From assembly GCA_013215385.1 (NCBI GenBank), contig JABSOY010000005.1, forward strand, positions 310,001 through 374,000: a stretch of 64,000 nt of DNA, given 5' to 3'. Made by a program: the position numbers and the translations under genes. Positions within the stretch are counted from its first letter, which is position 1. Every line of letters starts with the position of its first letter. Positions 1 to 64,000 of this stretch are shown in pieces. The notes under the pieces were generated by a model. That model ran no database searches. It saw only the letters and a list, made by a program, of their open reading frames with translations, and was not told the origin of the DNA. This stretch comes from Colwellia sp. Its GTDB lineage: Bacteria > Pseudomonadota > Gammaproteobacteria > Enterobacterales > Alteromonadaceae.

Positions 1-345
1 TTCACATGACGACAGATTTAAATAAATTTAAACAAAACAGCTAAAAATAGTCTTATAAAAAATCTATTATTTAACGTTATAGATTTATTATAGATATTTT
101 GATCATTACTTAACTGCATATTTACTAGCTTTGCACGGAGAAATGTTAGTTTCATGAGACAAAAATGGCGATAAATTATCATCATCGATAAATTGGCTAT
201 TTACATTTAGACACACTGTTTGTTCATTTAAACGCCTAATAATAGCCATTCAGCTTTATCTGTAACAAATCAGTAACTCTTTAAACAGTGATACGATAAG
301 ATAGGTAGTAGAATGAAAGATAATTATTTTTAAGTATGAAAAACA
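1..345. other. AT-rich leader region upstream of the first gene
   Basis: This stretch is very AT-rich and I see no credible coding frame, RNA gene or strong hairpin in it. It must hold the promoter of the winged-helix regulator that starts at 346, but I could not assign a convincing -35/-10 pair or operator. Confidence 0.4.
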
Positions 346-2166
346 ATGCGTTATAAAATTAAAGAATTCGACTTTGACAGTGACAGCCTAGTACTAATGA
401 AAAATGGTGAGCCAATCGCCATTCGTCATAACGAAGCTAAAGTTTTAGCGCTATTACTTGAAAATCTTGATACCGTCTTAAGTAAAGAAAATATTTTATC
501 TGCAGTTTGGCAAGATAAAGTTGTTTCAGAACAAGCTGTTTTTCAAAATATTAGCCACTTACGAGTTCTGTTTGGCAATCATGCCATTAAAACTTTCTCT
601 AAACGCGGTTACCAATGGCAACTCAAGGTAGCTACACAAGAAGAGACTTTATCATTTACTGAAAGCCCACTAACCGCTGAGCCAGCAGAGAAAACTATCG
701 TTCGAGCTAAGTCGGCATTACTGGGCAACTGGCCTTATGTTTTATTGATGAGTATGTTTGTCTTTATTTTTGCTGTTATTAATTGGCCAAATCCCTCTAC
801 TGGAGAGGGCGGACTTCCGATTATTAAACTCGCCTATATTCCCTTTGTTGATCAACAAGCGACGACGACTCTTACATTAGATGATAACAATAACTTTGAT
901 TTTTCTGAGTTAACAGACTTAGACTCGGCAACATTCTTAACCTCTGCTGAGCTTGAGTATCCAAATTTATCTGAGCAGCACCCTTTTGTTTTAGCGGGTA
1001 TATTGCGAAGCCATCAGCAAAAAGTGTATCTGGATTTTGTCTTAAAGGGTCCTTACGCCGATTGGAAAGGACAGCTTCATGCTGATTCTACCCAAGCACT
1101 TGTTCAACAGTTAGAGCAGCATTTACGCCAACCTTTTATTTATCAATTTTTAAGTAGCCCGCAATCACCTGAGTTTAAGAAATCGAGTTTGTCGATTGCC
1201 CATCAACAATCCCCGCAAGATAGTATTATTCTTGGTCAGCTGATTAAAGCATACATTGAAACTACAGAGCTCGACAAAGCAATGGTGTTAGCTGAAAAGC
1301 TCGCCACAAATGCTAATGCTCAAAAAGATTGGCAACAACTAGGCAATGCACTGCTTTATCAAAGCACAATATTAACGAGAAAAGAACTCTATGAACTCAG
1401 TGAAAAAAAATTGGCATTAGCGATTAAGTCTTTTGAACACATTAATGACTTACCCAGACAAGCTGATGCTTGGAATGCACAATCTTGGCTTGATCATCAG
1501 TATGACGATTATTCTGCGGTTAAAGCGAGTTTACTTAAATCGGCTCAATTAGCATTTGATGCGGGCGATCAATTACGTGAGCTTCATGCGCTCACTTACC
1601 TTTCAGTTTTGGCGCATAAGCACAAACAAGAGAATGATAAATACGGCTATCTTCGTCAAGCTGAAAATAAAATGACAGCCTATAAGTTACCTATTTACCA
1701 CTTTGCAAAAGTGCCCTTTCATTATGCTATTTTTGCCAAAACGCCGTTGGGAAAAGAGCCTCATTTAAAGCAAGTGTTAGCCTTTACCCAGTTAACGCCA
1801 GACCATTGGGTGGCACAGTCGAGTCGTGAACAGTTGGTTGTTCAATACCTCAAACAAGAACGATTGGCAGAAGCACAGACGCTTGTTGAAAGTGTTAAAA
1901 CTGATAATGCGAGAAATTCTTACCTTAAAACGTTATTGGCAAAAGCTAAAGGTGAAAATGAAAGCTTTATTCGTCATGCTAAGCGTACTTTCGAACAAGC
2001 GCAATTAGCGGGCCGGCATACGTTAAGTTTAGATGTTGCCTTACTCTTACGTAGTACGCCTAATATTGAGGTGAATTACGATTTTTATTCGTTATATATC
2101 GACGAAAATGCTTCGGCTTATTGGCGAGAGGCTAATGAAGTGAAATTACTGGCACTTAATTTATAA
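346..2166 (+). CDS. CadC/ToxR-type membrane-bound winged-helix transcriptional regulator
   Basis: The first ~95 residues read as an OmpR/ToxR-type winged helix, ending in the typical wing TFSKRGYQWQL. A linker follows, then one transmembrane segment at about residues 129-147, then a ~450-residue region that should be periplasmic and looks helical and TPR-like in its second half. This is the CadC/ToxR plan: a one-component regulator that senses outside the membrane and binds DNA inside. The 606-residue length fits the TPR-tailed members common in Alteromonadales. The gene stands alone and ends at a strong terminator shared with convergent valS. The target and signal cannot be told from sequence. 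Class is well supported, function unknown. Confidence 0.8.
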   Translation: MRYKIKEFDFDSDSLVLMKNGEPIAIRHNEAKVLALLLENLDTVLSKENILSAVWQDKVVSEQAVFQNISHLRVLFGNHAIKTFSKRGYQWQLKVATQEETLSFTESPLTAEPAEKTIVRAKSALLGNWPYVLLMSMFVFIFAVINWPNPSTGEGGLPIIKLAYIPFVDQQATTTLTLDDNNNFDFSELTDLDSATFLTSAELEYPNLSEQHPFVLAGILRSHQQKVYLDFVLKGPYADWKGQLHADSTQALVQQLEQHLRQPFIYQFLSSPQSPEFKKSSLSIAHQQSPQDSIILGQLIKAYIETTELDKAMVLAEKLATNANAQKDWQQLGNALLYQSTILTRKELYELSEKKLALAIKSFEHINDLPRQADAWNAQSWLDHQYDDYSAVKASLLKSAQLAFDAGDQLRELHALTYLSVLAHKHKQENDKYGYLRQAENKMTAYKLPIYHFAKVPFHYAIFAKTPLGKEPHLKQVLAFTQLTPDHWVAQSSREQLVVQYLKQERLAEAQTLVESVKTDNARNSYLKTLLAKAKGENESFIRHAKRTFEQAQLAGRHTLSLDVALLLRSTPNIEVNYDFYSLYIDENASAYWREANEVKLLALNL

Positions 2167-2193
2167 ATACAATAGTACACAACCACCTAAAAG

Positions 2194-2227
2194 AAAGCCC
2201 CTTGAACATAAGTTCAAGGGGCTTTTT
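2194..2227. terminator. Bidirectional rho-independent terminator
   Basis: A perfect 14-bp inverted repeat (AAAGCCCCTTGAAC / GTTCAAGGGGCTTT) with a 4-nt loop, flanked by A-runs and T-runs. It sits between the convergent ends of the winged-helix regulator gene and valS, so it can serve both strands. Confidence 0.9.
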
Positions 2228-2243
2228 GTTAACTCAGATAATA

Positions 2244-5126
2244 TTAAAGGGCTGAGATTTGTTCTTTTTGCTCGGCTAATTTAGCCAGTGCAGATTCAGC
2301 GTCAGCTAACTTAGCTTTTTCTTTGTTGATAACCGCTTCAGGCGCTTTACCAACAAATTTTTCATTGCTTAGTTTTCCACGCGTTCTATCGGCGTCTTTT
2401 TCTAATTTATCAATCGCTTTACTCAAACGAGCTAGCTCGGCGTCTTTATCAATTAAACCGGCCATTGGAATTAATACCGATAAATCACCAACCACAGCTG
2501 TTGCAGAAAGCGGGGCATTGTCGTTATCAGCTAATATCGTTATGCTTTCAAGTTTTGCTAAGGCGCTTAAAAACTGTTGATTTTCATCTAAGCGGCGTTG
2601 GTCATTAGCATTAACATTTTTCAGCAATACCGGTAACTCTTTGCTTGGTGAAATATCCATTTCGCCGCGAATATTACGAATAGCGACGACAAACTGTTTT
2701 ACCCATTCTAAATCGTCAATAGCGGTTTGATCACATTGGCTTTCGTCGAATTGTGGGAAACTTTGCACCATAATACTGGCCGTCTCATTGCCTTTGGTTT
2801 CAGCAACAAAATTACTTAATGGCACAACACGTTGCCAAATCGTTTCAGTAATGAACGGCATGATTGGGTGCATTAAACGTAATAAGCTTTCAAGTACCGT
2901 TACTAAGGTATGACGAGTACCACGTTGCTGTGCTTCGCTACCTTTGAATAATACCGGCTTAGTTAGCTCTAAGTACCAATCACAAAACTGGTTCCAAGTG
3001 AACTCGTAAAGCGCTTGTGAAGCTAGGTCGAAACGAAAAGCTTCAAAAGATTCATGTACCGTTTTCACTGTTTGCTGAAATTGGCCTAATATCCAACGGT
3101 CAGCTAATGAAAACTCCATTTCGCCTTGTTTACCATTAACCAGTTTACCGCAGTCTTGCTCTTCGGTATTCATTAATACGTAACGACTGGCATTCCATAA
3201 TTTATTACAGAAATTACGATAACCGTCTAGGCGTTTCATGTCCCAAGTAATGTCACGACCGGTTGAAGCAACTGAGGTTAAGGTAAATCTTAATGCGTCA
3301 GTGCCATGTGCTTCAATGCCATCTGGGTATTCTTTCTTGGTAAGCTTAGCAATTTTGGCTGCCAGTTTTGGCTGCATCATATTACCGGTACGCTTTGCGA
3401 GTAAATCGTCAAGGCCAATGCCGTCGATCATATCTAAAGGATCAACTACGTTACCTTTTGATTTACTCATTTTATCGCCATTTTCATCACGAATAAGGCC
3501 AGTAACATAAACCTTTTTGAACGGTACTTGGGGTTTGCCATTTTCATCTTTAATGAAATGCATGGTCATCATGATCATGCGTGCAACCCAGAAGAAAATA
3601 ATATCAAAGCCGGTCACTAATACGTCAGTAGAATGGAACTTCTTCAAATCTTCCATGTTGTTTGGCCAGCCGAGTGTCGAGAATGTCCATAATGCTGATG
3701 AAAACCAGGTATCAAGCACGTCATCGTCTTGTCTTAAGTTAACATCGCCGCTTAATGAATGCTTAGCACGTACCTCTTCTTCGGTTCTACCGACGTAAAC
3801 GCCGCCGTTATCATCGTACCATGCTGGAATTCTATGTCCCCACCAAAGCTGGCGAGAAATACACCAATCTTGTATGTCACGCATCCAGGCGTTGTACATG
3901 TTTTCGTACTGTTTCGGTACAAATTCAATTTCACCATTTTCTACCGCTTCAACAGCTGGTCCAGCTAAAGGTGCAGCACGAACATACCATTGGTCGGTCA
4001 ATAATGGCTCGATAATAACGCCAGAGCGATCGCCGTAAGGGGCAACTAAATCATGTTCTTTTACTGCAACTAAAAAGCCTAAATCGTCAAACGCGGCAAC
4101 AATGGCTTTACGAGCAACAAATCTGTCCATACCGGCAAATTCAGCAGGAAGGTCAGTACTGTATGCAGTAGATGGTTCGCCATTATTTTGATAGATTTCT
4201 GCGCTTGCTAGAATCGCGGCGTTTTTATCTAAAATATTAATTAAGGGTAAGTCATGTCGTTTACCGACTTCATTATCGTTAAAGTCATGAGCCGGTGTGA
4301 TTTTTACACAACCCGTGCCTTTGTCCATATCGGCATGGTCATCGCCAACAATAGGAATTAAACGATTCACTAAAGGTAATAAAATGTGCTTCCCGATAAG
4401 ATCTTTGTAACGAGGATCTTTAGGGTTCACCGCTACGCCAGTATCACCTAACATGGTTTCTGGGCGAGTTGTTGCAACCACTAAATAGTCATGGCCTTCA
4501 GCTGTTTTTGCGCCATCGGCTAATGGATAACGTAAGTGCCACATGTGGCCTTTTTTATCTTTGTTTTCTACTTCTAAATCAGAAATAGCGGTATGAAATT
4601 TTGGATCCCAGTTAACTAAGCGTTTACCACGATAAATTAAGTCGTCTTCAAACAAGCGCACAAAAACTTCTTGTACCGCTTCAGACATACCATCGTCCAT
4701 AGTGAAACGTTCGCGAGACCAGTCAATTGAATTACCTAAGCGACGCATCTGTTTGCTGATAGTGCCGCCAGACTCGTCTTTCCATTCCCATACTTTATCA
4801 ATGAATGCTTCACGGCCGTAATCATGGCGTGTTTTGTCTTCTTCCGCGGCGATTTTTCGTTCAACCACCATTTGCGTTGCAATACCTGCGTGATCCATGC
4901 CTGTTTGCCACAAGGTATTTTTACCTTGCATACGTTGGTAACGTATTAAGGTATCCATAATTGTTTGTTGGAACGCGTGTCCCATATGCAAACTACCGGT
5001 AACGTTTGGTGGTGGAATAGCTATGCTATAACCATCTCCTTCGCCCGTTGGGCTAAAATAACCTTGCTCTTCCCAACTTTGATAAAGAGACTGTTCTATT
5101 TCTGACGGATTGAATGTTTTTTCCAT
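2244..5126 (-). CDS. valS: Valine--tRNA ligase
   Basis: Class I aminoacyl-tRNA synthetase that charges tRNA-Val in the cytoplasm. The HIGH-type motif is HMGH at residues 47-50, within [13 protein letters not shown]. The KMSKS loop is exact at about residue 553. The editing (CP1) domain lies between them, and the protein ends in the lysine/glutamate-rich coiled coil typical of ValRS. At 960 residues it has normal full length. It follows holC with a 12-nt gap, the common pepA-holC-valS order of gammaproteobacteria, so it is probably co-transcribed from a promoter in front of pepA. Its 3' end is at the bidirectional terminator near 2200. Confidence 0.98.
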
Positions 5127-5138
5127 GGGGATGACTAC

Positions 5139-5624
5139 TTAACTTGATTGATTAGCATTAATTGATGTTGACGTTGATTGTGATGGTGCGGCTTGGTTGT
5201 CCACTTCAAACCCACTTTGACGATAGCCTTTATAACGCTCTCGAGCTGCTTGTTTTAAGGTTTCATCACAGGGTACAAAATCAATAATATGTGAAAACTG
5301 ATTAGCAAAGTTTGGCACTGTGCTGGTTAAATTAATTAAAATTGCGCGGCGACTAGTTGGTGGTTGCCAACTGATCTCAACGGCCGCGCCATTTCTCGGG
5401 CCTTCGCCCGGTAAATTATGTGGAACAAAACTGTCGGGATCAAATGCCCACAGTAATTCATCTAATTGATGAGCCGTTTGTTGATCGGCGCAGTAAATAA
5501 ATACTCGCTGATTTTGACGGTAAAAATTAGCGGCTTGCAAACAAGCATGAAAATGCGACTGGTCAGCCCCATTCTCTAGCTTTGTATTTTCTTCAAGTAA
5601 ATAAAACATCACTTGTGTTTGCAT
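5139..5624 (-). CDS. holC: DNA polymerase III subunit chi
   Basis: Small clamp-loader accessory subunit that links the polymerase III holoenzyme to single-strand-binding protein through the chi-psi pair. Family features include the early AANFYRQNQRVFIYC segment, the LDELLWAFDPDSFVPHNL block and a late FVPCDE. The 161-residue length is a little above the E. coli protein because of a low-complexity Ser/Thr/Asn tail. It lies between pepA (70-nt gap) and valS (12-nt gap), the conserved neighbourhood for this gene, which supports the call more than the weakly conserved sequence alone. Confidence 0.93.
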   Translation of the reverse strand: MQTQVMFYLLEENTKLENGADQSHFHACLQAANFYRQNQRVFIYCADQQTAHQLDELLWAFDPDSFVPHNLPGEGPRNGAAVEISWQPPTSRRAILINLTSTVPNFANQFSHIIDFVPCDETLKQAARERYKGYRQSGFEVDNQAAPSQSTSTSINANQSS

Positions 5625-5694
5625 GTTTGCATTGTTCCTTTATTTTTATTGAGTGATATTTTAGCCGTGAATAAAAGCTATTCACTGCGCAAAG

Positions 5695-7203
5695 CTAGTC
5701 GCTTTGCTCAGCACCTGAACGATTTAATAAAAACTGGGTAAGTAAACTAACCGGACGGCCTGTTGAACCTTTGTCTTTTCCGCCACTACGCCATGCCGTA
5801 CCTGCAACATCAAGATGTGCCCAATGGTACTTTTTAGTAAAGCGAGATAAGAAACAAGCAGCGGTAATAGTACCAGCGCCTTTTCCACCTAAATTAGTAA
5901 AGTCGGCAAATGGGCTTTCTAGTTGATCTTGATACTCTTCCCATAAGGGTAAACGCCATGCGCGATCGCCACTTTGCTCCGACGCATTTAATAATTCGTG
6001 CGCTAACGGATTATGAGTACTTAATAAGCCGGTAGCATGTTTGCCTAAAGCCACTACACAAGCACCGGTAAGTGTTGCTACGTCGATAACCAATTCAGGG
6101 TCAAAGCGTTCAACATAAGTAAGAGCATCACATAACACTAAACGGCCTTCAGCATCAGTATTTAATACTTCAACCGTTTGACCTGACATGGTGGTTAAAA
6201 TATCGCCAGGACGATAAGCATCGCCACCGGGCATATTTTCACAAGCGGCTAAAACACCGATAACGTTAATGGGTAATTGTAATTCAGCTAAGGCGTGCAT
6301 AGCACCTAAAACACCTGCAGCACCACCCATGTCGTACTTCATTTCGTCCATGGCTTCGCCTGGTTTTAATGAGATACCACCGGAATCAAAAGTTACGCCT
6401 TTACCGACTAAAACGATTGGGTTTGCATCATTATCTGCGCCATTATATTTAATAATGCTCATTATTGATTCGCTTCTAGAGCCACGGCCAACAGCAAGGT
6501 ATGAATGCATACCGAGTTTTTCCATTTCTTGCTCGCCAACAATTTCAGTTTCGATATTGTCGTATTCATTCTCTAAAATCTTTGCTTGTTCAGCTAAATA
6601 GGCTGGGTTACAAATGTTTGGCGGCATATTCGCAACATTTTTACAGGTTGAAACGCCTTCTGAAACTGCTAATGCATGAGAGATTGCGCGTTCACCCATA
6701 GGCAGTTCTCTGCGTGTTGGTACATTAAAAACAATTTTTCGTAACGGACGACGAGCTTCAACTTTTCGGGTTTTTAAACCATCGAAACGATATAAACAAT
6801 CTTGAGTGGCTTCAATAGCTTGACGAACCTTCCAATAGGTATCGCGACCTTTTACGTGTAATTCTGACAAGAAACATACCGCTTCCATAGAACCTGTTTC
6901 ATTTAAGGTGCTTATGGTTTTGCTAATAATTTGACGGTATTGACGTTCATCAAGTTCACGTTCTTTACCACAGCCTACTAATAATACACGTTCACTTAAA
7001 ATATTAGGTACGTGATGAAGCAATAACATTTGCCCCGATTTTCCCTCTAAGTCTCCGCGACGTAATAAGTTACTAATGAAACCTTCACTTATTTCGTCTA
7101 GTTGTTCAGCAATCGCTGACAAACGACGAGGTTCAAAAACGCCAACGACTATACAGGCGCTACGTTGTTTTTCGGGACTACCACTTTTTACGTTGAACTC
7201 CAT
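5695..7203 (-). CDS. pepA: Leucyl aminopeptidase (cytosol aminopeptidase)
   Basis: M17 family two-metal aminopeptidase, normally a cytoplasmic hexamer; the E. coli homologue also helps XerCD recombination at cer. The signature [14 protein letters not shown] and the metal/lysine segment [11 protein letters not shown] are both present. The longest frame starts at 7230, but I place the start at 7203: the family N-terminus [13 protein letters not shown] begins there, and AGGAG lies 5 nt upstream of that ATG. This gives 502 residues, the usual length. It is first in the pepA-holC-valS unit and divergent from lptF, an arrangement also seen in E. coli. Confidence 0.97.
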
Positions 7204-7445
7204 GAGCTCTCCTAATTCGAACAAAAACAAGCTGTTTTTAAATGAAATTTGCGAGTAAACTTGTTTAAATGTATAAATAAATCGACATGCTTACTATCAA
7301 ATGTATTCGGCTAAAGGCTATAATTATAACCCGATACAAGCGACTTACCTTTGAAGCAACAATTAATATTACTTATGAAAACGACAAGTTTACTTAAAAA
7401 TAGAGCAGATGTCAGAAAAAAACTATGTTTTTATAGGAAGTTTCT

Positions 7446-8591
7446 ATGATTATTTTTCGCTATTTACTCAAAGAAGTCGCCAAGACTCAATTAGCGGTAT
7501 TTTTAGTGCTAATGACTATATTTGTAAGTAATCAGTTTGTCAGGTTTTTAGATGACGCTGCCGAAGGGGGGATCCCTGGTCGACTAGTTATGGTATTCAT
7601 TGGTCTAAAAATTCCTGACTTAGCGGGGATGATTTTACCCTTGAGTTTATTTCTCGGTATTTTATTGGCTTATGGGCGTATTTACGCTGACAGTGAAATG
7701 ACGGTACTGCATGCTTGTGGGGTTAGTGAATGGTATGTGGTGCGAGTGACCCTTATTTTGAGTTTAGTCTCGGCTATATTGACAGGAGTATTTACCTTGT
7801 ACTTATCGCCCATGGCCTCGGAATATGAATATCAAGTCAGAGAAGAATTAGCGGCAGATTCAGGTTTAAGCTCTCTCATTGCAGGCCGATTTCAAGCGAC
7901 GGGCAACAAAAAAGCGGTCATCTTTATTCATGATAAAAATCGTGATGAGAATACCTTTGAAAAAGTTTTTGTTGCGCAATTGCCCGATAAAAAAGCCACA
8001 GATAAAAGTATTATTAATGCGAGTTTGGTTTATGCACAAATTGGACAAGTGGTAGAAGAAGAAAGTGGCTCTCAACGCCTAGTGTTAAGTGACGGTACGC
8101 GTTATCAAAACGATATTAAGAGTAAAGAATTCAAAGAAGTGTCATTTGATAAATATTATATTCAGATACAAGATCAAAAAGTTGCGCATAAAAATCGAAA
8201 GTTAAGAGCTATTCCCACCCAAGATTTATTTAAAAAAGATACGGCTGAACTTAGCGCTGAAACCCATTGGCGTTTTGCTTTTCCGCTTGCCTGTTTGGTG
8301 ATGACTTTAATCGCTGTTCCTTTGAGTGTCGTAAACCCAAGGCAAGGTAAATTTGCTAAAATGTTGCCGGCGTTATTACTATTTTTAGGGTACTTTTTAA
8401 TGCTCACTGCTGTGAAATCAGGCGTTGAGTCTGCCACGATACCTAAAGGTATCGGCTTATGGCCTGTGCACTTTTTTGTGCTGGTGATAGGGATAAGTTT
8501 GTTGATTAAAGACCGTAGTAGTGGACTAAAATTCAAAGCAAAAATTCCGAAGTTAATTCGCAACTTTACTCGTAAAGGAACATCATCATAA
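7446..8591 (+). CDS. lptF: LPS export ABC transporter permease LptF
   Basis: Inner-membrane permease of the LptB2FG complex that extracts lipopolysaccharide and passes it to LptC/LptA. It shows the family plan: three N-terminal transmembrane helices, a periplasmic beta-jellyroll in the middle (about residues 125-255), then three C-terminal helices. The N-terminal IIFRYLLKEVAKTQ and the LPLSLFLGILLAYGRIYADSEMTVLHACG block are diagnostic. At 381 residues it is slightly longer than the E. coli protein. Its stop overlaps the lptG start by one base (TAATG), so the two are translationally coupled. GGAAG lies just upstream of the start. Confidence 0.97.
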   Translation: MIIFRYLLKEVAKTQLAVFLVLMTIFVSNQFVRFLDDAAEGGIPGRLVMVFIGLKIPDLAGMILPLSLFLGILLAYGRIYADSEMTVLHACGVSEWYVVRVTLILSLVSAILTGVFTLYLSPMASEYEYQVREELAADSGLSSLIAGRFQATGNKKAVIFIHDKNRDENTFEKVFVAQLPDKKATDKSIINASLVYAQIGQVVEEESGSQRLVLSDGTRYQNDIKSKEFKEVSFDKYYIQIQDQKVAHKNRKLRAIPTQDLFKKDTAELSAETHWRFAFPLACLVMTLIAVPLSVVNPRQGKFAKMLPALLLFLGYFLMLTAVKSGVESATIPKGIGLWPVHFFVLVIGISLLIKDRSSGLKFKAKIPKLIRNFTRKGTSS

Positions 8592-9658
8592 TGCGTATAT
8601 TAGACATATATATTGGTCGAATTATTGCATCAACAACGCTTTTAACCTTATCAGTCTTTGTTAGCCTAAGCGGTATCATTAAGTTTGTAGAAGAAATAAA
8701 AGACGTCGGAGAGGGCAATTACGATATTGCTCATGCTGCTTTATATGTGCTTTATAAAATCCCCCCTGATATTGAAATGTTCTTCCCGATGTCGGCATTA
8801 ATTGGCGGCTTAATAGGCATGGGCATGCTAGCGGCAAATAGTGAACTTGTGGTTATGCAGTCGGCTGGTTTGTCTCGCTTAGACATTATTAAATCAGTAA
8901 TGAAGTCGGCAACTATTCTTGTTTTAATTAGTATGGCGGTAGGTGAATGGTTAGCGCCTGCCGGTGAGTTAGCCGCACGACAAGGCAAAGCACAAGCCAT
9001 TTCTGGCGGCAGCTTAATTTCATCAGCGGACGGAACTTGGGCAAAAGATGGCGACTACTTTGTTCATATCGGAGAAGTAGAAAACAAAGGTAAATTAAAC
9101 GATGTGCAAATATATCGTTTCGACAAATCGTTAAAATTAGCAAGTTGGCTCTCTGCAGAGAGTGCTATTTATCAAAAAGATGCCTGGCAATTACGTAATG
9201 TTACCGATACCCATTTAAGTGGCAATAAAATGGTTACTGAGTCAGTACCGATTAAAATGTGGACATCGAGTTTAACGCCAGAAAAACTTGGTGTAGTTAT
9301 GGTAAAACCAGAGCTTTTATCTCTACGGGGTTTATCGGAGTATTTAAGCTACTTGGAACAAAATAACCAAGATCCCAGCCGCTATGTTTTAGCCTTTTGG
9401 CGAAAAATAGTTCAACCTCTTACCGTTGCGGTTATGTTATTACTGGCGTTATCTTTCGTTTTTGGCCCGTTACGTTCTGTTTCTATGGGCGCGCGTATTA
9501 CTATGGGCGTAGCTACTGGAATTCTGTTCTTTATTACCAATGAAGTGTTTGGTTCGCTTAGTTTAGTGTATCGATTACCCGCTGCTTTTGGTGCACTGAT
9601 GCCAAGTATTATCTTTATCTCACTCGCCTTATATTTAATGAATAAACGGCCAAGTTAG
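8591..9658 (+). CDS. lptG: LPS export ABC transporter permease LptG
   Basis: Partner permease of LptF in the LptB2FG lipopolysaccharide extractor. The N-terminus MRILDIYIGRIIASTTLL and the FFPMSALIGGLIGMGMLAANSELVVMQSAG coupling-helix region are typical. Six transmembrane helices flank a periplasmic domain, and the 355-residue length is normal. Translation is coupled to lptF by a one-base overlap. The gene is convergent with the RDD protein gene, with 75 bases between stops and no obvious strong hairpin there. Confidence 0.97.
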   Translation: MRILDIYIGRIIASTTLLTLSVFVSLSGIIKFVEEIKDVGEGNYDIAHAALYVLYKIPPDIEMFFPMSALIGGLIGMGMLAANSELVVMQSAGLSRLDIIKSVMKSATILVLISMAVGEWLAPAGELAARQGKAQAISGGSLISSADGTWAKDGDYFVHIGEVENKGKLNDVQIYRFDKSLKLASWLSAESAIYQKDAWQLRNVTDTHLSGNKMVTESVPIKMWTSSLTPEKLGVVMVKPELLSLRGLSEYLSYLEQNNQDPSRYVLAFWRKIVQPLTVAVMLLLALSFVFGPLRSVSMGARITMGVATGILFFITNEVFGSLSLVYRLPAAFGALMPSIIFISLALYLMNKRPS

Positions 9659-9733
9659 TTTTTATGGTCATACAGTGATTCTTTAATATAGTGCGAGCAG
9701 TATTACAGAGACACTGTTGCTCTTAATATATTA

Positions 9734-10228
9734 TTATAATCGTCCGCGGTTAGCTTCCAGCGTTAATACCACGACCTCTGTTGAGGTTAATCTATCTTGT
9801 AAACTTAACTTGTTTTTACGATCGAATATCACTGCGCAGTTACCTAAGCCCAACAGGGTTGGAATTAATCTTTTCAATCCTGTTGTTATGCTAATTAAAG
9901 AGCCGTCTTGGTTTTGTACGCGTAAACGCCATGCTTTCATACCTAAAGTTTGACCGGTTCGAGACCAAAACCAAATAAAGAAAAATGACACCCAAGCCAG
10001 TTTCCAAAATTCATTTGGCCACTTTAACCATACCGTATTCGCTACGGTGTCAGAAAAGTGCTCATAACCCTGCATACCAAATAGGCCAAAATAAACGCCT
10101 AAATACATTAATAAGAATGATAATGCGCCTGCTGTCATATATACGGCAATAGCAATTAACAAATCATAAACCCAAGAGGCGATACGGCGGCGAAAGCCTG
10201 CACGAGGAAACTTTAAAGAAGAATACAT
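9734..10228 (-). CDS. RDD family inner-membrane protein
   Basis: The N-terminal segment FPRAGFRRRIASWVYDLLIAIAVY has the arginine and aspartate pattern that names the RDD family. Later QTLGMKAWRLRVQNQDG is the second conserved block. Three to four transmembrane helices fit in 164 residues. Some RDD proteins have been linked to ion transport or used as partners in other systems, but the role here is unknown. The gene next to lptG is often an RDD protein in this group of bacteria, so this looks like core rather than acquired DNA. Confidence 0.85.
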   Translation of the reverse strand: MYSSLKFPRAGFRRRIASWVYDLLIAIAVYMTAGALSFLLMYLGVYFGLFGMQGYEHFSDTVANTVWLKWPNEFWKLAWVSFFFIWFWSRTGQTLGMKAWRLRVQNQDGSLISITTGLKRLIPTLLGLGNCAVIFDRKNKLSLQDRLTSTEVVVLTLEANRGRL

Positions 10229-10417
10229 GATGTTGGCTCTGGGAGGTCATTCAAAAATTATTGCTAGTCTAACAAAGTAAAATGTAAAGTATATAGAGCC
10301 AATAAAATTGTTAAAATAAATGCACAGATAAAACCATTAAATAGGTAGTTATATCAGTGTGTAACGAATATTATACTTGTGTTTAAAGACTTGTTATTGA
10401 ATGCATATTTCGTTTGA

Positions 10418-10977
10418 AACACTCTCTTAAGTTTTAATTTTACTACCGGTGGCATCGCTCTTGCCGCTGAAACTAATGACACTAACGCAGCAGGTAAAAT
10501 ACCCTTAAAGCAAAATGATGAGCAAGATACAGCTAAAGTTAATATTAGAATGGCCCTGGCTGTAGTGAGTACCTTGGTTTTAGCTGTACTTGTTACTTTA
10601 CTGAGCCAACTATTCGTTGAAGACCCTAGCAGTAATGTTTTCCCGCAACTGTCTGCAGTTGAAAAACCGATTAATTCGACTTTCTCAGGACAAGAAATAA
10701 ACACCGATACTCTCTCTACAGGGAAAAAGAGTCGATAGCTATTTTACCTTTTATATCATTTAGTTCTGATCCTGAAGATCTATTTTTTGCCGACGGCATG
10801 GTAGAGGAATTAATCAACCTTATGGCAAAAATTCCAGATTTATAAGTTGCTGCTCGCACCTCTTCATTTGCCTATAAAGGCGTTACCAATAAAACAACTG
10901 TAGAAGTGGGAGATGAATTTGGCGTTGGTACCATACTTCAAGGCAGTATTCGTAAGAATGACGTTATTGTTCTGTAA
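10418..10977 (+). pseudogene. Decayed TolB-like/adenylate-cyclase-type membrane protein gene
   Basis: The plus strand encodes a transmembrane segment (from 10550, MALAVVSTLVLAVLVTLLS), a linker, and then the conserved start of the TolB-N-like domain found in many CadC-like or cyclase-TPR proteins. Segments SSDPEDLFFADGM, EELINLMAKIPDL and VAARTSSFAYKG are recognisable. Three lesions break it. A frameshift near 10729-10738 shifts GKK / SIAILPF out of register. An in-frame TAA at 10843-10845 stands where a Lys or Arg codon is expected. A further TAA at 10975 truncates the domain, and the rest of the gene is missing. No intact start is visible; upstream, the frame is open only from 10418. Confidence 0.8.
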
Positions 10978-11223
10978 TTACCAATAAAAAATCAATTCTG
11001 TTTAAATATCGAACAAATAAAAGGATAAGCTAAAAAAACGGTTGCCTATCTAGCTACTCTTTGTATAATGCCAACCAATTCAACGAGTGCAGTATTAATT
11101 TTGATTGTTCGTTGAGTAAAAATAGAAATTGGTAATTTAATATTTACTAATTCTTCATAAGTTTTATAAAGTATTTTGCTGTTTCAGAATTTTTTATAAA
11201 GCTTAAATCGCTTGAATTCCTTT
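10978..11223. other. Non-coding spacer between the pseudogene and tRNA-Leu
   Basis: AT-rich DNA with no coding frame I can support. It must contain the tRNA-Leu promoter, but no strong -35/-10 pair stood out. Confidence 0.4.
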
Positions 11224-11308
11224 GCCGCAGTGGTGGAATTGGTAGACACGCCGGATTCAAAATCCGGTTTCGAAAGAAGTGACGGTTCAAGTCCGTCTTG
11301 CGGTACCA
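11224..11308 (+). tRNA. tRNA-Leu (anticodon CAA)
   Basis: An 85-nt cloverleaf can be drawn by hand. The acceptor stem pairs GCCGCAG with TTGCGGT (two G-T wobbles). The D-arm contains GGTGGAATTGGTAGACAC. The anticodon stem CCGGA/TCCGG encloses loop TTCAAAA, giving anticodon CAA. A short variable arm is present as expected for Leu, and the T-arm is GACGG-TTCAAGT-CCGTC. The CCA end is encoded. A terminator follows 8 nt later, so it is a single-gene transcript. Confidence 0.97.
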
Positions 11309-11315
11309 TTATATG

Positions 11316-11348
11316 AAAGCCCTGATTCGAAAGAGTCGGGGCTTTTTT
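11316..11348 (+). terminator. Terminator of tRNA-Leu
   Basis: Hairpin AAAGCCCTGATTC-GAAA-GAGTCGGGGCTTT (13 bp with two wobble pairs, GNRA-type loop), followed by a T-run, immediately downstream of the tRNA. Confidence 0.9.
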
Positions 11349-11433
11349 ATTTCCGCAAGATAATATTAAAATAATAAATTCATGAACCGCTATAATATGC
11401 GTGTTTATCAAATGGTATTAAATAGGTTTTAAC

Positions 11434-11712
11434 ATGGCATCGACAGCGCACGCACTTCATATCTTGGTTAAGCACAAAGAAATTGCAGAAGACATTATTA
11501 AGCAGTTAGCTAAAGGAGCTAAGTTTCAAACGTTAGCTAAAAAGTATTCGTCATGTCCGTCAGGTAAGAAGGGCGGTGATTTAGGTGAGTTTAAACGAGG
11601 TCAAATGGTACCTCAGTTTGATAAAATAGCATTTAACGGCGCAATTTTAGAGCCTCACCTCGTTAAAACTAAATTTGGTTGGCATGTTATTAAAGTGCTT
11701 TACCGGACTTAA
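11434..11712 (+). CDS. ppiC: Parvulin-type peptidyl-prolyl cis-trans isomerase
   Basis: A 92-residue protein that is essentially one rotamase (parvulin) domain without signal peptide, matching the cytoplasmic PpiC of E. coli in size and sequence. Landmarks are ALHILVKH at the start, the [13 protein letters not shown] segment in the middle, and the C-terminal [15 protein letters not shown]. The conserved histidines (HILV; GWHVI) and the cysteine of CPSG are present. It catalyses prolyl isomerisation in protein folding. It stands alone between tRNA-Leu and the convergent GH18 gene. Confidence 0.95.
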
Positions 11713-11785
11713 TTTACAACGAGTATTTTTTGAATCCTGTCCTGAATTTTGGTTTTAGCATAAATCATAATAGCATTTAATCATT

Positions 11786-12820
11786 CTATTTTTTAAAGGC
11801 CTGCACTTGGCTATGAATTGCATTTAAAAGACTATGTTGCCCTTTAGTATCATGGGTTAATTCCCAAATCATCACACCAGTTCCTTGTTGTAAAGCGAGC
11901 TTAGTTTTTGCGGTAATAGTGTTAATTGAGTTGAATGTGACATAATCACAATCAGCACAAAGCTCACCAATAACATCGTTATTAATTACTTTATTACCAA
12001 AACGATTAAGCAGCTCATTAAAACTATATTCACCCTTATACCGACCGAAACCATAACCATAAAAAGGCACGCCTAAAACTAATTTGTTTTTGCTTAGGCC
12101 AAGCTTTTTCCAAAGGATAATTTCGTTTAAAGCGTGCTGATAACTCGCGTGCTCTTTTCCTACCTGTCCCCAAGTTGGTCCTACTTGGTCATACGACATG
12201 ATGTTAACAAAATCAAAATAGGGTAACGAGGAAACTGGCACTGAACCGCCTTCATAAGATGCCGTTGCCACAGTCAGAAGTTTGTTACGCTTTTTAAGCT
12301 CAAACGACAAGGCCTTAATAAATGGCAGATAATTGCCAGAATTATCAATTTTTGTCAGTAGTTCGCCTTCAATATCAATATCTAAGCCATCGAGGTTAAA
12401 TTTATCGACAAATCTGAGCAAGTTGTTTATCAAACTGTCTCGGTGCTCAGGATTGAGCAATTTAGACCAATTGCCCGAACAATGGGGTAACACGCCACCA
12501 GCCAACGAAATTAAGACTTTAGCCCCTGCTTGATGTATTTTATTAACGGCATAGAGCAATTCACTACCGGTAATATTTTCCTTGGTATCATTAGCCATAC
12601 AAGCCATGACATTACCATGTATTAAAACCCCGTTCATATCTGGATTTAAAAATGAGATATTAATGTGGGTTAATTTATTTAGCTGAGCATTATCAATACT
12701 CTGCTTTAAGCCCTTGTAGGCAGGGATGTAACCTACTATTTTTGTTTCAGCCCACGATACAGTGGAAAAAATGAACATTAGGGTGTTTATGACAATAAAG
12801 CTAAGCAAGGTTTGCTTCAT
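11786..12820 (-). CDS. Secreted GH18 family glycosidase (chitinase-like)
   Basis: Signal peptide of ~24 residues ending VSWA, then a single GH18 barrel with no extra binding module. The second-strand motif SLAGG is at residues 105-109. The catalytic motif DGLDIDIE is complete, with D144, D147, D149 and the acid/base E151. The late MIWELTHD is the usual barrel end. It should hydrolyse chitin, chitooligosaccharides or a related GlcNAc polymer outside the cytoplasm. It is the last gene of a minus-strand locus with a TonB receptor and a GH18-LytTR sensor. Substrate is inferred from family and context. A terminator-like hairpin lies in its 5' leader. Confidence 0.9.
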   Translation of the reverse strand: MKQTLLSFIVINTLMFIFSTVSWAETKIVGYIPAYKGLKQSIDNAQLNKLTHINISFLNPDMNGVLIHGNVMACMANDTKENITGSELLYAVNKIHQAGAKVLISLAGGVLPHCSGNWSKLLNPEHRDSLINNLLRFVDKFNLDGLDIDIEGELLTKIDNSGNYLPFIKALSFELKKRNKLLTVATASYEGGSVPVSSLPYFDFVNIMSYDQVGPTWGQVGKEHASYQHALNEIILWKKLGLSKNKLVLGVPFYGYGFGRYKGEYSFNELLNRFGNKVINNDVIGELCADCDYVTFNSINTITAKTKLALQQGTGVMIWELTHDTKGQHSLLNAIHSQVQAFKK

Positions 12821-12847
12821 ATTAAATTCTCAATTAGATAGAAAAAT

Positions 12848-12877
12848 AAAGAGATAATGGTTAAACCTTATCTCTTT
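12848..12877 (-). terminator. Terminator-like hairpin in the leader of the GH18 gene
   Basis: Arms AAAGAGATAA and TTATCTCTTT, extended by GG/CC with one bulge, followed on the minus strand by ATTTTTC. It sits 28 nt before the GH18 start and after the tiny ORF at 13026-13100, so it could end that transcript or attenuate GH18 expression. Confidence 0.55.
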
Positions 12878-13025
12878 GTTTATTAAAGATACAAAAAAAA
12901 TGATTGATTGCAACGTGTGGGTTAAGTCGATGCCTTTTCAACGGTTGTACTGGTTAAAAAAACTAAACTAAACAATCAATCACTTTTAATGTAAAGGGGG
13001 GTAAAAATAAGCATTTAGGTATAAA

Positions 13026-13100
13026 TCATGCGACAATAGAAAAAGAAAGTGAACTGCCTAAAACCATCGCAATAATATTTTTCCTAAATTCAATCAACAT
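13026..13100 (-). CDS. 24-codon small ORF, signal-peptide-like (leader or TonB-receptor remnant)
   Basis: ATG at 13100 is preceded by GGAG with a 6-nt spacer, and the frame runs 24 codons to a TGA. The product starts MLIEFRKNIIAMVLGSSLSF: a basic stretch followed by a hydrophobic one, like a truncated signal peptide, ending IVA. Its upstream DNA is related to the promoter region of the TonB receptor at 17765-21046 (shared 59-bp module). It may be the relic of a deleted receptor gene, or a leader peptide ahead of the GH18 gene. I have no direct evidence that it is translated. Confidence 0.4.
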   Translation of the reverse strand: MLIEFRKNIIAMVLGSSLSFSIVA

Positions 13101-13170
13101 TATATTCTCCGTTCTATTTATACCTGTAAATTAATATTTCTAAGCTGTTCTTGCCATTAGCAAGATAACT

Positions 13171-13188
13171 AACGACAGCGCTATTATT
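13171..13188. promoter_or_regulatory. Degenerate LacI-type palindrome upstream of the small ORF
   Basis: AACGACAGCGCTATTATT shares the AGCGCT core and flanks with the better palindrome at 21096-21113 in front of the TonB receptor. It lies 71-88 bases upstream of the small ORF start. A further AGCGCT core occurs nearby at about 13205-13210. Functional status is inferred only from the resemblance. Confidence 0.4.
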
Positions 13189-13252
13189 GGTAATGGCTCT
13201 ATTCAGCGCTAAATTTTAATTATATTAAAGTAGGTCATTCATAAGTGTAATA

Positions 13253-13311
13253 ACCCTATCAAGGTTAATTCATCCAGAATAGGGGAGGGATGGTTATCTA
13301 TCACGAAATGA
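13253..13311 (-). promoter_or_regulatory. 59-bp regulatory module, copy A
   Basis: By hand alignment it matches copy B (21145-21203) at 48 of 59 positions with no gap. Conserved blocks are ACCCTA, CAAGGTTA, AGAATAGGG and GATGGTTA/CTATCACGAAATGA. A further shared 9-mer CCACTCATG lies 119 bases from the module start in both copies (13372-13380 here). It contains direct repeats AAGGTTA (13261) and ATGGTTA (13290), spaced 29 bases. It lies upstream of the small ORF and the GH18 gene and is a candidate activator site. Confidence 0.6.
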
Positions 13312-13459
13312 TATCGTAATCAGTGTAACCACATGAAAAACAGAGGATAAAGTAAGTAGGTAAAATTGTGGCCACTCATGAAACGTTCTGCTTTTCGCGA
13401 AAAATCCGAATAGCCTCTAAATTTATCTATTGATAATAAAAACTATGAAAATTAAACCA

Positions 13460-14965
13460 TTACAGTCGTAAAAGTTCACTGTGCTTTTTAAAGTTTAATC
13501 CACAGCGTCTGATAAAATCACTCAAACCATTAATTTCGTGTTGATGGTTAGCATAATCAAACGTCTGGTCACTATCTTTTCTAGGAAATACCCCATATCC
13601 GGCCAGCAAGCACGCCCATGATTTTGGTTGATAACCTCCCACCAACTTATGCTTATGCATATCGCCGGAGAAATCTTGACTATTCTTCCAAAGGTATAAA
13701 ATTTTGCTTAAATTTTCAGAGATGTTTTTATTAGCCGCATTATCTCGCCAATAATCGCTATCGGTGCGTTGATTCGCTTTGTAATGACAGACAATATAGT
13801 CTCTGATGTCATCAAATCTCGAATTAATCTCTTTGTTAAAGGCATCTTCAAATTTATTAGTTCCCTTGCCTTCTTCAAAATACTGAATAAATTTCCCGAT
13901 AGTATTAAATGAAAGTGCAATTGCGGTTGCCTCTAAAGGTTCAATAAACCCTTGAGATAAACCAACGGCAAGACAGTTTTTGTACCAGTGTTTTTCAACA
14001 CGTCCTACTTTCATTTTTAAATGTTTTGCTTCGATATCACTTTCTAATAAACCTAAATGCTGTCTCAGTTCAGTTTCAGCCTGGTTTGAATCGATATAGT
14101 TATTGCTATAAACATAGCCATTACCAAAACGATTTCTGAGCGGGATCTGCCAAGCCCAACCGTTAGACAACGCGGTGGCTTTAGTTGCTACGGGAAGTAC
14201 TGGTGATATTTCACTTGGCATCATAACGGCGGCATCGTTGACTAAATTATCTTTAAAACTCTGATAGCCGACCTGCAATGTCTTTTGCATCAGTAATGAA
14301 TTAAACCCTGAACTATCAATAAAAAAATCAGCGGCTAACAGCGTGCCATCGTTAAGTTTTACCGAGCTAAGCTTGCCATCTTTTGTCACTAAAACGTCGG
14401 CGACAGTGCCGTATACTCTTTTCACCCCTCGGCTTTGAGCGTTTTCTGCTAAAAACTCTCCTAACAGGGCTGAATCGAAGTGATATCCGTAGGCAATGCC
14501 AAAAGGAAAAGACTCATCAGGCAAAGGTCCCAAATTGTTTTTTGATAAATAGGATTCTAAAAAGTAGTTATCTGGATGGGCGTCAACTCTATACCCTTGC
14601 ATTCGCGCTTGAATATTTTTTAAAAAAAGCGGCACGGTGAATATATCGTCTGTTTGCGCGGCGAATGGATGAAAGTAAGACTCAAAACCGGCAATAGTTG
14701 ACCACTTATCAAAGGTAATACCATTTTTGTAAGTTGCATTGCAACGGGGCATCCACTGTGAGTCAGCGACATTGATAGCATCAAAAAACAATTTCAAGTG
14801 CGGAGTACTGCCTTCGCCAACACCAATAATGCCTATTTCTTTAGACTCAACTAAGCAAATTTCAGTTGTTTTCCACTTAGATGCCAATAGGTTTGCAGCC
14901 ATCCATCCCGCCGTTCCGCCACCGACAATGATTATCTTTTTTGGTTTACCGTCGTTGTTTAACAT
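13460..14965 (-). CDS. Tryptophan-halogenase-like flavoprotein (first copy)
   Basis: FAD-binding GGGTAGWMAA lies at residues 15-24. The lysine that is catalytic in true halogenases is kept (K80 in ATYKNGITF), as are the WxWxIP motif (W270-W272, GWAWQIP) and the glutamate of EPLEATAI (E345). At 501 residues it has normal length. The family is named for tryptophan halogenases, but such proteins are very often encoded beside large TonB receptors in carbohydrate loci, and their substrate there is not established. It is 65 bases downstream of the cupin gene and probably co-transcribed with it and the second copy. No flavin reductase is nearby. Confidence 0.88.
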   Translation of the reverse strand: MLNNDGKPKKIIIVGGGTAGWMAANLLASKWKTTEICLVESKEIGIIGVGEGSTPHLKLFFDAINVADSQWMPRCNATYKNGITFDKWSTIAGFESYFHPFAAQTDDIFTVPLFLKNIQARMQGYRVDAHPDNYFLESYLSKNNLGPLPDESFPFGIAYGYHFDSALLGEFLAENAQSRGVKRVYGTVADVLVTKDGKLSSVKLNDGTLLAADFFIDSSGFNSLLMQKTLQVGYQSFKDNLVNDAAVMMPSEISPVLPVATKATALSNGWAWQIPLRNRFGNGYVYSNNYIDSNQAETELRQHLGLLESDIEAKHLKMKVGRVEKHWYKNCLAVGLSQGFIEPLEATAIALSFNTIGKFIQYFEEGKGTNKFEDAFNKEINSRFDDIRDYIVCHYKANQRTDSDYWRDNAANKNISENLSKILYLWKNSQDFSGDMHKHKLVGGYQPKSWACLLAGYGVFPRKDSDQTFDYANHQHEINGLSDFIRRCGLNFKKHSELLRL

Positions 14966-15030
14966 TGTTATTTGCTCATCATTGATAATATTAAAAGGTT
15001 GTTTTTTTTGTAATAGTTATTTTGTAATAC

Positions 15031-16047
15031 TTACTTTTGTAACTTAGTAATGAAAAAATCTTTTATCGTTCTGACATCTTCGACAGCTAAGTCGCCGAGT
15101 ATATGTTGCTGATGTTCTGGAATGTAAGACTTCGGGTTTAGCTCTTGATGAAATAAGTAGTGATCGAACATGCATCGCCAAGCATTACGCTGTTTTGGGC
15201 TCAAGTCTCGCATAGCCAACAGTGCTAAGTTCAAACTATCAATTGGACTAGGCGACACTGCATTTCGCGCAAAAGCACCACTCCACCAGTAGTTCATTAA
15301 AGCATTCACTTTTTCCAAAGATTCAACATGATGCCACCAGAGCATAGGAATAAAAATGGCATCACCAGGCCCAAGCTCAACACTGTAGGCCTCGGCCAAG
15401 GCAAGTTTAAACAGGGGGTAACGTTCAAAATCAGGTTTATCAATATCCACCAAACTCGTGGGTGCACCTGCAGGGGTAAAATTAAGGGGACCCGGGTATA
15501 AGTGACATGTTTGCTCCGGTGGAAAAAGAATGAAGCGTCGCCGGCCAGCGACAACACAGGCAACATTATCAGAGCCATCATAATGGGTATTAACAATTCC
15601 TTCATTGCCAAGCCATAAGCGTGGCGCTACGTTAGGAAAAAACTCGGAACTATTTTCATTCACTAAACCGGGTAAAATATCTTGTACGAGTGTACTTTGC
15701 ATAGAAATAGCTGGGTAAACATCTCTATCGATCAACTCTAAAAGGCGGCCTAAAAAAAGATCCAATCGCTCCTCACCATGCAAGAAGTTTATATCGGTCA
15801 ACTGCTCATTGTAATAGAAACGTTTGTTGGCGGATGGCGGGGCAACGACCATTGCGGTCTTTTTCCCCCGATAAAACTTATTTAAATAAGCAACAAAATC
15901 ACTTGGCGTTTTATTCGCAGAAGTAACTAAGGGCCAACTTTTAGCAAACCCACGTATCACTATTGGCCTTTGACTAGGCACAATTTCCTCAAAAAATTGT
16001 TGAGCACTCAAGGTCGAATATTCTGGCATGGTTTTGTATATCGTCAT
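15031..16047 (-). CDS. JmjC/cupin-like domain protein (Fe(II)/2-oxoglutarate oxygenase type)
   Basis: The N-terminal FFEEIVPSQRPIVIRGFAKSWP is the usual opening of cupin_8 (JmjC-like) proteins. The iron-binding facial triad is present: His and Asp in NTHYDGSDNVACVV and the second His in WWHHVESL. RRRFILFPPEQ and LGPGDAIFIP are the expected core strands. It should be a cytoplasmic hydroxylase-like enzyme with unknown substrate. It lies between two halogenase-like genes behind a TonB receptor, a grouping repeatedly seen in Alteromonadales and xanthomonad/Caulobacter carbohydrate loci. Co-transcription is likely (gaps of 65 and 69 bases). Confidence 0.87.
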   Translation of the reverse strand: MTIYKTMPEYSTLSAQQFFEEIVPSQRPIVIRGFAKSWPLVTSANKTPSDFVAYLNKFYRGKKTAMVVAPPSANKRFYYNEQLTDINFLHGEERLDLFLGRLLELIDRDVYPAISMQSTLVQDILPGLVNENSSEFFPNVAPRLWLGNEGIVNTHYDGSDNVACVVAGRRRFILFPPEQTCHLYPGPLNFTPAGAPTSLVDIDKPDFERYPLFKLALAEAYSVELGPGDAIFIPMLWWHHVESLEKVNALMNYWWSGAFARNAVSPSPIDSLNLALLAMRDLSPKQRNAWRCMFDHYLFHQELNPKSYIPEHQQHILGDLAVEDVRTIKDFFITKLQK

Positions 16048-16116
16048 GGATATTTTTTATACCTTATATATGTACGCACATGTAAATAATAACGCACGGG
16101 ACCATTGCTATGTTAA

Positions 16117-17661
16117 TCAAGGCGTCTGGCAATGAGCCTGAATGTAATCATAGTGATTTGGCATTTTTAGCACAGTAGCACGGATATTTTTAACATTTTC
16201 ACTTAAGGTCTTTGCTAAATCTTGACTATGAAAGCCATCGAGCAAGGGATGATACTTTAGTGGCCGTATTTTCATTCCTTCTAAAATTGAACACCAACTA
16301 TCACGGGTAAAAAACTGCCCTGGCGTAGCTTCTATCTGGCCTCTTTTTCGAAATAAACTTATTTTTTCACGCAACGATTCGGGTATTGGCATATTTTGGC
16401 ACCATCGCCAAAAGTCCGTATCATTACGAGCCGAAGTACAATAATGCAAAATAATGAAATCGCGGATCTCTGCGTAGTCGCTATTGATTTTTTGATTAAA
16501 TATTCGTTCATTGTCAGCGTCAAAATCATTATCTGGAAAATGCTGGATGAAATGCACTAAGGTTTTATAGACCAAATGAATAGCGGTCGACTCTAATGGT
16601 TCGAGAAACCCGCTAGCAAGCCCTAGTGCTAAACAGTTGTTGTGCCAAATCTTTTTCCGTTTACCCGTAACAAAGGGGATAATTCTCGGTTCATTAATCA
16701 TTTTGCCGCTAACACTGTTGAGCAAGGTATCTAACGCTTGGTCGTCACTACAAAATTGACTGGAAAAAACATAGCCATTACCTATTCGATGTTGCAAGGG
16801 GATTTTCCAAGACCAGCCCGCATGTTGAGCCGTTGCTATTGTATACGGCACAGGGGGGCTTACTTGTTCGGTTTGTACCGTAACGGCGCGATTACAAGGT
16901 AGGTAATGCGACCAATCTTCGAAACCCACCTTTAAGGATTTATCGATCAAAAGCGCTTTAAAGCCCGTACAGTCGATAAAAAAATCACTGCTGACAGTCG
17001 AACCGTTTTCTAAATCTAGACTACGAATAAACGCTTTTTTATCAAGGTTAACTTTATTAACCGTTGCTTCTATTCTAGTTACTCCGCGCTTATGGCAAAG
17101 GTCTCGACAATAACTAGCAACTTTAACCGCATCTAAGTGCAAGGCATGAGCGTAGTTTGATAACACCCAGTTTTGAGGCTGATGTGGGGGTAACATAAAA
17201 CGTTCATTTTCGGCCATAATAGTGTTTGGCGAATAATCTCCCCAAGCTGTTACCTTGCCATCAGCAAGAGACTTTAACCAAGCTTGATAAAAATCGAAGC
17301 CATTAATATCTTTGCCAACTTTGCCAAAGGGATGGAAATAGCTTTCCCCTGGTGTTAACCAATCGTCGAAGCGAATGCCTAATTTAAAACTGGCGGAAGT
17401 TGCTTGTATAAATTCTTTGAGATCAATTTGGCATGCTTGCACAAAATCCATTATTGACGGTACCGTTGACTCACCCACCCCAATGGTTGCAATATCGGTA
17501 GATTCAACGACGGTAATCTTAACCTTACTGCCTCTTAAAGTAGTAGAAAGTAATGTTGCGGCCATCCAACCAGCCGTTCCACCACCTACAATACAGATAG
17601 ATTTTAAAGCATTTTGCATTAAGGGAGCCCTAGTTAGATCAAACATTAGATTAATCATCAT
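16117..17661 (-). CDS. Tryptophan-halogenase-like flavoprotein (second copy)
   Basis: Paralogue of the 13460-14965 protein, with GGGTAGWMAATLL for FAD, K93 in SFKLGIRFDDW as the halogenase lysine, GWSWKIP as the WxWxIP motif, and GFLEPLESTAIHL with the conserved glutamate. Length is 514 residues from this start. A start at 17619 (MQNALKSICIVGGG) would remove a 14-residue extension and bring the FAD motif nearer the N-terminus as in relatives, so the start is uncertain. It follows the TonB receptor after a strong hairpin at 17703-17740, which may reduce read-through. Substrate unknown. Confidence 0.88.
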   Translation of the reverse strand: MMINLMFDLTRAPLMQNALKSICIVGGGTAGWMAATLLSTTLRGSKVKITVVESTDIATIGVGESTVPSIMDFVQACQIDLKEFIQATSASFKLGIRFDDWLTPGESYFHPFGKVGKDINGFDFYQAWLKSLADGKVTAWGDYSPNTIMAENERFMLPPHQPQNWVLSNYAHALHLDAVKVASYCRDLCHKRGVTRIEATVNKVNLDKKAFIRSLDLENGSTVSSDFFIDCTGFKALLIDKSLKVGFEDWSHYLPCNRAVTVQTEQVSPPVPYTIATAQHAGWSWKIPLQHRIGNGYVFSSQFCSDDQALDTLLNSVSGKMINEPRIIPFVTGKRKKIWHNNCLALGLASGFLEPLESTAIHLVYKTLVHFIQHFPDNDFDADNERIFNQKINSDYAEIRDFIILHYCTSARNDTDFWRWCQNMPIPESLREKISLFRKRGQIEATPGQFFTRDSWCSILEGMKIRPLKYHPLLDGFHSQDLAKTLSENVKNIRATVLKMPNHYDYIQAHCQTP

Positions 17662-17702
17662 CCCGCGTTGTCAGGCGGGCATTACATTTTATCGTCAAAA
17701 AT

Positions 17703-17740
17703 AAATAAACTGCGCAGTGTTGCCACTACGCAGTTTATTT
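17703..17740 (-). terminator. Intra-locus hairpin between TonB receptor and halogenase genes
   Basis: Arms AAATAAACTGCG and CGCAGTTTATTT continue inward to a ~17-bp stem with one mismatch and a TTGC loop. On the minus strand it is followed by ATTTTT. It begins 24 bases after the receptor stop and probably ends or lowers transcription into the halogenase/cupin genes. Confidence 0.75.
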
Positions 17741-17764
17741 TACATCTTTTGCTTGTGTTTACGA

Positions 17765-20700
17765 TTAGAACACCGCATTAATACTCAAGGCATAACGACG
17801 GTCAGAGGTGAAGCTAAACGCATCGGTTAATGTGCCTTGCTGATTTTGTTGGTATTGAGTTTGCGTATCCGTACCAAGTACATTACTCACTTGCAGGCCA
17901 ATTTTAACATTTTCGCTAATGTTGTAATAAAGGCTCGCATCCATCATCCCCTGATCCTTTGAATATGCCGGTACAAATTCTTCAGACTCACGCAAAGTTA
18001 GCAGGTATGCTGAACGCCAGGTATACGCTAAGCGAAAGGAAATATCGTGCTTCTCATACATACCGACAATGTTAAAGTTCTTGTCAGAATAGCCCTGTAA
18101 CGGCAAACCAGTGAACTGACGAAAAGAATTGCGATTGTCAGTCACTGGTACACCTGCACCATTGGTTGAAAGTGTCTGAGTCGGATTGGTGTTTGGATCT
18201 TCCAGCCCATCTTGATCAATGTAGGTATAGTTAACCTGCAGACCTAAACCATTCCATATTCCTGGCAACATATCGTAAAATTGGCTGTATGCTAATTCGA
18301 TCCCACGAATGGTGCCAGAACCTGTGTTAGCTGGACCATAGGCAGACACGGGCGTGCTAATACCAGCAACTTCAACGTCGGTCGAGAATTGTTTATTTCG
18401 AATGATGTTATCCAGTTTTTTGTGGAACAAGCCAACAGTCATCGAACCTGCATCGGCAAAATACCACTCTGTGGTCAAATCAATATTAATAGACTCTTCT
18501 GGTTCTAAGAAAGCGTTACGTGCATTAGCACTGACTTCAATATTTTTTAGATCGACTGTTGGGTTAGTAGCTTCATCTTTAGGTTCAGAGGGATCTAGAT
18601 AAACCTCTTCGTAATCCAAACTAATGTTCATTTTGTTAGCAGAATCAACAAGACTTGGATAATAAAGGCTTTTAGAAGCGGCGAATCTCACTATCACTTC
18701 ATCAGTAACAGCCAAACTAAGGTTTAAGCTCGGTAGCACGGTCGTATAATCTGTACCGTCAATTGTGCTAGAGAAGCTTTCACCTGAAGCTAGTGCAAAA
18801 ATACTTGGATAGTCATTCAACATAACCTGATGAAGTGACCCCTCTTCATCGGTGCCACGTCTAGATGTTGGCGGTGTGTTGATGGCACCGGTAGATTGCA
18901 GTTGATAATCAACATAACGTAAACCAATGTTACCTTTAAGTATCATATCCGACTGTCCAAGGTCAAAGTCAAAATCGCCGCGAACATAAAACTCAGTACG
19001 TTCTGTTTTACTTGAACTAATATGACGAGGAGCAAAGTGACTGAAAACACGATCAGCTAAGTCTTCATATGCCAACGCGCAACCGCCGCTTCCATCCATT
19101 GCATTGCCATCAGCACTCCAAGTGCCACAACCATCACGTAGGGTTTGTCCGTAATTCTTTGCTAGGTCCATTTGAGGAAATAAAAAGCTGTTGTTAGCAC
19201 CGATTAAGGTATCGCCATTGTAATGGTCAGCAAAACTAACACGGTCGAATAACCCAGGAACAACTTGCGGTGAAGCATTATAGGAAGCTTGATCATTCCA
19301 AGGAGTACCTAAAGCCTGCCAACCTTCGTAATCGGTATCACGTATTATTAACTCTTTTTCAGAATAATAAAGTCCTGCTTTTATCGCGGTAAAAGTACCC
19401 GCTAATTTGTATTCTACATCAAACTTAAAGCTATCAGAGCTTGCTTCATTGTGCTCTTCTTGCTGCATACCGCTAGCCATTCGTAGAATGGGTCTGGTAT
19501 TAGCTTCAACGTCTGGAGGAGTAGATGTATTGGCATTCAAATACTCAATTGTGGGGGTGTCACCTCTTAAGTCCATGAAAAATGGTGCATGTTCACTGGC
19601 TTGATTACCATTAATTCTAGAGGTAAGTGAGTTATTGTGAACAATTTGCTCTGATTTAATATGCTGGTAATCTACCGCAACCGTTAGTAAATCTGTCGGT
19701 TTAAAGACGATATTCAAAGAGGTATCGTCAATGGTACTTTCGTTGTAGTTATAACGAGAACGAAACTGTAGGGGTAATTCCGGACTGGTTCCTCGACCGA
19801 CACCTGAAGTCAGATAGCCATTGCCATCAACGGTCAAAGGATGACTTTGATCGGTATCATCAAAGCCATCGAACCACTGAATGCCATTAGGTGCATAGGA
19901 TAAGAAGCCGCGATCACCAGAAGCAATAACATACTCTTGATACTCTAGTGACGCTTCAGAACTGATATGTTCTAAGGTAGCGGTAATTCTTTCATCGGTA
20001 CTCTGCCACTGTAAGCTGGCTGTGATCCCTTGGCGCTTACGATCGTTTTCTGCACTCGTTATGGTGTAACTCGCTGGCGCATACCAAGTCTCACCTTCAG
20101 GTTGACCTTCAAGTTCTTCAGCTTCATATTGTGGGTTATAAGCGGCCTCGTCCTCAGCTGAATACTGAACTGTATCTGCTTGGTCAGGACCACAGGCACG
20201 CCAATCTGAGGCACCAGGAATACAAGGATTAGAATACTGACCGGCAAGAATGCCAGGGCTGGGTGTTCCCCAAGCATCGTACGAGAAAGTATCAGCGGGA
20301 CCACGACTGTGAAAATTGCCTAAGCCGAAACCATCGCCACGTGTCTTAAACTCAGACTGAGATACTGCAATCAATACGCCAAACTTACCAGCACTAGTAT
20401 CCCAATTGTCAGAAAAAAGTGCACTGAATGATGGCGTCGTTTCTTCGCGGTAATCACCATAATTAGCTTGCACACCAACCGCAATAACCTGTTTGTCGGA
20501 ATCAAAAGGTTTTCGCGTAACTAAGTTGACTGTACCTGCTATGCCACCAGAAATTCGATCAGCGGTTTGGCTTTTATAAACCTCTACTGCACCTAATAAT
20601 TCTGCAGGGAAATCCTCATAACTTAGGCCGCCATTGGGATTGGCACTGAATGAATCGCGACCATTAATTTCGCTACGCACACGGTCTAAACCGCGGACCA

Positions 20701-21046
20701 ACACCCCCGTACCTTCATCGGCAAAATGTTTTGGGTCACTAGATGACGCGAAACGCTCAATAGTTACACCAGGTAAACGTTGCAGCGCTTCAGTAACAGA
20801 TACATCAGGTAGGGCGCCAATATCTGATGCTGTAATTGCATCCATGACAGTGTCAGCATGTCGCTTCAGACTTTGCGCACTTTCAATACTGTTACGCATA
20901 CCGCGGACTTCGATTACTTCGATCTCTTCAGCGCTTGCTTGTTTTTTATTCACTTCATCGGCTGAAAAAGCCAAAGGTGAAAGTGAGCAAGTAATTGCAG
21001 TGGATACTGCAATTACTAGTCGTTTTTTCTGAAACTTATAAGACAT
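17765..21046 (-). CDS. Large TonB-dependent outer-membrane receptor (carbohydrate type)
   Basis: Signal peptide of about 28 residues (ending PLAFS), a TonB-box-like IEVIEVRG, then a plug domain with DAITASDIGALPDVSVTEALQRLPGV and GVLVRGLDRVRSEINGR. A long beta-barrel follows and ends in RYALSINAVF with terminal Phe. The 1093-residue length and this plug wording are typical of receptors for oligosaccharides in Alteromonadales, Caulobacter and Xanthomonas rather than siderophores. It should import substrate across the outer membrane using TonB/ExbBD, which are not in the window. Upstream lie a LacI-type palindrome and a 59-bp module. Context points to chitin or GlcNAc oligosaccharides; this is inferred. 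Confidence 0.92.
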   Translation of the reverse strand: MSYKFQKKRLVIAVSTAITCSLSPLAFSADEVNKKQASAEEIEVIEVRGMRNSIESAQSLKRHADTVMDAITASDIGALPDVSVTEALQRLPGVTIERFASSSDPKHFADEGTGVLVRGLDRVRSEINGRDSFSANPNGGLSYEDFPAELLGAVEVYKSQTADRISGGIAGTVNLVTRKPFDSDKQVIAVGVQANYGDYREETTPSFSALFSDNWDTSAGKFGVLIAVSQSEFKTRGDGFGLGNFHSRGPADTFSYDAWGTPSPGILAGQYSNPCIPGASDWRACGPDQADTVQYSAEDEAAYNPQYEAEELEGQPEGETWYAPASYTITSAENDRKRQGITASLQWQSTDERITATLEHISSEASLEYQEYVIASGDRGFLSYAPNGIQWFDGFDDTDQSHPLTVDGNGYLTSGVGRGTSPELPLQFRSRYNYNESTIDDTSLNIVFKPTDLLTVAVDYQHIKSEQIVHNNSLTSRINGNQASEHAPFFMDLRGDTPTIEYLNANTSTPPDVEANTRPILRMASGMQQEEHNEASSDSFKFDVEYKLAGTFTAIKAGLYYSEKELIIRDTDYEGWQALGTPWNDQASYNASPQVVPGLFDRVSFADHYNGDTLIGANNSFLFPQMDLAKNYGQTLRDGCGTWSADGNAMDGSGGCALAYEDLADRVFSHFAPRHISSSKTERTEFYVRGDFDFDLGQSDMILKGNIGLRYVDYQLQSTGAINTPPTSRRGTDEEGSLHQVMLNDYPSIFALASGESFSSTIDGTDYTTVLPSLNLSLAVTDEVIVRFAASKSLYYPSLVDSANKMNISLDYEEVYLDPSEPKDEATNPTVDLKNIEVSANARNAFLEPEESINIDLTTEWYFADAGSMTVGLFHKKLDNIIRNKQFSTDVEVAGISTPVSAYGPANTGSGTIRGIELAYSQFYDMLPGIWNGLGLQVNYTYIDQDGLEDPNTNPTQTLSTNGAGVPVTDNRNSFRQFTGLPLQGYSDKNFNIVGMYEKHDISFRLAYTWRSAYLLTLRESEEFVPAYSKDQGMMDASLYYNISENVKIGLQVSNVLGTDTQTQYQQNQQGTLTDAFSFTSDRRYALSINAVF

Positions 21047-21095
21047 AATTACTCCTCAATGTTTTATTATTATTTTTGGCATTAGCTATATCATA

Positions 21096-21113
21096 AATGA
21101 TAGCGCTGTCATT
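21096..21113. promoter_or_regulatory. LacI-family-type operator upstream of the TonB receptor
   Basis: AATGATAGCGCTGTCATT is an 18-bp palindrome with a single symmetric mismatch and a central CG, the usual form of LacI-family operators. It lies 50-67 bases upstream of the receptor start, where a repressor could block the promoter. No LacI-type gene is present in the window, so the regulator must be elsewhere. Confidence 0.6.
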
Positions 21114-21144
21114 TTTATAACAGTCCATAATAAATCGCCTAAAT

Positions 21145-21203
21145 ACCCTAACAAGGTTATTTAAAATAGAATAGGGCGTTGATGGTTAGCTATCACGAAA
21201 TGA
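21145..21203 (-). promoter_or_regulatory. 59-bp regulatory module, copy B
   Basis: Gapless partner of copy A (13253-13311), with AAGGTTA at 21153 and ATGGTTA at 21182 (29 bases apart) and the shared CCACTCATG at 21264-21272. It lies 99-157 bases upstream of the TonB receptor start and just downstream of the GH18-LytTR gene. It is a good candidate binding site for the LytTR domain of that neighbour, as LytTR proteins bind short direct repeats. Confidence 0.6.
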
Positions 21204-21408
21204 CAACGAAAAAACGATAAGAGTATGATAAAATAGAAATAAATGTAAAATCCATTATTACCCCCACTCATGGAATGTCAATTAAACTAAAGATTCAGTC
21301 TAATTACTTGCTAATTTTATACCAGTATCGTGGAAGTTTATGACCATAAAATTGGCTATCTTATAAAGCAAGAGTTAAACATTGTTGGTAATGTTGTGTC
21401 TATGCTGT

Positions 21409-24276
21409 TTACGTTTTATTGGTTGGAATAAACCATTCGGGGTGCATGCTTTTAACTGAAGCGAGGTAAGTTCGACTGACAGGTAGTCTTTCGTTGTTGA
21501 TAACAAGTTGGCACTTAAGCCTAGATTTATACTCGACATGGCTTACTTTTTTAGGGTTTACTAAATAAGAGCGATGAATTTGCAGCAAGGCGGTATCATC
21601 AAAATATAACTTTATCGTTCTGAGGCGCATAGTGATATAACGCGGATCCTTTTTGGATGGTAAATAAATACCGGTATATCCGGATTCGGCTTTTAAATAA
21701 TTTATTTGTTCTTTATGTCGAGTTAATTCATATAATTCAGCTAATGTTGATGGCTCTTTTACTAAGGATTTCAAGGCATGTTGAATCATCTGAGTTTGGT
21801 TTATTAACACTTTAATCAGTTGTTCATCATCACTTCGTAATGGCGTGTCGGTAAAAATTTCTATAACGAACTCATTGGCTTTAATTACTTTCTTTTGATT
21901 GCCTTGAAAAGAAGATTCGCCCAGCGTTGTAATCAACTGCTCATTTTGATAAATAGTAATCGTTGAGTCATATTGAAGATGATTAGCAAAAAAATGACAG
22001 GCTTGCTCTAAACCTTTAACAATGTCTTTACTCGGCATTGAAGATAAATTGAATAAAGCTATATGTTCGAAAAGTCCTTCTTGCTGCTTGGCACACTCAA
22101 CGGGGTCGTCTGCTAATTTTTGTTCATGGGTTAATGTTCTGTTTATGTTTAGCGTCGCGAGGTTTTTATCGTTCGTTGCAGGACTAGAACATCGTTCAGC
22201 TTTATCTTTTGTCGCATTAAACTTCAAAAATGAGATATTGGTCTGCTTCAATTCATCAAGGCGATAGCGGTCTGCTGCAATTCTAAATTGAAAGATACCT
22301 CTGCTATTTGTCACGAGTGTTAATTGGATATTCAATATTTGCGCTTGCATATAAAGGGGTTTTAATTGCGCATGATTGAGTATTTTATCAACCTTAGCTT
22401 GCTCGGCACCAATGAGGAAATCTACATGGCTGCCCTTACCGACAATTTCGATTATTAAGTTACTTTTATTCGATAAACTATCACAACAAAAAACACAGAG
22501 ATTATAAAAAAACTGCTGCACTTGGCTAGAGTCAGTAAATAATTGGCATTCTATAGCAGGTTGCCAATGAACTCGGCATTGTTTATTTATTTGCATCAAG
22601 CTGTCGGTAGCAAGTAAAATATCAGTTAAGTTAACAACTTCATTTTTTAGCCGCAGCGGTGAATAAGAGAAATTAGTTTGCGTTAATAGGGTATTGACTG
22701 GCTGCAGTAACTGCGAAGCAGAAATGATCAACTGCTCGGCACTAACGTTATCAATGAGATTGTTTTTCGATAACTGTGGCGATAAGGTTAATAAATTTAA
22801 CAATGGCCATTCTAAGTTTTTTAATTTTTGTTGTAGCAGTTGAAATTTTTTCAGCTCTGCCTGTTGGCTTTTATTACGCTGATTAATAAAAATTAAAATA
22901 CCAATAAATACCATGATAAGAATAATGAAAAATTGCAGTACGGGTATAAAAATATTTTTTTGTTGCTGCCATAATTCAATAGTTTTAAAGTATAATCCTT
23001 GAATAAAATGATAGCTAAAATAACTCGTTAATAGAACAAAATCACCATTATGCAATTTAATAACGGCGATACCTGCTAGGTTGTTTTGTTTGGCATAGTC
23101 TACTTTAGCGGCAACTGAACGTTCACTTTCGAAGGCAATAAAATGACCGTCAAATCGTTTGGTATTAAATAAATAACTACTTTTACTAAAATCATCCCAA
23201 TACTGTGGATAATCTTCTGACGCTAAAATATACGCTAAACTTTTTCGAGTATAAACACCGGTTTCACCACTGGACTTACTATCCCAGCTACCCCAACTCA
23301 ATTGCTCGGCCGCTTGTTGTAAACCATTATTAATATCTTTTACCCCTTGCCAGCCAATAGCAAATGACGGAAGCGCCAGAACAATTTTATTATTGGGAAC
23401 CTTTAACTCGTTTAACCGCTTAATTAATTGATCAACAGAAGGTTTCCCGTCTACTGCATACAAAGGTGCTAGATGATCAGTTGGTGTGGATAAATCACCA
23501 TAAATTCGACTTACATCTAAGATAACCAGATCGACACTGTCACCGATAGTAGAACCTTGCCAACCCTCAACTAAAGAATAAGGTGGTAGTGAAACTTGTA
23601 ACCAATAATTGTTATTGGGTAGTTGTTTTCTGATTTCAGCTAATAATAAACTTAAATTTTCGCCATCACTTTTTTGTTGAGTAACTTTGCCTAGCATAGA
23701 CCTGTTGGTCGGTTTAATAGGAAACTGCCAATCAATTTCGATACCGTCAAATTGATAGTTAAGCATAAATTCAATAGCTGAACGGGCTATTTTTTCACGG
23801 CCGGCAGTGGTTGATGTTAACGTTGAAAAATTTTCAGAGCGTCCCCAGCCACCAATGCTAATAATACTTTTAAGTGTCGAATATTGCTCTTTCGCTTTAA
23901 TAAGTTGACCAAAACTACCTAAAATAGTTTCTTGTTCTATTAAGGTATTAGGGTATAGGTGTTCAACATCAGCAAAAGGATCCCCGACTACAACGACACC
24001 TTCACTGGTTAAGTCAGCACTTTGATAAACTAAGTGAGTCATTAACTCTAAGGGTAAATCTTGAATATGGAGGTTTGGGCTATAAATCGACCACTGAGCG
24101 TAATAACCCATGATAATGGGAGCAGACGTTACATTTTTTGGTGAGGAGTCATTGGGATGTGCATAGGATAAGGAGCTACTCATTACTGTAATAATAATCG
24201 CAGTGCTAATAAGTACAATAAGTTGGATTTGATAATTGAAAAGAATTTTAATTCTATTGAGTAATATTTCTATCAT
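21409..24276 (-). CDS. GH18-like periplasmic sensor fused to a LytTR DNA-binding domain
   Basis: A 955-residue fusion. An N-terminal membrane/signal segment (about 18-39) leads to a GH18-like barrel (about 52-410; MGYYAQWS, SIISIGGWG). The active-site motif reads FDGIEIDWQFP: the third motif residue is E180 instead of Asp, and the catalytic acid position is Q184 instead of Glu, so hydrolysis is unlikely. A transmembrane helix follows (about 442-465), then a linker resembling a degenerate DHp/HATPase pair without a recognisable phosphoacceptor His or N-box. A LytTR domain ends the protein (about 857-946; LLQIHRSYLVNPKKV). I infer a one-component membrane regulator that senses chitin-type sugar outside and binds DNA inside. 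Confidence 0.85.
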   Translation of the reverse strand: MIEILLNRIKILFNYQIQLIVLISTAIIITVMSSSLSYAHPNDSSPKNVTSAPIIMGYYAQWSIYSPNLHIQDLPLELMTHLVYQSADLTSEGVVVVGDPFADVEHLYPNTLIEQETILGSFGQLIKAKEQYSTLKSIISIGGWGRSENFSTLTSTTAGREKIARSAIEFMLNYQFDGIEIDWQFPIKPTNRSMLGKVTQQKSDGENLSLLLAEIRKQLPNNNYWLQVSLPPYSLVEGWQGSTIGDSVDLVILDVSRIYGDLSTPTDHLAPLYAVDGKPSVDQLIKRLNELKVPNNKIVLALPSFAIGWQGVKDINNGLQQAAEQLSWGSWDSKSSGETGVYTRKSLAYILASEDYPQYWDDFSKSSYLFNTKRFDGHFIAFESERSVAAKVDYAKQNNLAGIAVIKLHNGDFVLLTSYFSYHFIQGLYFKTIELWQQQKNIFIPVLQFFIILIMVFIGILIFINQRNKSQQAELKKFQLLQQKLKNLEWPLLNLLTLSPQLSKNNLIDNVSAEQLIISASQLLQPVNTLLTQTNFSYSPLRLKNEVVNLTDILLATDSLMQINKQCRVHWQPAIECQLFTDSSQVQQFFYNLCVFCCDSLSNKSNLIIEIVGKGSHVDFLIGAEQAKVDKILNHAQLKPLYMQAQILNIQLTLVTNSRGIFQFRIAADRYRLDELKQTNISFLKFNATKDKAERCSSPATNDKNLATLNINRTLTHEQKLADDPVECAKQQEGLFEHIALFNLSSMPSKDIVKGLEQACHFFANHLQYDSTITIYQNEQLITTLGESSFQGNQKKVIKANEFVIEIFTDTPLRSDDEQLIKVLINQTQMIQHALKSLVKEPSTLAELYELTRHKEQINYLKAESGYTGIYLPSKKDPRYITMRLRTIKLYFDDTALLQIHRSYLVNPKKVSHVEYKSRLKCQLVINNERLPVSRTYLASVKSMHPEWFIPTNKT

Positions 24277-24480
24277 AAACCTATCGTTTAAAAGACTGAA
24301 ATCTATATATCAAACACTAAGTTACTGAGCATAACATTATATTTATTAAAACAACAAAGAATGTTGTCTTAAGTAATGCCAGTCGACAATTTATCAAAAT
24401 CGACGATAGTTAGCTAAAAAATCTAGCAGGTATGCGGTAACTGTATTTTCATGCTCAAGCAAGGGCATAAGCCATTTCTT

Positions 24481-25308
24481 TTAAAATGAGTTAAGGTGAT
24501 CTTGCCAGAATTTATCCTTAATTTCTTTTAATCGACCACTGCTTTGTAGTTTTTCTATCGCATTATCAAATGCTTTCATAAATTCGACAGAAACACCTGT
24601 TCTACTGACCATAAAAGATACCCCCACTTCATTCATTATTTTCACCATTTCGTAGGGTATTCCGAGTTTTGTTAAGTTAGTTTTTGCCTCATTCACATCT
24701 TTTATCAAAAGGTCGCTACGCATTGTTTGCAGCATTTTATATTCTTGTTCGGCGGTATCGATAAAATAAACATTCTTTTTGTTGAGTTTATCCATGGCGA
24801 AATTATTCATCTCATCGCCAAAGAATGTGCCCCGGGTATGAGTTAAGATAAGGTCATGTTGCTTAATATCACTAAGTTTGAAAATTTTATATTTATTGCT
24901 AAAGCCTTTTAATGCAAAAAGAGCAGAACGCTCAAATCTATAAGGTTTAGAGAAGTAGCCATATTCTTTTCTTGCTAACGTTGGAGTGACGCCATTGAGA
25001 ATAGCCGTTTTACCCTCTTTTATCTCCATGATACATCGAATCCAGGGACATTCGGTAATTTCAAATGTACAGCCAACTTCATTTAAAATTTCTTTGATTA
25101 TTTGATAATCTAGCCCAGTCATTATCCCGTGTTGGTTAATATAGGAATAGGGTAACCAAGTAGAATAGGAAAACTGTAGGTTAGTTGGACAGATATTTTT
25201 CGATTCGTTTTGTATGCCCAAGCTTAAATTTTTGGCGTAGCAAAAACTTAAGTTCATAGAACAAATGATTAATAAATAGCCGATAAAAAGGCTAAACAAG
25301 CGATTCAT
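24481..25308 (-). CDS. Family 3 extracellular solute-binding protein
   Basis: Signal peptide of about 25 residues (ending CYA), then a two-lobed SBP_bac_3 type domain: FSYSTWLPYSYINQHGIMTGLDYQIIKEIL at the start and ARKEYGYFSKPYRFERSALFA in the middle. At 275 residues it has the usual size of amino-acid-type periplasmic binding proteins. No ABC permease or ATPase is adjacent, so it may be a stand-alone protein feeding a sensor or another transporter. It is on the same strand as the GH18-LytTR gene, 204 bases upstream of it, and could be co-regulated. Ligand unknown. Confidence 0.8.
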   Translation of the reverse strand: MNRLFSLFIGYLLIICSMNLSFCYAKNLSLGIQNESKNICPTNLQFSYSTWLPYSYINQHGIMTGLDYQIIKEILNEVGCTFEITECPWIRCIMEIKEGKTAILNGVTPTLARKEYGYFSKPYRFERSALFALKGFSNKYKIFKLSDIKQHDLILTHTRGTFFGDEMNNFAMDKLNKKNVYFIDTAEQEYKMLQTMRSDLLIKDVNEAKTNLTKLGIPYEMVKIMNEVGVSFMVSRTGVSVEFMKAFDNAIEKLQSSGRLKEIKDKFWQDHLNSF

Positions 25309-25475
25309 TTTGACTGGTAATTTAGTTTAAATTTGCCCATAGTTTTATTGTAGTCGATAAATAAGTAGAAGTAATGCAACTGCTACCTATGCTATTTTAA
25401 GCATTGATTGTTTTTCTGTGATGAAAATCCGGTGCATAAACCAAAAAAGTCCGAGTATTTATAGGCCTTCACTGA

Positions 25476-25583
25476 ATCAACGAACAAATCTTTATAAGAA
25501 AATGGGGGCTTAAAGAAAATGAGTTCGACATTGCCTTTAGAGAAGAGCTAGTTAAGTCATTGGAAATGAGGTCAAAAAGATAG
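25476..25583 (+). pseudogene. Possible 3' remnant of a protein-coding gene
   Basis: An open stretch of 35 codons from after a TGA at 25473 to a TAG at 25581. It encodes a hydrophilic, protein-like peptide (contains GLKENEFDIAFREELV) but no start codon. A terminator-like hairpin follows about 70 bases later, as expected after a gene end. The family is not recognised. Confidence 0.25.
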
Positions 25584-25649
25584 CGGTGTTTTTTCTCGTT
25601 AGAAGGTGTAGGTTAAAACTAGACTGTCTTCCTCTATTACATATTAAAG

Positions 25650-25678
25650 TCCTGCGCTTAAATGAGCGGGGATTTTTT
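25650..25678 (+). terminator. Terminator-like hairpin
   Basis: AGTCCTGCGCT and AGCGGGGATT pair with one bulge and wobble pairs, followed by TTTTTT. It would act on plus-strand transcription, for which only a gene remnant is visible upstream. Confidence 0.5.
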
Positions 25679-25990
25679 ATATACTTGTCCTGAAATGTAT
25701 TTACATCTTTAGGGCTTGTTATGACCAAGGAAAATTTATCTTCTGCGCGGGCGAGGGTCTAATCTATGTTCATCGGGGGGCTAGCTCAAAATTTTGTGCT
25801 AAATGTTTGAGGGAAATCATTCCCGCTAAGCTTGTAGGTTTTATTTAAGCCTATGTAAAGTAATGATAATAGGCTTAAATTATCTTTAAACACTTAAATT
25901 AAATCAACATGTTTCCATATCGGTGGCGAATCTATTTAATAATGTTAATAAATCTTATACACTTTCCTTAAATTAAAGCTAAACATAAAA

Positions 25991-28807
25991 TTAACTAAAA
26001 CTTTCGGCCCATTGATTAAGTAGCTGTTGAGCAGATTTTTTTTCTGAAAAATCTCGTTTACTATTCACTACTTCTAACAAGGTATTAAAAGCTTCTTTAT
26101 CTTGTTTGAGTGCTTTTAAGGTTAAGGCTAAATGGAATTTTATTTCTAGTTTAGAATAATTAATGGCAAGGGCTTGTCTAAATAAGGGTAAGGCTTTATC
26201 AAATTCATTGGTTAAATAATACACCCAACCTAAAGTATCTAAAGCATCAGGGTATGACTTTGCAATCGATAATGACGCTAAAGCATACTCTTTCGCTTTT
26301 TTATAATCTTCTAATTTCAAGGCCACAAAAGCAATATTATTGAGTAAAATAGGCTGTTTTTCATATGTTTTAATTAATACTAAATATATGTTGTAGGCAA
26401 ATTGCCAGTCTTTTTTCATCATGTAGCCTTCTGCTAGGCTTGTATTGAGTAAAAAACTCTTTGGCTGTTTTTTAAGTGCTTTTGTTAGTAGTTTAATGGC
26501 TTTATTTACTCGATTCTGAGCTAAATACACTAAAGCTAATCCGGCTGTTGCTTTTTCTTCATGATTAGAAAGCAAAGCTTTATAACGTTGTGCCGACTCT
26601 GAAAGTTGTTTTGCTAAATAATAAGAATGTGCAATAACCAACATAAGCCTATCAGGTAACTTCTCTGAACCTAAAAACGTCTCAATAATAGCAATTGCTT
26701 CTTTAGATCTTCCTTCTTGATTTAATAAACGAGTAACAGCCAATAATGGTGGTTGTTTGTTGCTGGCCCAAGCAATAGATTTTTTATAAGTAGCAACGGC
26801 TTCTTCAATTTGTTTATCTGCTTTATAAGCATTGGCGATATAAAAATAAACCTCCGCTTTGTTAGCCTTATACTTTAATGCAGCGGTAAAGCTTTGAATT
26901 GCCTTGTCTGTATTGCTTAGTCGTTGAAAATGCTGACCAAGAAGAATATATATATCAGCAGTTTTTTGATGGTTAATTAAATAGCTTTCTAAAATTTCAA
27001 CAGCTTCAGTCATATTACCAACATTCAGGTAAGCATATGACAGTTGTTTCAAAAGTTCAGCGTTATTTGGTGATTTTTTATAAGCTTTTTCTAACCATAA
27101 AACAGATTGATCAAATTGCTTGTTTCTTGCGTAAATTTTACCTAATGCTTTAATAAATTTTATGTTGTTTGGCTGAACTTCTAATGCATTATTTAATAGC
27201 GATATCGCTTGTTCGTTCTGTTTATTTAAGAACATTATTTCAGATAAACTAATAATTGATTTTTCATGCAACGGGGTGCTTGCTAATACTTTTTTAAAGG
27301 ATTTTTCGGCACTAGCTTTATCGCCAGTGACTTGATAAACAAAACCTAAATGATGAATATATTCTTTATTGTTGGGATCTGATTGAGCCAATTTTTTAGC
27401 AAGTTGCCTTGCCTTAGCAACTTTTCCTGATTTTACATAAGCCTCTACTAGTAAAAAACTTATGGTTTCTTGGTTTACAGATGCTGAATTTACCGATAGC
27501 AATGAAGTGACCGCTTTATTGTATTCTCCAAGCCCTATGTAGCTTTTAGCTAATTGAGATTTGGCATTAGCCGAATCTGGAACGATTATTTTTACTTGTT
27601 CAAAATAAAAATTAGCTTTTTCAAATTGTTTTAGGCGCAGACTAACAAGACCTAATAAGGATAAAACCCTTGGGTTTTTTTCTTCGATAAAATAGGCTTT
27701 ATTCAACATTGATTGGGCTGAGGTGTATTTTTCCTGCGCTATATCAATGGTTGCAGCAAAGCTCATGGCTTTAGTGTTTAAACTATCAATGGCCATATAA
27801 CTTTTAATATAAATTGCTGCATTAAGATAATCTTGTTGATGGAAAGCTACCACACTAGCTAAGTAATAATAGCTAGGATTGTTTTTTAAGGTGTCAGCAT
27901 CTAACCGAGAGAGGGTTTCACTTATTTTTTTAAGTTGGATCTTACTTGTATCTTCTGCACTTCCTTGCCCTTTCGCTTTATTAATATCGACCATAGCTTG
28001 AAGAAATTTTGCTTTAGGCTCATAGGGAACTTGTTCCAAAATGGTTGATATATCTTGTTCAGCATTTTGATAACTAGCTAATTCAATATATAGACTCGCT
28101 CTGATAATTAGAGCTTGTATATGTTTATTGTTTTCAAGTAATGCGGTATTTATTGCTTTTAAGGCAGCTTGCTGTTGAGCTAAATTTTGATGAATACTTG
28201 CTTTAAATATCCATGCTTTTAGAGGCGGAAAGTAGCCAGCAAGTACATCATCAACGACCTCTAGGGCTTTTTGGTATTTAAAATAATTGATATTAATTTG
28301 TACTAAACCAAGTTTAGCATTTTGGCTGCCCTCATTTAGCGTCAAAGCAAGTATATAATTTTCTTCAGACAGCTTTAACTGTCTTAACCCTAAAAAGGCA
28401 TGACCTTTTAGTACGAAAATTTTTGAAGCGAGTATTTCATCTTGAACGGGTTTATTTAAATAAGTTAACACTTTGTTGTATTTGTGTTGCAATAAGTACG
28501 ACTCGGCAAGTAATAACAATAGTCGACTTCTATCTGCACCTAAACGGCTAGCCTTTTTAAGTTCATCTTCTGCTGCACTGCCCATATTTGAAGCTAATAA
28601 TACTTCGGCCATTAAAATTCTAGCGGTTAAGTTGTTAGGCTGTTTTAGTGTTAAATTTTTAAGGTGAATTAAAGCTTCAGAATAGTGATTAGCTTTATAG
28701 GCTACACTTGCTTTTTCATAGAGTACATCGGTACTCTCTTGTGCGTAGCTAAACGATGATGACAAAGTTAAACAAAGAAATAAATTCGTTATCAGCTTAA
28801 ATTTCAT
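25991..28807 (-). CDS. PrsT-like TPR-repeat protein (PEP-CTERM/exosortase-associated)
   Basis: Signal peptide of about 22 residues (SSFSYA), then about 900 residues of tandem TPR repeats throughout. Size, arrangement and phrases such as YLNVGNMTEAVEILESYL and YPDALDTLGWVYYLTNEFDKALPLFRQAL match the XrtA/PEP-CTERM-associated TPR proteins (PrsT type). Many PrsT proteins are lipoproteins, but no lipobox cysteine is visible here. It is divergent from a gene for a PEP-CTERM protein, 288 bases apart, which supports the association. Role is probably in exopolysaccharide or surface-protein sorting at the envelope. The exosortase itself is not in the window. Confidence 0.75.
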   Translation of the reverse strand: MKFKLITNLFLCLTLSSSFSYAQESTDVLYEKASVAYKANHYSEALIHLKNLTLKQPNNLTARILMAEVLLASNMGSAAEDELKKASRLGADRSRLLLLLAESYLLQHKYNKVLTYLNKPVQDEILASKIFVLKGHAFLGLRQLKLSEENYILALTLNEGSQNAKLGLVQININYFKYQKALEVVDDVLAGYFPPLKAWIFKASIHQNLAQQQAALKAINTALLENNKHIQALIIRASLYIELASYQNAEQDISTILEQVPYEPKAKFLQAMVDINKAKGQGSAEDTSKIQLKKISETLSRLDADTLKNNPSYYYLASVVAFHQQDYLNAAIYIKSYMAIDSLNTKAMSFAATIDIAQEKYTSAQSMLNKAYFIEEKNPRVLSLLGLVSLRLKQFEKANFYFEQVKIIVPDSANAKSQLAKSYIGLGEYNKAVTSLLSVNSASVNQETISFLLVEAYVKSGKVAKARQLAKKLAQSDPNNKEYIHHLGFVYQVTGDKASAEKSFKKVLASTPLHEKSIISLSEIMFLNKQNEQAISLLNNALEVQPNNIKFIKALGKIYARNKQFDQSVLWLEKAYKKSPNNAELLKQLSYAYLNVGNMTEAVEILESYLINHQKTADIYILLGQHFQRLSNTDKAIQSFTAALKYKANKAEVYFYIANAYKADKQIEEAVATYKKSIAWASNKQPPLLAVTRLLNQEGRSKEAIAIIETFLGSEKLPDRLMLVIAHSYYLAKQLSESAQRYKALLSNHEEKATAGLALVYLAQNRVNKAIKLLTKALKKQPKSFLLNTSLAEGYMMKKDWQFAYNIYLVLIKTYEKQPILLNNIAFVALKLEDYKKAKEYALASLSIAKSYPDALDTLGWVYYLTNEFDKALPLFRQALAINYSKLEIKFHLALTLKALKQDKEAFNTLLEVVNSKRDFSEKKSAQQLLNQWAESFS

Positions 28808-29095
28808 TTAATTCTCAATATAATTTCAATTAACTATATATAAATATTGCTTATTTAGTGGGAATATAGCAATAAAAAATGCAAAAAATTGTTTGTTGAA
28901 TTTTATATATTTACCATTACTGTATTAGTAATGGTTGGTTTTTTTGTCAGTTTCTTTTACACAAAAGAGATGGTAGATTTTTGTTTTGAAAGACTTTTCC
29001 TTTATCATTTTGATATGATATTGTTTTTTTTACATGGTCTGTTTTTTGCACTGGTTAAGGTAATAGAACATCCATCTAATTTATGGACATTTACT

Positions 29096-29776
29096 ATGAA
29101 AATCATTAACACTTTATTGAAACAAGCTAAAAATATATTACTTGTATTATCAATTGCGTTATTTTCAATGTCTAGCTATGCAGGGAATACTTTAGTCTCG
29201 GTTTTAATCAGTGGCAATGATTGTGATGGAGATTCTCCTTTCGCAGGTCAAGGATTTGCAGACTGTACAATAAATATAGAGGGTACAGAATTAGCTTTTG
29301 TACTGACTAAATTTGGTTATGATGATGGCACACCCGAAGGACATGAAGAGGGGGATCATTACACTTACCTAGAAGAACACTGGGATATTGAAGAAAACGA
29401 TAGTGAGTATAAGTCAGGTACTTGGACTACTCCGACGGGAGCTGGCTATCCTGAAGTGTCCTTTTGGTCTGCAAAAGCAGGTAACTCTGGCTTGAATCTT
29501 TTCTGGTATGTAACAGACGCGGATTATGCTACCGAGTGTGATCCAAAATTAACCTTGTCATGTATGAGTGCCGCAGTATCGGTAACTACTGGAACTTGGT
29601 CGACCCCTTATAATAATGCTAATAGCCAAGCGGCTTTATCACACCTAACCTTTTTTGGTGGAGTATGCCTTCAAGATTGTGGACCCAACACAGAAGTACC
29701 AGAGCCTTCTACGATAGTAATATTTGCCTTTGCGTTAGGTTTATTACGTATACAATCTAAACATCGTAATAGATAA
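29096..29776 (+). CDS. PEP-CTERM sorting-signal protein
   Basis: The C-terminus has the tripartite PEP-CTERM signal: VPEPST, then a hydrophobic stretch (IVIFAFALGLL), then a basic end (SKHRNR). This marks it for processing by an exosortase. I set the start at 29096 (MKIINTLLKQAKNILLVLSIALF...), which gives a clear signal peptide ending SYAG; the frame is open further upstream to 28889, but that extension is a hydrophobic AT-rich artefact. The mature ~200-residue region is acidic, with Cys pairs, and of unknown function. It is divergent from the PrsT-like gene. Probably surface-exposed or secreted. Confidence 0.82.
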   Translation: MKIINTLLKQAKNILLVLSIALFSMSSYAGNTLVSVLISGNDCDGDSPFAGQGFADCTINIEGTELAFVLTKFGYDDGTPEGHEEGDHYTYLEEHWDIEENDSEYKSGTWTTPTGAGYPEVSFWSAKAGNSGLNLFWYVTDADYATECDPKLTLSCMSAAVSVTTGTWSTPYNNANSQAALSHLTFFGGVCLQDCGPNTEVPEPSTIVIFAFALGLLRIQSKHRNR

Positions 29777-29807
29777 CTTATTTATCATGCAGTAAATCAA
29801 TAAATAA

Positions 29808-29830
29808 AGGGCTTGTTAAGCCCTATTTTA
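29808..29830 (+). terminator. Weak terminator after the PEP-CTERM gene
   Basis: A short GGGCTT-GTT-AAGCCC hairpin followed by CTATTTTATT, 30 bases after the stop of the PEP-CTERM protein gene. It lies between convergent genes. Confidence 0.5.
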
Positions 29831-29887
29831 TTGTCTTCAATGTAGCCACTAATAATTACAGTTACAGACCGTCAACTAATAATAGAA

Positions 29888-32020
29888 TTAAAAGCGATAC
29901 ACCACTTCAGCTAACCATTGTCTGCCCGCTTGCGGAAAGTCATCGGGAATTGTGCCGTTGCTCGGATGGCGGATATCGTCGTCTAACAAATTATTTATAC
30001 TGGCAGATAACTCTAAGCCATTAACTAAGCCACGATAAGATATTCTAGCTGTCAGTAAGGCATAGTCTTTTATAGGCGCACGAGTATCTCCAATAGGTCT
30101 TACTCTATCCATTACCCAATTACTGGCGATATTAATGTTTAGGCTGTCTGTTGCTTGCCAATTAATGGTAATAGCGGCTAATCGCTTGGCGATGTTGGCC
30201 GTATCATTGTTGTTACCATCATCACTATCGGTATAGCTGTAGTTACTGGAGATATCGACGTTTGTTAAAGCACGCCAATGAAACTGCCATTCAAAACCAA
30301 GGGCCTGTTGTTTACCCACGTTAGCGGCTTTATTTAGACCTGAAGTTTCATCTAGAACAAAGTCAATTAAACTATCAGCACGATAACTAAACAAGGTTAA
30401 TGCCGAGCGTAAATTGTCGGTAAACTGGTAATCACCGCCCAATTCATAAGTTACTATTTCTTCTGGTTTAAGTTCTGTATTACCTAAAGAAGCCGGATTG
30501 TTTTGAGCATATAAATCAGTAAAACTCGGCGCCCTAAAGGCTGAACCACCAAATACCCGCAGGGTAAGTTTTTCGTTAACACGCCAATTTAGACCCAACC
30601 TAGGATTAAATGTTGAGCCTGCATCTGAATAATCGTCAAATCGAGCACCAATGTTCAATAATAAATACTCGCTTAGCTGCCATTGGTCTTGCACTGAAGC
30701 GAAAACAAAATCGCGTTTATTTGGTGGCATATATACATAAGGGGTATGTGTTACATCGGTTAATGTGCCGTTAACTTCTATTTCGGTGCCATTTAATATG
30801 GTTGGGCCAAAGTTTTTCTTTTCAGTGGCTAGGTAGTCTTGTTTTTCAACACCGACTTCCCAACGTATTTTGTGAGCTCCTGCGACAACAAACAGATGTT
30901 TTATGCTGAAATGATAGCGCTTGGTTCTATTACCTGGTTCACCAATATAACCATCGCTAAAAGTTGTAATAGAAGTAGGGGAATTAAAATTTACATTACC
31001 ATCACTGCCAATGGGTAATACGGTACCAGCAGGGAAAACTTTAAAAAGAAAATTACCTTTTTGGTACTTGTACCAAGTCGATAACGTTAGTTCGCCGCCA
31101 ACTGAAGTTTCATCAATTAACGAAGATAGGTCATAATCTAAACCGACAAGGTGATGTTGATAATCGCCGTGGCCATAAGGGTCTAATGCTTGGGCCACAC
31201 CACCACCAAACCCCATCTCGCCATTAATGCCATTATAATAAGCAGCAAGTTTATGCCACTGCATCTTGCCTTTTAAAGACAGCGCTTCATAACTGTTATT
31301 TATACTTCCTGGTGCATGGCTAGCCGATGAATTAAAAATACCATCAAATATGCTTTGTAAATCGCGAGTAACTATTCTCTGGTCATCATCACCAAATTTT
31401 TGATAAGTAGATGAAAATTGAAACTGAACCTCATCAATATTAAAGCTGGTGTTCATGCCTAAGTTTATTGTATTAAACTCACCTAAGGTGAGCGTTACTT
31501 CATCAGGTTGTTCATCTATATCATAACTTACCAAGTTTATAATACCGCCAAAGGCATCAGCACCATAAACCACAGAACCAGGGCTACGGATAATTTCAAT
31601 ACGTTTATATCCCTGTAAGGGTAATTCAGGAAGGCTTGGTCCACTCCCAGTATGTAAAGTATTGACCGGTATACCATCAATTAAAATAACGACTTGTTGG
31701 CCGAATGAGCCTGACAGACCTCTGATACTGATCTTAGGATTGCTGTAACCAACGGTTATTGAATTTATTTCAACATTAGGTGCCCCTTGCAAGGCTTGTG
31801 TTAAACTTTTTGCCCCTCGCGCTTGCCATTCTTTAGCTTCAATAATGGTGACAGATGCTGGCGTTTGTTTAATATTTTGTTCAAAACCAGATGCTGCGGT
31901 TACTACCCGTAATTGCATTAACTCTTCTAAATTCAAATCAAAGATATTGCTGCCATCAGCGACTGCAATCATCGGGAGGCTTAGCAGTAAAAAAGGGTAA
32001 TATTGCGATTTTTTTATCAT
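29888..32020 (-). CDS. TonB-dependent outer-membrane receptor
   Basis: Signal peptide (ending AVADG), an N-terminal FDLNLEELMQLRVVTA segment, then a complete plug domain: TPASVTIIEAKEW, SIRGLSGSFGQQVVILIDGIPV and RIEIIRSPGSVVYGADAFGGIINL. A beta-barrel follows with a terminal WLAEVVYRF. At 710 residues it is in the vitamin B12/siderophore/CirA size class rather than the 1000-residue carbohydrate class. The opening segment EELMQLR is shared with the receptor at 60337-62337. No substrate-specific neighbour is present. The ligand cannot be assigned. Confidence 0.9.
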   Translation of the reverse strand: MIKKSQYYPFLLLSLPMIAVADGSNIFDLNLEELMQLRVVTAASGFEQNIKQTPASVTIIEAKEWQARGAKSLTQALQGAPNVEINSITVGYSNPKISIRGLSGSFGQQVVILIDGIPVNTLHTGSGPSLPELPLQGYKRIEIIRSPGSVVYGADAFGGIINLVSYDIDEQPDEVTLTLGEFNTINLGMNTSFNIDEVQFQFSSTYQKFGDDDQRIVTRDLQSIFDGIFNSSASHAPGSINNSYEALSLKGKMQWHKLAAYYNGINGEMGFGGGVAQALDPYGHGDYQHHLVGLDYDLSSLIDETSVGGELTLSTWYKYQKGNFLFKVFPAGTVLPIGSDGNVNFNSPTSITTFSDGYIGEPGNRTKRYHFSIKHLFVVAGAHKIRWEVGVEKQDYLATEKKNFGPTILNGTEIEVNGTLTDVTHTPYVYMPPNKRDFVFASVQDQWQLSEYLLLNIGARFDDYSDAGSTFNPRLGLNWRVNEKLTLRVFGGSAFRAPSFTDLYAQNNPASLGNTELKPEEIVTYELGGDYQFTDNLRSALTLFSYRADSLIDFVLDETSGLNKAANVGKQQALGFEWQFHWRALTNVDISSNYSYTDSDDGNNNDTANIAKRLAAITINWQATDSLNINIASNWVMDRVRPIGDTRAPIKDYALLTARISYRGLVNGLELSASINNLLDDDIRHPSNGTIPDDFPQAGRQWLAEVVYRF

Positions 32021-32146
32021 TGTTTATATCGCTTATTTACCGAGTAAGATCTATATCTTAAATAATATACAGTAAAAAAAGAGGGCGTATATTTATTATA
32101 TGGTCAACCAGTTAAATAATTACATTTCGTTCAATATTTAAACAGT

Positions 32147-33073
32147 TCAAAAGCCCGTTTTAAAAATCTTTTTGATCTCTTCATTACAAAGTGTTCTTAA
32201 CCATACATGAGCAGGATTTTGTTGATGAATTGGATGCCAATACATCGCATACCTGATATCAGGAAATTCAAAAGGCAATTCTTTCATTGTTAAATTGAAG
32301 GTTGATAGAAATTTCTTAGCTAAATTAGCCGCATTTGTGTGTAAATACTCGCTTTTTCCTACCATTTCCATACAGGCCATAACATGAGGCAATTTGAGAC
32401 GAACTTGTCGGCTTTTATTGAGTTCAGCTAAATATTTATCTACAGAGTTAGCCGTATTGCCAACACCTAAAGACATCTGGCAATGACCATAACTTGCATA
32501 ATGATCAAGTGTCAGCTTTTGTTGTGCTAATGGATGATCCTTACTCATGATACACATCATTTTATCGACACCTAATTGCCTTGATTTATAGTTTTGAGGA
32601 ATATTAAAACCGTCTCCACAAATAACTAAATCAGTTTCATCTTTTTCGACAAGATCTTTTGCGGATAAGTTACCAATACTAATGGTGCTATAAGGTGCCT
32701 CTTTACTTAATCTACGGATAACCTCTGGTAAATAAGCTTGGGCAACATAACTTGTTGCTCGTAAACAAAAATGTTTAGTCGTTACTTTAGGATCAAACTT
32801 TTCACCAATAAATAACTTGTCTAAATTGTCGAGGTTACCTCTAATTAATGGTTTAAGCTGTTTGGCGCGTGCAGTCATCACCATACCGTCAGATGTTCTC
32901 ACCAATAACGGGTCATCAAACATATCCCTTAACTTTGCTAAAATACGACTCGTAGCTGATTGGCTTAAAGATAATTTTTCGGCTGCCCGACTAACATGAA
33001 GTTCTTCAAATAGTACATCTATTGCTACCAATAAATTTAAATCCAAGCCCTGTAAATTTTTATACATACCCAA
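32147..33073 (-). CDS. LysR family transcriptional regulator
   Basis: An N-terminal winged helix with LDLNLLVAIDVLFEELHVSRAAEKLSLSQSATSRILAKLRDMFDDPLLVRT, the standard LysR recognition region, then a periplasmic-binding-protein-like effector domain. At 308 residues it has normal length. It is divergent from the EamA transporter gene with about 100 bases between, the usual arrangement for a LysR regulator and its target. It belongs to the same subtype as the LysR at 47055-47990 (DPLLVRTSDGM versus DPILVRTSDGM). Effector unknown. Confidence 0.92.
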   Translation of the reverse strand: MGMYKNLQGLDLNLLVAIDVLFEELHVSRAAEKLSLSQSATSRILAKLRDMFDDPLLVRTSDGMVMTARAKQLKPLIRGNLDNLDKLFIGEKFDPKVTTKHFCLRATSYVAQAYLPEVIRRLSKEAPYSTISIGNLSAKDLVEKDETDLVICGDGFNIPQNYKSRQLGVDKMMCIMSKDHPLAQQKLTLDHYASYGHCQMSLGVGNTANSVDKYLAELNKSRQVRLKLPHVMACMEMVGKSEYLHTNAANLAKKFLSTFNLTMKELPFEFPDIRYAMYWHPIHQQNPAHVWLRTLCNEEIKKIFKTGF

Positions 33074-33173
33074 TCACTATGCAAAATAATCATTTTAACT
33101 AGTTATATTATGCATTGTACATCATGACCACAAGGAGGCATTGTGTGTTTTTTGATTAAGGAATAAGAATATT

Positions 33174-34100
33174 ATGTTAAAAAACGCCTTTGTTGCCAGC
33201 AAAAGTACTGGCTTGTCTTTAGCATTACTGACCGTATTATTGTGGAGTATTTTACCTTTAGCCTTAGTTTCTATTTTGTCAGTCCTTGATGGTATATCTA
33301 TTACGTGGTTTCGCTTTACTGTGGCCGCAATCTTGTGTTTTTTCTGGCAAGTTTACCGTGGGGCACTAAAAGAATTCACTCAGTTAACAAGGAAGGACTG
33401 GTCTATTTTAACCTTAGCAGGCCTGTTGTTAATTGCCGATTATGTGGGCTTCACCCTCGCTCTTAATTATATTTCAGCTATTGCAGCAACGGTTTTTTCA
33501 CAGGTAACCCCTTTTTTCTTATGCCTTGGTGGCATTATCGTTTTTAAGGAGCGATTAAGTCTTATTCAAGTTTTATGTTTTGTATTTTTGCTTATTGGTT
33601 TAGTTTTTTTCTTTAATGACTCGTTTACTGCGGTATTAACAAATAAAGAAATGCTAATTACTGGCGCAGTAATCGCAGTGTTATCTTCTTTAATATGGGT
33701 GTTTTATGCTCTATTGCAAAAAAGCCTTTTAAAAAAATTATCTTCAAGCAATATCTTGTTGTATATCTATGGTTTAGCCATTGTGATCTTGGGGCCATTT
33801 TCAGATATCGAGGCACTTAGTAAACTTGATAGTTATGACTGGTTGCTGCTTTTCTTTTGCGCTTTAAATACAGTTATCGCTTATGGGGCATTTGCAGAAA
33901 GTATGAAACATATCGATACCACACAAGTCAGCATGCTTATCTCGACTATTCCGTTATTTACCATTACTTTGTCATACCTCGCCTTTATTACCTGGCCTCT
34001 GCACTTTACCTTTGATGAGATTAATTTAGTTGGCTGGTTGGGTATTTTTATGGTGGTTGCCAGTGTTATTATTTTTAATCAAGCAGGAAAAGATGAGTGA
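33174..34100 (+). CDS. EamA/DMT superfamily transporter
   Basis: Ten hydrophobic segments in 308 residues arranged as two EamA repeats, the drug/metabolite transporter (RhaT/YdcZ-like) fold. Conserved features include SILPLALVSILSVLDGISITWFRF near the start, and ALNYISAIAATVFSQVTPFF and MKHIDTTQVSMLISTIPLFT at the ends of the two repeats. It lies in the inner membrane and probably exports a metabolite or amino acid. It is divergent from a LysR regulator that probably controls it. The substrate is not predictable. Confidence 0.9.
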   Translation: MLKNAFVASKSTGLSLALLTVLLWSILPLALVSILSVLDGISITWFRFTVAAILCFFWQVYRGALKEFTQLTRKDWSILTLAGLLLIADYVGFTLALNYISAIAATVFSQVTPFFLCLGGIIVFKERLSLIQVLCFVFLLIGLVFFFNDSFTAVLTNKEMLITGAVIAVLSSLIWVFYALLQKSLLKKLSSSNILLYIYGLAIVILGPFSDIEALSKLDSYDWLLLFFCALNTVIAYGAFAESMKHIDTTQVSMLISTIPLFTITLSYLAFITWPLHFTFDEINLVGWLGIFMVVASVIIFNQAGKDE

Positions 34101-34183
34101 CATCAATTGGATAGATAGGGTTAATAGGGGCTGATAGGTGATTTATCTGAAATAGCTGTGCATCGGTAATATAGTCTTCAGTT

Positions 34184-35002
34184 TTAGTCTTGTTGTTTAA
34201 TAAAGTTAGTAATCTTACTTAATGCTTTTTTAAAGCCTTGCTCATAGCCTTTATTATAATCGTTATTTGTATTGTTATTACTTTCAGTTTCACTTTTACT
34301 TTTATTTTCATGTTCGGAGTTGTTTACTTGTATCTGTGCAATTTTTTCAGACGGCTTCAGTGCATCTTTTATTTTATATAAGGCCGCTGGACGATGTTGG
34401 GCGCCTGACTTTTTATTGTCTGTTTTAATAAAGTAGTCAGTTGAGCTTATCCATTTTCGAAAGTTTCGCTTATCAACTTTTTTGGTAAGAATGGTTTCAT
34501 AAACAGCTTGAAACTCAGCGAGGGTGAATTCTTCGTCAAGAAATTTAGCGGCTAAACAGGTGTTGTAAAGATCACTAGTTAAATTACTAAAGGCTAGGTC
34601 AATAATATCTTTATGATCAAAAGCTAAGCTTGGCAAGCTTTCAAATGGGTACCAATCGGCATGTTCGGCATCACTGCCCGCTAATACAATTAGATCATGA
34701 GAGGGAACAATGGCATAAAAGCCAATAGAGATCACGCGATCCCTTGGGTCACGGTTAACGTCATCAAATACACCGAACATTTTAAGGTGGAAGTTAGCAA
34801 GCTGAGTTTCCTCTTGTAATTCTCTTTGTGCCGCCGCTATTAAAGTCTCATTAACTTGCACAAAGCCGCCAGGTAAAGCTAATGAACCTTTAAAGGGATC
34901 TATACCTCGGTTGACTAATAAAACATGTAAAGCCTGCTCTCGAATAGTGAAAATAATAATATCAACTGTGGTTGCTGCTCGAGGGTATTTGTATGTTGCC
35001 AT
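34184..35002 (-). CDS. Nudix-domain winged-helix regulator (NrtR-like)
   Basis: The N-terminal half is a Nudix domain with the box starting LPGGFVQVNETLIAAAQREL and continuing QEETQL. The final glycine of the canonical GX5EX7REUXEEXGU is Gln here. A winged-helix region follows (about residues 150-215: EFQAVYETILTKKVDKRNFRKWI). This is the architecture of NrtR-family repressors that sense ADP-ribose and control NAD metabolism. A ~45-residue low-complexity Asn/Glu/Lys tail is added at the C-terminus. No NAD biosynthesis gene is adjacent; the divergent gene is a DUF4386-like membrane protein, and a perfect inverted repeat lies between them. Confidence 0.82.
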   Translation of the reverse strand: MATYKYPRAATTVDIIIFTIREQALHVLLVNRGIDPFKGSLALPGGFVQVNETLIAAAQRELQEETQLANFHLKMFGVFDDVNRDPRDRVISIGFYAIVPSHDLIVLAGSDAEHADWYPFESLPSLAFDHKDIIDLAFSNLTSDLYNTCLAAKFLDEEFTLAEFQAVYETILTKKVDKRNFRKWISSTDYFIKTDNKKSGAQHRPAALYKIKDALKPSEKIAQIQVNNSEHENKSKSETESNNNTNNDYNKGYEQGFKKALSKITNFIKQQD

Positions 35003-35025
35003 AAAGATAGAATGCCTTAACGTTT

Positions 35026-35055
35026 AAATTACACTAACTATAAATAGTGTAATTT
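35026..35055. promoter_or_regulatory. Inverted repeat, candidate operator of the NrtR-like regulator
   Basis: Perfect 11-bp arms AAATTACACTA and TAGTGTAATTT separated by 8 bases. It sits 24 bases upstream of the Nudix-regulator start and 128 bases upstream of the divergent DUF4386-like gene. The position suits autoregulation and control of the divergent gene. Confidence 0.55.
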
Positions 35056-35182
35056 TATTGACTTATCGAGTCAATTGCATATTTTACTTTTCTTAATTTT
35101 ATCTTTGTGTTATTTTTACACAAAGCGAGGTGTTATTCATACACTAACTGCGTTTTATTCGTTATTATCAGTGAGAATTAAA

Positions 35183-35881
35183 ATGGAAAAAATAACTTCA
35201 GGGCTTTCATTACAACAAAAAGCAAAATTTGCTGGCCTGTTATATTTATTACTTTGTATATTTGGTGGTTGGGCACATGGCGGAGTTAGGTTTGCTATGA
35301 TCGTTTATGGAGATGCAATAACAACAGCGAACAACATAAGGGCTGATGAAAGTGGTTTTATCTTTGGTATTGTCGCCGACTTAATTGCTCAGGTCATTAT
35401 GGTTTTTTTACCACTTGCCTTATATCAATTATTTAGTTCAGTTAATAAAAAAGTGGCATTACTTATGGTTATTGCTGGCTATATGGGCATTCCAATCACG
35501 TGTATTAATATGTTAAATCAAATCGCAGCCGTTTTGCTACTGGGTGATATTGAATATTTACAAGCATTTACCATAGAACAGCTGCAAGCTTTGGCGAGCT
35601 TCTTCCTTGAAATGCAAAAATATGGTTATTTAATTGCGCACATCTTTTTTGGCCTTTGGCTTTTTCCTATGGGATATCTGGTGGTCAAGTCAGGTTTCTT
35701 GCCAAAATTTATTGGCTTTTGGCTAATTTTAGGAGGAAGTGTTTATCTTATGCAAACATTTATGCTATTCCTTTACCCGCAACATCAAGAACTACTCTCT
35801 GGTATTGCAGGTTTAACAGGGTTAAGTGAAATAATTTTTTGTTTATGGTTATTATTGAAAGGCGTAAAAAAGAGCGCTTAA
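35183..35881 (+). CDS. DUF4386-like integral membrane protein
   Basis: I place the start at 35183 (MEKITSGLSLQQKAKFAGLLYLL) because relatives begin close to the QKAARIAGLLYL-type motif; the open frame extends to 35075. The 232 residues hold about six transmembrane helices. LPLALYQLF and FFGLWLFPMGYLVVKSGFLPKFIGFWLILGGSVYL in the second half are typical of DUF4386. The function of the family is unknown. It is followed after 43 bases by a quinone-reductase-like gene on the same strand, so the two may be co-transcribed. Confidence 0.78.
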   Translation: MEKITSGLSLQQKAKFAGLLYLLLCIFGGWAHGGVRFAMIVYGDAITTANNIRADESGFIFGIVADLIAQVIMVFLPLALYQLFSSVNKKVALLMVIAGYMGIPITCINMLNQIAAVLLLGDIEYLQAFTIEQLQALASFFLEMQKYGYLIAHIFFGLWLFPMGYLVVKSGFLPKFIGFWLILGGSVYLMQTFMLFLYPQHQELLSGIAGLTGLSEIIFCLWLLLKGVKKSA

Positions 35882-35924
35882 TTGAGCAAGACTAAACCAC
35901 GAAAGATAATTTTGGAGTTTTATA

Positions 35925-36884
35925 ATGAAAGCCGTTATTTGTCGAAGATTTGGTGCAGCAAATAAGTTAACACTAACAGACGTTGCGACGCCAGTGCCAA
36001 GCGACCAACAGTTACTGATTAAAGTTATGGCGACAACTGTAACTGCAGGTGATTGTGAAATTCGAAGTTTAAGGTTAGGGGTTATCTTTAATTTTATGTT
36101 GAGAATATTCTCCAAGTTTTCACCCTTGGGTCTCGGCATGGAATTAGCGGGTGAGGTAATCGCGGTTGGAAAAAAAGTCAGCTTGTTTAAAGTTGGCGAC
36201 AAAGTGATGGCCGCACCGGGTTTTAAAGCTAACGCTCAATTTATATGTCTAGCAGAAGATGCTCCTGTGGTATTAAAGCCTACTAATATGAATAACCAAG
36301 AAGCGGCTGCTATATCCGTTGGCGGCACAAATGCGTTACACTTTTTAAGAAAGGCGGCAATTAAACCTAATGAAAAGGTCTTAATTTATGGTGCCTCAGG
36401 CAGTATTGGCACCGCCGCAATTCAGCTTGCCAAATATTATGGTGCTCATGTTACTACTGTCTGCAGTACAAGTAACTTAGCGCTTGTTCAGTCATTAGGA
36501 GCTGATAATGTAATAGATTACAGCCAAGAAAATTATGCAGAGCAAGGGCAAGAGTATGACGTTATCTTTGATACTTTGGGGAAGAGTTTATTTAAAACTA
36601 ATATAAAACTGTTATCAAAAAATGGTCGGTACTTACTTGCTGCTCCAAAATTTAGAGAAATAATTAAAGGTTTTTGGTTAACAAAAACGAGCACTAAAAA
36701 AGTCATCACAGCTTTTGCTAATCACAATGCAGAACAGTTAAGCTTCCTTAAAAAACTTGTCGAACAAAAGCAGTTCACTGCGGTTATTGATCGCATTTAT
36801 CCGTTAGAGGATATTGTGGCTGCGCACCTTTATGTAGAAAAAGGTCATAAAAAGGGGAATGTTGTTATTACGGTAAGTCATTAA
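35925..36884 (+). CDS. Zinc-independent MDR oxidoreductase (NADPH:quinone reductase-like)
   Basis: GroES-like N-terminal domain (MKAVICRRFGAANKLTL, then GMELAGEVIAVGKKVSLFKVGDKV) and a Rossmann domain with YGASGSIGTAAIQLAKYYGA and LGADNVIDYSQENY. The structural-zinc cysteines of alcohol dehydrogenases are absent, which places it with quinone reductases of the medium-chain family. At 319 residues it has normal length. It uses NADPH to reduce quinones or enones in the cytoplasm. It follows the DUF4386-like gene by 43 bases, with GGAG upstream of the start. Confidence 0.88.
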   Translation: MKAVICRRFGAANKLTLTDVATPVPSDQQLLIKVMATTVTAGDCEIRSLRLGVIFNFMLRIFSKFSPLGLGMELAGEVIAVGKKVSLFKVGDKVMAAPGFKANAQFICLAEDAPVVLKPTNMNNQEAAAISVGGTNALHFLRKAAIKPNEKVLIYGASGSIGTAAIQLAKYYGAHVTTVCSTSNLALVQSLGADNVIDYSQENYAEQGQEYDVIFDTLGKSLFKTNIKLLSKNGRYLLAAPKFREIIKGFWLTKTSTKKVITAFANHNAEQLSFLKKLVEQKQFTAVIDRIYPLEDIVAAHLYVEKGHKKGNVVITVSH

Positions 36885-37013
36885 CAAACGGCTAACGTTT
36901 ACTTTAGCAAGTGAAGTTTATATTATTGGTACTTAGCTGTTTTTAGCATTCACCTTATATATTTACCCTAGAGACTTCATTTGCCTAACTAATTAAAAAC
37001 ATGCAATCGAATT

Positions 37014-37187
37014 ATTCAAGGGCGACAGCAGCAAGCACAGCAGTACCTTCAACGAGCGAGTAACATTATAGAAACTAGAGGTTTAACATTTCTAGAAAAC
37101 GCACTTAATAACCAGTTATTGAATGCCTTTAAAATCAATAGCTTAGAATGCTTTAGGGTTTTTATTGGTCAAGATAAATATAAATAG
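37014..37187 (+). pseudogene. Possible 3' gene fragment
   Basis: An open frame of about 57 codons, without a plausible start, ending at TAG 37185-37187. It encodes a soluble, glutamine-rich helical peptide (contains QQQAQQYLQRASNI) with a TPR-like feel. It lies in the non-coding stretch between the quinone-reductase gene and the broken SnoaL-like gene. The family is not recognised; it may be chance. Confidence 0.25.
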
Positions 37188-37224
37188 GCACATTACTAAC
37201 CTTAGATTATTTAAAGGAATTGTA

Positions 37225-37735
37225 ATGAGTCTTATAAAAAAATACTGTTGCCCGTTGGCGTTATTCTTGTGTGCCTTCAAAGTACAGCCACTGCTAATGA
37301 ACATTCGAATCAAAGTGAAGTCAAAAAAATTGAAACGGTTATTGAAGCTTTTAGAATGTCATTAATTAATAAAAATAAACCTGTCTTTATTAACCTTTTT
37401 TATAATAAAGCCGTTCCCGGTTAGGGGGGGCTAGTGATCAAACACTCGCTTTTTCCCCAGCAACACCGGTCAAAAAAGATGCTCGGCAACGTTCAAAAGT
37501 AAGGGGAAGCAACTATATATCTTTTATCGATTGGATTATTTCGACACCTAAAGCAATTGAAGAAAAATTTTGGGATGTAAAAATCCTTCATGATAGCGAT
37601 ATTGCTTCAGTACATTTTAAGTATAGTTTTCATCAAGATAATAACAAAACAAATTGGGGTGACGAAGCTTGGCAATTAGTGCTGACAGAACAAGGGTGGA
37701 AAATTGCGTCAGTTATATACTCCATTAATATATAA
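37225..37735 (+). pseudogene. Broken SnoaL/NTF2-like secreted protein gene (two single-base deletions)
   Basis: Three consecutive frames join into one sensible ~170-residue protein if one A is restored in the A-run at 37234-37240 and one T near 37418. The repaired N-terminus is a good signal peptide (MSLIKKILLPVGVILVCLQS, then TATA-NE). The body reads as an NTF2/SnoaL-like domain (IETVIEAFRMSLINKNKPVF, FIDWIISTPKAIEEKFWDV, WGDEAWQLVLTEQGWKIASV). The frames change by exactly one base at each break. Either the gene is recently dead or the two sites are sequencing errors, but the second site is not in a long homopolymer. Confidence 0.8.
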
Positions 37736-37766
37736 GGTAAGTAAAAGCAGAGTAAAATCTAAACGG

Positions 37767-38381
37767 TTAAAATTTAAACGCCAAGCCGACAGAAACGGTT
37801 CCTTCTAGCCACATACTTTCTTCTAATAAAGCGTGGCAGGAGGCTCCTTCACAAAATAACTGATTATCCTCTTCAATATAACTCGCATACCCCCTAAGTT
37901 CGGTAACAATTGCGAAGTTTTTTGATAACTCGTAACGAGTACCTATAGCTATAGTTAATGAAGGATATATTTCATCTTTATTATCCGTTTGAAAATAAGC
38001 AGCTCCAAGGCCAAGTGATACAGTTGTAACATAGTTTCTTTGTCTAAATTGAGCAACACCACTAAAGTGTGCATAGGTAACATCGAAAGAATGCTCTTGT
38101 AGGTCGCTACTGCTGATAAAATCATAGCTAGCACGATTAATTAGAATTTGGCCTTGGCCATTAGGTGAATCTTGCCACGCAATAGCTAGGCCGTAATAGC
38201 TAGCATCATCTACCGGAACCTCTGTAGCATCAACGCTATTAACTAGCTCGGAACTGAATATTTGTCCGATATAAGGCGTTATCTCTATATCGCTTGCATG
38301 AGCTGAAGAGGAAAGTAATATTGCTATATTACTGATAACAATAGCGCAGATAAAATTGGCTGACTTTATAAAACGGAGCAT
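37767..38381 (-). CDS. Outer-membrane beta-barrel protein
   Basis: Signal peptide of about 29 residues ending SSAHA, then alternating hydrophobic strands such as IEITPYIGQIFSSELV, QGQILINRASYDF, TVSLGLGAAYF and SLTIAIGTRYELSKNFAIVTELRGY, and a C-terminal WLEGTVSVGLAFKF with terminal Phe. This is the pattern of a small OmpW/OprF-like barrel. Its 204 residues fit an 8-stranded barrel. The function is unknown. It is separated from the upstream AsmA-like gene by 86 bases on the same strand. Confidence 0.72.
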   Translation of the reverse strand: MLRFIKSANFICAIVISNIAILLSSSAHASDIEITPYIGQIFSSELVNSVDATEVPVDDASYYGLAIAWQDSPNGQGQILINRASYDFISSSDLQEHSFDVTYAHFSGVAQFRQRNYVTTVSLGLGAAYFQTDNKDEIYPSLTIAIGTRYELSKNFAIVTELRGYASYIEEDNQLFCEGASCHALLEESMWLEGTVSVGLAFKF

Positions 38382-38467
38382 CTTACGATTTTTCCAATAA
38401 ATTAATACTTTAGTGAGTATAGTTATTTTTAGCCTGCTTACTAGGCTATTTCAAGGATTTCAGCGTT

Positions 38468-39157
38468 TTAGTTGTTAAACAAGTTTTTATTTGAACGAGC
38501 GGTTAGTTCAAGTAATAGTTGTTCAAATATTTTTATTCCTACGGTCTCTCCACTTACCCCTAATTTTGTATTTATATTTTCCCATTCAATTTGTGGGAAA
38601 GGTTCGGTCGTTATTTGACCATTGTTATTACTGATATATTGCAATACACCTGGCTTAATAATCACTTTCGTTACTTTTATATGGGGTGGTGCTATTTTTT
38701 GATTCTGCTTGTTTGGCTTTTCAATATTTACTTTATTAATACTTGCTAGTAGCGGCAAGTTTTTTTGTACGTTAGCTAATAATTGCTCAAGGCTTGTACC
38801 ATTTTTTGTATCGTTATATGAAGCGATTAACCCATTAATAGTGATGCTATCAATAATAATAATCTCTTCTTTCAAGCTTTCGCGATCAATTGCTAGTTCA
38901 ATTGATTCTATACTAAGAGTCGTACTTACATGGCCGTCAGAATTTAATTTGTTGATGACGACATTAGTAATAGTGCCAGTACCCTGATAGCTGCGAATAG
39001 TCACATTGCCGACCGTCACATTTTGTTGACTTAGTTTAGAGGCTAAAGTCTGAAACTGGCTTTTAATATGGACGTTTAATGAGTCGCTGGCTAAAAACCA
39101 TAAGGCAATGCCACACGACAATAATAAGATGAAAGCTATAGGAGCGAATTTATTCAA
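38468..39157 (-). CDS. AsmA-like periplasmic protein with N-terminal anchor
   Basis: One N-terminal hydrophobic anchor (FAPIAFILLLSCGIALWFLA), then a ~200-residue region with repeats of beta-strands such as NVTVGNVTIRSYQGTGTITNVVI, SIESIELAIDRESLKEEIIIIDSITINGL and HIKVTKVIIKPGVLQYI. This matches the short single-domain AsmA/TamB-type N-terminal fold. Such proteins sit in the inner membrane facing the periplasm. At 229 residues it is far shorter than AsmA itself. The role here is unknown. Confidence 0.6.
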   Translation of the reverse strand: MNKFAPIAFILLLSCGIALWFLASDSLNVHIKSQFQTLASKLSQQNVTVGNVTIRSYQGTGTITNVVINKLNSDGHVSTTLSIESIELAIDRESLKEEIIIIDSITINGLIASYNDTKNGTSLEQLLANVQKNLPLLASINKVNIEKPNKQNQKIAPPHIKVTKVIIKPGVLQYISNNNGQITTEPFPQIEWENINTKLGVSGETVGIKIFEQLLLELTARSNKNLFNN

Positions 39158-39322
39158 TGGTCAGGCCTAAGGTCGAAAATAGGCTGGCAGTATAGCTTAT
39201 TTCATTTGATAACTTCAGTACTGAATTTCACTATTGCTTATTCGCATACGCAAAAACAGATGTGAATAAGAGTGTTTTTTATTCAGCTTGATTAAAATAT
39301 GTACATGATATATAAAAGGTTG

Positions 39323-39370
39323 AAAAACAAAAACAAAAACAAAAACAAAAACAAAAACAAAAACAAAAAC
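39323..39370. repeat. Hexanucleotide microsatellite (AAAAAC)x8
   Basis: Eight perfect tandem copies of AAAAAC, followed by an A-run and a short (TAA)n tract. It ends about 20 bases before the ribosome-binding site of the 39404 gene. Copy-number change there would alter leader or promoter spacing without touching a reading frame. Confidence 0.95.
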
Positions 39371-39403
39371 AAAAAAAATAATAATAATAAAAAGGATTGT
39401 TAA

Positions 39404-39811
39404 GTGATAATTGTTAATAAAAAATTATGGTCATTAAATTTTGGCTGTTTGATCGCAGGTACATTTGTTTGGTTAGTGAGTTTTGGTGTTTCAGCACCCA
39501 TTTTAGAGGTTTTCTATTCTTATCCTTATTTTCTTCTTAATTATTATGCCGGCGCAGTAACTGCCTTTAGCGCGCTCATTTTAACCAGCCTGATTATTTT
39601 TATCATGTGCAGCTATTTCAAAGTTTGTGCAAGCGAGCATACTTTTTGGTTAATGTTACCTAGCTTAGTACTTATTATTTTAGCCATGTTAGTTCGTCAA
39701 TCCGTATTAGTTACTATGTTATACGCCGCTTTTCCGGCACTTCTTGTTATGTTTGTCGCCGCAATATTACGACGAATGCCGAAATATAAAACATTAAATG
39801 CAATAAAATAA
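39404..39811 (+). CDS. Small integral membrane protein of unknown function
   Basis: GTG start at 39404 with AAAGGA 8 bases upstream. The 135 residues contain four hydrophobic helices (about 10-30, 40-68, 80-97 and 100-122) and a basic C-terminus (RRMPKYKTLNAIK). No family motif is recognised. It is preceded by an (AAAAAC)8 microsatellite and followed after 79 bases by the ornithine-cyclodeaminase-like gene on the same strand. The signal-anchor-like start and compact helices make it a credible gene in spite of its size. Confidence 0.6.
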   Translation: MIIVNKKLWSLNFGCLIAGTFVWLVSFGVSAPILEVFYSYPYFLLNYYAGAVTAFSALILTSLIIFIMCSYFKVCASEHTFWLMLPSLVLIILAMLVRQSVLVTMLYAAFPALLVMFVAAILRRMPKYKTLNAIK

Positions 39812-39890
39812 AGGTATATTGTATGCAATTATCGTACTGGTATGTGATAATTATCAATATTACTCACCTCAACTATATTAATGTATCACT

Positions 39891-40856
39891 ATGAAAATAA
39901 TTACCGCAGATACGGTCAACAAAGCATTGCCATTCCCAAAATTGATCAATAGTTTACAAAAAGCATTTACTGAAAATATAACCGTGCCACCACGTTTGCA
40001 TTTTGATATCGAAAACCCGGGTGCAAGTCGAGAAACAACCTTGCTAATGATGCCCGCATGGCAAGCAGGTGATGTTGCTGGCATAAAGCTTGTTACGGTT
40101 GCTCCAGACAATCATCAGTATCAACTTCCGTCTATCCAAGGAACATATTTATTATTTGATGTGAAAACAGGATCATTAAAGGCAACCATGGACGCGCCTG
40201 CTCTAACAGCAAAGCGAACTGCAGCCGCTTCAGCTTTAGCCTCAAAATTTCTTTCTAGGCCTAATAGTGAAACGTTATTGATCGTCGGTACGGGCACATT
40301 AGCCTCGCAATTAATACAAGCTCACGCGAGTGTTCGTCCGATAAAAACGGTTTATGTTTGGGGGAGGAGTTTAGCTAAAGCTGAATTAATTTGTCAGCAG
40401 GTTAAGCATCTCGATATTAAATGCGAAGCAATTGAAAATTTGAAGGAATATGTGGCGAAAGCGGATATTATTTCTTGTGCTACGCTAAGTACAGAACCTT
40501 TAATCTTTGGTGAATGGTTAAAGGCTGGACAGCATCTTGATATGGTCGGTGCGTATCGGCCAGATATGCGCGAAATGGATGATGAATGTTTGATCCGAGC
40601 AAAGATTTTTGTTGATAATACGGAAAGTGCGTTACGTGAAACAGGTGATCTTGCTATCCCTATTGCAAACCAGATTATAACAGCCCAAGATATCAAAGCT
40701 GACCTATTTTCGTTATGTACGGGTAAGATTCTGTTTGCAAGAGAATCAGAAGATATCACCATTTTTAAGTCGGTTGGGCATGCATTAGAAGACTTGGTTG
40801 CGGCTAAATTAGTGGCTGAATTTAGTACAAACGAAGAGGAAGGCAATCTCAATTAA
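39891..40856 (+). CDS. Ornithine cyclodeaminase/mu-crystallin family protein
   Basis: Rossmann motif VGTGTLASQLIQAH with VWGRS as the NAD(P)-binding region. The N-terminal PPRLHFDIENP and SIQGTYLLFDVKTGSLKATMDAPALTAKRTAAASALA are the conserved substrate-binding segments. At 321 residues it has normal length. Members interconvert amino acids and cyclic or linear imines: ornithine cyclodeaminase, alanine dehydrogenase, ketimine reductase. No proline, opine or catabolic neighbour helps to choose. Likely a single-gene unit ended by the palindrome at 40985-41012. Confidence 0.88.
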   Translation: MKIITADTVNKALPFPKLINSLQKAFTENITVPPRLHFDIENPGASRETTLLMMPAWQAGDVAGIKLVTVAPDNHQYQLPSIQGTYLLFDVKTGSLKATMDAPALTAKRTAAASALASKFLSRPNSETLLIVGTGTLASQLIQAHASVRPIKTVYVWGRSLAKAELICQQVKHLDIKCEAIENLKEYVAKADIISCATLSTEPLIFGEWLKAGQHLDMVGAYRPDMREMDDECLIRAKIFVDNTESALRETGDLAIPIANQIITAQDIKADLFSLCTGKILFARESEDITIFKSVGHALEDLVAAKLVAEFSTNEEEGNLN

Positions 40857-40984
40857 CACTAACTCTTCTTGATATTAGTACGATAATCGCTTTATATGTT
40901 GATAGTTTGTTAATAGCAAACATTTACTGTTGACATTGAATTGCTTCAATATTTTAATGCTACTAAAGGATATTTCTTTTCAAT

Positions 40985-41012
40985 AATAAGAGCAGTTTAT
41001 ACTGCTCTTATT
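40985..41012. terminator. Perfect hairpin between cyclodeaminase-like and kinase genes
   Basis: AATAAGAGCAGT-TTAT-ACTGCTCTTATT, a perfect 12-bp stem. It is flanked by few Ts, so it may be a weak terminator or a 5'-leader structure of the histidine kinase gene, whose start is 28 bases downstream. Confidence 0.55.
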
Positions 41013-41039
41013 TCATAATCTGTATTGATGGTGTAATAA

Positions 41040-42611
41040 ATGGATAAATCAGGTACGTTTAATAATAAGTTAAGCCATCGTGTGCTTATTTATATAATGT
41101 TATGTAGCTCAGTTTTATCTATCAGTTCAGCTTTTATTCAATTATACGTTAATTATAACGAGAGCATGTTAGCCTTAAATCAGCGCTTTAATAATATTGA
41201 ATCAAGTTATATCCAGTCTATTTCAACCAGTCTTTGGGACTTTAACGAACCTTTAGTACAACAACAAATTCAGGGTATTGTTAAATTACCCGATATTAGC
41301 CATGTAAAAATAATCACGGGGTTTGGTAAAATTTATCAATTTGGTGATGAAACACTTTCAGCAGATAAAACTGTCGAATACCCAATTATTTATGGAGAAA
41401 ATGATATTGGTGTATTAGTGGTATCGGCTAGTTACGATGATATATATCAGCACTTATGGCATCAAGCAGGTTTTATATTAACTGCAGAAGTCATTAAAAT
41501 ATTCATTGTGGCATTTTTTATTATCTTTATCGTTCATTGGTTTATTACCCGCCATATTTATCATATTACGAAATACTCACAACAAGTAAGTGCTGAAAAT
41601 TTAGATAGCATCTTAATACTCAGCTCTAGACCAAAGGTTAAAGACGAACTTGATGTTTTGGCTGATAGTATTAACAATATGCGTATAACCCTGAAAAACG
41701 ATATTTTAAAGCTTGAAGATGCCGAGAATGCTTTACTGAACTTAAATGGTGAACTCGAAGTTAAGGTCTATGACAGAACCTCTAAGTTAGCGGCAAGTAA
41801 TAAACAGTTACAACAATCATTAGATGACTTAACACTAGCGAAAGACCAGCTGGTGCAATCAGAAAAAATGGCGTCGCTTGGACAGTTAGTTGCTGGGGTC
41901 GCCCATGAAGTAAACACACCATTAGGGATTTGCGTAACGTCCATTACCGCACTAAAAGAGAAGGTACTTGAACTGAATAGTGCGATTGAAAATGAAAATT
42001 TAACTAAATCAAAATTAACACGTACACTTAATCTATTGATTGAATATCAAGTCATTATAGAGAACAGTCTCAATAAAGCGGTAGAATTGATAAGAGGTTT
42101 TAAGTCAGTAGCGGTTGAGCAGCATACGGATCCTGAATTAAAAATAAACTTAGCACGCCATGTAAATGATGTCGTCAATACAGTGAAGACATTATTTAAG
42201 CGAAAAAAATATACTATCAACTTAGATATTGATGAAAATATTAACTTAGTGACCTATCCCAGTGCTTGGAATCAAATACTGACTAACTTTTTAACTAATT
42301 CACATTTTCATGGTTTTGAAGATCAAGAGTTTGGTGAAATAAATATTAGTTTTAAGGAAGATGGTGAATGTTTAACGTTAACCTATAGTGATGATGGTAA
42401 AGGGCTAGACGAAAGTGTTAAACATAGAATTTATGATCCTTTTGTTACCACAAAACGAGGTCAGGGAGGATCCGGGCTAGGAATGAATATTGTTTATAAC
42501 CTAGTCGACGCTAAGTTAGGTGGAACTATTAAAAGTTTAGACTCAATAAAGGGCTGTACATTCGAAGTTAAAGTGCCTATTAAGCAAACTCCAAGAAAAG
42601 TTGAAGCTTAA
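41040..42611 (+). CDS. Orphan membrane sensor histidine kinase
   Basis: Two transmembrane helices (about 13-33 and 146-168) flank a ~110-residue periplasmic sensor region. A HAMP-like segment and a coiled coil (about 220-275) follow. The phosphoacceptor is H289 in AGVAHEVNTPLG. ATP-binding motifs are complete: N-box NFLTNSHFHGF (415-425), G1 DDGKGL (451-456) and G2 GSGLGM (477-482). The AHEVNTPLG wording is that of the HisKA_4-like group. No response regulator is adjacent, so the partner lies elsewhere. The signal is unknown. It ends at a clear terminator. Confidence 0.93.
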   Translation: MDKSGTFNNKLSHRVLIYIMLCSSVLSISSAFIQLYVNYNESMLALNQRFNNIESSYIQSISTSLWDFNEPLVQQQIQGIVKLPDISHVKIITGFGKIYQFGDETLSADKTVEYPIIYGENDIGVLVVSASYDDIYQHLWHQAGFILTAEVIKIFIVAFFIIFIVHWFITRHIYHITKYSQQVSAENLDSILILSSRPKVKDELDVLADSINNMRITLKNDILKLEDAENALLNLNGELEVKVYDRTSKLAASNKQLQQSLDDLTLAKDQLVQSEKMASLGQLVAGVAHEVNTPLGICVTSITALKEKVLELNSAIENENLTKSKLTRTLNLLIEYQVIIENSLNKAVELIRGFKSVAVEQHTDPELKINLARHVNDVVNTVKTLFKRKKYTINLDIDENINLVTYPSAWNQILTNFLTNSHFHGFEDQEFGEINISFKEDGECLTLTYSDDGKGLDESVKHRIYDPFVTTKRGQGGSGLGMNIVYNLVDAKLGGTIKSLDSIKGCTFEVKVPIKQTPRKVEA

Positions 42612-42647
42612 GGTAATTATATTTTCTGATGTTTTATCAATGAAAAT

Positions 42648-42673
42648 AAAAAAAGCCTCGAAGGCTTTTTTTT
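42648..42673. terminator. Bidirectional terminator
   Basis: AAAAAAGCCT-CGA-AGGCTTTTTT with long A- and T-runs. It lies between the convergent histidine kinase gene and the small secreted protein gene at 42697. Confidence 0.88.
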
Positions 42674-42696
42674 ATGTAAACCCTTGATGTTTTTTA

Positions 42697-43053
42697 TTAA
42701 TTAACTTTGGTCATTTGAGTATCTGCCGGATTCGGTGTTTCATCCGCGGAAAAGCGATAAATTAACTCTTGTAGTTTATCGTTAAAAATAATAGCCAATT
42801 CGAAATACTCATTTTTAGTTGTTGACTTACAAACTGAAAACTCTTTAAGTTCATTATCTGGTACTAATAAAGGTTTTTCTAATGCTCGACCACCAGTGGT
42901 CAGTGTTGGAAAAGCCAGCATATATTTTGCTAAGGGGAGATCTTGAGATACTTGAGCATTTCTAGACTCTGCTGATGCATTGGAAAGTGTGGCACATAAT
43001 CCTACGATACCGAATAAAGCACTTAACATTGCGGGTTTAAATTGTGATTTCAT
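42697..43053 (-). CDS. Small secreted protein of unknown function
   Basis: Signal peptide of about 28 residues (ending SNASA), then about 90 residues that include TTGGRALEKPLLVPDNELKEFSVC and FELAIIFNDKLQELIYRFS. No known family is recognised. Length is 118 residues. It is a monocistronic gene ended by the bidirectional terminator at 42648-42673, with a ~300-base AT-rich upstream region. The signal peptide and terminator make it a credible gene. Confidence 0.6.
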   Translation of the reverse strand: MKSQFKPAMLSALFGIVGLCATLSNASAESRNAQVSQDLPLAKYMLAFPTLTTGGRALEKPLLVPDNELKEFSVCKSTTKNEYFELAIIFNDKLQELIYRFSADETPNPADTQMTKVN

Positions 43054-43350
43054 GTTGCATCCTCATCATATAAATTCACAGAGCATTGACTACAAAACTT
43101 ATCTCTTGAAAAAAAGTACTTTTACAATTCAGTATCCATTGTAACCAGATTGTGTACATCCTAACTATAAATTGTAAATAATTATATTGCGAGTACTATG
43201 AGATAAGTGGTCAATAAACTGAGTTTAATGGTATTTGATATCTTATATTTATATGCAAAACTATCTACTGCGAACAGTTATTCATAGTAGACAGCTTAAT
43301 GTCATAAATAATTTCATGAAAAGTAAAAAATAATATTTAAATAATCGACC

Positions 43351-45534
43351 TTAGTTAGTGATGCCTTTTATTTTCAAGCGATAATGATGTAATAAAGGTT
43401 CAGTATAACCATTTACTTGCTTTGTTCCTAAAAAGACTAAATCGCACGCAGCTTTAAAAGCTATACTATTTTCAAAATTGCTTGCCATCGCTTGATAACT
43501 ATCATCAGCTTTATTTTGGCTATCAACAACACCAGCCATTTTTTTCAAGCTTTTCAATACTTGTTCTTTAGTACATACACTGTGGGTTAACCAATTTGCT
43601 ATGTGTTGGCTGGAAATACGTAGTGTTGCCCTGTCTTCCATTAAACCAACGTTATTGATATCTGGCACTTTTGAGCAACCAACTCCTTGGTCAATCCAAC
43701 GCACAACATACCCTAAAATACCTTGAGCATTATTATCTAATTCATCCGATATCTCTTGCTCACTCCAGTTGCTATTTATAGCTAAAGGGATGGTTAAAAT
43801 GTCATCTAGGTTTGCTGGTTTACGTGTAGTCAATGCTTGCTGTAAAGAAAAAACATCTTCTTTATGATAATGCAAAGCATGTAAGGTTGCTGCCGTAGGA
43901 GATGGAACCCAAGCGGTATTTGCTCCCGCTTGCACATGGTTTATTTTAGTCGCCAACATATTCGACATTTGGTCAGGAATAGGCCACATGCCTTTGCCTA
44001 TTTGTGCTTTGCCACTAAAACCACAGGCAAGACCAATATCGACATTGTTATCTTCGTAAGCGCTTATCCATGGTGTTAGTTTTATATCGGCTTTTTTCGC
44101 CATAATACCAGCTGCCATAGAGGTATGTATTTCGTCACCGGTACGGTCTAAAAATCCGGTATTAATAAATACAACGCGAGACTTAGCTTGAGCAATACAT
44201 GCTTTTAAATTAACACTCGTACGGCGTTCTTCATCCATGATGCCCATTTTTATGGTATTTCTAGTGAGGTTTAATGCATCTTCAACTTGTTCAAATAAAG
44301 TATTAGCAAAAGCAACTTCTTCTGGGCCGTGCATTTTCGGTTTAACGATATAAATAGATTGCTCAGCGCTATTACAAAATGCTGTTTCAGTAGAGGAACT
44401 CTGTAAATTAATGCTGGCAATTAATGAGGTAATCATTGCATCAATAATCCCTTCAGGGACTTCATTACCGTTGGTGAGTAAAATTGCATTGTTAGTCATC
44501 AAGTGGCCAACATTACGCACAAACATTAGGCTGCGGCCTTTTAGCGTTAATTTTGTGCCATCAAGTTGCTGATACTTTCTGTCCGAGGCCATTTTACGCT
44601 GAATCGTTTTACCACCCTTGTTCACTGCGATGGTTAAGTTACCTAGCATCAAACCTAACCAATTTTTGTAAGCGGCAACTTTGTCATCAGCGTCAACAGC
44701 AGCGACAGAGTCTTCACAATCCATGATAGTGGTTAAAGCTGACTCAAGCGTTATGTCTGAAATACCAGCATGGTCACTCTTGGCAATGATACTGCTTTCA
44801 TCAAAGTTAATTTCAAAATGCAAACCGTTGTGAGCAAATAATAAAGCAGTAGGAGAATTATTATTTCCTTGATAACCTTTAAAAGCGTTACTTTGCAATA
44901 GCCTAACTTTTTCACCACTTTTAAGGTGAATAACTAAGCTATCATCTGATATTTGATATTGTACTGCTTGTACATGGCTTCCCGTTGATAAAGGGATGTT
45001 TTGGTCTAAAAACTGCCGTGCAAACGCTATAACTTTTTCACCACGAACCGGATTATATCCGCCAGAGCTTTCTGCCCCGTTTTCTTCTGCAATAACATCG
45101 CTGCCATATAGTGCGTCATACAAGCTGCCCCAGCGAGCATTTACCGCATTAATTGCAAATCTGGCGTTCATTATTGGCACAACTAACTGTGGGCCTGCCA
45201 TCGTTGCTAACTCTGCATCAACGTTTTCAGTAGTTATGGTAAAATCATTAACTTCTGGCACAAGATAATTAATCTCTTTTAAGAAGTTTTTGTAGGCTAA
45301 AAAACTAAATTTATCACCAAAATTATTTTGATGCCAAACATCTATTTTCTGTTGTAAGTCATCGCGTTTCGCTAATAAATTTTTATTTACCGGGGCTAAC
45401 TCTTCAATGATGGTTGAAAAGTTTTGCCAAAAGGTGGTTGAAGAAATCGCACTGTGAGGAAGTACTTCTTGTTCGATAAAGTGATGCAAACACTGTGCAA
45501 CTTGGATATTTTCAATCTTAAGGTATTGGGTCAT
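43351..45534 (-). CDS. glcB: Malate synthase G
   Basis: Condenses glyoxylate with acetyl-CoA to malate. The start is set at 45534 ([26 protein letters not shown]), which matches the family N-terminus and has AGGAA upstream; the open frame extends to 45699, but that extension is hydrophobic and unlike the family. This gives 727 residues, the normal size of the G isoform. [36 protein letters not shown] and [19 protein letters not shown] mark the catalytic barrel. It lies in a C2-metabolism block with LrgAB, LysR and isocitrate lyase. Confidence 0.97.
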
Positions 45535-45956
45535 TATGTTTCCTATTGTGTGCATATCCAAGGTACTGTTCATTAAATAAGTAAAGTGAACACTTGAATG
45601 TTTATCGTTATGAATGTTTTTAAATAAGGCCTCAAAAAGAGCGATAAACAGAATTAACGATAGCTGATAAGTGCAATGTATGAGGTATTTTTTTTCCATG
45701 CAATAGCTGAAAAAAAACAGACATAAAATATTACTTTAGTATTTTATTGACTTCGCCGGTGTGAATTTGTATGCCATTGAAAAACAGGTGCTTTTTGTCT
45801 ATTGAAATAGGATTCAATAAAATAGGTAGTAGTTATTGTTATTGATAATAACTACTATAGATATTATGAATACAAGCTTGTTGGCATGTTTCTCTTGTGA
45901 ATGTTACTGGGGGAAGTAGCAAGTATAACGATGTTTTATAACACTATAAAACATCA
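45535..45956. other. Intergenic region upstream of glcB
   Basis: About 420 bases between glcB and lrgB, both on minus. It contains the glcB promoter region and, next to the lrgB stop, a perfect 11-bp inverted repeat (45930-45955: GATGTTTTATA-ACAC-TATAAAACATC) that may end lrgB transcription, though no T-run follows. No coding frame is supported. Confidence 0.5.
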
Positions 45957-46685
45957 TTATAAAAAATGTACTAGGGTATTAATGAGCAATGGGCTAAATA
46001 TTGCGGTGATAACCGCCGAAATAATTAATGCCAAAGAGCTATAAGCTGCATGCTCATAACTGATTTTGCTAATCGTTGCAGTACCAAGAGCATGGCTTGC
46101 TGCGCCAATAGCAAGTCCTTGTGCTTTGGGGGAGTTTACATTGATAAATGATAACCAGCTAGGACCAAGTAAAGCACCAAATAACCCAGCTAAAATAATG
46201 GCAAAAGCAGTAATTGAATTATTGCCATTTAGCTGTTCGGTTAACGCTATGCCAATAGGCGTTGTTACCGACTTTAAGGATAGTGATACGGCAATATCGT
46301 ACTGATTAATCACGAACATTGTTAAAACAAAGCTGATGAAAATAGCTATAAAAGCACCGATAAACAATAAAGATACGATGCTTCGCCATTGTTTTTTAAT
46401 GGTTTGAAGGTGTTGATATAACGGGTAGCCTAACGCTACCACAGCAGGTTCTAATAACTTATGTAGAGGGAAAGTCGCTTGATAATAATGCTCGAAGGGC
46501 ACATTAAAAAATAACAATATTGGAATTAGTGTCAAAATAGAAAATAGCATTGGATTTAACCATGACTGTTTACATTTTTTCTGTAAATGAATAAAGGCTT
46601 GATAGACACCTAAAGTGAGTAAAATAAACAGTAATGCAAAGCTAAGATCTGTTAAAACAATACTACTTATCATTAGTAGACTCAT
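45957..46685 (-). CDS. LrgB/CidB family membrane protein
   Basis: About seven hydrophobic helices in 242 residues. Conserved LrgB segments are ALGYPLYQHL, LKSVTTPIGIALTEQLNG, ILAGLFGALLGPSWL and AQGLAIGAASHALGTATI. The family was first tied to murein hydrolase control in Gram-positives, but the plant chloroplast homologue (an LrgA-LrgB fusion) transports glycolate and glycerate, and bacterial members are linked to small carboxylate uptake. It overlaps its LrgA partner by 23 bases. Between malate synthase G and isocitrate lyase, a C2/C3 acid transporter is the most likely role; this is an inference. Confidence 0.88.
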   Translation of the reverse strand: MSLLMISSIVLTDLSFALLFILLTLGVYQAFIHLQKKCKQSWLNPMLFSILTLIPILLFFNVPFEHYYQATFPLHKLLEPAVVALGYPLYQHLQTIKKQWRSIVSLLFIGAFIAIFISFVLTMFVINQYDIAVSLSLKSVTTPIGIALTEQLNGNNSITAFAIILAGLFGALLGPSWLSFINVNSPKAQGLAIGAASHALGTATISKISYEHAAYSSLALIISAVITAIFSPLLINTLVHFL

Positions 46686-47046
46686 TATTAGCCGTTAATG
46701 CCTGTTGATTAAGTTTTCGTTGATAACCAATACCCACTAGGGTCAGTAGTAAAAATGTCGTGAAAAATATAATCGCGATTAACGCAATACCGTGCTGTTT
46801 AATAAGTTCAAATTGATTAATTATACCAACCCCAGCAGGCACAAAGCACACCGCCATGTTGGCAAGTGCCCATTCAATACAAGGTTTTATCCGTTGGGCG
46901 TTAAGAAACCGGTAGTGTAATAGCAGTGTAAAAATCGCCATGCCATATAAACTAGCAGGTAAAATCGGTAGGAAAAGCTCAATAGATTTTCCTATTAATA
47001 AGCAAAAGCTTACCGATAATATACTATAAATAATATGACCCAACAC
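46663..47046 (-). CDS. LrgA/CidA family membrane protein
   Basis: Four hydrophobic helices in 127 residues, with the family segments LSVSFCLLIGKSIELFLPILPASLYGMAIFTLLL and ANMAVCFVPAGVGIINQFELIK. It is holin-like in size and partners LrgB, whose gene overlaps it by 23 bases, so the two are translationally linked. The upstream LysR gene ends only 8 bases before it on the same strand, suggesting a lysR-lrgA-lrgB transcript. Probably the second subunit of a carboxylate transporter here. Confidence 0.88.
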   Translation of the reverse strand: MLGHIIYSILSVSFCLLIGKSIELFLPILPASLYGMAIFTLLLHYRFLNAQRIKPCIEWALANMAVCFVPAGVGIINQFELIKQHGIALIAIIFFTTFLLLTLVGIGYQRKLNQQALTANNESTNDK

Positions 47047-47054
47047 CCGCTTGG

Positions 47055-47990
47055 TTATCCTTGTTCCGCTGCTTCTATTACCAGTTGTCTAAACCAAATA
47101 TGACTCGCATCGTGATGCAAGAGCGGGCTCCAAATCATTTTCAATTCTATTTCTGGAATATCAAAAGGCGGTCTTACTATAGTGTATTTAGCATCGTCTT
47201 TATGTAATAACGCTGCTTTGGTGGGTAAAGTGGCAATCAAACCGCCTTCAAAGGCTAACTGCATGGCAACATGATAGTTACGGGTAAATACTTTAATATC
47301 ACGCTTTTTACCTAACCGCGCTAAAGCTTCATCAACCCAACCTAATTTTTGCACGTCTTTTGGATCCATACCCACACCTACGCCAAATCCCGTTTTGGAC
47401 ACCCAAACATGCTTGGATGAAAGATAAGTGTTTAAGTTAAATTTAGAAACATCAGGATTATCAGCACTTAATAAGCAGGAAAATGTATCACGCCAAATAG
47501 TTTTTTGGTGAAAAGACTGTGGTAACTCGTCAAAACGGTTAATCGCCATATCTATTTTACCTGCCTCAACATCATGAAAAGTGACATCACTTGGCGTCAT
47601 AATATCAATGGTAACATTAGGGGCAATTTCATTTATCTTTCTAAGTAACTTAGGTAATAAGGTAGAAGCCGCATAATCACTGGCCATAATTCGGAACACA
47701 CGCTGGCTGTGTGTTTCATTAAACTCTTCTTCGCCTTGTAATGCTTCTTCAAGCTCTAACAAAATCTTTCGGATGACCGGCGCTAAAGCTCTTGCTCGCT
47801 CTGTTGGCACCATGCCGTCAGAGGTACGTACTAAAATTGGGTCATTAAATAAGTTTCTTAAGCGTTTTAAGCCATTACTCATGGCTGGCTGAGTAATGTT
47901 TAACTGACTAGCTGAGCGGGTTACGTTCTTTTCTCTAAGTAAAACATCAAGATAAATAAGCAAGTTAAGATCAATTTTGGCAATATTCAT
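47055..47990 (-). CDS. LysR family regulator of the C2-metabolism block
   Basis: Start set at 47990 (MNIAKIDLNLLIYLDVLLREKNVTRSA), the normal LysR N-terminus; the open frame extends to 48035. The winged helix with QLNITQPAMSNGLKRLRNLFNDPILVRT is followed by an effector domain, 311 residues in all. It is divergent from isocitrate lyase and immediately upstream of lrgAB, so it probably controls both. The effector may be glyoxylate, glycolate or a related acid; this is inferred from position only. Confidence 0.92.
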   Translation of the reverse strand: MNIAKIDLNLLIYLDVLLREKNVTRSASQLNITQPAMSNGLKRLRNLFNDPILVRTSDGMVPTERARALAPVIRKILLELEEALQGEEEFNETHSQRVFRIMASDYAASTLLPKLLRKINEIAPNVTIDIMTPSDVTFHDVEAGKIDMAINRFDELPQSFHQKTIWRDTFSCLLSADNPDVSKFNLNTYLSSKHVWVSKTGFGVGVGMDPKDVQKLGWVDEALARLGKKRDIKVFTRNYHVAMQLAFEGGLIATLPTKAALLHKDDAKYTIVRPPFDIPEIELKMIWSPLLHHDASHIWFRQLVIEAAEQG

Positions 47991-48332
47991 AGTTTTTATG
48001 GTCGATAGAAATAATATAACCATTGTATATGTCACGGTCAGAAAGATAAATCAAGAAATTTCCAGTGCGAAATACAGTTTATATAGACATTTACTCAGAC
48101 GAAAGTCTAAAGCAGTGTTTATTGTTCATTGAAAACTAAGGGCTTTATAAAAAAAACTCACTCGTATTTATCTGATGAATACTAGTGATAGTTATTATAT
48201 ATTTCATAAATGGTCGTGTCGTGTTTTAGACTTTGTGTTGTTCGGTATGTTTACTTTTATTACGACTTACATTTTAAGTGATAAGACTAACAAGGCCATA
48301 TGAAGAATTATAAAATTTTTGGAGAAAGTGAC

Positions 48333-49916
48333 ATGTCTAATTATCAAAGTGCTATTGAAGCGGTTAAAGCAATAAAAGAACAAGCAGGTAGCTCTTGGGC
48401 GACAATTAATCCTGAATCAGTAGCCCGTATGCGAGCACAAAACCGATTCAAAACAGGTTTAGAAATTGCTCAGTACACTGCAGATATTATGCGTAGTGAT
48501 ATGGAAGCTTACGATGCCGACAACTCTAAGTACACTCAATCATTAGGTTGCTGGCATGGTTTTATTGGTCAACAAAAAATGATCTCTATCAAGAAACATT
48601 TTGACGGTAAAACAGACCGTCGTTATTTATACCTTTCCGGTTGGATGGTGGCAGCACTGCGCAGCGAATTTGGTCCGCTTCCTGATCAATCTATGCACGA
48701 AAAAACATCTGTTGCTTCTTTGGTTGCAGAGCTTTATACCTTCCTACGCCAAGCTGATGCACGTGAACTAGGTGGCCTTTTCCGCGAATTAGACGCAGCA
48801 AGCGATGACGCCAAAGCTGCAATCCAATACAAAATTGACAACCACGTTACCCACGTTGTACCCATTATTGCCGATATCGACGCGGGTTTTGGTAACGCTG
48901 AAGCGACTTATTTAATGGCTAAGCAAATGATCGAAGCGGGTGCATGTGCCCTTCAAATTGAAAACCAAGTTGCCGATGAAAAACAATGTGGTCACCAAGA
49001 CGGTAAAGTAACGGTGCCTCATGCAGACTTTCATTCTAAAATTCGCGCATTGCGTCATGCCTTTTTAGAACTGGGTATCGACAACGGTATTATTGTTTCA
49101 CGCACTGACTCTGAAGGTGCTGGCCTGACTAAAGAAATTGCAGTAGTTAAAGAGCCGGGTGACCAAGGCGATATTTATAACTCTTTCTTAGACGTTGAAG
49201 AAATTGACGTAGCAGATATGGCTGAAGGCGATGTATGTTTCAACCGTGACGGCAAGTTAGTTCGTCCGAAACGTTTACCTTCTGGTTTATATCAATTCCG
49301 TCAAGGTACCGGTGAAGAGCGTTGTGTATTTGACAGTATCGAAGCTATTAAAGCTGGCGCTGACTTACTTTGGATAGAAACAGCGACACCAAACGTTGCC
49401 GATATCACCGCAATGATGAACGAAGTGCGTAAAGAAATTCCGAATGCCAAACTTGTTTACAACAACAGTCCGTCATTCAACTGGACGCTAAACTTCCGTC
49501 AGCAAGCATTCGATACTATGGTTGCCGCTGGAAAAGATGTATCTAGCTATGTCCGCGCAGATTTAATGAATGTTGATTACGACAGCACAGAGTTAGCGGC
49601 AGCTGCAGATGACAAAATCCGTAGCTTCCAATCAGATACCGCTCGAGAAGCCGGTATTTTCCATCACTTAATTACCTTGCCTACTTACCACACGGCAGCG
49701 TTATCTACTGATAATCTTGCTAAAGAATACTTCGGTGACCAAGGCATGCTGGGTTATGTTGAAGGTGTACAACGTAAAGAAATTCGTCAAGGTATCGCCT
49801 GTGTTAAACATCAAAATATGTCAGGTTCTGATATGGGTGATGACCACAAAGAATACTTTGCTGGTGAGAATGCGCTTAAAGCAGGTGGCGAAAAAAACAC
49901 CTCAAACCAGTTCTAA
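48333..49916 (+). CDS. aceA: Isocitrate lyase
   Basis: Glyoxylate-shunt enzyme that cleaves isocitrate to glyoxylate and succinate. The start is set at 48333 (MSNYQSAIEAVKAIKEQAGSSWATI) with GGAGAAAG upstream; an earlier ATG at 48300 adds 11 residues of no family likeness. The 527-residue length belongs to the long gammaproteobacterial class rather than the ~430-residue E. coli class. The catalytic loop is DEKQCGHQDGK with the active Cys. SWATINPESVARMRAQNRFKTGL and IIVSRTDSEGAGL are further landmarks. It is divergent from a LysR gene and ends at a strong terminator. Confidence 0.97.
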   Translation: MSNYQSAIEAVKAIKEQAGSSWATINPESVARMRAQNRFKTGLEIAQYTADIMRSDMEAYDADNSKYTQSLGCWHGFIGQQKMISIKKHFDGKTDRRYLYLSGWMVAALRSEFGPLPDQSMHEKTSVASLVAELYTFLRQADARELGGLFRELDAASDDAKAAIQYKIDNHVTHVVPIIADIDAGFGNAEATYLMAKQMIEAGACALQIENQVADEKQCGHQDGKVTVPHADFHSKIRALRHAFLELGIDNGIIVSRTDSEGAGLTKEIAVVKEPGDQGDIYNSFLDVEEIDVADMAEGDVCFNRDGKLVRPKRLPSGLYQFRQGTGEERCVFDSIEAIKAGADLLWIETATPNVADITAMMNEVRKEIPNAKLVYNNSPSFNWTLNFRQQAFDTMVAAGKDVSSYVRADLMNVDYDSTELAAAADDKIRSFQSDTAREAGIFHHLITLPTYHTAALSTDNLAKEYFGDQGMLGYVEGVQRKEIRQGIACVKHQNMSGSDMGDDHKEYFAGENALKAGGEKNTSNQF

Positions 49917-49958
49917 CTTATTTTAGAATAAGTTAGTAAACAGTTTTCTCTAGAAGCC

Positions 49959-49993
49959 AAAACCGAATAGCATTTATTGTTATTCGGTTTTTT
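49959..49993 (+). terminator. Terminator of isocitrate lyase
   Basis: AAAACCGAATA and TATTCGGTTTTTT arms with a 10-12-nt loop, 43 bases after the stop. A second, T-poor hairpin (AACTTATT-TTAG-AATAAGTT) directly overlaps the stop region at 49915-49936. Confidence 0.88.
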
Positions 49994-50261
49994 ATGTACA
50001 GGATGTCGTGGTGCTGTGACTGCATGGATGCAGGAAGTAGAGTAACGCAGGAGCAGTTACCGAGATGGCAAGGAACGACGAATAGTTAATAGACCCATCA
50101 AAATAAAAGACTCGTTATGTCTTCTCTTGTTTATAAAAAAGATCCTTCATTAAATCCGCTCTTTTCAAACAATTACAATTTATTTAGCATTATTTAAAAT
50201 AAATTGTAATAAACCTGTCAATCCTGCGACTATATGGTCGATATTCAAAAGGGATAAAATA
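49994..50261. other. Intergenic region with a GC-richer repeat-like stretch
   Basis: Between the aceA terminator and the TAP-like gene. The stretch at about 50000-50090 is richer in G and contains the short palindrome CTGCATGGATGCAG and a repeated GGAGCAG/GCAGGA texture, unlike its AT-rich surroundings. It resembles an intergenic repeat remnant. No coding frame is supported. Confidence 0.35.
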
Positions 50262-51716
50262 ATGAAATTAAAATGGCAAAGCCTGTTTGCGTTAAGTTTA
50301 CTTAGTTGTAGTTCGCTTACTTGGGCAGAAGACACTAACAATAATACAAATTTAACACTAGAGAGCTGTCACTTAAGCGGTATTAAATCACAAGTGCAAT
50401 GTGGCAAGCTGCAAGTACCTGAAAACTATGCTTTAACGACAGGTGAACAAATCAGCGTTAATTTTGCTGTATTGCCTGCTATTGATAAAAGTCAAAACAA
50501 AGCCCCGCTGATGTTTTTAGCCGGCGGTCCAGGCCAAGCATCTGTTGAATTAGCCTCACATATCTTTAAAACGTTCAATGAAATCAGAAAATCACATGAT
50601 ATTATTTTAGTAGATCAACGTGGCACGGGAAATTCTCATCCGCTTGAGTGTGATGAAAACCCTGTAAATAATGTCTACGAAATTATTCCCGAAGATTTTT
50701 CAGAGCAAGAAATTAAAGATTGTTTAGCACAATTCAAAGGTGATTTAAGTCAGTACAACTCTGAGAATGCTATTCGAGATTTTGACGCCGTTCGTCGTGC
50801 GTTAGGTCATGAGAAAATTCATATCTATGGTGGCTCATATGGAACACGTGCTGGTTTAGTTTATATGCGCATGTTTCCAGATTCATTAAAAAGTGTTGTG
50901 CTAGATAGTGTTGGGCCGATTGAAGTGCCTATTGGTACTTTTGGTCAAAGTGCCGCGCGGTCATTCAACTTGTTATTAGAGAACTGTCAGAATGATGAGA
51001 GCTGTAAAACAGCTTACCCGGCACTGGCTGACGAGTTTAAAGCGGTTGTTACTCGCTTAGAGCAAGCGCCAGTTAAACTGGAAATTGCTCATCCACGTTT
51101 AGGGTCAAAAACCAACTTTGTACTAAGTCGCAGTAAGTTTATCAGTAATTTGCGTTTGCAGTTATATTCAATGGAAACACGTACTTTAGTACCTCTGGTT
51201 ATACACCAAGCATTTTTAGGCAATTATCAACCTTTGGTTGGCTTAATTGCCATGTCAGATGGTGGCATGGGCATGTATGTTGGTTTAACATTAAATATTG
51301 TCTGTAATGAAGATTTACCTAAGATTACGCAAACGATGTTTCACGCCGATGCAAATAATAATTTCGGTGGTAGCGATAGCCACAGTACTTGGTTGAAAGC
51401 TTGTCCGTTATGGCCAAAATATTCGGTTAGTGATGAGTTTTACCAAAGTGTCACCGCGAATATTCCAACCCTTATTTTATCGGGTAACTTAGACCCAGTA
51501 ACTCCACCAAGTAATGGAGATAAAACTGCTGAAACTTTGCCTAATAATCATCACATTATTTCCAAAAATAACTCGCATATTGTTGCTTCAACCACTTGTG
51601 GAGTAAATATCATTAATGAGTTTCTAACAACACTTGATCCTAAAAATTTGGATGAAACTTGTTTGACTGAATTAAAAAGTGAAACATTTATGACCCACTT
51701 GAACGGCAACTTATAA
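50262..51716 (+). CDS. Secreted alpha/beta hydrolase, TAP-like (S33 peptidase type)
   Basis: Signal peptide of about 22 residues (ending SLTWA). The oxyanion region FLAGGPGQAS and the DQRGTGNS segment precede the nucleophile S192 in IYGGSYGTRAG. The C-terminal TAP-like domain holds LILSGNLDPVTPP (Asp) and NNSHIV (His), completing the triad. This is the tripeptidyl/prolyl aminopeptidase-like family, 484 residues, acting in the periplasm or outside. It is followed after 10 bases by an ABC exporter gene pair and is probably co-transcribed with it, an arrangement often seen in Alteromonadales. Confidence 0.9.
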   Translation: MKLKWQSLFALSLLSCSSLTWAEDTNNNTNLTLESCHLSGIKSQVQCGKLQVPENYALTTGEQISVNFAVLPAIDKSQNKAPLMFLAGGPGQASVELASHIFKTFNEIRKSHDIILVDQRGTGNSHPLECDENPVNNVYEIIPEDFSEQEIKDCLAQFKGDLSQYNSENAIRDFDAVRRALGHEKIHIYGGSYGTRAGLVYMRMFPDSLKSVVLDSVGPIEVPIGTFGQSAARSFNLLLENCQNDESCKTAYPALADEFKAVVTRLEQAPVKLEIAHPRLGSKTNFVLSRSKFISNLRLQLYSMETRTLVPLVIHQAFLGNYQPLVGLIAMSDGGMGMYVGLTLNIVCNEDLPKITQTMFHADANNNFGGSDSHSTWLKACPLWPKYSVSDEFYQSVTANIPTLILSGNLDPVTPPSNGDKTAETLPNNHHIISKNNSHIVASTTCGVNIINEFLTTLDPKNLDETCLTELKSETFMTHLNGNL

Positions 51717-51726
51717 GGATTTTATC

Positions 51727-52473
51727 ATGATTGAAGTTAAGAACTTACATAAAAGTTTTATCGATAAAAAGAATACGGTCAAAGCCCTCGATGGTTTGTC
51801 GTTTACGGCTAAAGATGGTGAAATTACCGGTATTTTAGGGCCAAACGGTGCGGGTAAAACGACCTGTTTACGTACGCTTTATGGTTTACTGAAAGCAGAT
51901 GAAGGCTCGGTAATTGTTGATGGTATTGATGTTTTGGACGATCCATTAGCCGTTCGTAAGCGACTAGGTATTTTCCCAGACAAGTTTGGCTTATATGAAC
52001 GCTTAACAGCTTATGAGCAGGTTGATTATTTTGCCAGTCTTCATGGTATGCAAGGCGCAAATAAAAAAGCTGCAATAGAGCAAATCTTTAAAGATTTAGG
52101 AATGGAAGAGTTGGCACATCGCAAAACTGTTGGTTTTTCACAGGGGCAGCGAATGAAAGTGACGTTGGCTCAAGCCTTAGTACATCAGCCGAAAAACTTT
52201 GTACTTGACGAACCCACTCGTGGTCTTGATGTAATGAGTACCCGTGTTTTACGTAATCATTTAGCAAAATTTAAAGAAAAAGGCCATTGCATTTTATTTT
52301 CATCACACGTAATGCAAGAAGTTGCTGCCTTGTGTGACCGAGTGATTATTGTTGCCAATGGTAAATTAGCCGCCCAAGGAACTCCACAAGAGTTATGTGA
52401 TTTAGCAGGGGAAAAACTATTAGAAGATGCCTTTGTTAAATTAATTGGTTCAGATGAAGGAGTAGCCGCATGA
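51727..52473 (+). CDS. ABC transporter ATP-binding protein, NatA-like
   Basis: Walker A is GPNGAGKTT (about residues 38-46), the signature region is VGFSQGQRMKVTLAQAL, and Walker B is FVLDEPTRGLD, with the H-loop in ILFSSHV. At 248 residues it is a single nucleotide-binding domain. The nearest family is NatA (sodium export) and similar ABC-2 exporters. Its stop overlaps the permease start by 4 bases (ATGA). The substrate is not established; the label NatA-like rests on the pairing with a NatB-type permease. Confidence 0.92.
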   Translation: MIEVKNLHKSFIDKKNTVKALDGLSFTAKDGEITGILGPNGAGKTTCLRTLYGLLKADEGSVIVDGIDVLDDPLAVRKRLGIFPDKFGLYERLTAYEQVDYFASLHGMQGANKKAAIEQIFKDLGMEELAHRKTVGFSQGQRMKVTLAQALVHQPKNFVLDEPTRGLDVMSTRVLRNHLAKFKEKGHCILFSSHVMQEVAALCDRVIIVANGKLAAQGTPQELCDLAGEKLLEDAFVKLIGSDEGVAA

Positions 52474-53633
52474 TCCAGTTTAAAGCGTTATTAATTAAAG
52501 AACTCAGAGAGGCATTTCGTGATAAACGTGCCTTATTGGTTGCACTGAGTTTTGGTTTAATGGCACCGGTAATGATTATGGTGATGTCAAAGTTTGCTAT
52601 AAGTCAAGCCGTTGAAAGTCCTGAGATATATGTAAAATTTAGCGGGGCAGAATATGCACCGAAATTGATTAAAGCTTTTAAAGATGAAAATATTTTGGCA
52701 TTTGTCGATGTCCCTGCGGATGAAAAACGTGTTTGGCAAGAAAGAAATGTTGAAGTCATTATTCCTGATACTTATGCACAAGATATGGTTGACGGTAAGC
52801 CAATTGATATTATTTTGCGTGCTGACTATAACGAAAAATCTTTAGGTGCTCCTTTACGTCGTATTAAAGATGAAATACGGAGTTTTTCTTTAGCCATTGG
52901 ATATAAACGGTTATTAGTGCGTGGTATTGATATAAAACTACTTCAGCCGATAACATTGCAACAGCAAGATACCGCTCTACCTACCAGTAATGCGATGATG
53001 ATCAGCCTAATTTTAGGTCTATATTTAATGATGGGGGTATTTGTTTCTGGCCAAGCAATCTCTATTGATTCAAGTGCTGGTGAGCGCGAACGTAATGTTT
53101 TAGAAATGTTACTTTGTCAGCCGGTTAGTACCTTAAAAATAGTGATGGCTAAACTTGTTTCCTCCAGTTTAATTGCCGCTATTGCGGTAACGTTAATGTT
53201 AAGTTTAACGACGGTCTCGGTATCCTTTGTCGATTTAACAAAAATTGGTGCTACTTTCAGTTTAGATGGCTTCACCTTTACTGCCTTATTAATGTTATTA
53301 ATACCACTTTGCTTTTTGGCTTCATCGTTACAATTATTTGTTGCTTTTCAGGCTAAGTCTTTTAAAGAGGCACAGTCAACTGTTGGTATGTTAATTATGA
53401 TACCTGCAATGGTTCCCGTAGCAATGATGCTTATCGATGATAAGCCTTCATGGGTATCGTGGACTCCTATCACAGGACAGTCATTGTTAATGGAAGATTT
53501 ATTTAAAGGATTGCCTGTTGATTGGCTAGCGGTGTTAGTGACAAGTGGTATTACGATAGCTTTAACGGCTGGGTTAGTATTAACTATTGCCAAAAGACTA
53601 ACGTCAGAAAAGGTTGTGATGTCTTTAAGTTAA
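52470..53633 (+). CDS. ABC-2 type permease, NatB-like
   Basis: N-terminal LIKELREAFRDKRALLVALSFGLMAPVMIM is the usual opening of NatB/ABC-2 permeases. A ~130-residue extracytoplasmic domain follows, then five or six helices starting near residue 175, including the GERERNVLEMLLCQPVSTLKIVMAKL segment. At 387 residues it has normal length. It overlaps the ATPase gene by 4 bases. It probably exports sodium or an unidentified compound. The sigma-factor gene begins about 30 bases downstream. Confidence 0.9.
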   Translation: MIQFKALLIKELREAFRDKRALLVALSFGLMAPVMIMVMSKFAISQAVESPEIYVKFSGAEYAPKLIKAFKDENILAFVDVPADEKRVWQERNVEVIIPDTYAQDMVDGKPIDIILRADYNEKSLGAPLRRIKDEIRSFSLAIGYKRLLVRGIDIKLLQPITLQQQDTALPTSNAMMISLILGLYLMMGVFVSGQAISIDSSAGERERNVLEMLLCQPVSTLKIVMAKLVSSSLIAAIAVTLMLSLTTVSVSFVDLTKIGATFSLDGFTFTALLMLLIPLCFLASSLQLFVAFQAKSFKEAQSTVGMLIMIPAMVPVAMMLIDDKPSWVSWTPITGQSLLMEDLFKGLPVDWLAVLVTSGITIALTAGLVLTIAKRLTSEKVVMSLS

Positions 53634-53660
53634 TTGAGGACACACAGGGTTGGTATTCAG

Positions 53661-54260
53661 ATGAATAACTCGGTAGAATTAGCAATACAGCAAGAAGATC
53701 GTTTTCAAACGGCGTATAGTAATTTATTGAGTTATTCTTTGAACCCATTTTCAAACTATCAGAAAACATTTACTCAATGGATGACAGAGTATGAGAAATT
53801 ACTCCGTCATATCATTGCCGGTTTTGAAGCAAAACCGGCTATTCAAGATGAACTTTTTCAAGAAATAGCGCTCAATATTTGGCGGGCTTTACCTAACTTT
53901 AGAGCAGACTCTTCTGTGAAAACTTTCGTGGCCAGAATTGCTCATAATATTTTAGCAACTCATGTAGCAAAAGCGGTGAAAACCGTAAAGGCTGATCAAG
54001 ACATTAACGAGTTAAGTCATGATGCGGAACACGACCAAGTTCAGCCTACTCCCTACCAAAGCTTAGATAAACAGCAAAGACAACAACGTTTAGCAAAAGC
54101 AATCAGACAACTAAAACTCGATCAACAGCAAGTCATTACCTTGGCACTTGAAGGCATGAGCTATCAAGAAATTGCTGAAGTTTTAGTGATTACTACAAAC
54201 CATGTCGGCGTGCGATTACAGCGTGCGAAAACGGCTTTAGCACAATTGTTGGAGGCGTAA
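53661..54260 (+). CDS. RNA polymerase sigma-70 family factor
   Basis: Start set at 53661 (MNNSVELAIQQ); a TTG 27 bases upstream is possible but less likely. Region 2 reads FQEIALNIWRALPNFRADSSVKTFVARIAHNIL and region 4 reads LKLDQQQVITLALEGMSYQEIAEVLVITTNHVGVRLQRAKTAL, the usual ECF-type pair. Length is 199 residues. Its stop overlaps the start of the next gene by one base (TAATG), so the membrane protein downstream is translationally coupled and may be its anti-sigma or sensory partner. Confidence 0.87.
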   Translation: MNNSVELAIQQEDRFQTAYSNLLSYSLNPFSNYQKTFTQWMTEYEKLLRHIIAGFEAKPAIQDELFQEIALNIWRALPNFRADSSVKTFVARIAHNILATHVAKAVKTVKADQDINELSHDAEHDQVQPTPYQSLDKQQRQQRLAKAIRQLKLDQQQVITLALEGMSYQEIAEVLVITTNHVGVRLQRAKTALAQLLEA

Positions 54261-54940
54261 TGAACGATAAAGAATCCCCGTTTAATGAACGAAGTAAGGT
54301 GACTTTACCGACAAAAAGTCAGGCAGAGACAATACTTGACGTTAAAACTTTACCAAAGAAAGATGAAACGCTATCACCTGAACTTTCTATGTTAGATGAA
54401 CAGTGGGCTGAAATGGCGCAAGACTGGCAGAGTCAGCCATTTGTAAAAACAGATATTAATAAATTGCTTAGACAAACTAAGCAACGAACTTTAATCGCTA
54501 AACTTTTACTGTCATTAGATATTGTTGCCACTTTAGGAATGCTTATCGTTGGCCTTTATATGTGGATTAATAACTCTAAAGACCAAGCAACCATGATCTA
54601 TTTAAGCGGTGGCGGTGCATTGTCGGTTATCTATGTTTATTTTGCGGTTAAGTTTCGAGTTAATACATGGCGAGCAAATTGCGGTAGCCCCGATAAAGCT
54701 ATTGAGCACGCGATTGCCGGATGTCAGTCATCACTGAGTTATATTAAGCTTATTAAACTTTCTTGTTTTGTCATTTGTCCTCTTTCCAACTGGTACCTAT
54801 TTACTTCTAGTCAGCAAATGAGTAAATCTCCGATGTTTGCCTTTATTTTTCTGAATGTATTAATCATTGCTTTGTGGCTAATTACACAGACTTTCTATCG
54901 AAAAAGAAATAAAGAATTAAAGTTCCTTAAGTCTCTTTAA
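54260..54940 (+). CDS. Membrane protein coupled to the sigma factor (possible anti-sigma partner)
   Basis: A hydrophilic ~75-residue N-terminal part (contains SMLDEQWAEMAQDWQSQPFVKTDINKLL) leads to four transmembrane helices (about 83-103, 112-130, 165-182 and 190-209) and a basic end. It lacks a recognisable zinc anti-sigma motif. A cytoplasmic N-terminus before a membrane domain, and the one-base overlap with the sigma-factor gene, are the typical setting of an anti-sigma factor. This role is inferred from position. Confidence 0.6.
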   Translation: MNDKESPFNERSKVTLPTKSQAETILDVKTLPKKDETLSPELSMLDEQWAEMAQDWQSQPFVKTDINKLLRQTKQRTLIAKLLLSLDIVATLGMLIVGLYMWINNSKDQATMIYLSGGGALSVIYVYFAVKFRVNTWRANCGSPDKAIEHAIAGCQSSLSYIKLIKLSCFVICPLSNWYLFTSSQQMSKSPMFAFIFLNVLIIALWLITQTFYRKRNKELKFLKSL

Positions 54941-55257
54941 TCGAAATAAAGACTAAGTCTATTGTGTTTTATTTGAATTATATTTTGTTTGTGCGCTAAT
55001 TCTTTGTTTTTAATTTCTTGTTATTATCCTTTTTCTTCGCTATATTCTGTTCATCAGAAGCTTTGATCGCAAGGTTCAAAGCTTCGATTAATAAAAACAC
55101 ATGCACATACGGCATAATAGATTACTAAATGAGCTAAAAGTTGTTGCTTTTACCGTGTACAACTAAGCTGATTTAAGGCAATATACGCCGCATAAATTTT
55201 GCTATCCATTAGACAATTGTCTGTAACAGCCCAAGGCTGAATTATTGAGGAAAAACC
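54941..55257. other. Intergenic region upstream of glyA
   Basis: About 317 bases with no coding frame. It contains an inverted repeat at 55057-55085 (GAAGCTTTGA / TCAAAGCTTC) without a T-run and the glyA promoter region. I looked for a glycine-type riboswitch and saw none. Confidence 0.45.
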
Positions 55258-56514
55258 ATGTTTACACGTGATATGAATATTGCTGATTTTGATCCAGAGC
55301 TTTATCAAGCGATGAGCAATGAGAAAGTTCGTCAAGAAGAACACATCGAACTTATTGCTTCTGAAAATTACTGTAGCCCTCGTGTTCTCGAAGCACAAGG
55401 TTCTCAATTAACCAATAAATATGCTGAAGGCTACCCAGGCAAACGTTATTACGGCGGTTGTGAGTACGTTGATGTTGCTGAGCAGCTAGCAATAGACCGT
55501 GCAAAAGAATTATTTGGTGCAACATACGCCAATGTACAACCACATGCTGGCTCTCAAGCTAACGCTGCGGTTTTCCAAGCGTTAGTTACTCCAGGCGGAA
55601 AAGTGTTAGGTATGAGCTTAGCTCATGGCGGACATTTAACGCATGGTTCACATGTAAGCTTTTCAGGTAAATCTTACGAAGCATTTCAATATGGACTTCA
55701 CCCAGAAACCGGTGATATCGATTACGAAGAAATGGAACGTTTAGCACAAGAACATAAACCAGAAATGATCATTGGTGGTTTCTCAGCATTCTCTGGCGTT
55801 GTTGATTGGGCGCGTATGCGTAAGATCGCTGACGGCGTAGGTGCATACTTCTTCGTTGATATGGCTCACGTTGCTGGTTTAATTGCTGCGGGTTTATATC
55901 CAAATCCAGTGCCACACGCGCATGTTGTTACGACAACAACGCACAAAACATTAGCGGGCCCTCGTGGTGGTTTAATTATTTCGGGTTGTGATGATGAAGC
56001 GATTTATAAAAAATTAAACTCAGCTGTTTTCCCTGGTGGTCAAGGCGGCCCATTAATGCACATTATTGCGGCTAAAGCGGTCGCATTTAAAGAAGCATTA
56101 GAGCCAGAGTTTAAAGTTTACCAACAAAATGTTTTAGACAACGCGAAAGCTATGGTTGCTGTTCTTCAAGAGCGTGGTTATAAAGTTGTATCAAACGGTA
56201 CTGAAAACCACTTGTTATTACTTGATTTAATCGATAAAGATATCACCGGTAAAGATGCTGATGCGGCTTTAGGTAAAGCACACATCACCGTAAACAAAAA
56301 TTCAGTACCAAACGATCCACGTTCTCCGTTTGTAACCTCTGGTTTACGCCTAGGTACACCGGCAATTACCCGTCGTGGTTTTGGTGTTGAAGAAACTAAA
56401 GCATTAACCGGTTGGATTTGTGATATTTTAGACGATATCAACAATGAAGATACGATTGTTAACGTAAAATCAAGCGTTAAAGAGCTTTGTGCACGTTTTC
56501 CTGTTTACGCATAA
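55258..56514 (+). CDS. glyA: Serine hydroxymethyltransferase
   Basis: PLP enzyme that converts serine and tetrahydrofolate to glycine and 5,10-methylene-THF. The start [19 protein letters not shown] is the usual N-terminus, with TTGAGGAA upstream. The PLP lysine lies in [14 protein letters not shown]. The N-terminal [12 protein letters not shown] and the C-terminal [13 protein letters not shown] complete the pattern. At 418 residues it has full length. It precedes nrdR and the rib genes on the same strand, a common order, but hairpins in between suggest a separate transcript. Confidence 0.98.
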
Positions 56515-56518
56515 ACTT

Positions 56519-56608
56519 CGTCATACTGATACTGAAATACAGGTTTATAGCTCCAGACTAAACCTAAGTACCTACATCCATGTAGGCAAATTCAGTATCA
56601 GCATGACG
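56519..56608. repeat. Palindromic ~90-bp element downstream of glyA
   Basis: Outer inverted repeat of 18 bp with one mismatch (CGTCATACTGATACTGAA / TTCAGTATCAGCATGACG). Inside are two smaller hairpins: AGGTTTA/TAAACCT (56541-56565) and CCTACAT-CC-ATGTAGG (56571-56586). The layout folds into a branched cruciform, like REP/MITE-type intergenic elements. It begins 5 bases after the glyA stop. Confidence 0.7.
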
Positions 56609-56670
56609 ATTTTAGTATCTTAAGTTATAAGAATAAATAAGTTGATGTAACAATAGCTTAATTAGATTAA

Positions 56671-56700
56671 AATGGCCGCATTAGCGGCCATTATTGTTTC
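56671..56700 (+). terminator. Hairpin upstream of nrdR, probable glyA terminator
   Basis: AATGGCCGC-ATTA-GCGGCCATT is a perfect 9-bp GC-rich stem followed by ATTGTTTC. It separates glyA from nrdR. Confidence 0.65.
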
Positions 56701-56794
56701 TGACGTTTAAACAGAGCTCTTTGCCGATAAAACCAAGGCCATGTAAGTGGGAAAAACTTATTGAAATTGGTATAAACTTTTATTGGAGCTTCTT

Positions 56795-57250
56795 ATGTAT
56801 TGTCCTTTTTGCCGAGCTGTAGACACCAAAGTTATTGATTCCCGTTTGGTATCTGACGGCCACCAAGTTCGCCGTCGCCGCGAATGTTTAGCCTGCCATG
56901 AGCGTTATACAACCTTTGAAAGCGCTGAATTAGTTATGCCGCGTATTATCAAGAATGATGGTTCTCGCGAGCCTTTCAATGAAGATAAAATGCGTAATGG
57001 CCTAGTGAGAGCGTTAGAAAAACGTCCGGTTAGTGTCGAGCAAGTTGAGCTCTCTATCAATAAAGTAAAATCACAGTTGCGGGCCACGGGCGAGCGAGAA
57101 GTATCAAGCGAACTCCTTGGCAATATCATAATGGAACATTTGAAAAAATTAGATAAAGTTGCTTATGTTCGTTTTGCTTCGGTTTATCGTTCTTTTGAAG
57201 ATATTCGAGAATTTGGTGAAGAAATTGCTCGGCTAGATGATGACAAATAA
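56795..57250 (+). CDS. nrdR: Transcriptional repressor NrdR
   Basis: Zinc-ribbon/ATP-cone repressor of ribonucleotide reductase genes. The start is at 56795 ([19 protein letters not shown]) with TTGGAG upstream. The zinc ribbon uses the CPFC and CLACH pairs. The ATP-cone follows ([31 protein letters not shown]). At 151 residues it has normal length. It overlaps or abuts ribD (14-base overlap if ribD starts at 57237), the conserved nrdR-ribD linkage of gammaproteobacteria. Confidence 0.97.
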
Positions 57251-58382
57251 GATGAGTACATTCTCACCGGCCGATTATCACTTTATGCAACGAGCAATAG
57301 CACTTGCCAAACAAGGGCATTATACAACCTCGCCGAATCCGCGTGTCGGTTGTGTCTTGGTTAAAAACGGTGAAATAATTGCTGAAGGTTTTCATCAAAA
57401 AGCTGGTGAAGGCCATGCCGAAGTCAATGCTTTAAAAATGGCGGGTAAAGATGCACAAGGCGCAACCGCGTATGTAACACTTGAACCTTGCAGTCATTAT
57501 GGACGCACACCACCCTGCGCTGAGGGATTAATTAATGCTGGCGTAAAAAACGTCATAGTGGCTATGGTTGATCCTAATCCTAAAGTTGCAGGTAATGGTT
57601 TACAAAAGCTTGAGCAAGCAGGAATTTCTACTCGACATGGTTTATTAGAACAATCAGCAGAAAAATTAAACCCAGGTTTTATCAAGCAAATGACCACAGG
57701 TTTACCTTATGTCCGTTGTAAGCTAGCGGCGAGCTTGGACGGTAAAACTGCGATGAAAAATGGTGAAAGTAAATGGATCACTTCACCAGAAGCAAGACAA
57801 GATGTGCAACGCTTACGGGCACAAAGTTGTGCGATTATTAGTGGTGCAGACAGTATTTTAATGGATGAGGCTAAAATGACCGTGCGATGGTCAGAACTAG
57901 GTGAATTAAAAAATAGCTATAAAAAAGAATTGATTAGGCAGCCAGTGCGCGTGATCATTGATTCTAAAAACCGCTTAACGCCGATTCTCGCTTTGTTCAA
58001 CGAACCTTCTCCTATAATATTAATTAGAAATGCTATTGAAAACATTCATCAGTGGCCTCATTTCGTAGAGCAAGTGGCTTTACCTTTTGCTGAACCGGCA
58101 ACGAATAATCCGCAAATTGATCTATCAGCCTTATTGAGGTACTTAGCTAAACAAGGCTTAAATGATGTGTTGATCGAATCGGGATTTCGTTTAGCTGGCG
58201 CTTTTATCGAGCAAAATTTAGTAGATGAATTAATATTATATCAAGCACCAAAATTATTGGGCGCAGCGGGTAAAAGCTTGGCTGATATGCCAAGTTTAAC
58301 GCATTTGAAGCAAGCAAAAGAATTACAAATCAGCGATGTGCGAATGATAGGTAGAGATATGCGTATAACTGCGCAATTTTGA
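57237..58382 (+). CDS. ribD: Bifunctional pyrimidine deaminase/reductase RibD
   Basis: Second and third steps of riboflavin synthesis. The deaminase domain has the zinc motif GHAEVNAL and [11 protein letters not shown]. The C-terminal reductase domain (about 155-380) has [16 protein letters not shown] and [14 protein letters not shown]. At 381 residues it has full length. The start may be 57237 (overlapping nrdR) or 57252, where [19 protein letters not shown] begins; neither has a clear ribosome-binding site, so coupling to nrdR is likely. Confidence 0.96.
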
Positions 58383-58439
58383 ATTAATATTTCCTAAAGT
58401 GTCGATGAAGTTCGGCTAAAAATAAATTAAAGAGTGATT

Positions 58440-59105
58440 ATGTTCACAGGAATAATTGAAGCGGTCGGTAATATTAAAGCCATTAATATTACTGGGCAGG
58501 GCGCAAGACTAGTTATTGCGACAAATTCATTAGATATGAGCGATGTTAAGTTAGGTGATTCAATAGCCACAAATGGCATTTGTTTAACCGTGGTTGCTTT
58601 TGATTCATCTAGCTTTAGCGCCGATGTTTCAAATGAAACATTAACGCGTACCGGCTTTGCTAATTATCAATCAGGGCAAACCGTAAATTTAGAAAAAGCT
58701 ATGTTAGCAACGACACGTTTTGGTGGTCATATGGTTTCTGGGCATGTTGACGCTGTTGTTGCCATTATTGCCATTGAACATAACGGCAATAGCATTGAGT
58801 ACTGGTTAGAAATGCCAGGTGATTTAGCGCCTTATATCGCTGAAAAAGGGTCAATTACTATTGACGGCACCAGCTTGACGGTGAACAGTTTAACGGATGA
58901 CAAGTTTCGTTTGACCATTGTACCGCACACCACAGCACAAACGATTATTGCTAATTACCAAGTCGGCACAAAAGTAAATGTAGAAGTTGATTTGATAGCG
59001 CGTTATATCGAACGTTTATTAACTAAAAAAGAGTCCAGTTCAACTGAACAGCAAAGTTCAGGTGTGACTCAAGAATTATTGGCTCGTAGTGGCTTTATTA
59101 AATAA
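58440..59105 (+). CDS. ribE: Riboflavin synthase, alpha subunit
   Basis: Converts two molecules of 6,7-dimethyl-8-ribityllumazine to riboflavin. The start is at 58440 ([10 protein letters not shown]), the invariant N-terminus; a GTG two codons earlier is open but unneeded. Two internally repeated lumazine-binding domains are visible, with [11 protein letters not shown] and [23 protein letters not shown] in equivalent places. At 221 residues the length is normal. It is 57 bases after ribD and 5 bases before ribBX. Confidence 0.96.
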
Positions 59106-59110
59106 AAGAG

Positions 59111-60226
59111 ATGATCATGAATTTACATACCCCACAAGAAATTATTGACGATATTGCTCAAGGTAAAATGGTCATTTTAATGGATGACGAAGACCGCGAA
59201 AATGAAGGTGACTTCATTATGGCTGCTGAAAAAGTTACACCAGAAGCCATTAATTTTATGGCAACTCACGGCCGTGGTTTAATTTGCATGCCAATGACGG
59301 TTGAAAAGTGTCAAGAGCTTAAGTTACCTTTAATGGTTGAAAAAAATGATGCTCAATTTAGTACTAACTTTACCGTTTCTATTGAAGCTGCGCAGGGCGT
59401 AACTACCGGTATTTCAGCGGGTGATCGTGCTACTACGGTTCTAGCCGCCGTTGCTAAAGATGCTAATCATTTAAGTATCGTGCAGCCGGGTCATATCTTC
59501 CCGTTAATTGCTAAAGATGGTGGTGTTTTAAATCGTGCTGGCCATACCGAAGCGGGTACTGATTTAGCTCGTTTAGCGGGTTTAGAGCCGGCAGCTGTTA
59601 TTGTTGAAATATTAAATGAAGACGGCACAATGGCGCGCCGCCCTGACTTAGAAATTATTGCTGAAAAACACGGATTAAAAATGGGCACTATTGCCGATTT
59701 AATTGAATACCGAAATGCCAATGAAACGACCATTGAACGAATCTCGCAATGTAAGTTACCAACAGCATTTGGTGAATTCGACTTAACCGTTTTTAAAGAC
59801 ACCATAGATGGTCAAGCGCATTTCGCATTGACTAAAGGTGAAATTAAAGCGGAAGAGCCTACTTTAGTACGGGTACATTTAGAAAATACTTTCCGAGATT
59901 TATTGTTTAGCCAACGTGAAAGTGTCGCTAAATGGCCAATGGCCAATGCCTTAGAAAAAATCGGCAAAGAAGGTGGTGTATTGGTACTTTTAGGTAAGCA
60001 TGAGTCTACTGCTGAGCTAATTGCTCAAGTAGAAAAGTATGCAAAAGTGGATGCAGGAGAAATCGTTAATGAAGTGCAGCGTCATGTTGGCTCTCGTAAT
60101 GTTGGCGTAGGATCACAAATACTTTCTAATCTAGGCGTCAGTAAAATGCGTTTATTAAGCTCGCAAACTAAATATCATTCGTTATCAGGCTTTGGTCTAG
60201 AAGTTGTTGAATATATTGCTGAGTAA
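59111..60226 (+). CDS. ribBX: RibBX: DHBP synthase with degenerate GTP-cyclohydrolase-II-like domain
   Basis: The N-terminal ~200 residues form a complete 3,4-dihydroxy-2-butanone-4-phosphate synthase ([49 protein letters not shown]). The C-terminal ~165 residues are in the position of GTP cyclohydrolase II but lack its zinc-binding cysteines and GDVFGSxRCDCG motif. This is the RibBX variant known in some proteobacteria, in which RibA must be supplied by another gene. At 371 residues it has the usual RibBA length. Two start ATGs are possible (59111 or 59117). Confidence 0.88.
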
Positions 60227-60259
60227 TTAATTTTTTATAAAACTTGTTTAAAGCACATT

Positions 60260-60298
60260 AAATCACTTATAAGGATAAAATCTTATAGGTGATTTTTT
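60260..60298. terminator. Bidirectional terminator after ribBX
   Basis: AAATCACTTATAAG and CTTATAGGTGATTT pair over 14 bp with one wobble, followed by a T-run. It lies between the convergent ribBX and TonB receptor genes. Confidence 0.85.
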
Positions 60299-60336
60299 AT
60301 GTCTGATGAACTCGAAATAAGAGCTAAAACCTATAT

Positions 60337-62337
60337 CTAAAATCGATATCGATATGAAACAGATATTAGCCGACCTTGTCCTGGTACTTCGCCATCAAAA
60401 ACTCTCGGATCGAAGACCACATAATCTTTATCAAACAGGTTATGAGCATTAATTGCTAAGATATGACTTTTAGAAAAGTCGTAAGTTAGATTTGCTGAAA
60501 ACAGCGTGTACTGCTTTTGCTTGAATTGAATGTCATTGTTGAGATTGGGCTTAGGAGGTGAGACTTCATCACGCCAAATAGCGTTAGCATTGAACTGCCA
60601 CTGGCCTAATTTATATGAAAGGGTCATTGTACCAAAGTGCTTAAAGCTTTCATTGATGGGATCGTCAAAAAGGTGAGTATAGTTCAACGACAATCGTAAT
60701 TGTTCATTTATTTCAATGTTTGCACTGGTTTCTAAACCACTGATCTTTATATTTACAGCATTATCAAAAGTAAAAAGAGCTTTTCCGTTATAAGGCACTT
60801 TATTGATAAAATCGCGTAAATTATTATGAAAAAACACCACTTCACTTGAGAGAGTTTTATGCTGGTAAATCCATACTAACTCAGTTGTTTTGACAAACTC
60901 AGAGGTTAAATTAGGATTGCCCGTGGTAATACTATCGTTTGAATACAGCTCATTATTTACCGGTGTACGAAATGATTCACCATATTGTAGTTTCAACGTA
61001 TTATTCGGATTCGCTTGCCAGACAATCGCGCCGCGTGGTGAAAGCTTATGGTCAATACCCTTGACATTATCGTAGCGAGAGCCTAAAAATAAGCTAAGGT
61101 TTTGTTCTATTTGCCACTTGAGTTGACTGTAAATACCGTGGATCTCATGAGATTGATTGAGACTGTCTGATTCAGGAGGTCTTTTAATAACGATCACTCC
61201 ACCTAGGTAGTTTTTATCTATGGGGATGATTAATTCTTGCTGATAGTCGTAATGTGTTACGGCATTTCCTGATTGAAATTGGCTTGCTTTTCTATATTCG
61301 AACCCTGAATTAAGGTTAAGCTGTTTGTTAATTTTCCAACTATGATCAGCACTTATATCAGTTGACTCAGTACGCCAATACGGGCCTATTAAAAAGTCAT
61401 CATTAATAATACCGATATCGCCCGGTAGTACCATGCCCGCAGATTTTATTTTAAATAAACTATAGGAAACTTTTACCTTTAGCTGCTGAGCTTCATTTTG
61501 CCAAATTTCAGTATTTCCAGATAAAGAAAGACTGCTACTTTTATGTATATTATCAACAGAATAGCCACCAATATTCATAAATTGATTCAGTTCGTTTTCA
61601 CTATATCTAAAATTAAGCTGGCTTGATTTATATTGCGCACCAAATTCTATATATTTATTTCTATAAGGGTCTTTAACTTTGCGGTTCCAAGGTGATGTAT
61701 ATTGATGACCGTCAAATTTTTCAACAGAGATATTACTGTGCAGGTTTAAGTCTTCAGAAATGGTTTCTTGCCAGCTTGTTGATAACTGCAGATAACCTTT
61801 TTCACCTAGGCTAACCGTTAACTGTTTATCAGTCGTTTTAGTAATAATATTTAACACCCCTAAAAAGGCGTTACTACCATATAGTGCAGAACCTGGACCG
61901 CGAATAACTTCGATACGTTCGATGATTTCGGTCGGAATATGTGGGGTATAAACAGAAGCTTTACCAAAGGAGATTTCGTTTAGTCGCTCGCCATTGATCA
62001 TGACCAGTATATAACCATTATCAAGATAAACGCCACGTGCGTGCTCTTTAGGTACGGCACCAACCCAATCTCCACGAGTCATTTGAAAGCCAGGGACAAA
62101 ATTCATCACGTCATAAGCATTTTTAATACCTAAGGCTTGAATGTCAGCTTGCTCAAATACCGTGATCGTCGAAGGTACTGTTAAAACAGTTTCTTCAGTT
62201 TTTGTTGCTAAACTAATACGTACTTGCATTAGCTCTTCTATGCTGAAATCAAAGATGTCTTTTTCAATTTCATTAGCGTAGCAACTATTGATAAATAAGA
62301 GAAAAAAACAGCCAGTAATCCAAACGACAATTTGCAT
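60337..62337 (-). CDS. TonB-dependent outer-membrane receptor
   Basis: Signal peptide of about 21 residues (ending CYA), then FDFSIEELMQVRISLATK. The complete plug has VPSTITVFEQADIQALGIKNAYDVMNFVPGFQ, GVYLDNGYILVMINGERLNEI and RIEVIRGPGSALYGSNAFLGVLNII. A beta-barrel follows and ends LISVSYRYRF. Length is 666 residues, the siderophore/vitamin size class. The opening resembles that of the receptor at 29888-32020. The substrate is unknown. It is monocistronic and convergent with the rib genes. Confidence 0.9.
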   Translation of the reverse strand: MQIVVWITGCFFLLFINSCYANEIEKDIFDFSIEELMQVRISLATKTEETVLTVPSTITVFEQADIQALGIKNAYDVMNFVPGFQMTRGDWVGAVPKEHARGVYLDNGYILVMINGERLNEISFGKASVYTPHIPTEIIERIEVIRGPGSALYGSNAFLGVLNIITKTTDKQLTVSLGEKGYLQLSTSWQETISEDLNLHSNISVEKFDGHQYTSPWNRKVKDPYRNKYIEFGAQYKSSQLNFRYSENELNQFMNIGGYSVDNIHKSSSLSLSGNTEIWQNEAQQLKVKVSYSLFKIKSAGMVLPGDIGIINDDFLIGPYWRTESTDISADHSWKINKQLNLNSGFEYRKASQFQSGNAVTHYDYQQELIIPIDKNYLGGVIVIKRPPESDSLNQSHEIHGIYSQLKWQIEQNLSLFLGSRYDNVKGIDHKLSPRGAIVWQANPNNTLKLQYGESFRTPVNNELYSNDSITTGNPNLTSEFVKTTELVWIYQHKTLSSEVVFFHNNLRDFINKVPYNGKALFTFDNAVNIKISGLETSANIEINEQLRLSLNYTHLFDDPINESFKHFGTMTLSYKLGQWQFNANAIWRDEVSPPKPNLNNDIQFKQKQYTLFSANLTYDFSKSHILAINAHNLFDKDYVVFDPRVFDGEVPGQGRLISVSYRYRF

Positions 62338-62670
62338 ATAAATTATTAAATTAGTAGCTTTCCATTAAGTTAATTGCTTGTAGCCTTAATTGCAAGTAAA
62401 AATAATGGTACAAGAGGTATCGATTGATTTAAAGAATAAAAACTAAATTTAGAGCTAAGTTTATCTTGAAAATACTTGCTAAGCTTAGGCCTAAGTATGT
62501 GTTATCAATAGTTAAAGTTAGATTGAATTAATTGGTGCTATACAGCGTTTTAGCAGCGATATTTTTAGTGTCGATTGTAAACCGTGCTGCTAAATTCTCA
62601 TGCCGCATTGAAAAATAAGTTACGAATAACGCGAATGATTAGTAACTTATTTTTAACGAGGGACTACTTG
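62338..62670. other. Intergenic region between dxs and the TonB receptor
   Basis: About 333 bases. It contains the dxs terminator (62611-62654), an 8-bp inverted repeat with a long loop (TTAGCAGC / GCTGCTAA, about 62550-62593), and the promoter region of the TonB receptor. No coding frame is supported. Confidence 0.5.
62611..62654 (-). terminator. Terminator of dxs
   Basis: Perfect 13-bp arms AAAAATAAGTTAC and GTAACTTATTTTT with an 18-nt loop, T-rich on both ends. It starts 17 bases after the dxs stop on the minus strand. Confidence 0.75.
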
Positions 62671-64000
62671 CTATACAGGTTTAATAAAACGGGTGATCTT
62701 ATTTATAATACCTTGACTATCTAAGCCAAGTTCGTGATGAATTTCTTGCTGTGTTCCATGTTTAATAAAGCTGTCAGGTAGACCAATGTTTAGTATTTTT
62801 ATGGCGATACCTTGGCTGAGAATATACTCATTAACTCCAGAGCCTGCGCCGCCGGCAATGGCATTATCTTCAATAGTAACGATAATATCGTGAGTTTTTA
62901 CCATTTTGTCGATCAGCGATACATCAAGCGGCTTGATAAAACGCATATCTACCAGTGTACAATTTAATTGTTGTGCGGCTATTTTTGCTTCATCTAACGT
63001 GCTGCCAAAATTTAATATAGCAACAGATGGTTCTGAATTTTCAGCATTAGGTTGTGAGATGATATTCCCTTTACCCATCTCAATGGTTTCATTTATATCA
63101 GGAAGTTGGGCGCCGTTACCACAACCTCTAGGATATCGAACCGCACTAGGACCATTGTGTTTAAAGCCGGTATTAAGCATCAGCTGACATTCACGCTCAT
63201 CAGATGGTGCCATAATTACGATATTTGGAACACAGCGCATAAAACTTAAATCGAACGCCCCTTGATGTGTCGGTCCGTCTGCACCGACAATACCCGCACG
63301 GTCAATTGCAAATAATACCGGTAGGTTTTGAATAGCAACATCGTGAATGAATTGATCGTAGCCACGCTGTAAAAAGCTCGAATAAATAGCAACAACGGGT
63401 TTTCTACCGCCGATGGCTAAACCTGCGGCAAAAGTAACCGCATGCTGTTCTGCAATCGCGACATCAAAATATTGCTCAGGAAAGCGTTGGCTAAATTCTA
63501 CCATGCCAGAGCCTTCACCCATTGCAGGTGTTACTGCAACAAGTGACTTATTTTGTTCGGCCGTTTTACAAAGCCAGTCACCAAATATTTTTGAATATGT
63601 CGGCAAGCTTGGTTTACTTTTGGGTAAAGACGTTTGGCTAGGGTCAAATTTTGGCACGGCATGATATTTTATTGGATCTTGCTCTGCTGCTTCATATCCC
63701 TTGCCTTTTTTGGTGGCAATATGAAGGATTTGTGGCCCTTTTAAATTTCGCATATTACTAATGGTATCAACTAAACCATTGACGTCATGCCCATCAATAG
63801 GGCCGATATAATTAAAGCCTAACTCTTCAAAAAAAGTGCTTGGCACAACCATGCCTTTTAAGTGTTCTTCTGCACGACTAGCTAATTCTTTTATCGGCGG
63901 AAGGTTTTTTAGTATGCGTTTACTGCCTTCACGTATTCCAGTATATATACTTCCCGACAACATTTTAGCGAAGTGATTATTTAATGCGCCAACATTTTCT
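62671..64000 (-). CDS. dxs: 1-deoxy-D-xylulose-5-phosphate synthase (3' part, cut by window end)
   Basis: First enzyme of the MEP isoprenoid pathway, using thiamine diphosphate. The frame stays open to the window edge at 64000 and reads [12 protein letters not shown] before the first Met at 63963, so the gene continues beyond. Visible segments are [35 protein letters not shown], the transketolase pyrimidine domain [20 protein letters not shown] with [15 protein letters not shown], and the C-terminal domain. About 443 of the ~620 residues expected are here. Confidence 0.96.

Follow-up and report, generated by a model that had tools for sequence, protein, structure and literature searches.

The window, a stretch of 64,000 nucleotides of Colwellia sp. 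DNA, carries a gene for a putative membrane regulator and, beside it on the same strand, genes for a TonB-dependent receptor (TBDR), two halogenase-like proteins, a cupin and an intact GH18 enzyme, as follows.

21409-24276, minus strand: regulator gene, 955 aa, with a pseudo-GH18 sensor, a transmembrane (TM) segment, a degenerate histidine-kinase-like region, a linker and LytTR (ORF, Pfam, family of 20)
23062-24114, minus strand: pseudo-GH18 domain, residues 55-405, DGIEIDWQ against DGxDxDWE (Pfam, residue table, PDB homologues 5gzu, 6bt9 and 1itx)
22885-22941, minus strand: predicted TM helix, residues 446-464 (hydropathy 3.18)
22102-22881, minus strand: degenerate histidine-kinase-like region, residues 466-725, phospho-His absent (profile against PDB; alignment)
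21448-21711, minus strand: LytTR DNA-binding domain, residues 856-943 (Pfam; matched in 19 of 19 family members scanned)
17765-21046, minus strand: TonB-dependent receptor of 1093 aa, at the head of the predicted target operon (TIGR01782; synteny in L035, L057, L058 and L142)
16117-17661, minus strand: Trp_halogenase-family protein 1 (Pfam PF04820)
15031-16047, minus strand: Cupin_8 protein (Pfam PF13621)
13460-14965, minus strand: Trp_halogenase-family protein 2 (Pfam PF04820)
11786-12820, minus strand: intact GH18 enzyme, DGLDIDIE, 344 aa, predicted second target (Pfam, E 1.5e-33; PDB 6xyz)

The regulator frame is uninterrupted and begins with ATG. Its Glyco_hydro_18 match scores 198.9 bits (cut-off 29.6; E 2.2e-58) and its LytTR match 54.6 bits (cut-off 22.6; E 1.3e-14), both above threshold in the Pfam search that an earlier note on this DNA had called for; PDB chitinases match the barrel with E 2.1e-61, and between the two domains the window protein gave no Pfam match at E<=1. 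By hydropathy, an N-terminal hydrophobic segment spans residues 19-37, and the segment following the barrel exceeds 1.6 in 18 of the 20 family members, the exceptions being L061 and the split L072. The ORF, Pfam and hydropathy results together bear out the architecture proposed in that note, i.e., one 955-residue frame with a GH18-like barrel, a TM helix and a C-terminal LytTR domain. Both structure predictions were poor (pLDDT 41.3 for GH18 and 39.9 for the cytoplasmic part, with two sequences per alignment), and fold assignments are thus based on sequence.

Twenty GH18-LytTR proteins, including that of the window, were collected; they form one clade, lying together on one side of a branch (support 100/98) that separates them from 11 enzymes. 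One scan of genome contigs yielded a single relative, L035. Class and phylum searches (369 and 398 genomes), which may miss family members because only the best two candidates per genome were scored (three in one search), gave no further GH18-LytTR protein among the matches listed, all of which, other than the window's own, end by query/profile position 419 and therefore cover GH18 alone.

In the regulator motif, D177-G-I-E180-I-D182-W-Q184, the acid/base Glu is replaced by Gln and the first core Asp of DxDxE by Glu, exactly as previously claimed, whereas D182 is kept. The window protein has also lost the catalytic Tyr (S256) and the -1 floor Trp (I406). The catalytic Glu is found in none of the 20 regulators, its place being taken by Arg (8), Gln (4), Pro (3), Asn (3), Ile (1) or Thr (1), and the catalytic Tyr is likewise absent from all 20; both are present in 12 of 12 comparison GH18 enzymes, but these were partly chosen for an intact motif, so that the Tyr alone is a free test. 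Judged by its residues, the barrel is inactive in 20 of 20 family members, in agreement with the earlier proposal. Substrate-assisted catalysis with Gln in place of Glu was considered and rejected, since neither the Tyr nor the first core Asp remains.

Inactivity is distinct from ligand binding. The catalytic Tyr and -1 floor Trp positions are named, and the subsite roles assigned, after chitinase A1 (ChiA1). The equivalents of ChiA1 W433 (I406), Y279 (S256), W285 (L262) and W164 (R146) are all replaced in the window protein, which, of the ChiA1 cleft residues compared, keeps only the W53/Y56 pair (as W62 and Y65). With the floor Trp and further aromatic residues of the cleft gone, sugar binding, if any, must differ from that of a chitinase, and chitin binding by the barrel is not assured. 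The dead barrel could instead dock a periplasmic partner, either a solute-binding protein or the product-loaded intact GH18 enzyme, and bind no sugar itself. The floor Trp is lost in 16 of 20 members, the Colwellia group has other residues at several aromatic positions of the cleft, and an SBP_bac_3 protein (Pfam) is encoded directly upstream of the regulator at 24481-25308; a precedent is ChiS, which the available text of PMC11856585 describes as thought to dock a chitin-binding protein. However, nothing matching that SBP_bac_3 gene at E<=1e-15 occurs in the locus stretches of L035, L057 and L058. Furthermore, W62 is present in 20 of 20 members and Y65 in 16 of 20, as in chitinase minus subsites, to which these positions presumably correspond. 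We regard docking without sugar binding as possible but doubtful.

The gene neighborhoods bear on the nature of the ligand. Chitin-type genes adjoin 14 of the 20 regulators, an intact GH18 in 10 and a ChitinaseA_N/deacetylase protein in four, and none was seen near the remaining six. The leader of the receptor operon contains a further element:

21098-21111, no strand assigned: LacI/NagR-type palindrome, TGACAGCGCTATCA on the minus strand, downstream of the receptor -10

An exact fit to TGACAGCGCTRTCA occurs at three places in the genome, one being this leader. The remaining two belong to a cluster encoding a LacI regulator, pgi, a TBDR, GH20 and NagK (above the NCBIfam cut-off), where they are next to lacI/pgi and GH20. 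Allowing up to one mismatch, there are 11 places: the receptor leader, four in the lacI-pgi-TBDR-GH20-nagK cluster, and six of mixed character, namely within the coding part of a GH18 chitinase (C1), within that of a GH19 chitinase with CBM5/12 (C4), 233 bp before an acetyl-CoA synthetase gene (C40), before a gene for a putative adhesive domain (C6), inside an ORF without a Pfam match (C38), and between ORFs without identity (C7). The same exact string is given, in the accessible part of the source, as a designed CcpA cre site, consensus TGWNANCGNTNWCA (PMC10992428). It thus fits LacI-family operators in general, and the NagR label rests on gene neighborhood; NCBIfam gave the LacI protein of the cluster no name, and we infer that it is NagR. 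Gammaproteobacterial NagR is described as controlling GlcNAc genes, including in Xanthomonas TonB receptors and GlcNAc kinase, and NagR-type regulons as widening to chitin genes (PMC5343134, as far as available). The operon resembles such a regulon in having a LacI-type palindrome in its leader; NagR is, unlike the GH18-LytTR protein beside which it would act here, a cytoplasmic repressor.

A palindrome of this type reports the use of GlcNAc rather than of chitin itself, and the intact GH18 enzyme also matches the EndoS barrel family weakly (2e-06); the sensed ligand could therefore be a non-chitin GlcNAc glycan, such as peptidoglycan fragments or host or algal glycans. We consider this unlikely, since the best solved relative of the intact enzyme is a candidate chitinase (6xyz, E 1.6e-45), and the regulator's relatives adjoin CBM5/12 GH18 chitinases or ChitinaseA_N/deacetylase proteins. 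The surrounding DNA suggests a regulator that responds to chitin or chitin fragments by turning on the neighboring genes for chitin uptake and chitin cutting.

New evidence is strongest in the DNA itself. An Rfam scan of 11000-26000 at the gathering threshold gave nothing but one tRNA, and alignment of promoters first drew attention to a pair of direct repeats; the site before the GH18 gene was not used to define the motif.

21267-21274, minus strand: first direct repeat (A) before the TonB receptor operon, core TCCATGAG
21192-21199, minus strand: second direct repeat (B) of the receptor operon, following A by 75 bp, core TTCGTGAT
21145-21150, minus strand: TAGGGT, putative hexamer of an extended -10 element of the receptor operon, following repeat B by 41 bp
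13375-13382, minus strand: first direct repeat (A) before the intact GH18 gene, core TTCATGAG
13300-13307, minus strand: second direct repeat (B) of the GH18 gene, following A by 75 bp, core TTCGTGAT
13253-13258, minus strand: TAGGGT, putative hexamer of an extended -10 element of the GH18 gene, following repeat B by 41 bp

The receptor-promoter repeats overlap 21145-21203, the stretch that the earlier note had named for a check of LytTR binding. With the 75-bp spacing and up to three mismatches, the pair is found at only two places in the 5.1-Mb genome (none for the reversed control), and these are the promoters of the locus' own receptor operon and intact GH18 gene. Both pairs recur in the Colwellia MAG L035, and the receptor pair in L057 and L058, where the second pair before GH18 is missing (L058 retains one core); a -10-like hexamer lies exactly 41 bp after repeat B in six of six promoters from four organisms. 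Sequences simulated with the same dinucleotide make-up gave no pairs in 5000 tries for each of four regions, the motif having been chosen beforehand from these regions. Among 59 relatives, sites at the locus occur in G000, G003 and G026, which are the three with a locus-linked regulator. Single matches were found in four of the other 56 genomes, the reversed control also giving four matches; the pair is absent from G033 and G045, whose family members are encoded at other places in the genome. The stretches of the 16 further relatives collected (L059-L075) contained no pair either, nor did the regulator-GH18 gaps of the four f12 relatives compared.

G028 (L142) provides a natural control. It has the same operon, with identities of 76% for the TBDR, 77 and 78% for the halogenase-like proteins, 76% for the cupin and 55% for GH18, but no regulator was found in its locus stretch, and elsewhere there is only a 278-aa LytTR frame. 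Between its TBDR and GH18 genes there are no repeat cores on either strand, whereas two palindromes of the GlcNAc-regulon type are kept, one exact and one with a mismatch.

The usual gap between LytTR half-sites is 12-13 bp. The 75-bp spacing is unlike this, and when LytTR-type spacing was tested, the best copy 19-24 bp from either repeat agreed at 8 of 11 positions. That spacing, the origin of the motif in promoter alignment and not in binding, and the lack of such a pair in the stretches of other-lineage regulators would all fit a different regulator reading the repeats while the GH18-LytTR protein controls something else. This seems decidedly improbable to us, as the only two sites in the genome lie in this regulator's own locus, locus sites among the relatives accompany the locus-linked regulator, and G028 lacks regulator and cores alike.

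The region between membrane and LytTR had been described as a degenerate kinase-like linker, which is supported by the family and not by the window protein alone. A profile of the middle region (A4, 10 long members) matches PDB histidine kinases (6qrj, E 2.8e-08; ZraS 9jfj, E 3.3e-08), and Pfam HisKA is found at E<=0.1 in 5 of 19 scanned members (best 1.1e-05); the window protein itself has no HisKA match in the Pfam scan, and by phmmer its own middle region matches only L035, L057 and L058. The phospho-His is present at the aligned position in none of the 10 long members. L073 and L075 have a His one position off this site. In nine short members (588-742 aa), the TM segment is joined to LytTR with little or no kinase-like part, and the Pfam scans showed no receiver domain. 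With the phospho-His absent from long members and the kinase part mostly missing from short ones, the protein is likely a one-component switch, and the previous claim of action with no phosphorelay is supported, in that none would be needed. That a histidine-kinase-like region conserved enough for profile detection, with HisKA matches in some members, or a partner kinase still drives LytTR output is very improbable given these same absences.

Our preferred reading, which we hold to be probable, is of an inner-membrane one-component activator with a dead GH18 receptor, LytTR acting on the repeats, two target units and an added LacI operator; in it we infer the ligand, the binding of LytTR to the repeats, signal transfer, the direction (activation), the topology and the operon structure. 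The periplasmic barrel, unable to hydrolyze, would most likely be a receptor for chitin-derived GlcNAc oligosaccharides, or for a partner carrying them, the oligosaccharides entering through the neighboring TonB receptor. The change would reach LytTR through a single TM helix and a kinase-like stalk that is catalytically dead, and LytTR would bind the direct-repeat pair, about seven helical turns apart with the nearer repeat 41 bp before the -10 hexamer, and switch on both the TonB receptor/halogenase-like/cupin operon and the intact GH18 gene. The LacI/NagR-type operator downstream of the receptor promoter would add derepression by GlcNAc metabolism, so that the receptor operon would answer to both oligosaccharide outside and GlcNAc inside.

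Several known systems share parts of this layout. The kinase-like core of ChiS, a hybrid kinase with a receiver domain and a different DNA-binding domain, reportedly works without need for a relay. In Vibrio cholerae, ChiS is described as membrane-anchored, chitin-responsive, activated by chitin-bound CBP, and directly binding promoters (PMC11856585, available text); the window protein differs in having GH18 and LytTR and, in Pfam scans, no receiver domain. With a predicted TM segment (hydropathy), a sensor and a DNA-binding domain in one chain, it belongs with the transmembrane transcription regulators (TTRs). All LytTR instances in Caulobacter crescentus are said to contain TM regions in the accessible text of PMC10269533, in whose main text the words "glycos" and "hydrolase" are absent, so that no GH sensor is described for TTRs there. 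The earlier statement that no such layout had been described was nearly right: one earlier drawing shows a GH18 protein with LytTR, from Andreprevotia ripae, the legend of that figure in PMC8802321 naming LytTR as one of the domains in the GH18/GH19/GH20/LPMO proteins of this organism. The paper also notes that 4 of 25 secreted GH18 proteins are without the catalytic Glu. In its available part, the LytTR protein is neither discussed as a sensor nor placed among those four. The partial, open-licence literature yielded no description of such a regulator. Tobacco CHRK1, a receptor of the plasma membrane, has a GH18-type outer domain that is said to be inactive through loss of a Glu (PMC10573068, in part), although this domain is called predicted enzymatic in the available text of PMC5485988, which counts 91 plant GH18-kinase proteins. 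Unlike the window regulator, CHRK1 is a plant protein with a kinase output. In RsgI-type anti-sigma factors, the output is sigma factor release, and the GH families are others than GH18. For those of Clostridium thermocellum, the GH module is proposed, in the accessible text, as an outer polysaccharide sensor acting across the membrane (PMC3413522).

Chitin is a main marine source of carbon and nitrogen. A broader hypothesis, for and against which we see the case as evenly balanced, is that a clade of bacterial chitin receptors had a single origin in a disarmed chitinase: a dead GH18 would sense the substrate, a dead kinase carry the signal, and LytTR with a seven-turn repeat pair switch on a living chitinase and a TonB receptor, AND-gated with NagR; the short members would mark the way by which a sensor kinase became a pure one-component switch, and in lineages with at least three paralogues these would be directed at different chitin products. 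If this is true, bacteria have made a chitinase into a sensor controlling chitinase, much as proposed for CHRK1 in plants, and the little-studied TTRs would include one clear example in which the ligand class is likely, the DNA site is defined and the same operon, without regulator and without site, serves as a natural control. The family comparison would then show how, once its phosphorelay is gone, a sensor kinase can continue to act on DNA or come to do so instead.

The best reading of the regulator, and one that we regard as likely, is a one-component membrane protein with a pseudoenzyme as its sensor and a defined cis element. It lies on the same strand as the genes discussed with it:

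21409-24276 (-), regulator gene, an uninterrupted ORF of 955 amino acids
17765-21046 (-), TonB receptor gene (TIGR01782)
11786-12820 (-), intact GH18 gene, its product closest in the PDB to the candidate chitinase 6xyz (E 1.6e-45)

Pfam assigns regulator residues 55-405 to Glyco_hydro_18 (E 2.2e-58) and residues 856-943 to LytTR (E 1.3e-14), both far over the cut-off. The GH18 motif reads D177-G-I-E180-I-D182-W-Q184, and on alignment with Bacillus circulans chitinase A1 (1itx), Q184 falls opposite the acid/base E204, S256 opposite the catalytic Y279, and I406 opposite W433 of the -1 floor; W62 and Y65 align with W53 and Y56, the pair in the distal minus subsites. The ORF, the Pfam matches, and the alignment bear out the earlier note, which had described a 955-residue frame joining GH18 to LytTR with Gln at the acid/base position.

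Twenty GH18-LytTR proteins, the window's own included, were collected from 59 relatives, from 394 genomes of the order (queried with the cytoplasmic half, which matched in nine at E<=1e-10), and from one genome collection, and the stretches were then read. The count takes in L072, a member from genome G264 that is interrupted by a stop codon, and leaves out G203:C70, a fragment lying at the end of its contig; 19 of the 20 proteins are in alignment A1. In L072, the regulator (8932-11712) occupies two frames, with a TGA between the GH18 and LytTR halves, reflecting either decay or a sequence error. By the residue table, the catalytic Glu is missing from all 20 regulators (R in eight, Q in four, P and N in three each, I and T in one each), as is the catalytic Tyr. 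Both the D-x-D-x-E core and the Tyr are present in 12/12 GH18 enzymes taken for comparison from these loci and from the window's genome, but the Tyr is the freer comparison because an intact motif was partly a criterion for selecting these enzymes, and the set omitted the L066 and L069 neighbours as well as the L065 enzyme's N-terminal domain. Every regulator conserves W62; 16 have Y65, 15 (the window's not among them) have the counterpart of W285, and four have the floor Trp. In a tree of 31 GH18 domains, which took in 11 of the 12 comparison enzymes (one was removed for length), the regulators form one side of a branch with support 100/98, though the program warns of long branches, including L061 and L065. 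From this branch and the residue losses, the disarming of the barrel looks old and single, the catalytic position apparently drifting afterwards; such drift with the barrel retained would fit relaxed selection on catalysis.

The ten long members (922-994 aa) have a kinase-like region after the transmembrane helix, and a profile of that region built from them (A4) matches histidine kinases in the PDB (6qrj, 2.8e-08; ZraS, 3.3e-08), the best of these matches starting within the HELRTPL motif, at its TPL. In none of the ten does the aligned phospho-acceptor position hold a His; L073 and L075 have one a residue further on. The degenerate kinase-like linker claimed earlier thus holds for the family profile, whereas the window's own region between GH18 and LytTR has no Pfam match and in phmmer found only L035, L057, and L058. 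The sole hint of a GAF-like piece ahead of LytTR comes from a low-confidence model. In nine short members (588-742 aa), little or none of the kinase region stands between the transmembrane helix and LytTR, and a scan of 19 members found no receiver domain. The missing phospho-acceptor His, the kinase-poor short members, and the absent receiver support the proposed output without phosphorelay, and a one-component mechanism would be their natural reading.

The earlier note knew of no described regulator with such a layout. In a partial library of the literature, the search found no case of LytTR among GH18 proteins beyond PMC8802321, which pairs the two in a figure legend; others may be in print elsewhere. 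No such pairing was seen in PMC6801697 or PMC10269533.

Gene order is the same in the window, L035 (a Colwellia MAG), and L057: regulator, TonB receptor, Trp_halogenase-family protein, Cupin_8, a second Trp_halogenase-family protein, and intact GH18; in L058 it is regulator, receptor, one halogenase-like protein, and GH18. A GH18 with an intact motif occurs in the fetched stretch of 10/20 regulators, and four (L060, L064, L067, L070) adjoin a protein that combines a ChitinaseA_N domain with a polysaccharide-deacetylase domain; no other GH18 was found among the partly scanned neighbours of L062, L068, L071, L072, L073, and L075. In the f12 lineage (L059-L071; genomes G045, G069, G089, and G108), each genome carries three or more pseudo-GH18-LytTR paralogues (three candidates were scored per genome), and 10 of the lineage's 12 regulators adjoin an intact GH18 (six) or a ChitinaseA_N/deacetylase gene (four); it is as if each paralogue sensed something different. 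Just upstream of the window's regulator, on the same strand, is an SBP_bac_3 periplasmic binding protein gene (24481-25308, -), which has no counterpart in the L035, L057, and L058 stretches; its product is possibly a partner of the regulator in the window's species only. In 25991-29776, the gene of the XrtA/PEP-CTERM TPR protein PrsT (TIGR02917, 584 bits) adjoins an ORF that ends, by eye, in a PEP-CTERM-like tail (VPEPST...).

Aligned upstream regions of the receptor genes of four loci contain two copies of a repeat with core YYCRTGAK, spaced 75, 75, 73, and 76 bp apart. Scanning the whole window gave a second pair, also at 75 bp, before the intact GH18 gene; this pair had no part in defining the motif from the receptor promoters. 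L035 likewise carries this pair; it is missing in L057 and L058 (a single core is present in the latter), where GH18 comes 105 and 247 bp, respectively, after the operon. Over the whole genome, 75-bp spacing with <=3 mismatches returned just these two places (reversed control, 0). A looser pattern (73-76 bp) in the 59 relatives gave two matches in the window's genome and one each in G003 and G026, all at the regulator's locus, and one each in four of the other 56 genomes; with four reversed-control hits in all, the background is therefore ~0.07 per genome. No such pair occurs in G033 or G045, whose family members sit elsewhere in the genome. An extended -10 (TGnTAnnnT) begins exactly 38 bases past the second repeat, with the hexamer following at 41 bases, in 6/6 promoters, those of the window and L035 being closely related and hence not independent; TAnnnT would turn up at any one given offset with a probability of 0.0355, but the offset was picked after looking. 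The remaining intergenic sequence of L058 is hardly alignable with the other receptor loci.

The leader of the window's GH18 gene (12821-13253, -) runs ~430 nt from the putative -10 to the start, as it does in L035. Within it, a nearly invariant stretch of ~100 nt folds as a long hairpin with a run of T behind it, resembling an attenuator or a terminator; Rfam gave no match at the gathering threshold. Upstream of the hairpin stretch is a small ORF (MLIEFRKNII...) with a good ribosome-binding site.

The four aligned receptor upstream regions also contain the palindrome TGACAGCGCTRTCA. Genome G028 is a natural control: it has the same operon at 55-78% identity, with GH18 divergent, and two palindromes between the genes, but its stretch lacks the regulator (elsewhere in G028 there is only a 278-aa LytTR frame) and has no repeat core between the genes on either strand.

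In the window's genome, the palindrome occurs at three exact places and at 11 with <=1 mismatch (reversed control, 0). A cluster of LacI regulator, phosphoglucose isomerase, TonB receptor, GH20 hexosaminidase, and NagK (NF046058, 439.7 vs. 370 bits) genes accounts for four of the 11 and resembles the NagR-type GlcNAc regulon described in PMC5343134. Others are within chitinase genes or before acetyl-CoA synthetase, and some are by unrelated or unidentified genes. One-mismatch copies 233 bp before the acetyl-CoA synthetase gene (G000:C40:227445, L112) and within the beginning of a GH19 chitinase gene that also encodes CBM5/12 (G000:C4:167096, L108) mark possible further members of a GlcNAc regulon. 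According to PMC10992428, the string suits LacI-family operators generally, and NagR is therefore a name that we infer. Independently of the GH18 argument, the palindrome ties the receptor operon, rather than the ligand of the barrel, to GlcNAc or chitin metabolism. Because the -1 residues are replaced, two modes of sensing have to be considered: binding may go by way of the barrel's distal minus subsites or be mediated by a partner protein.
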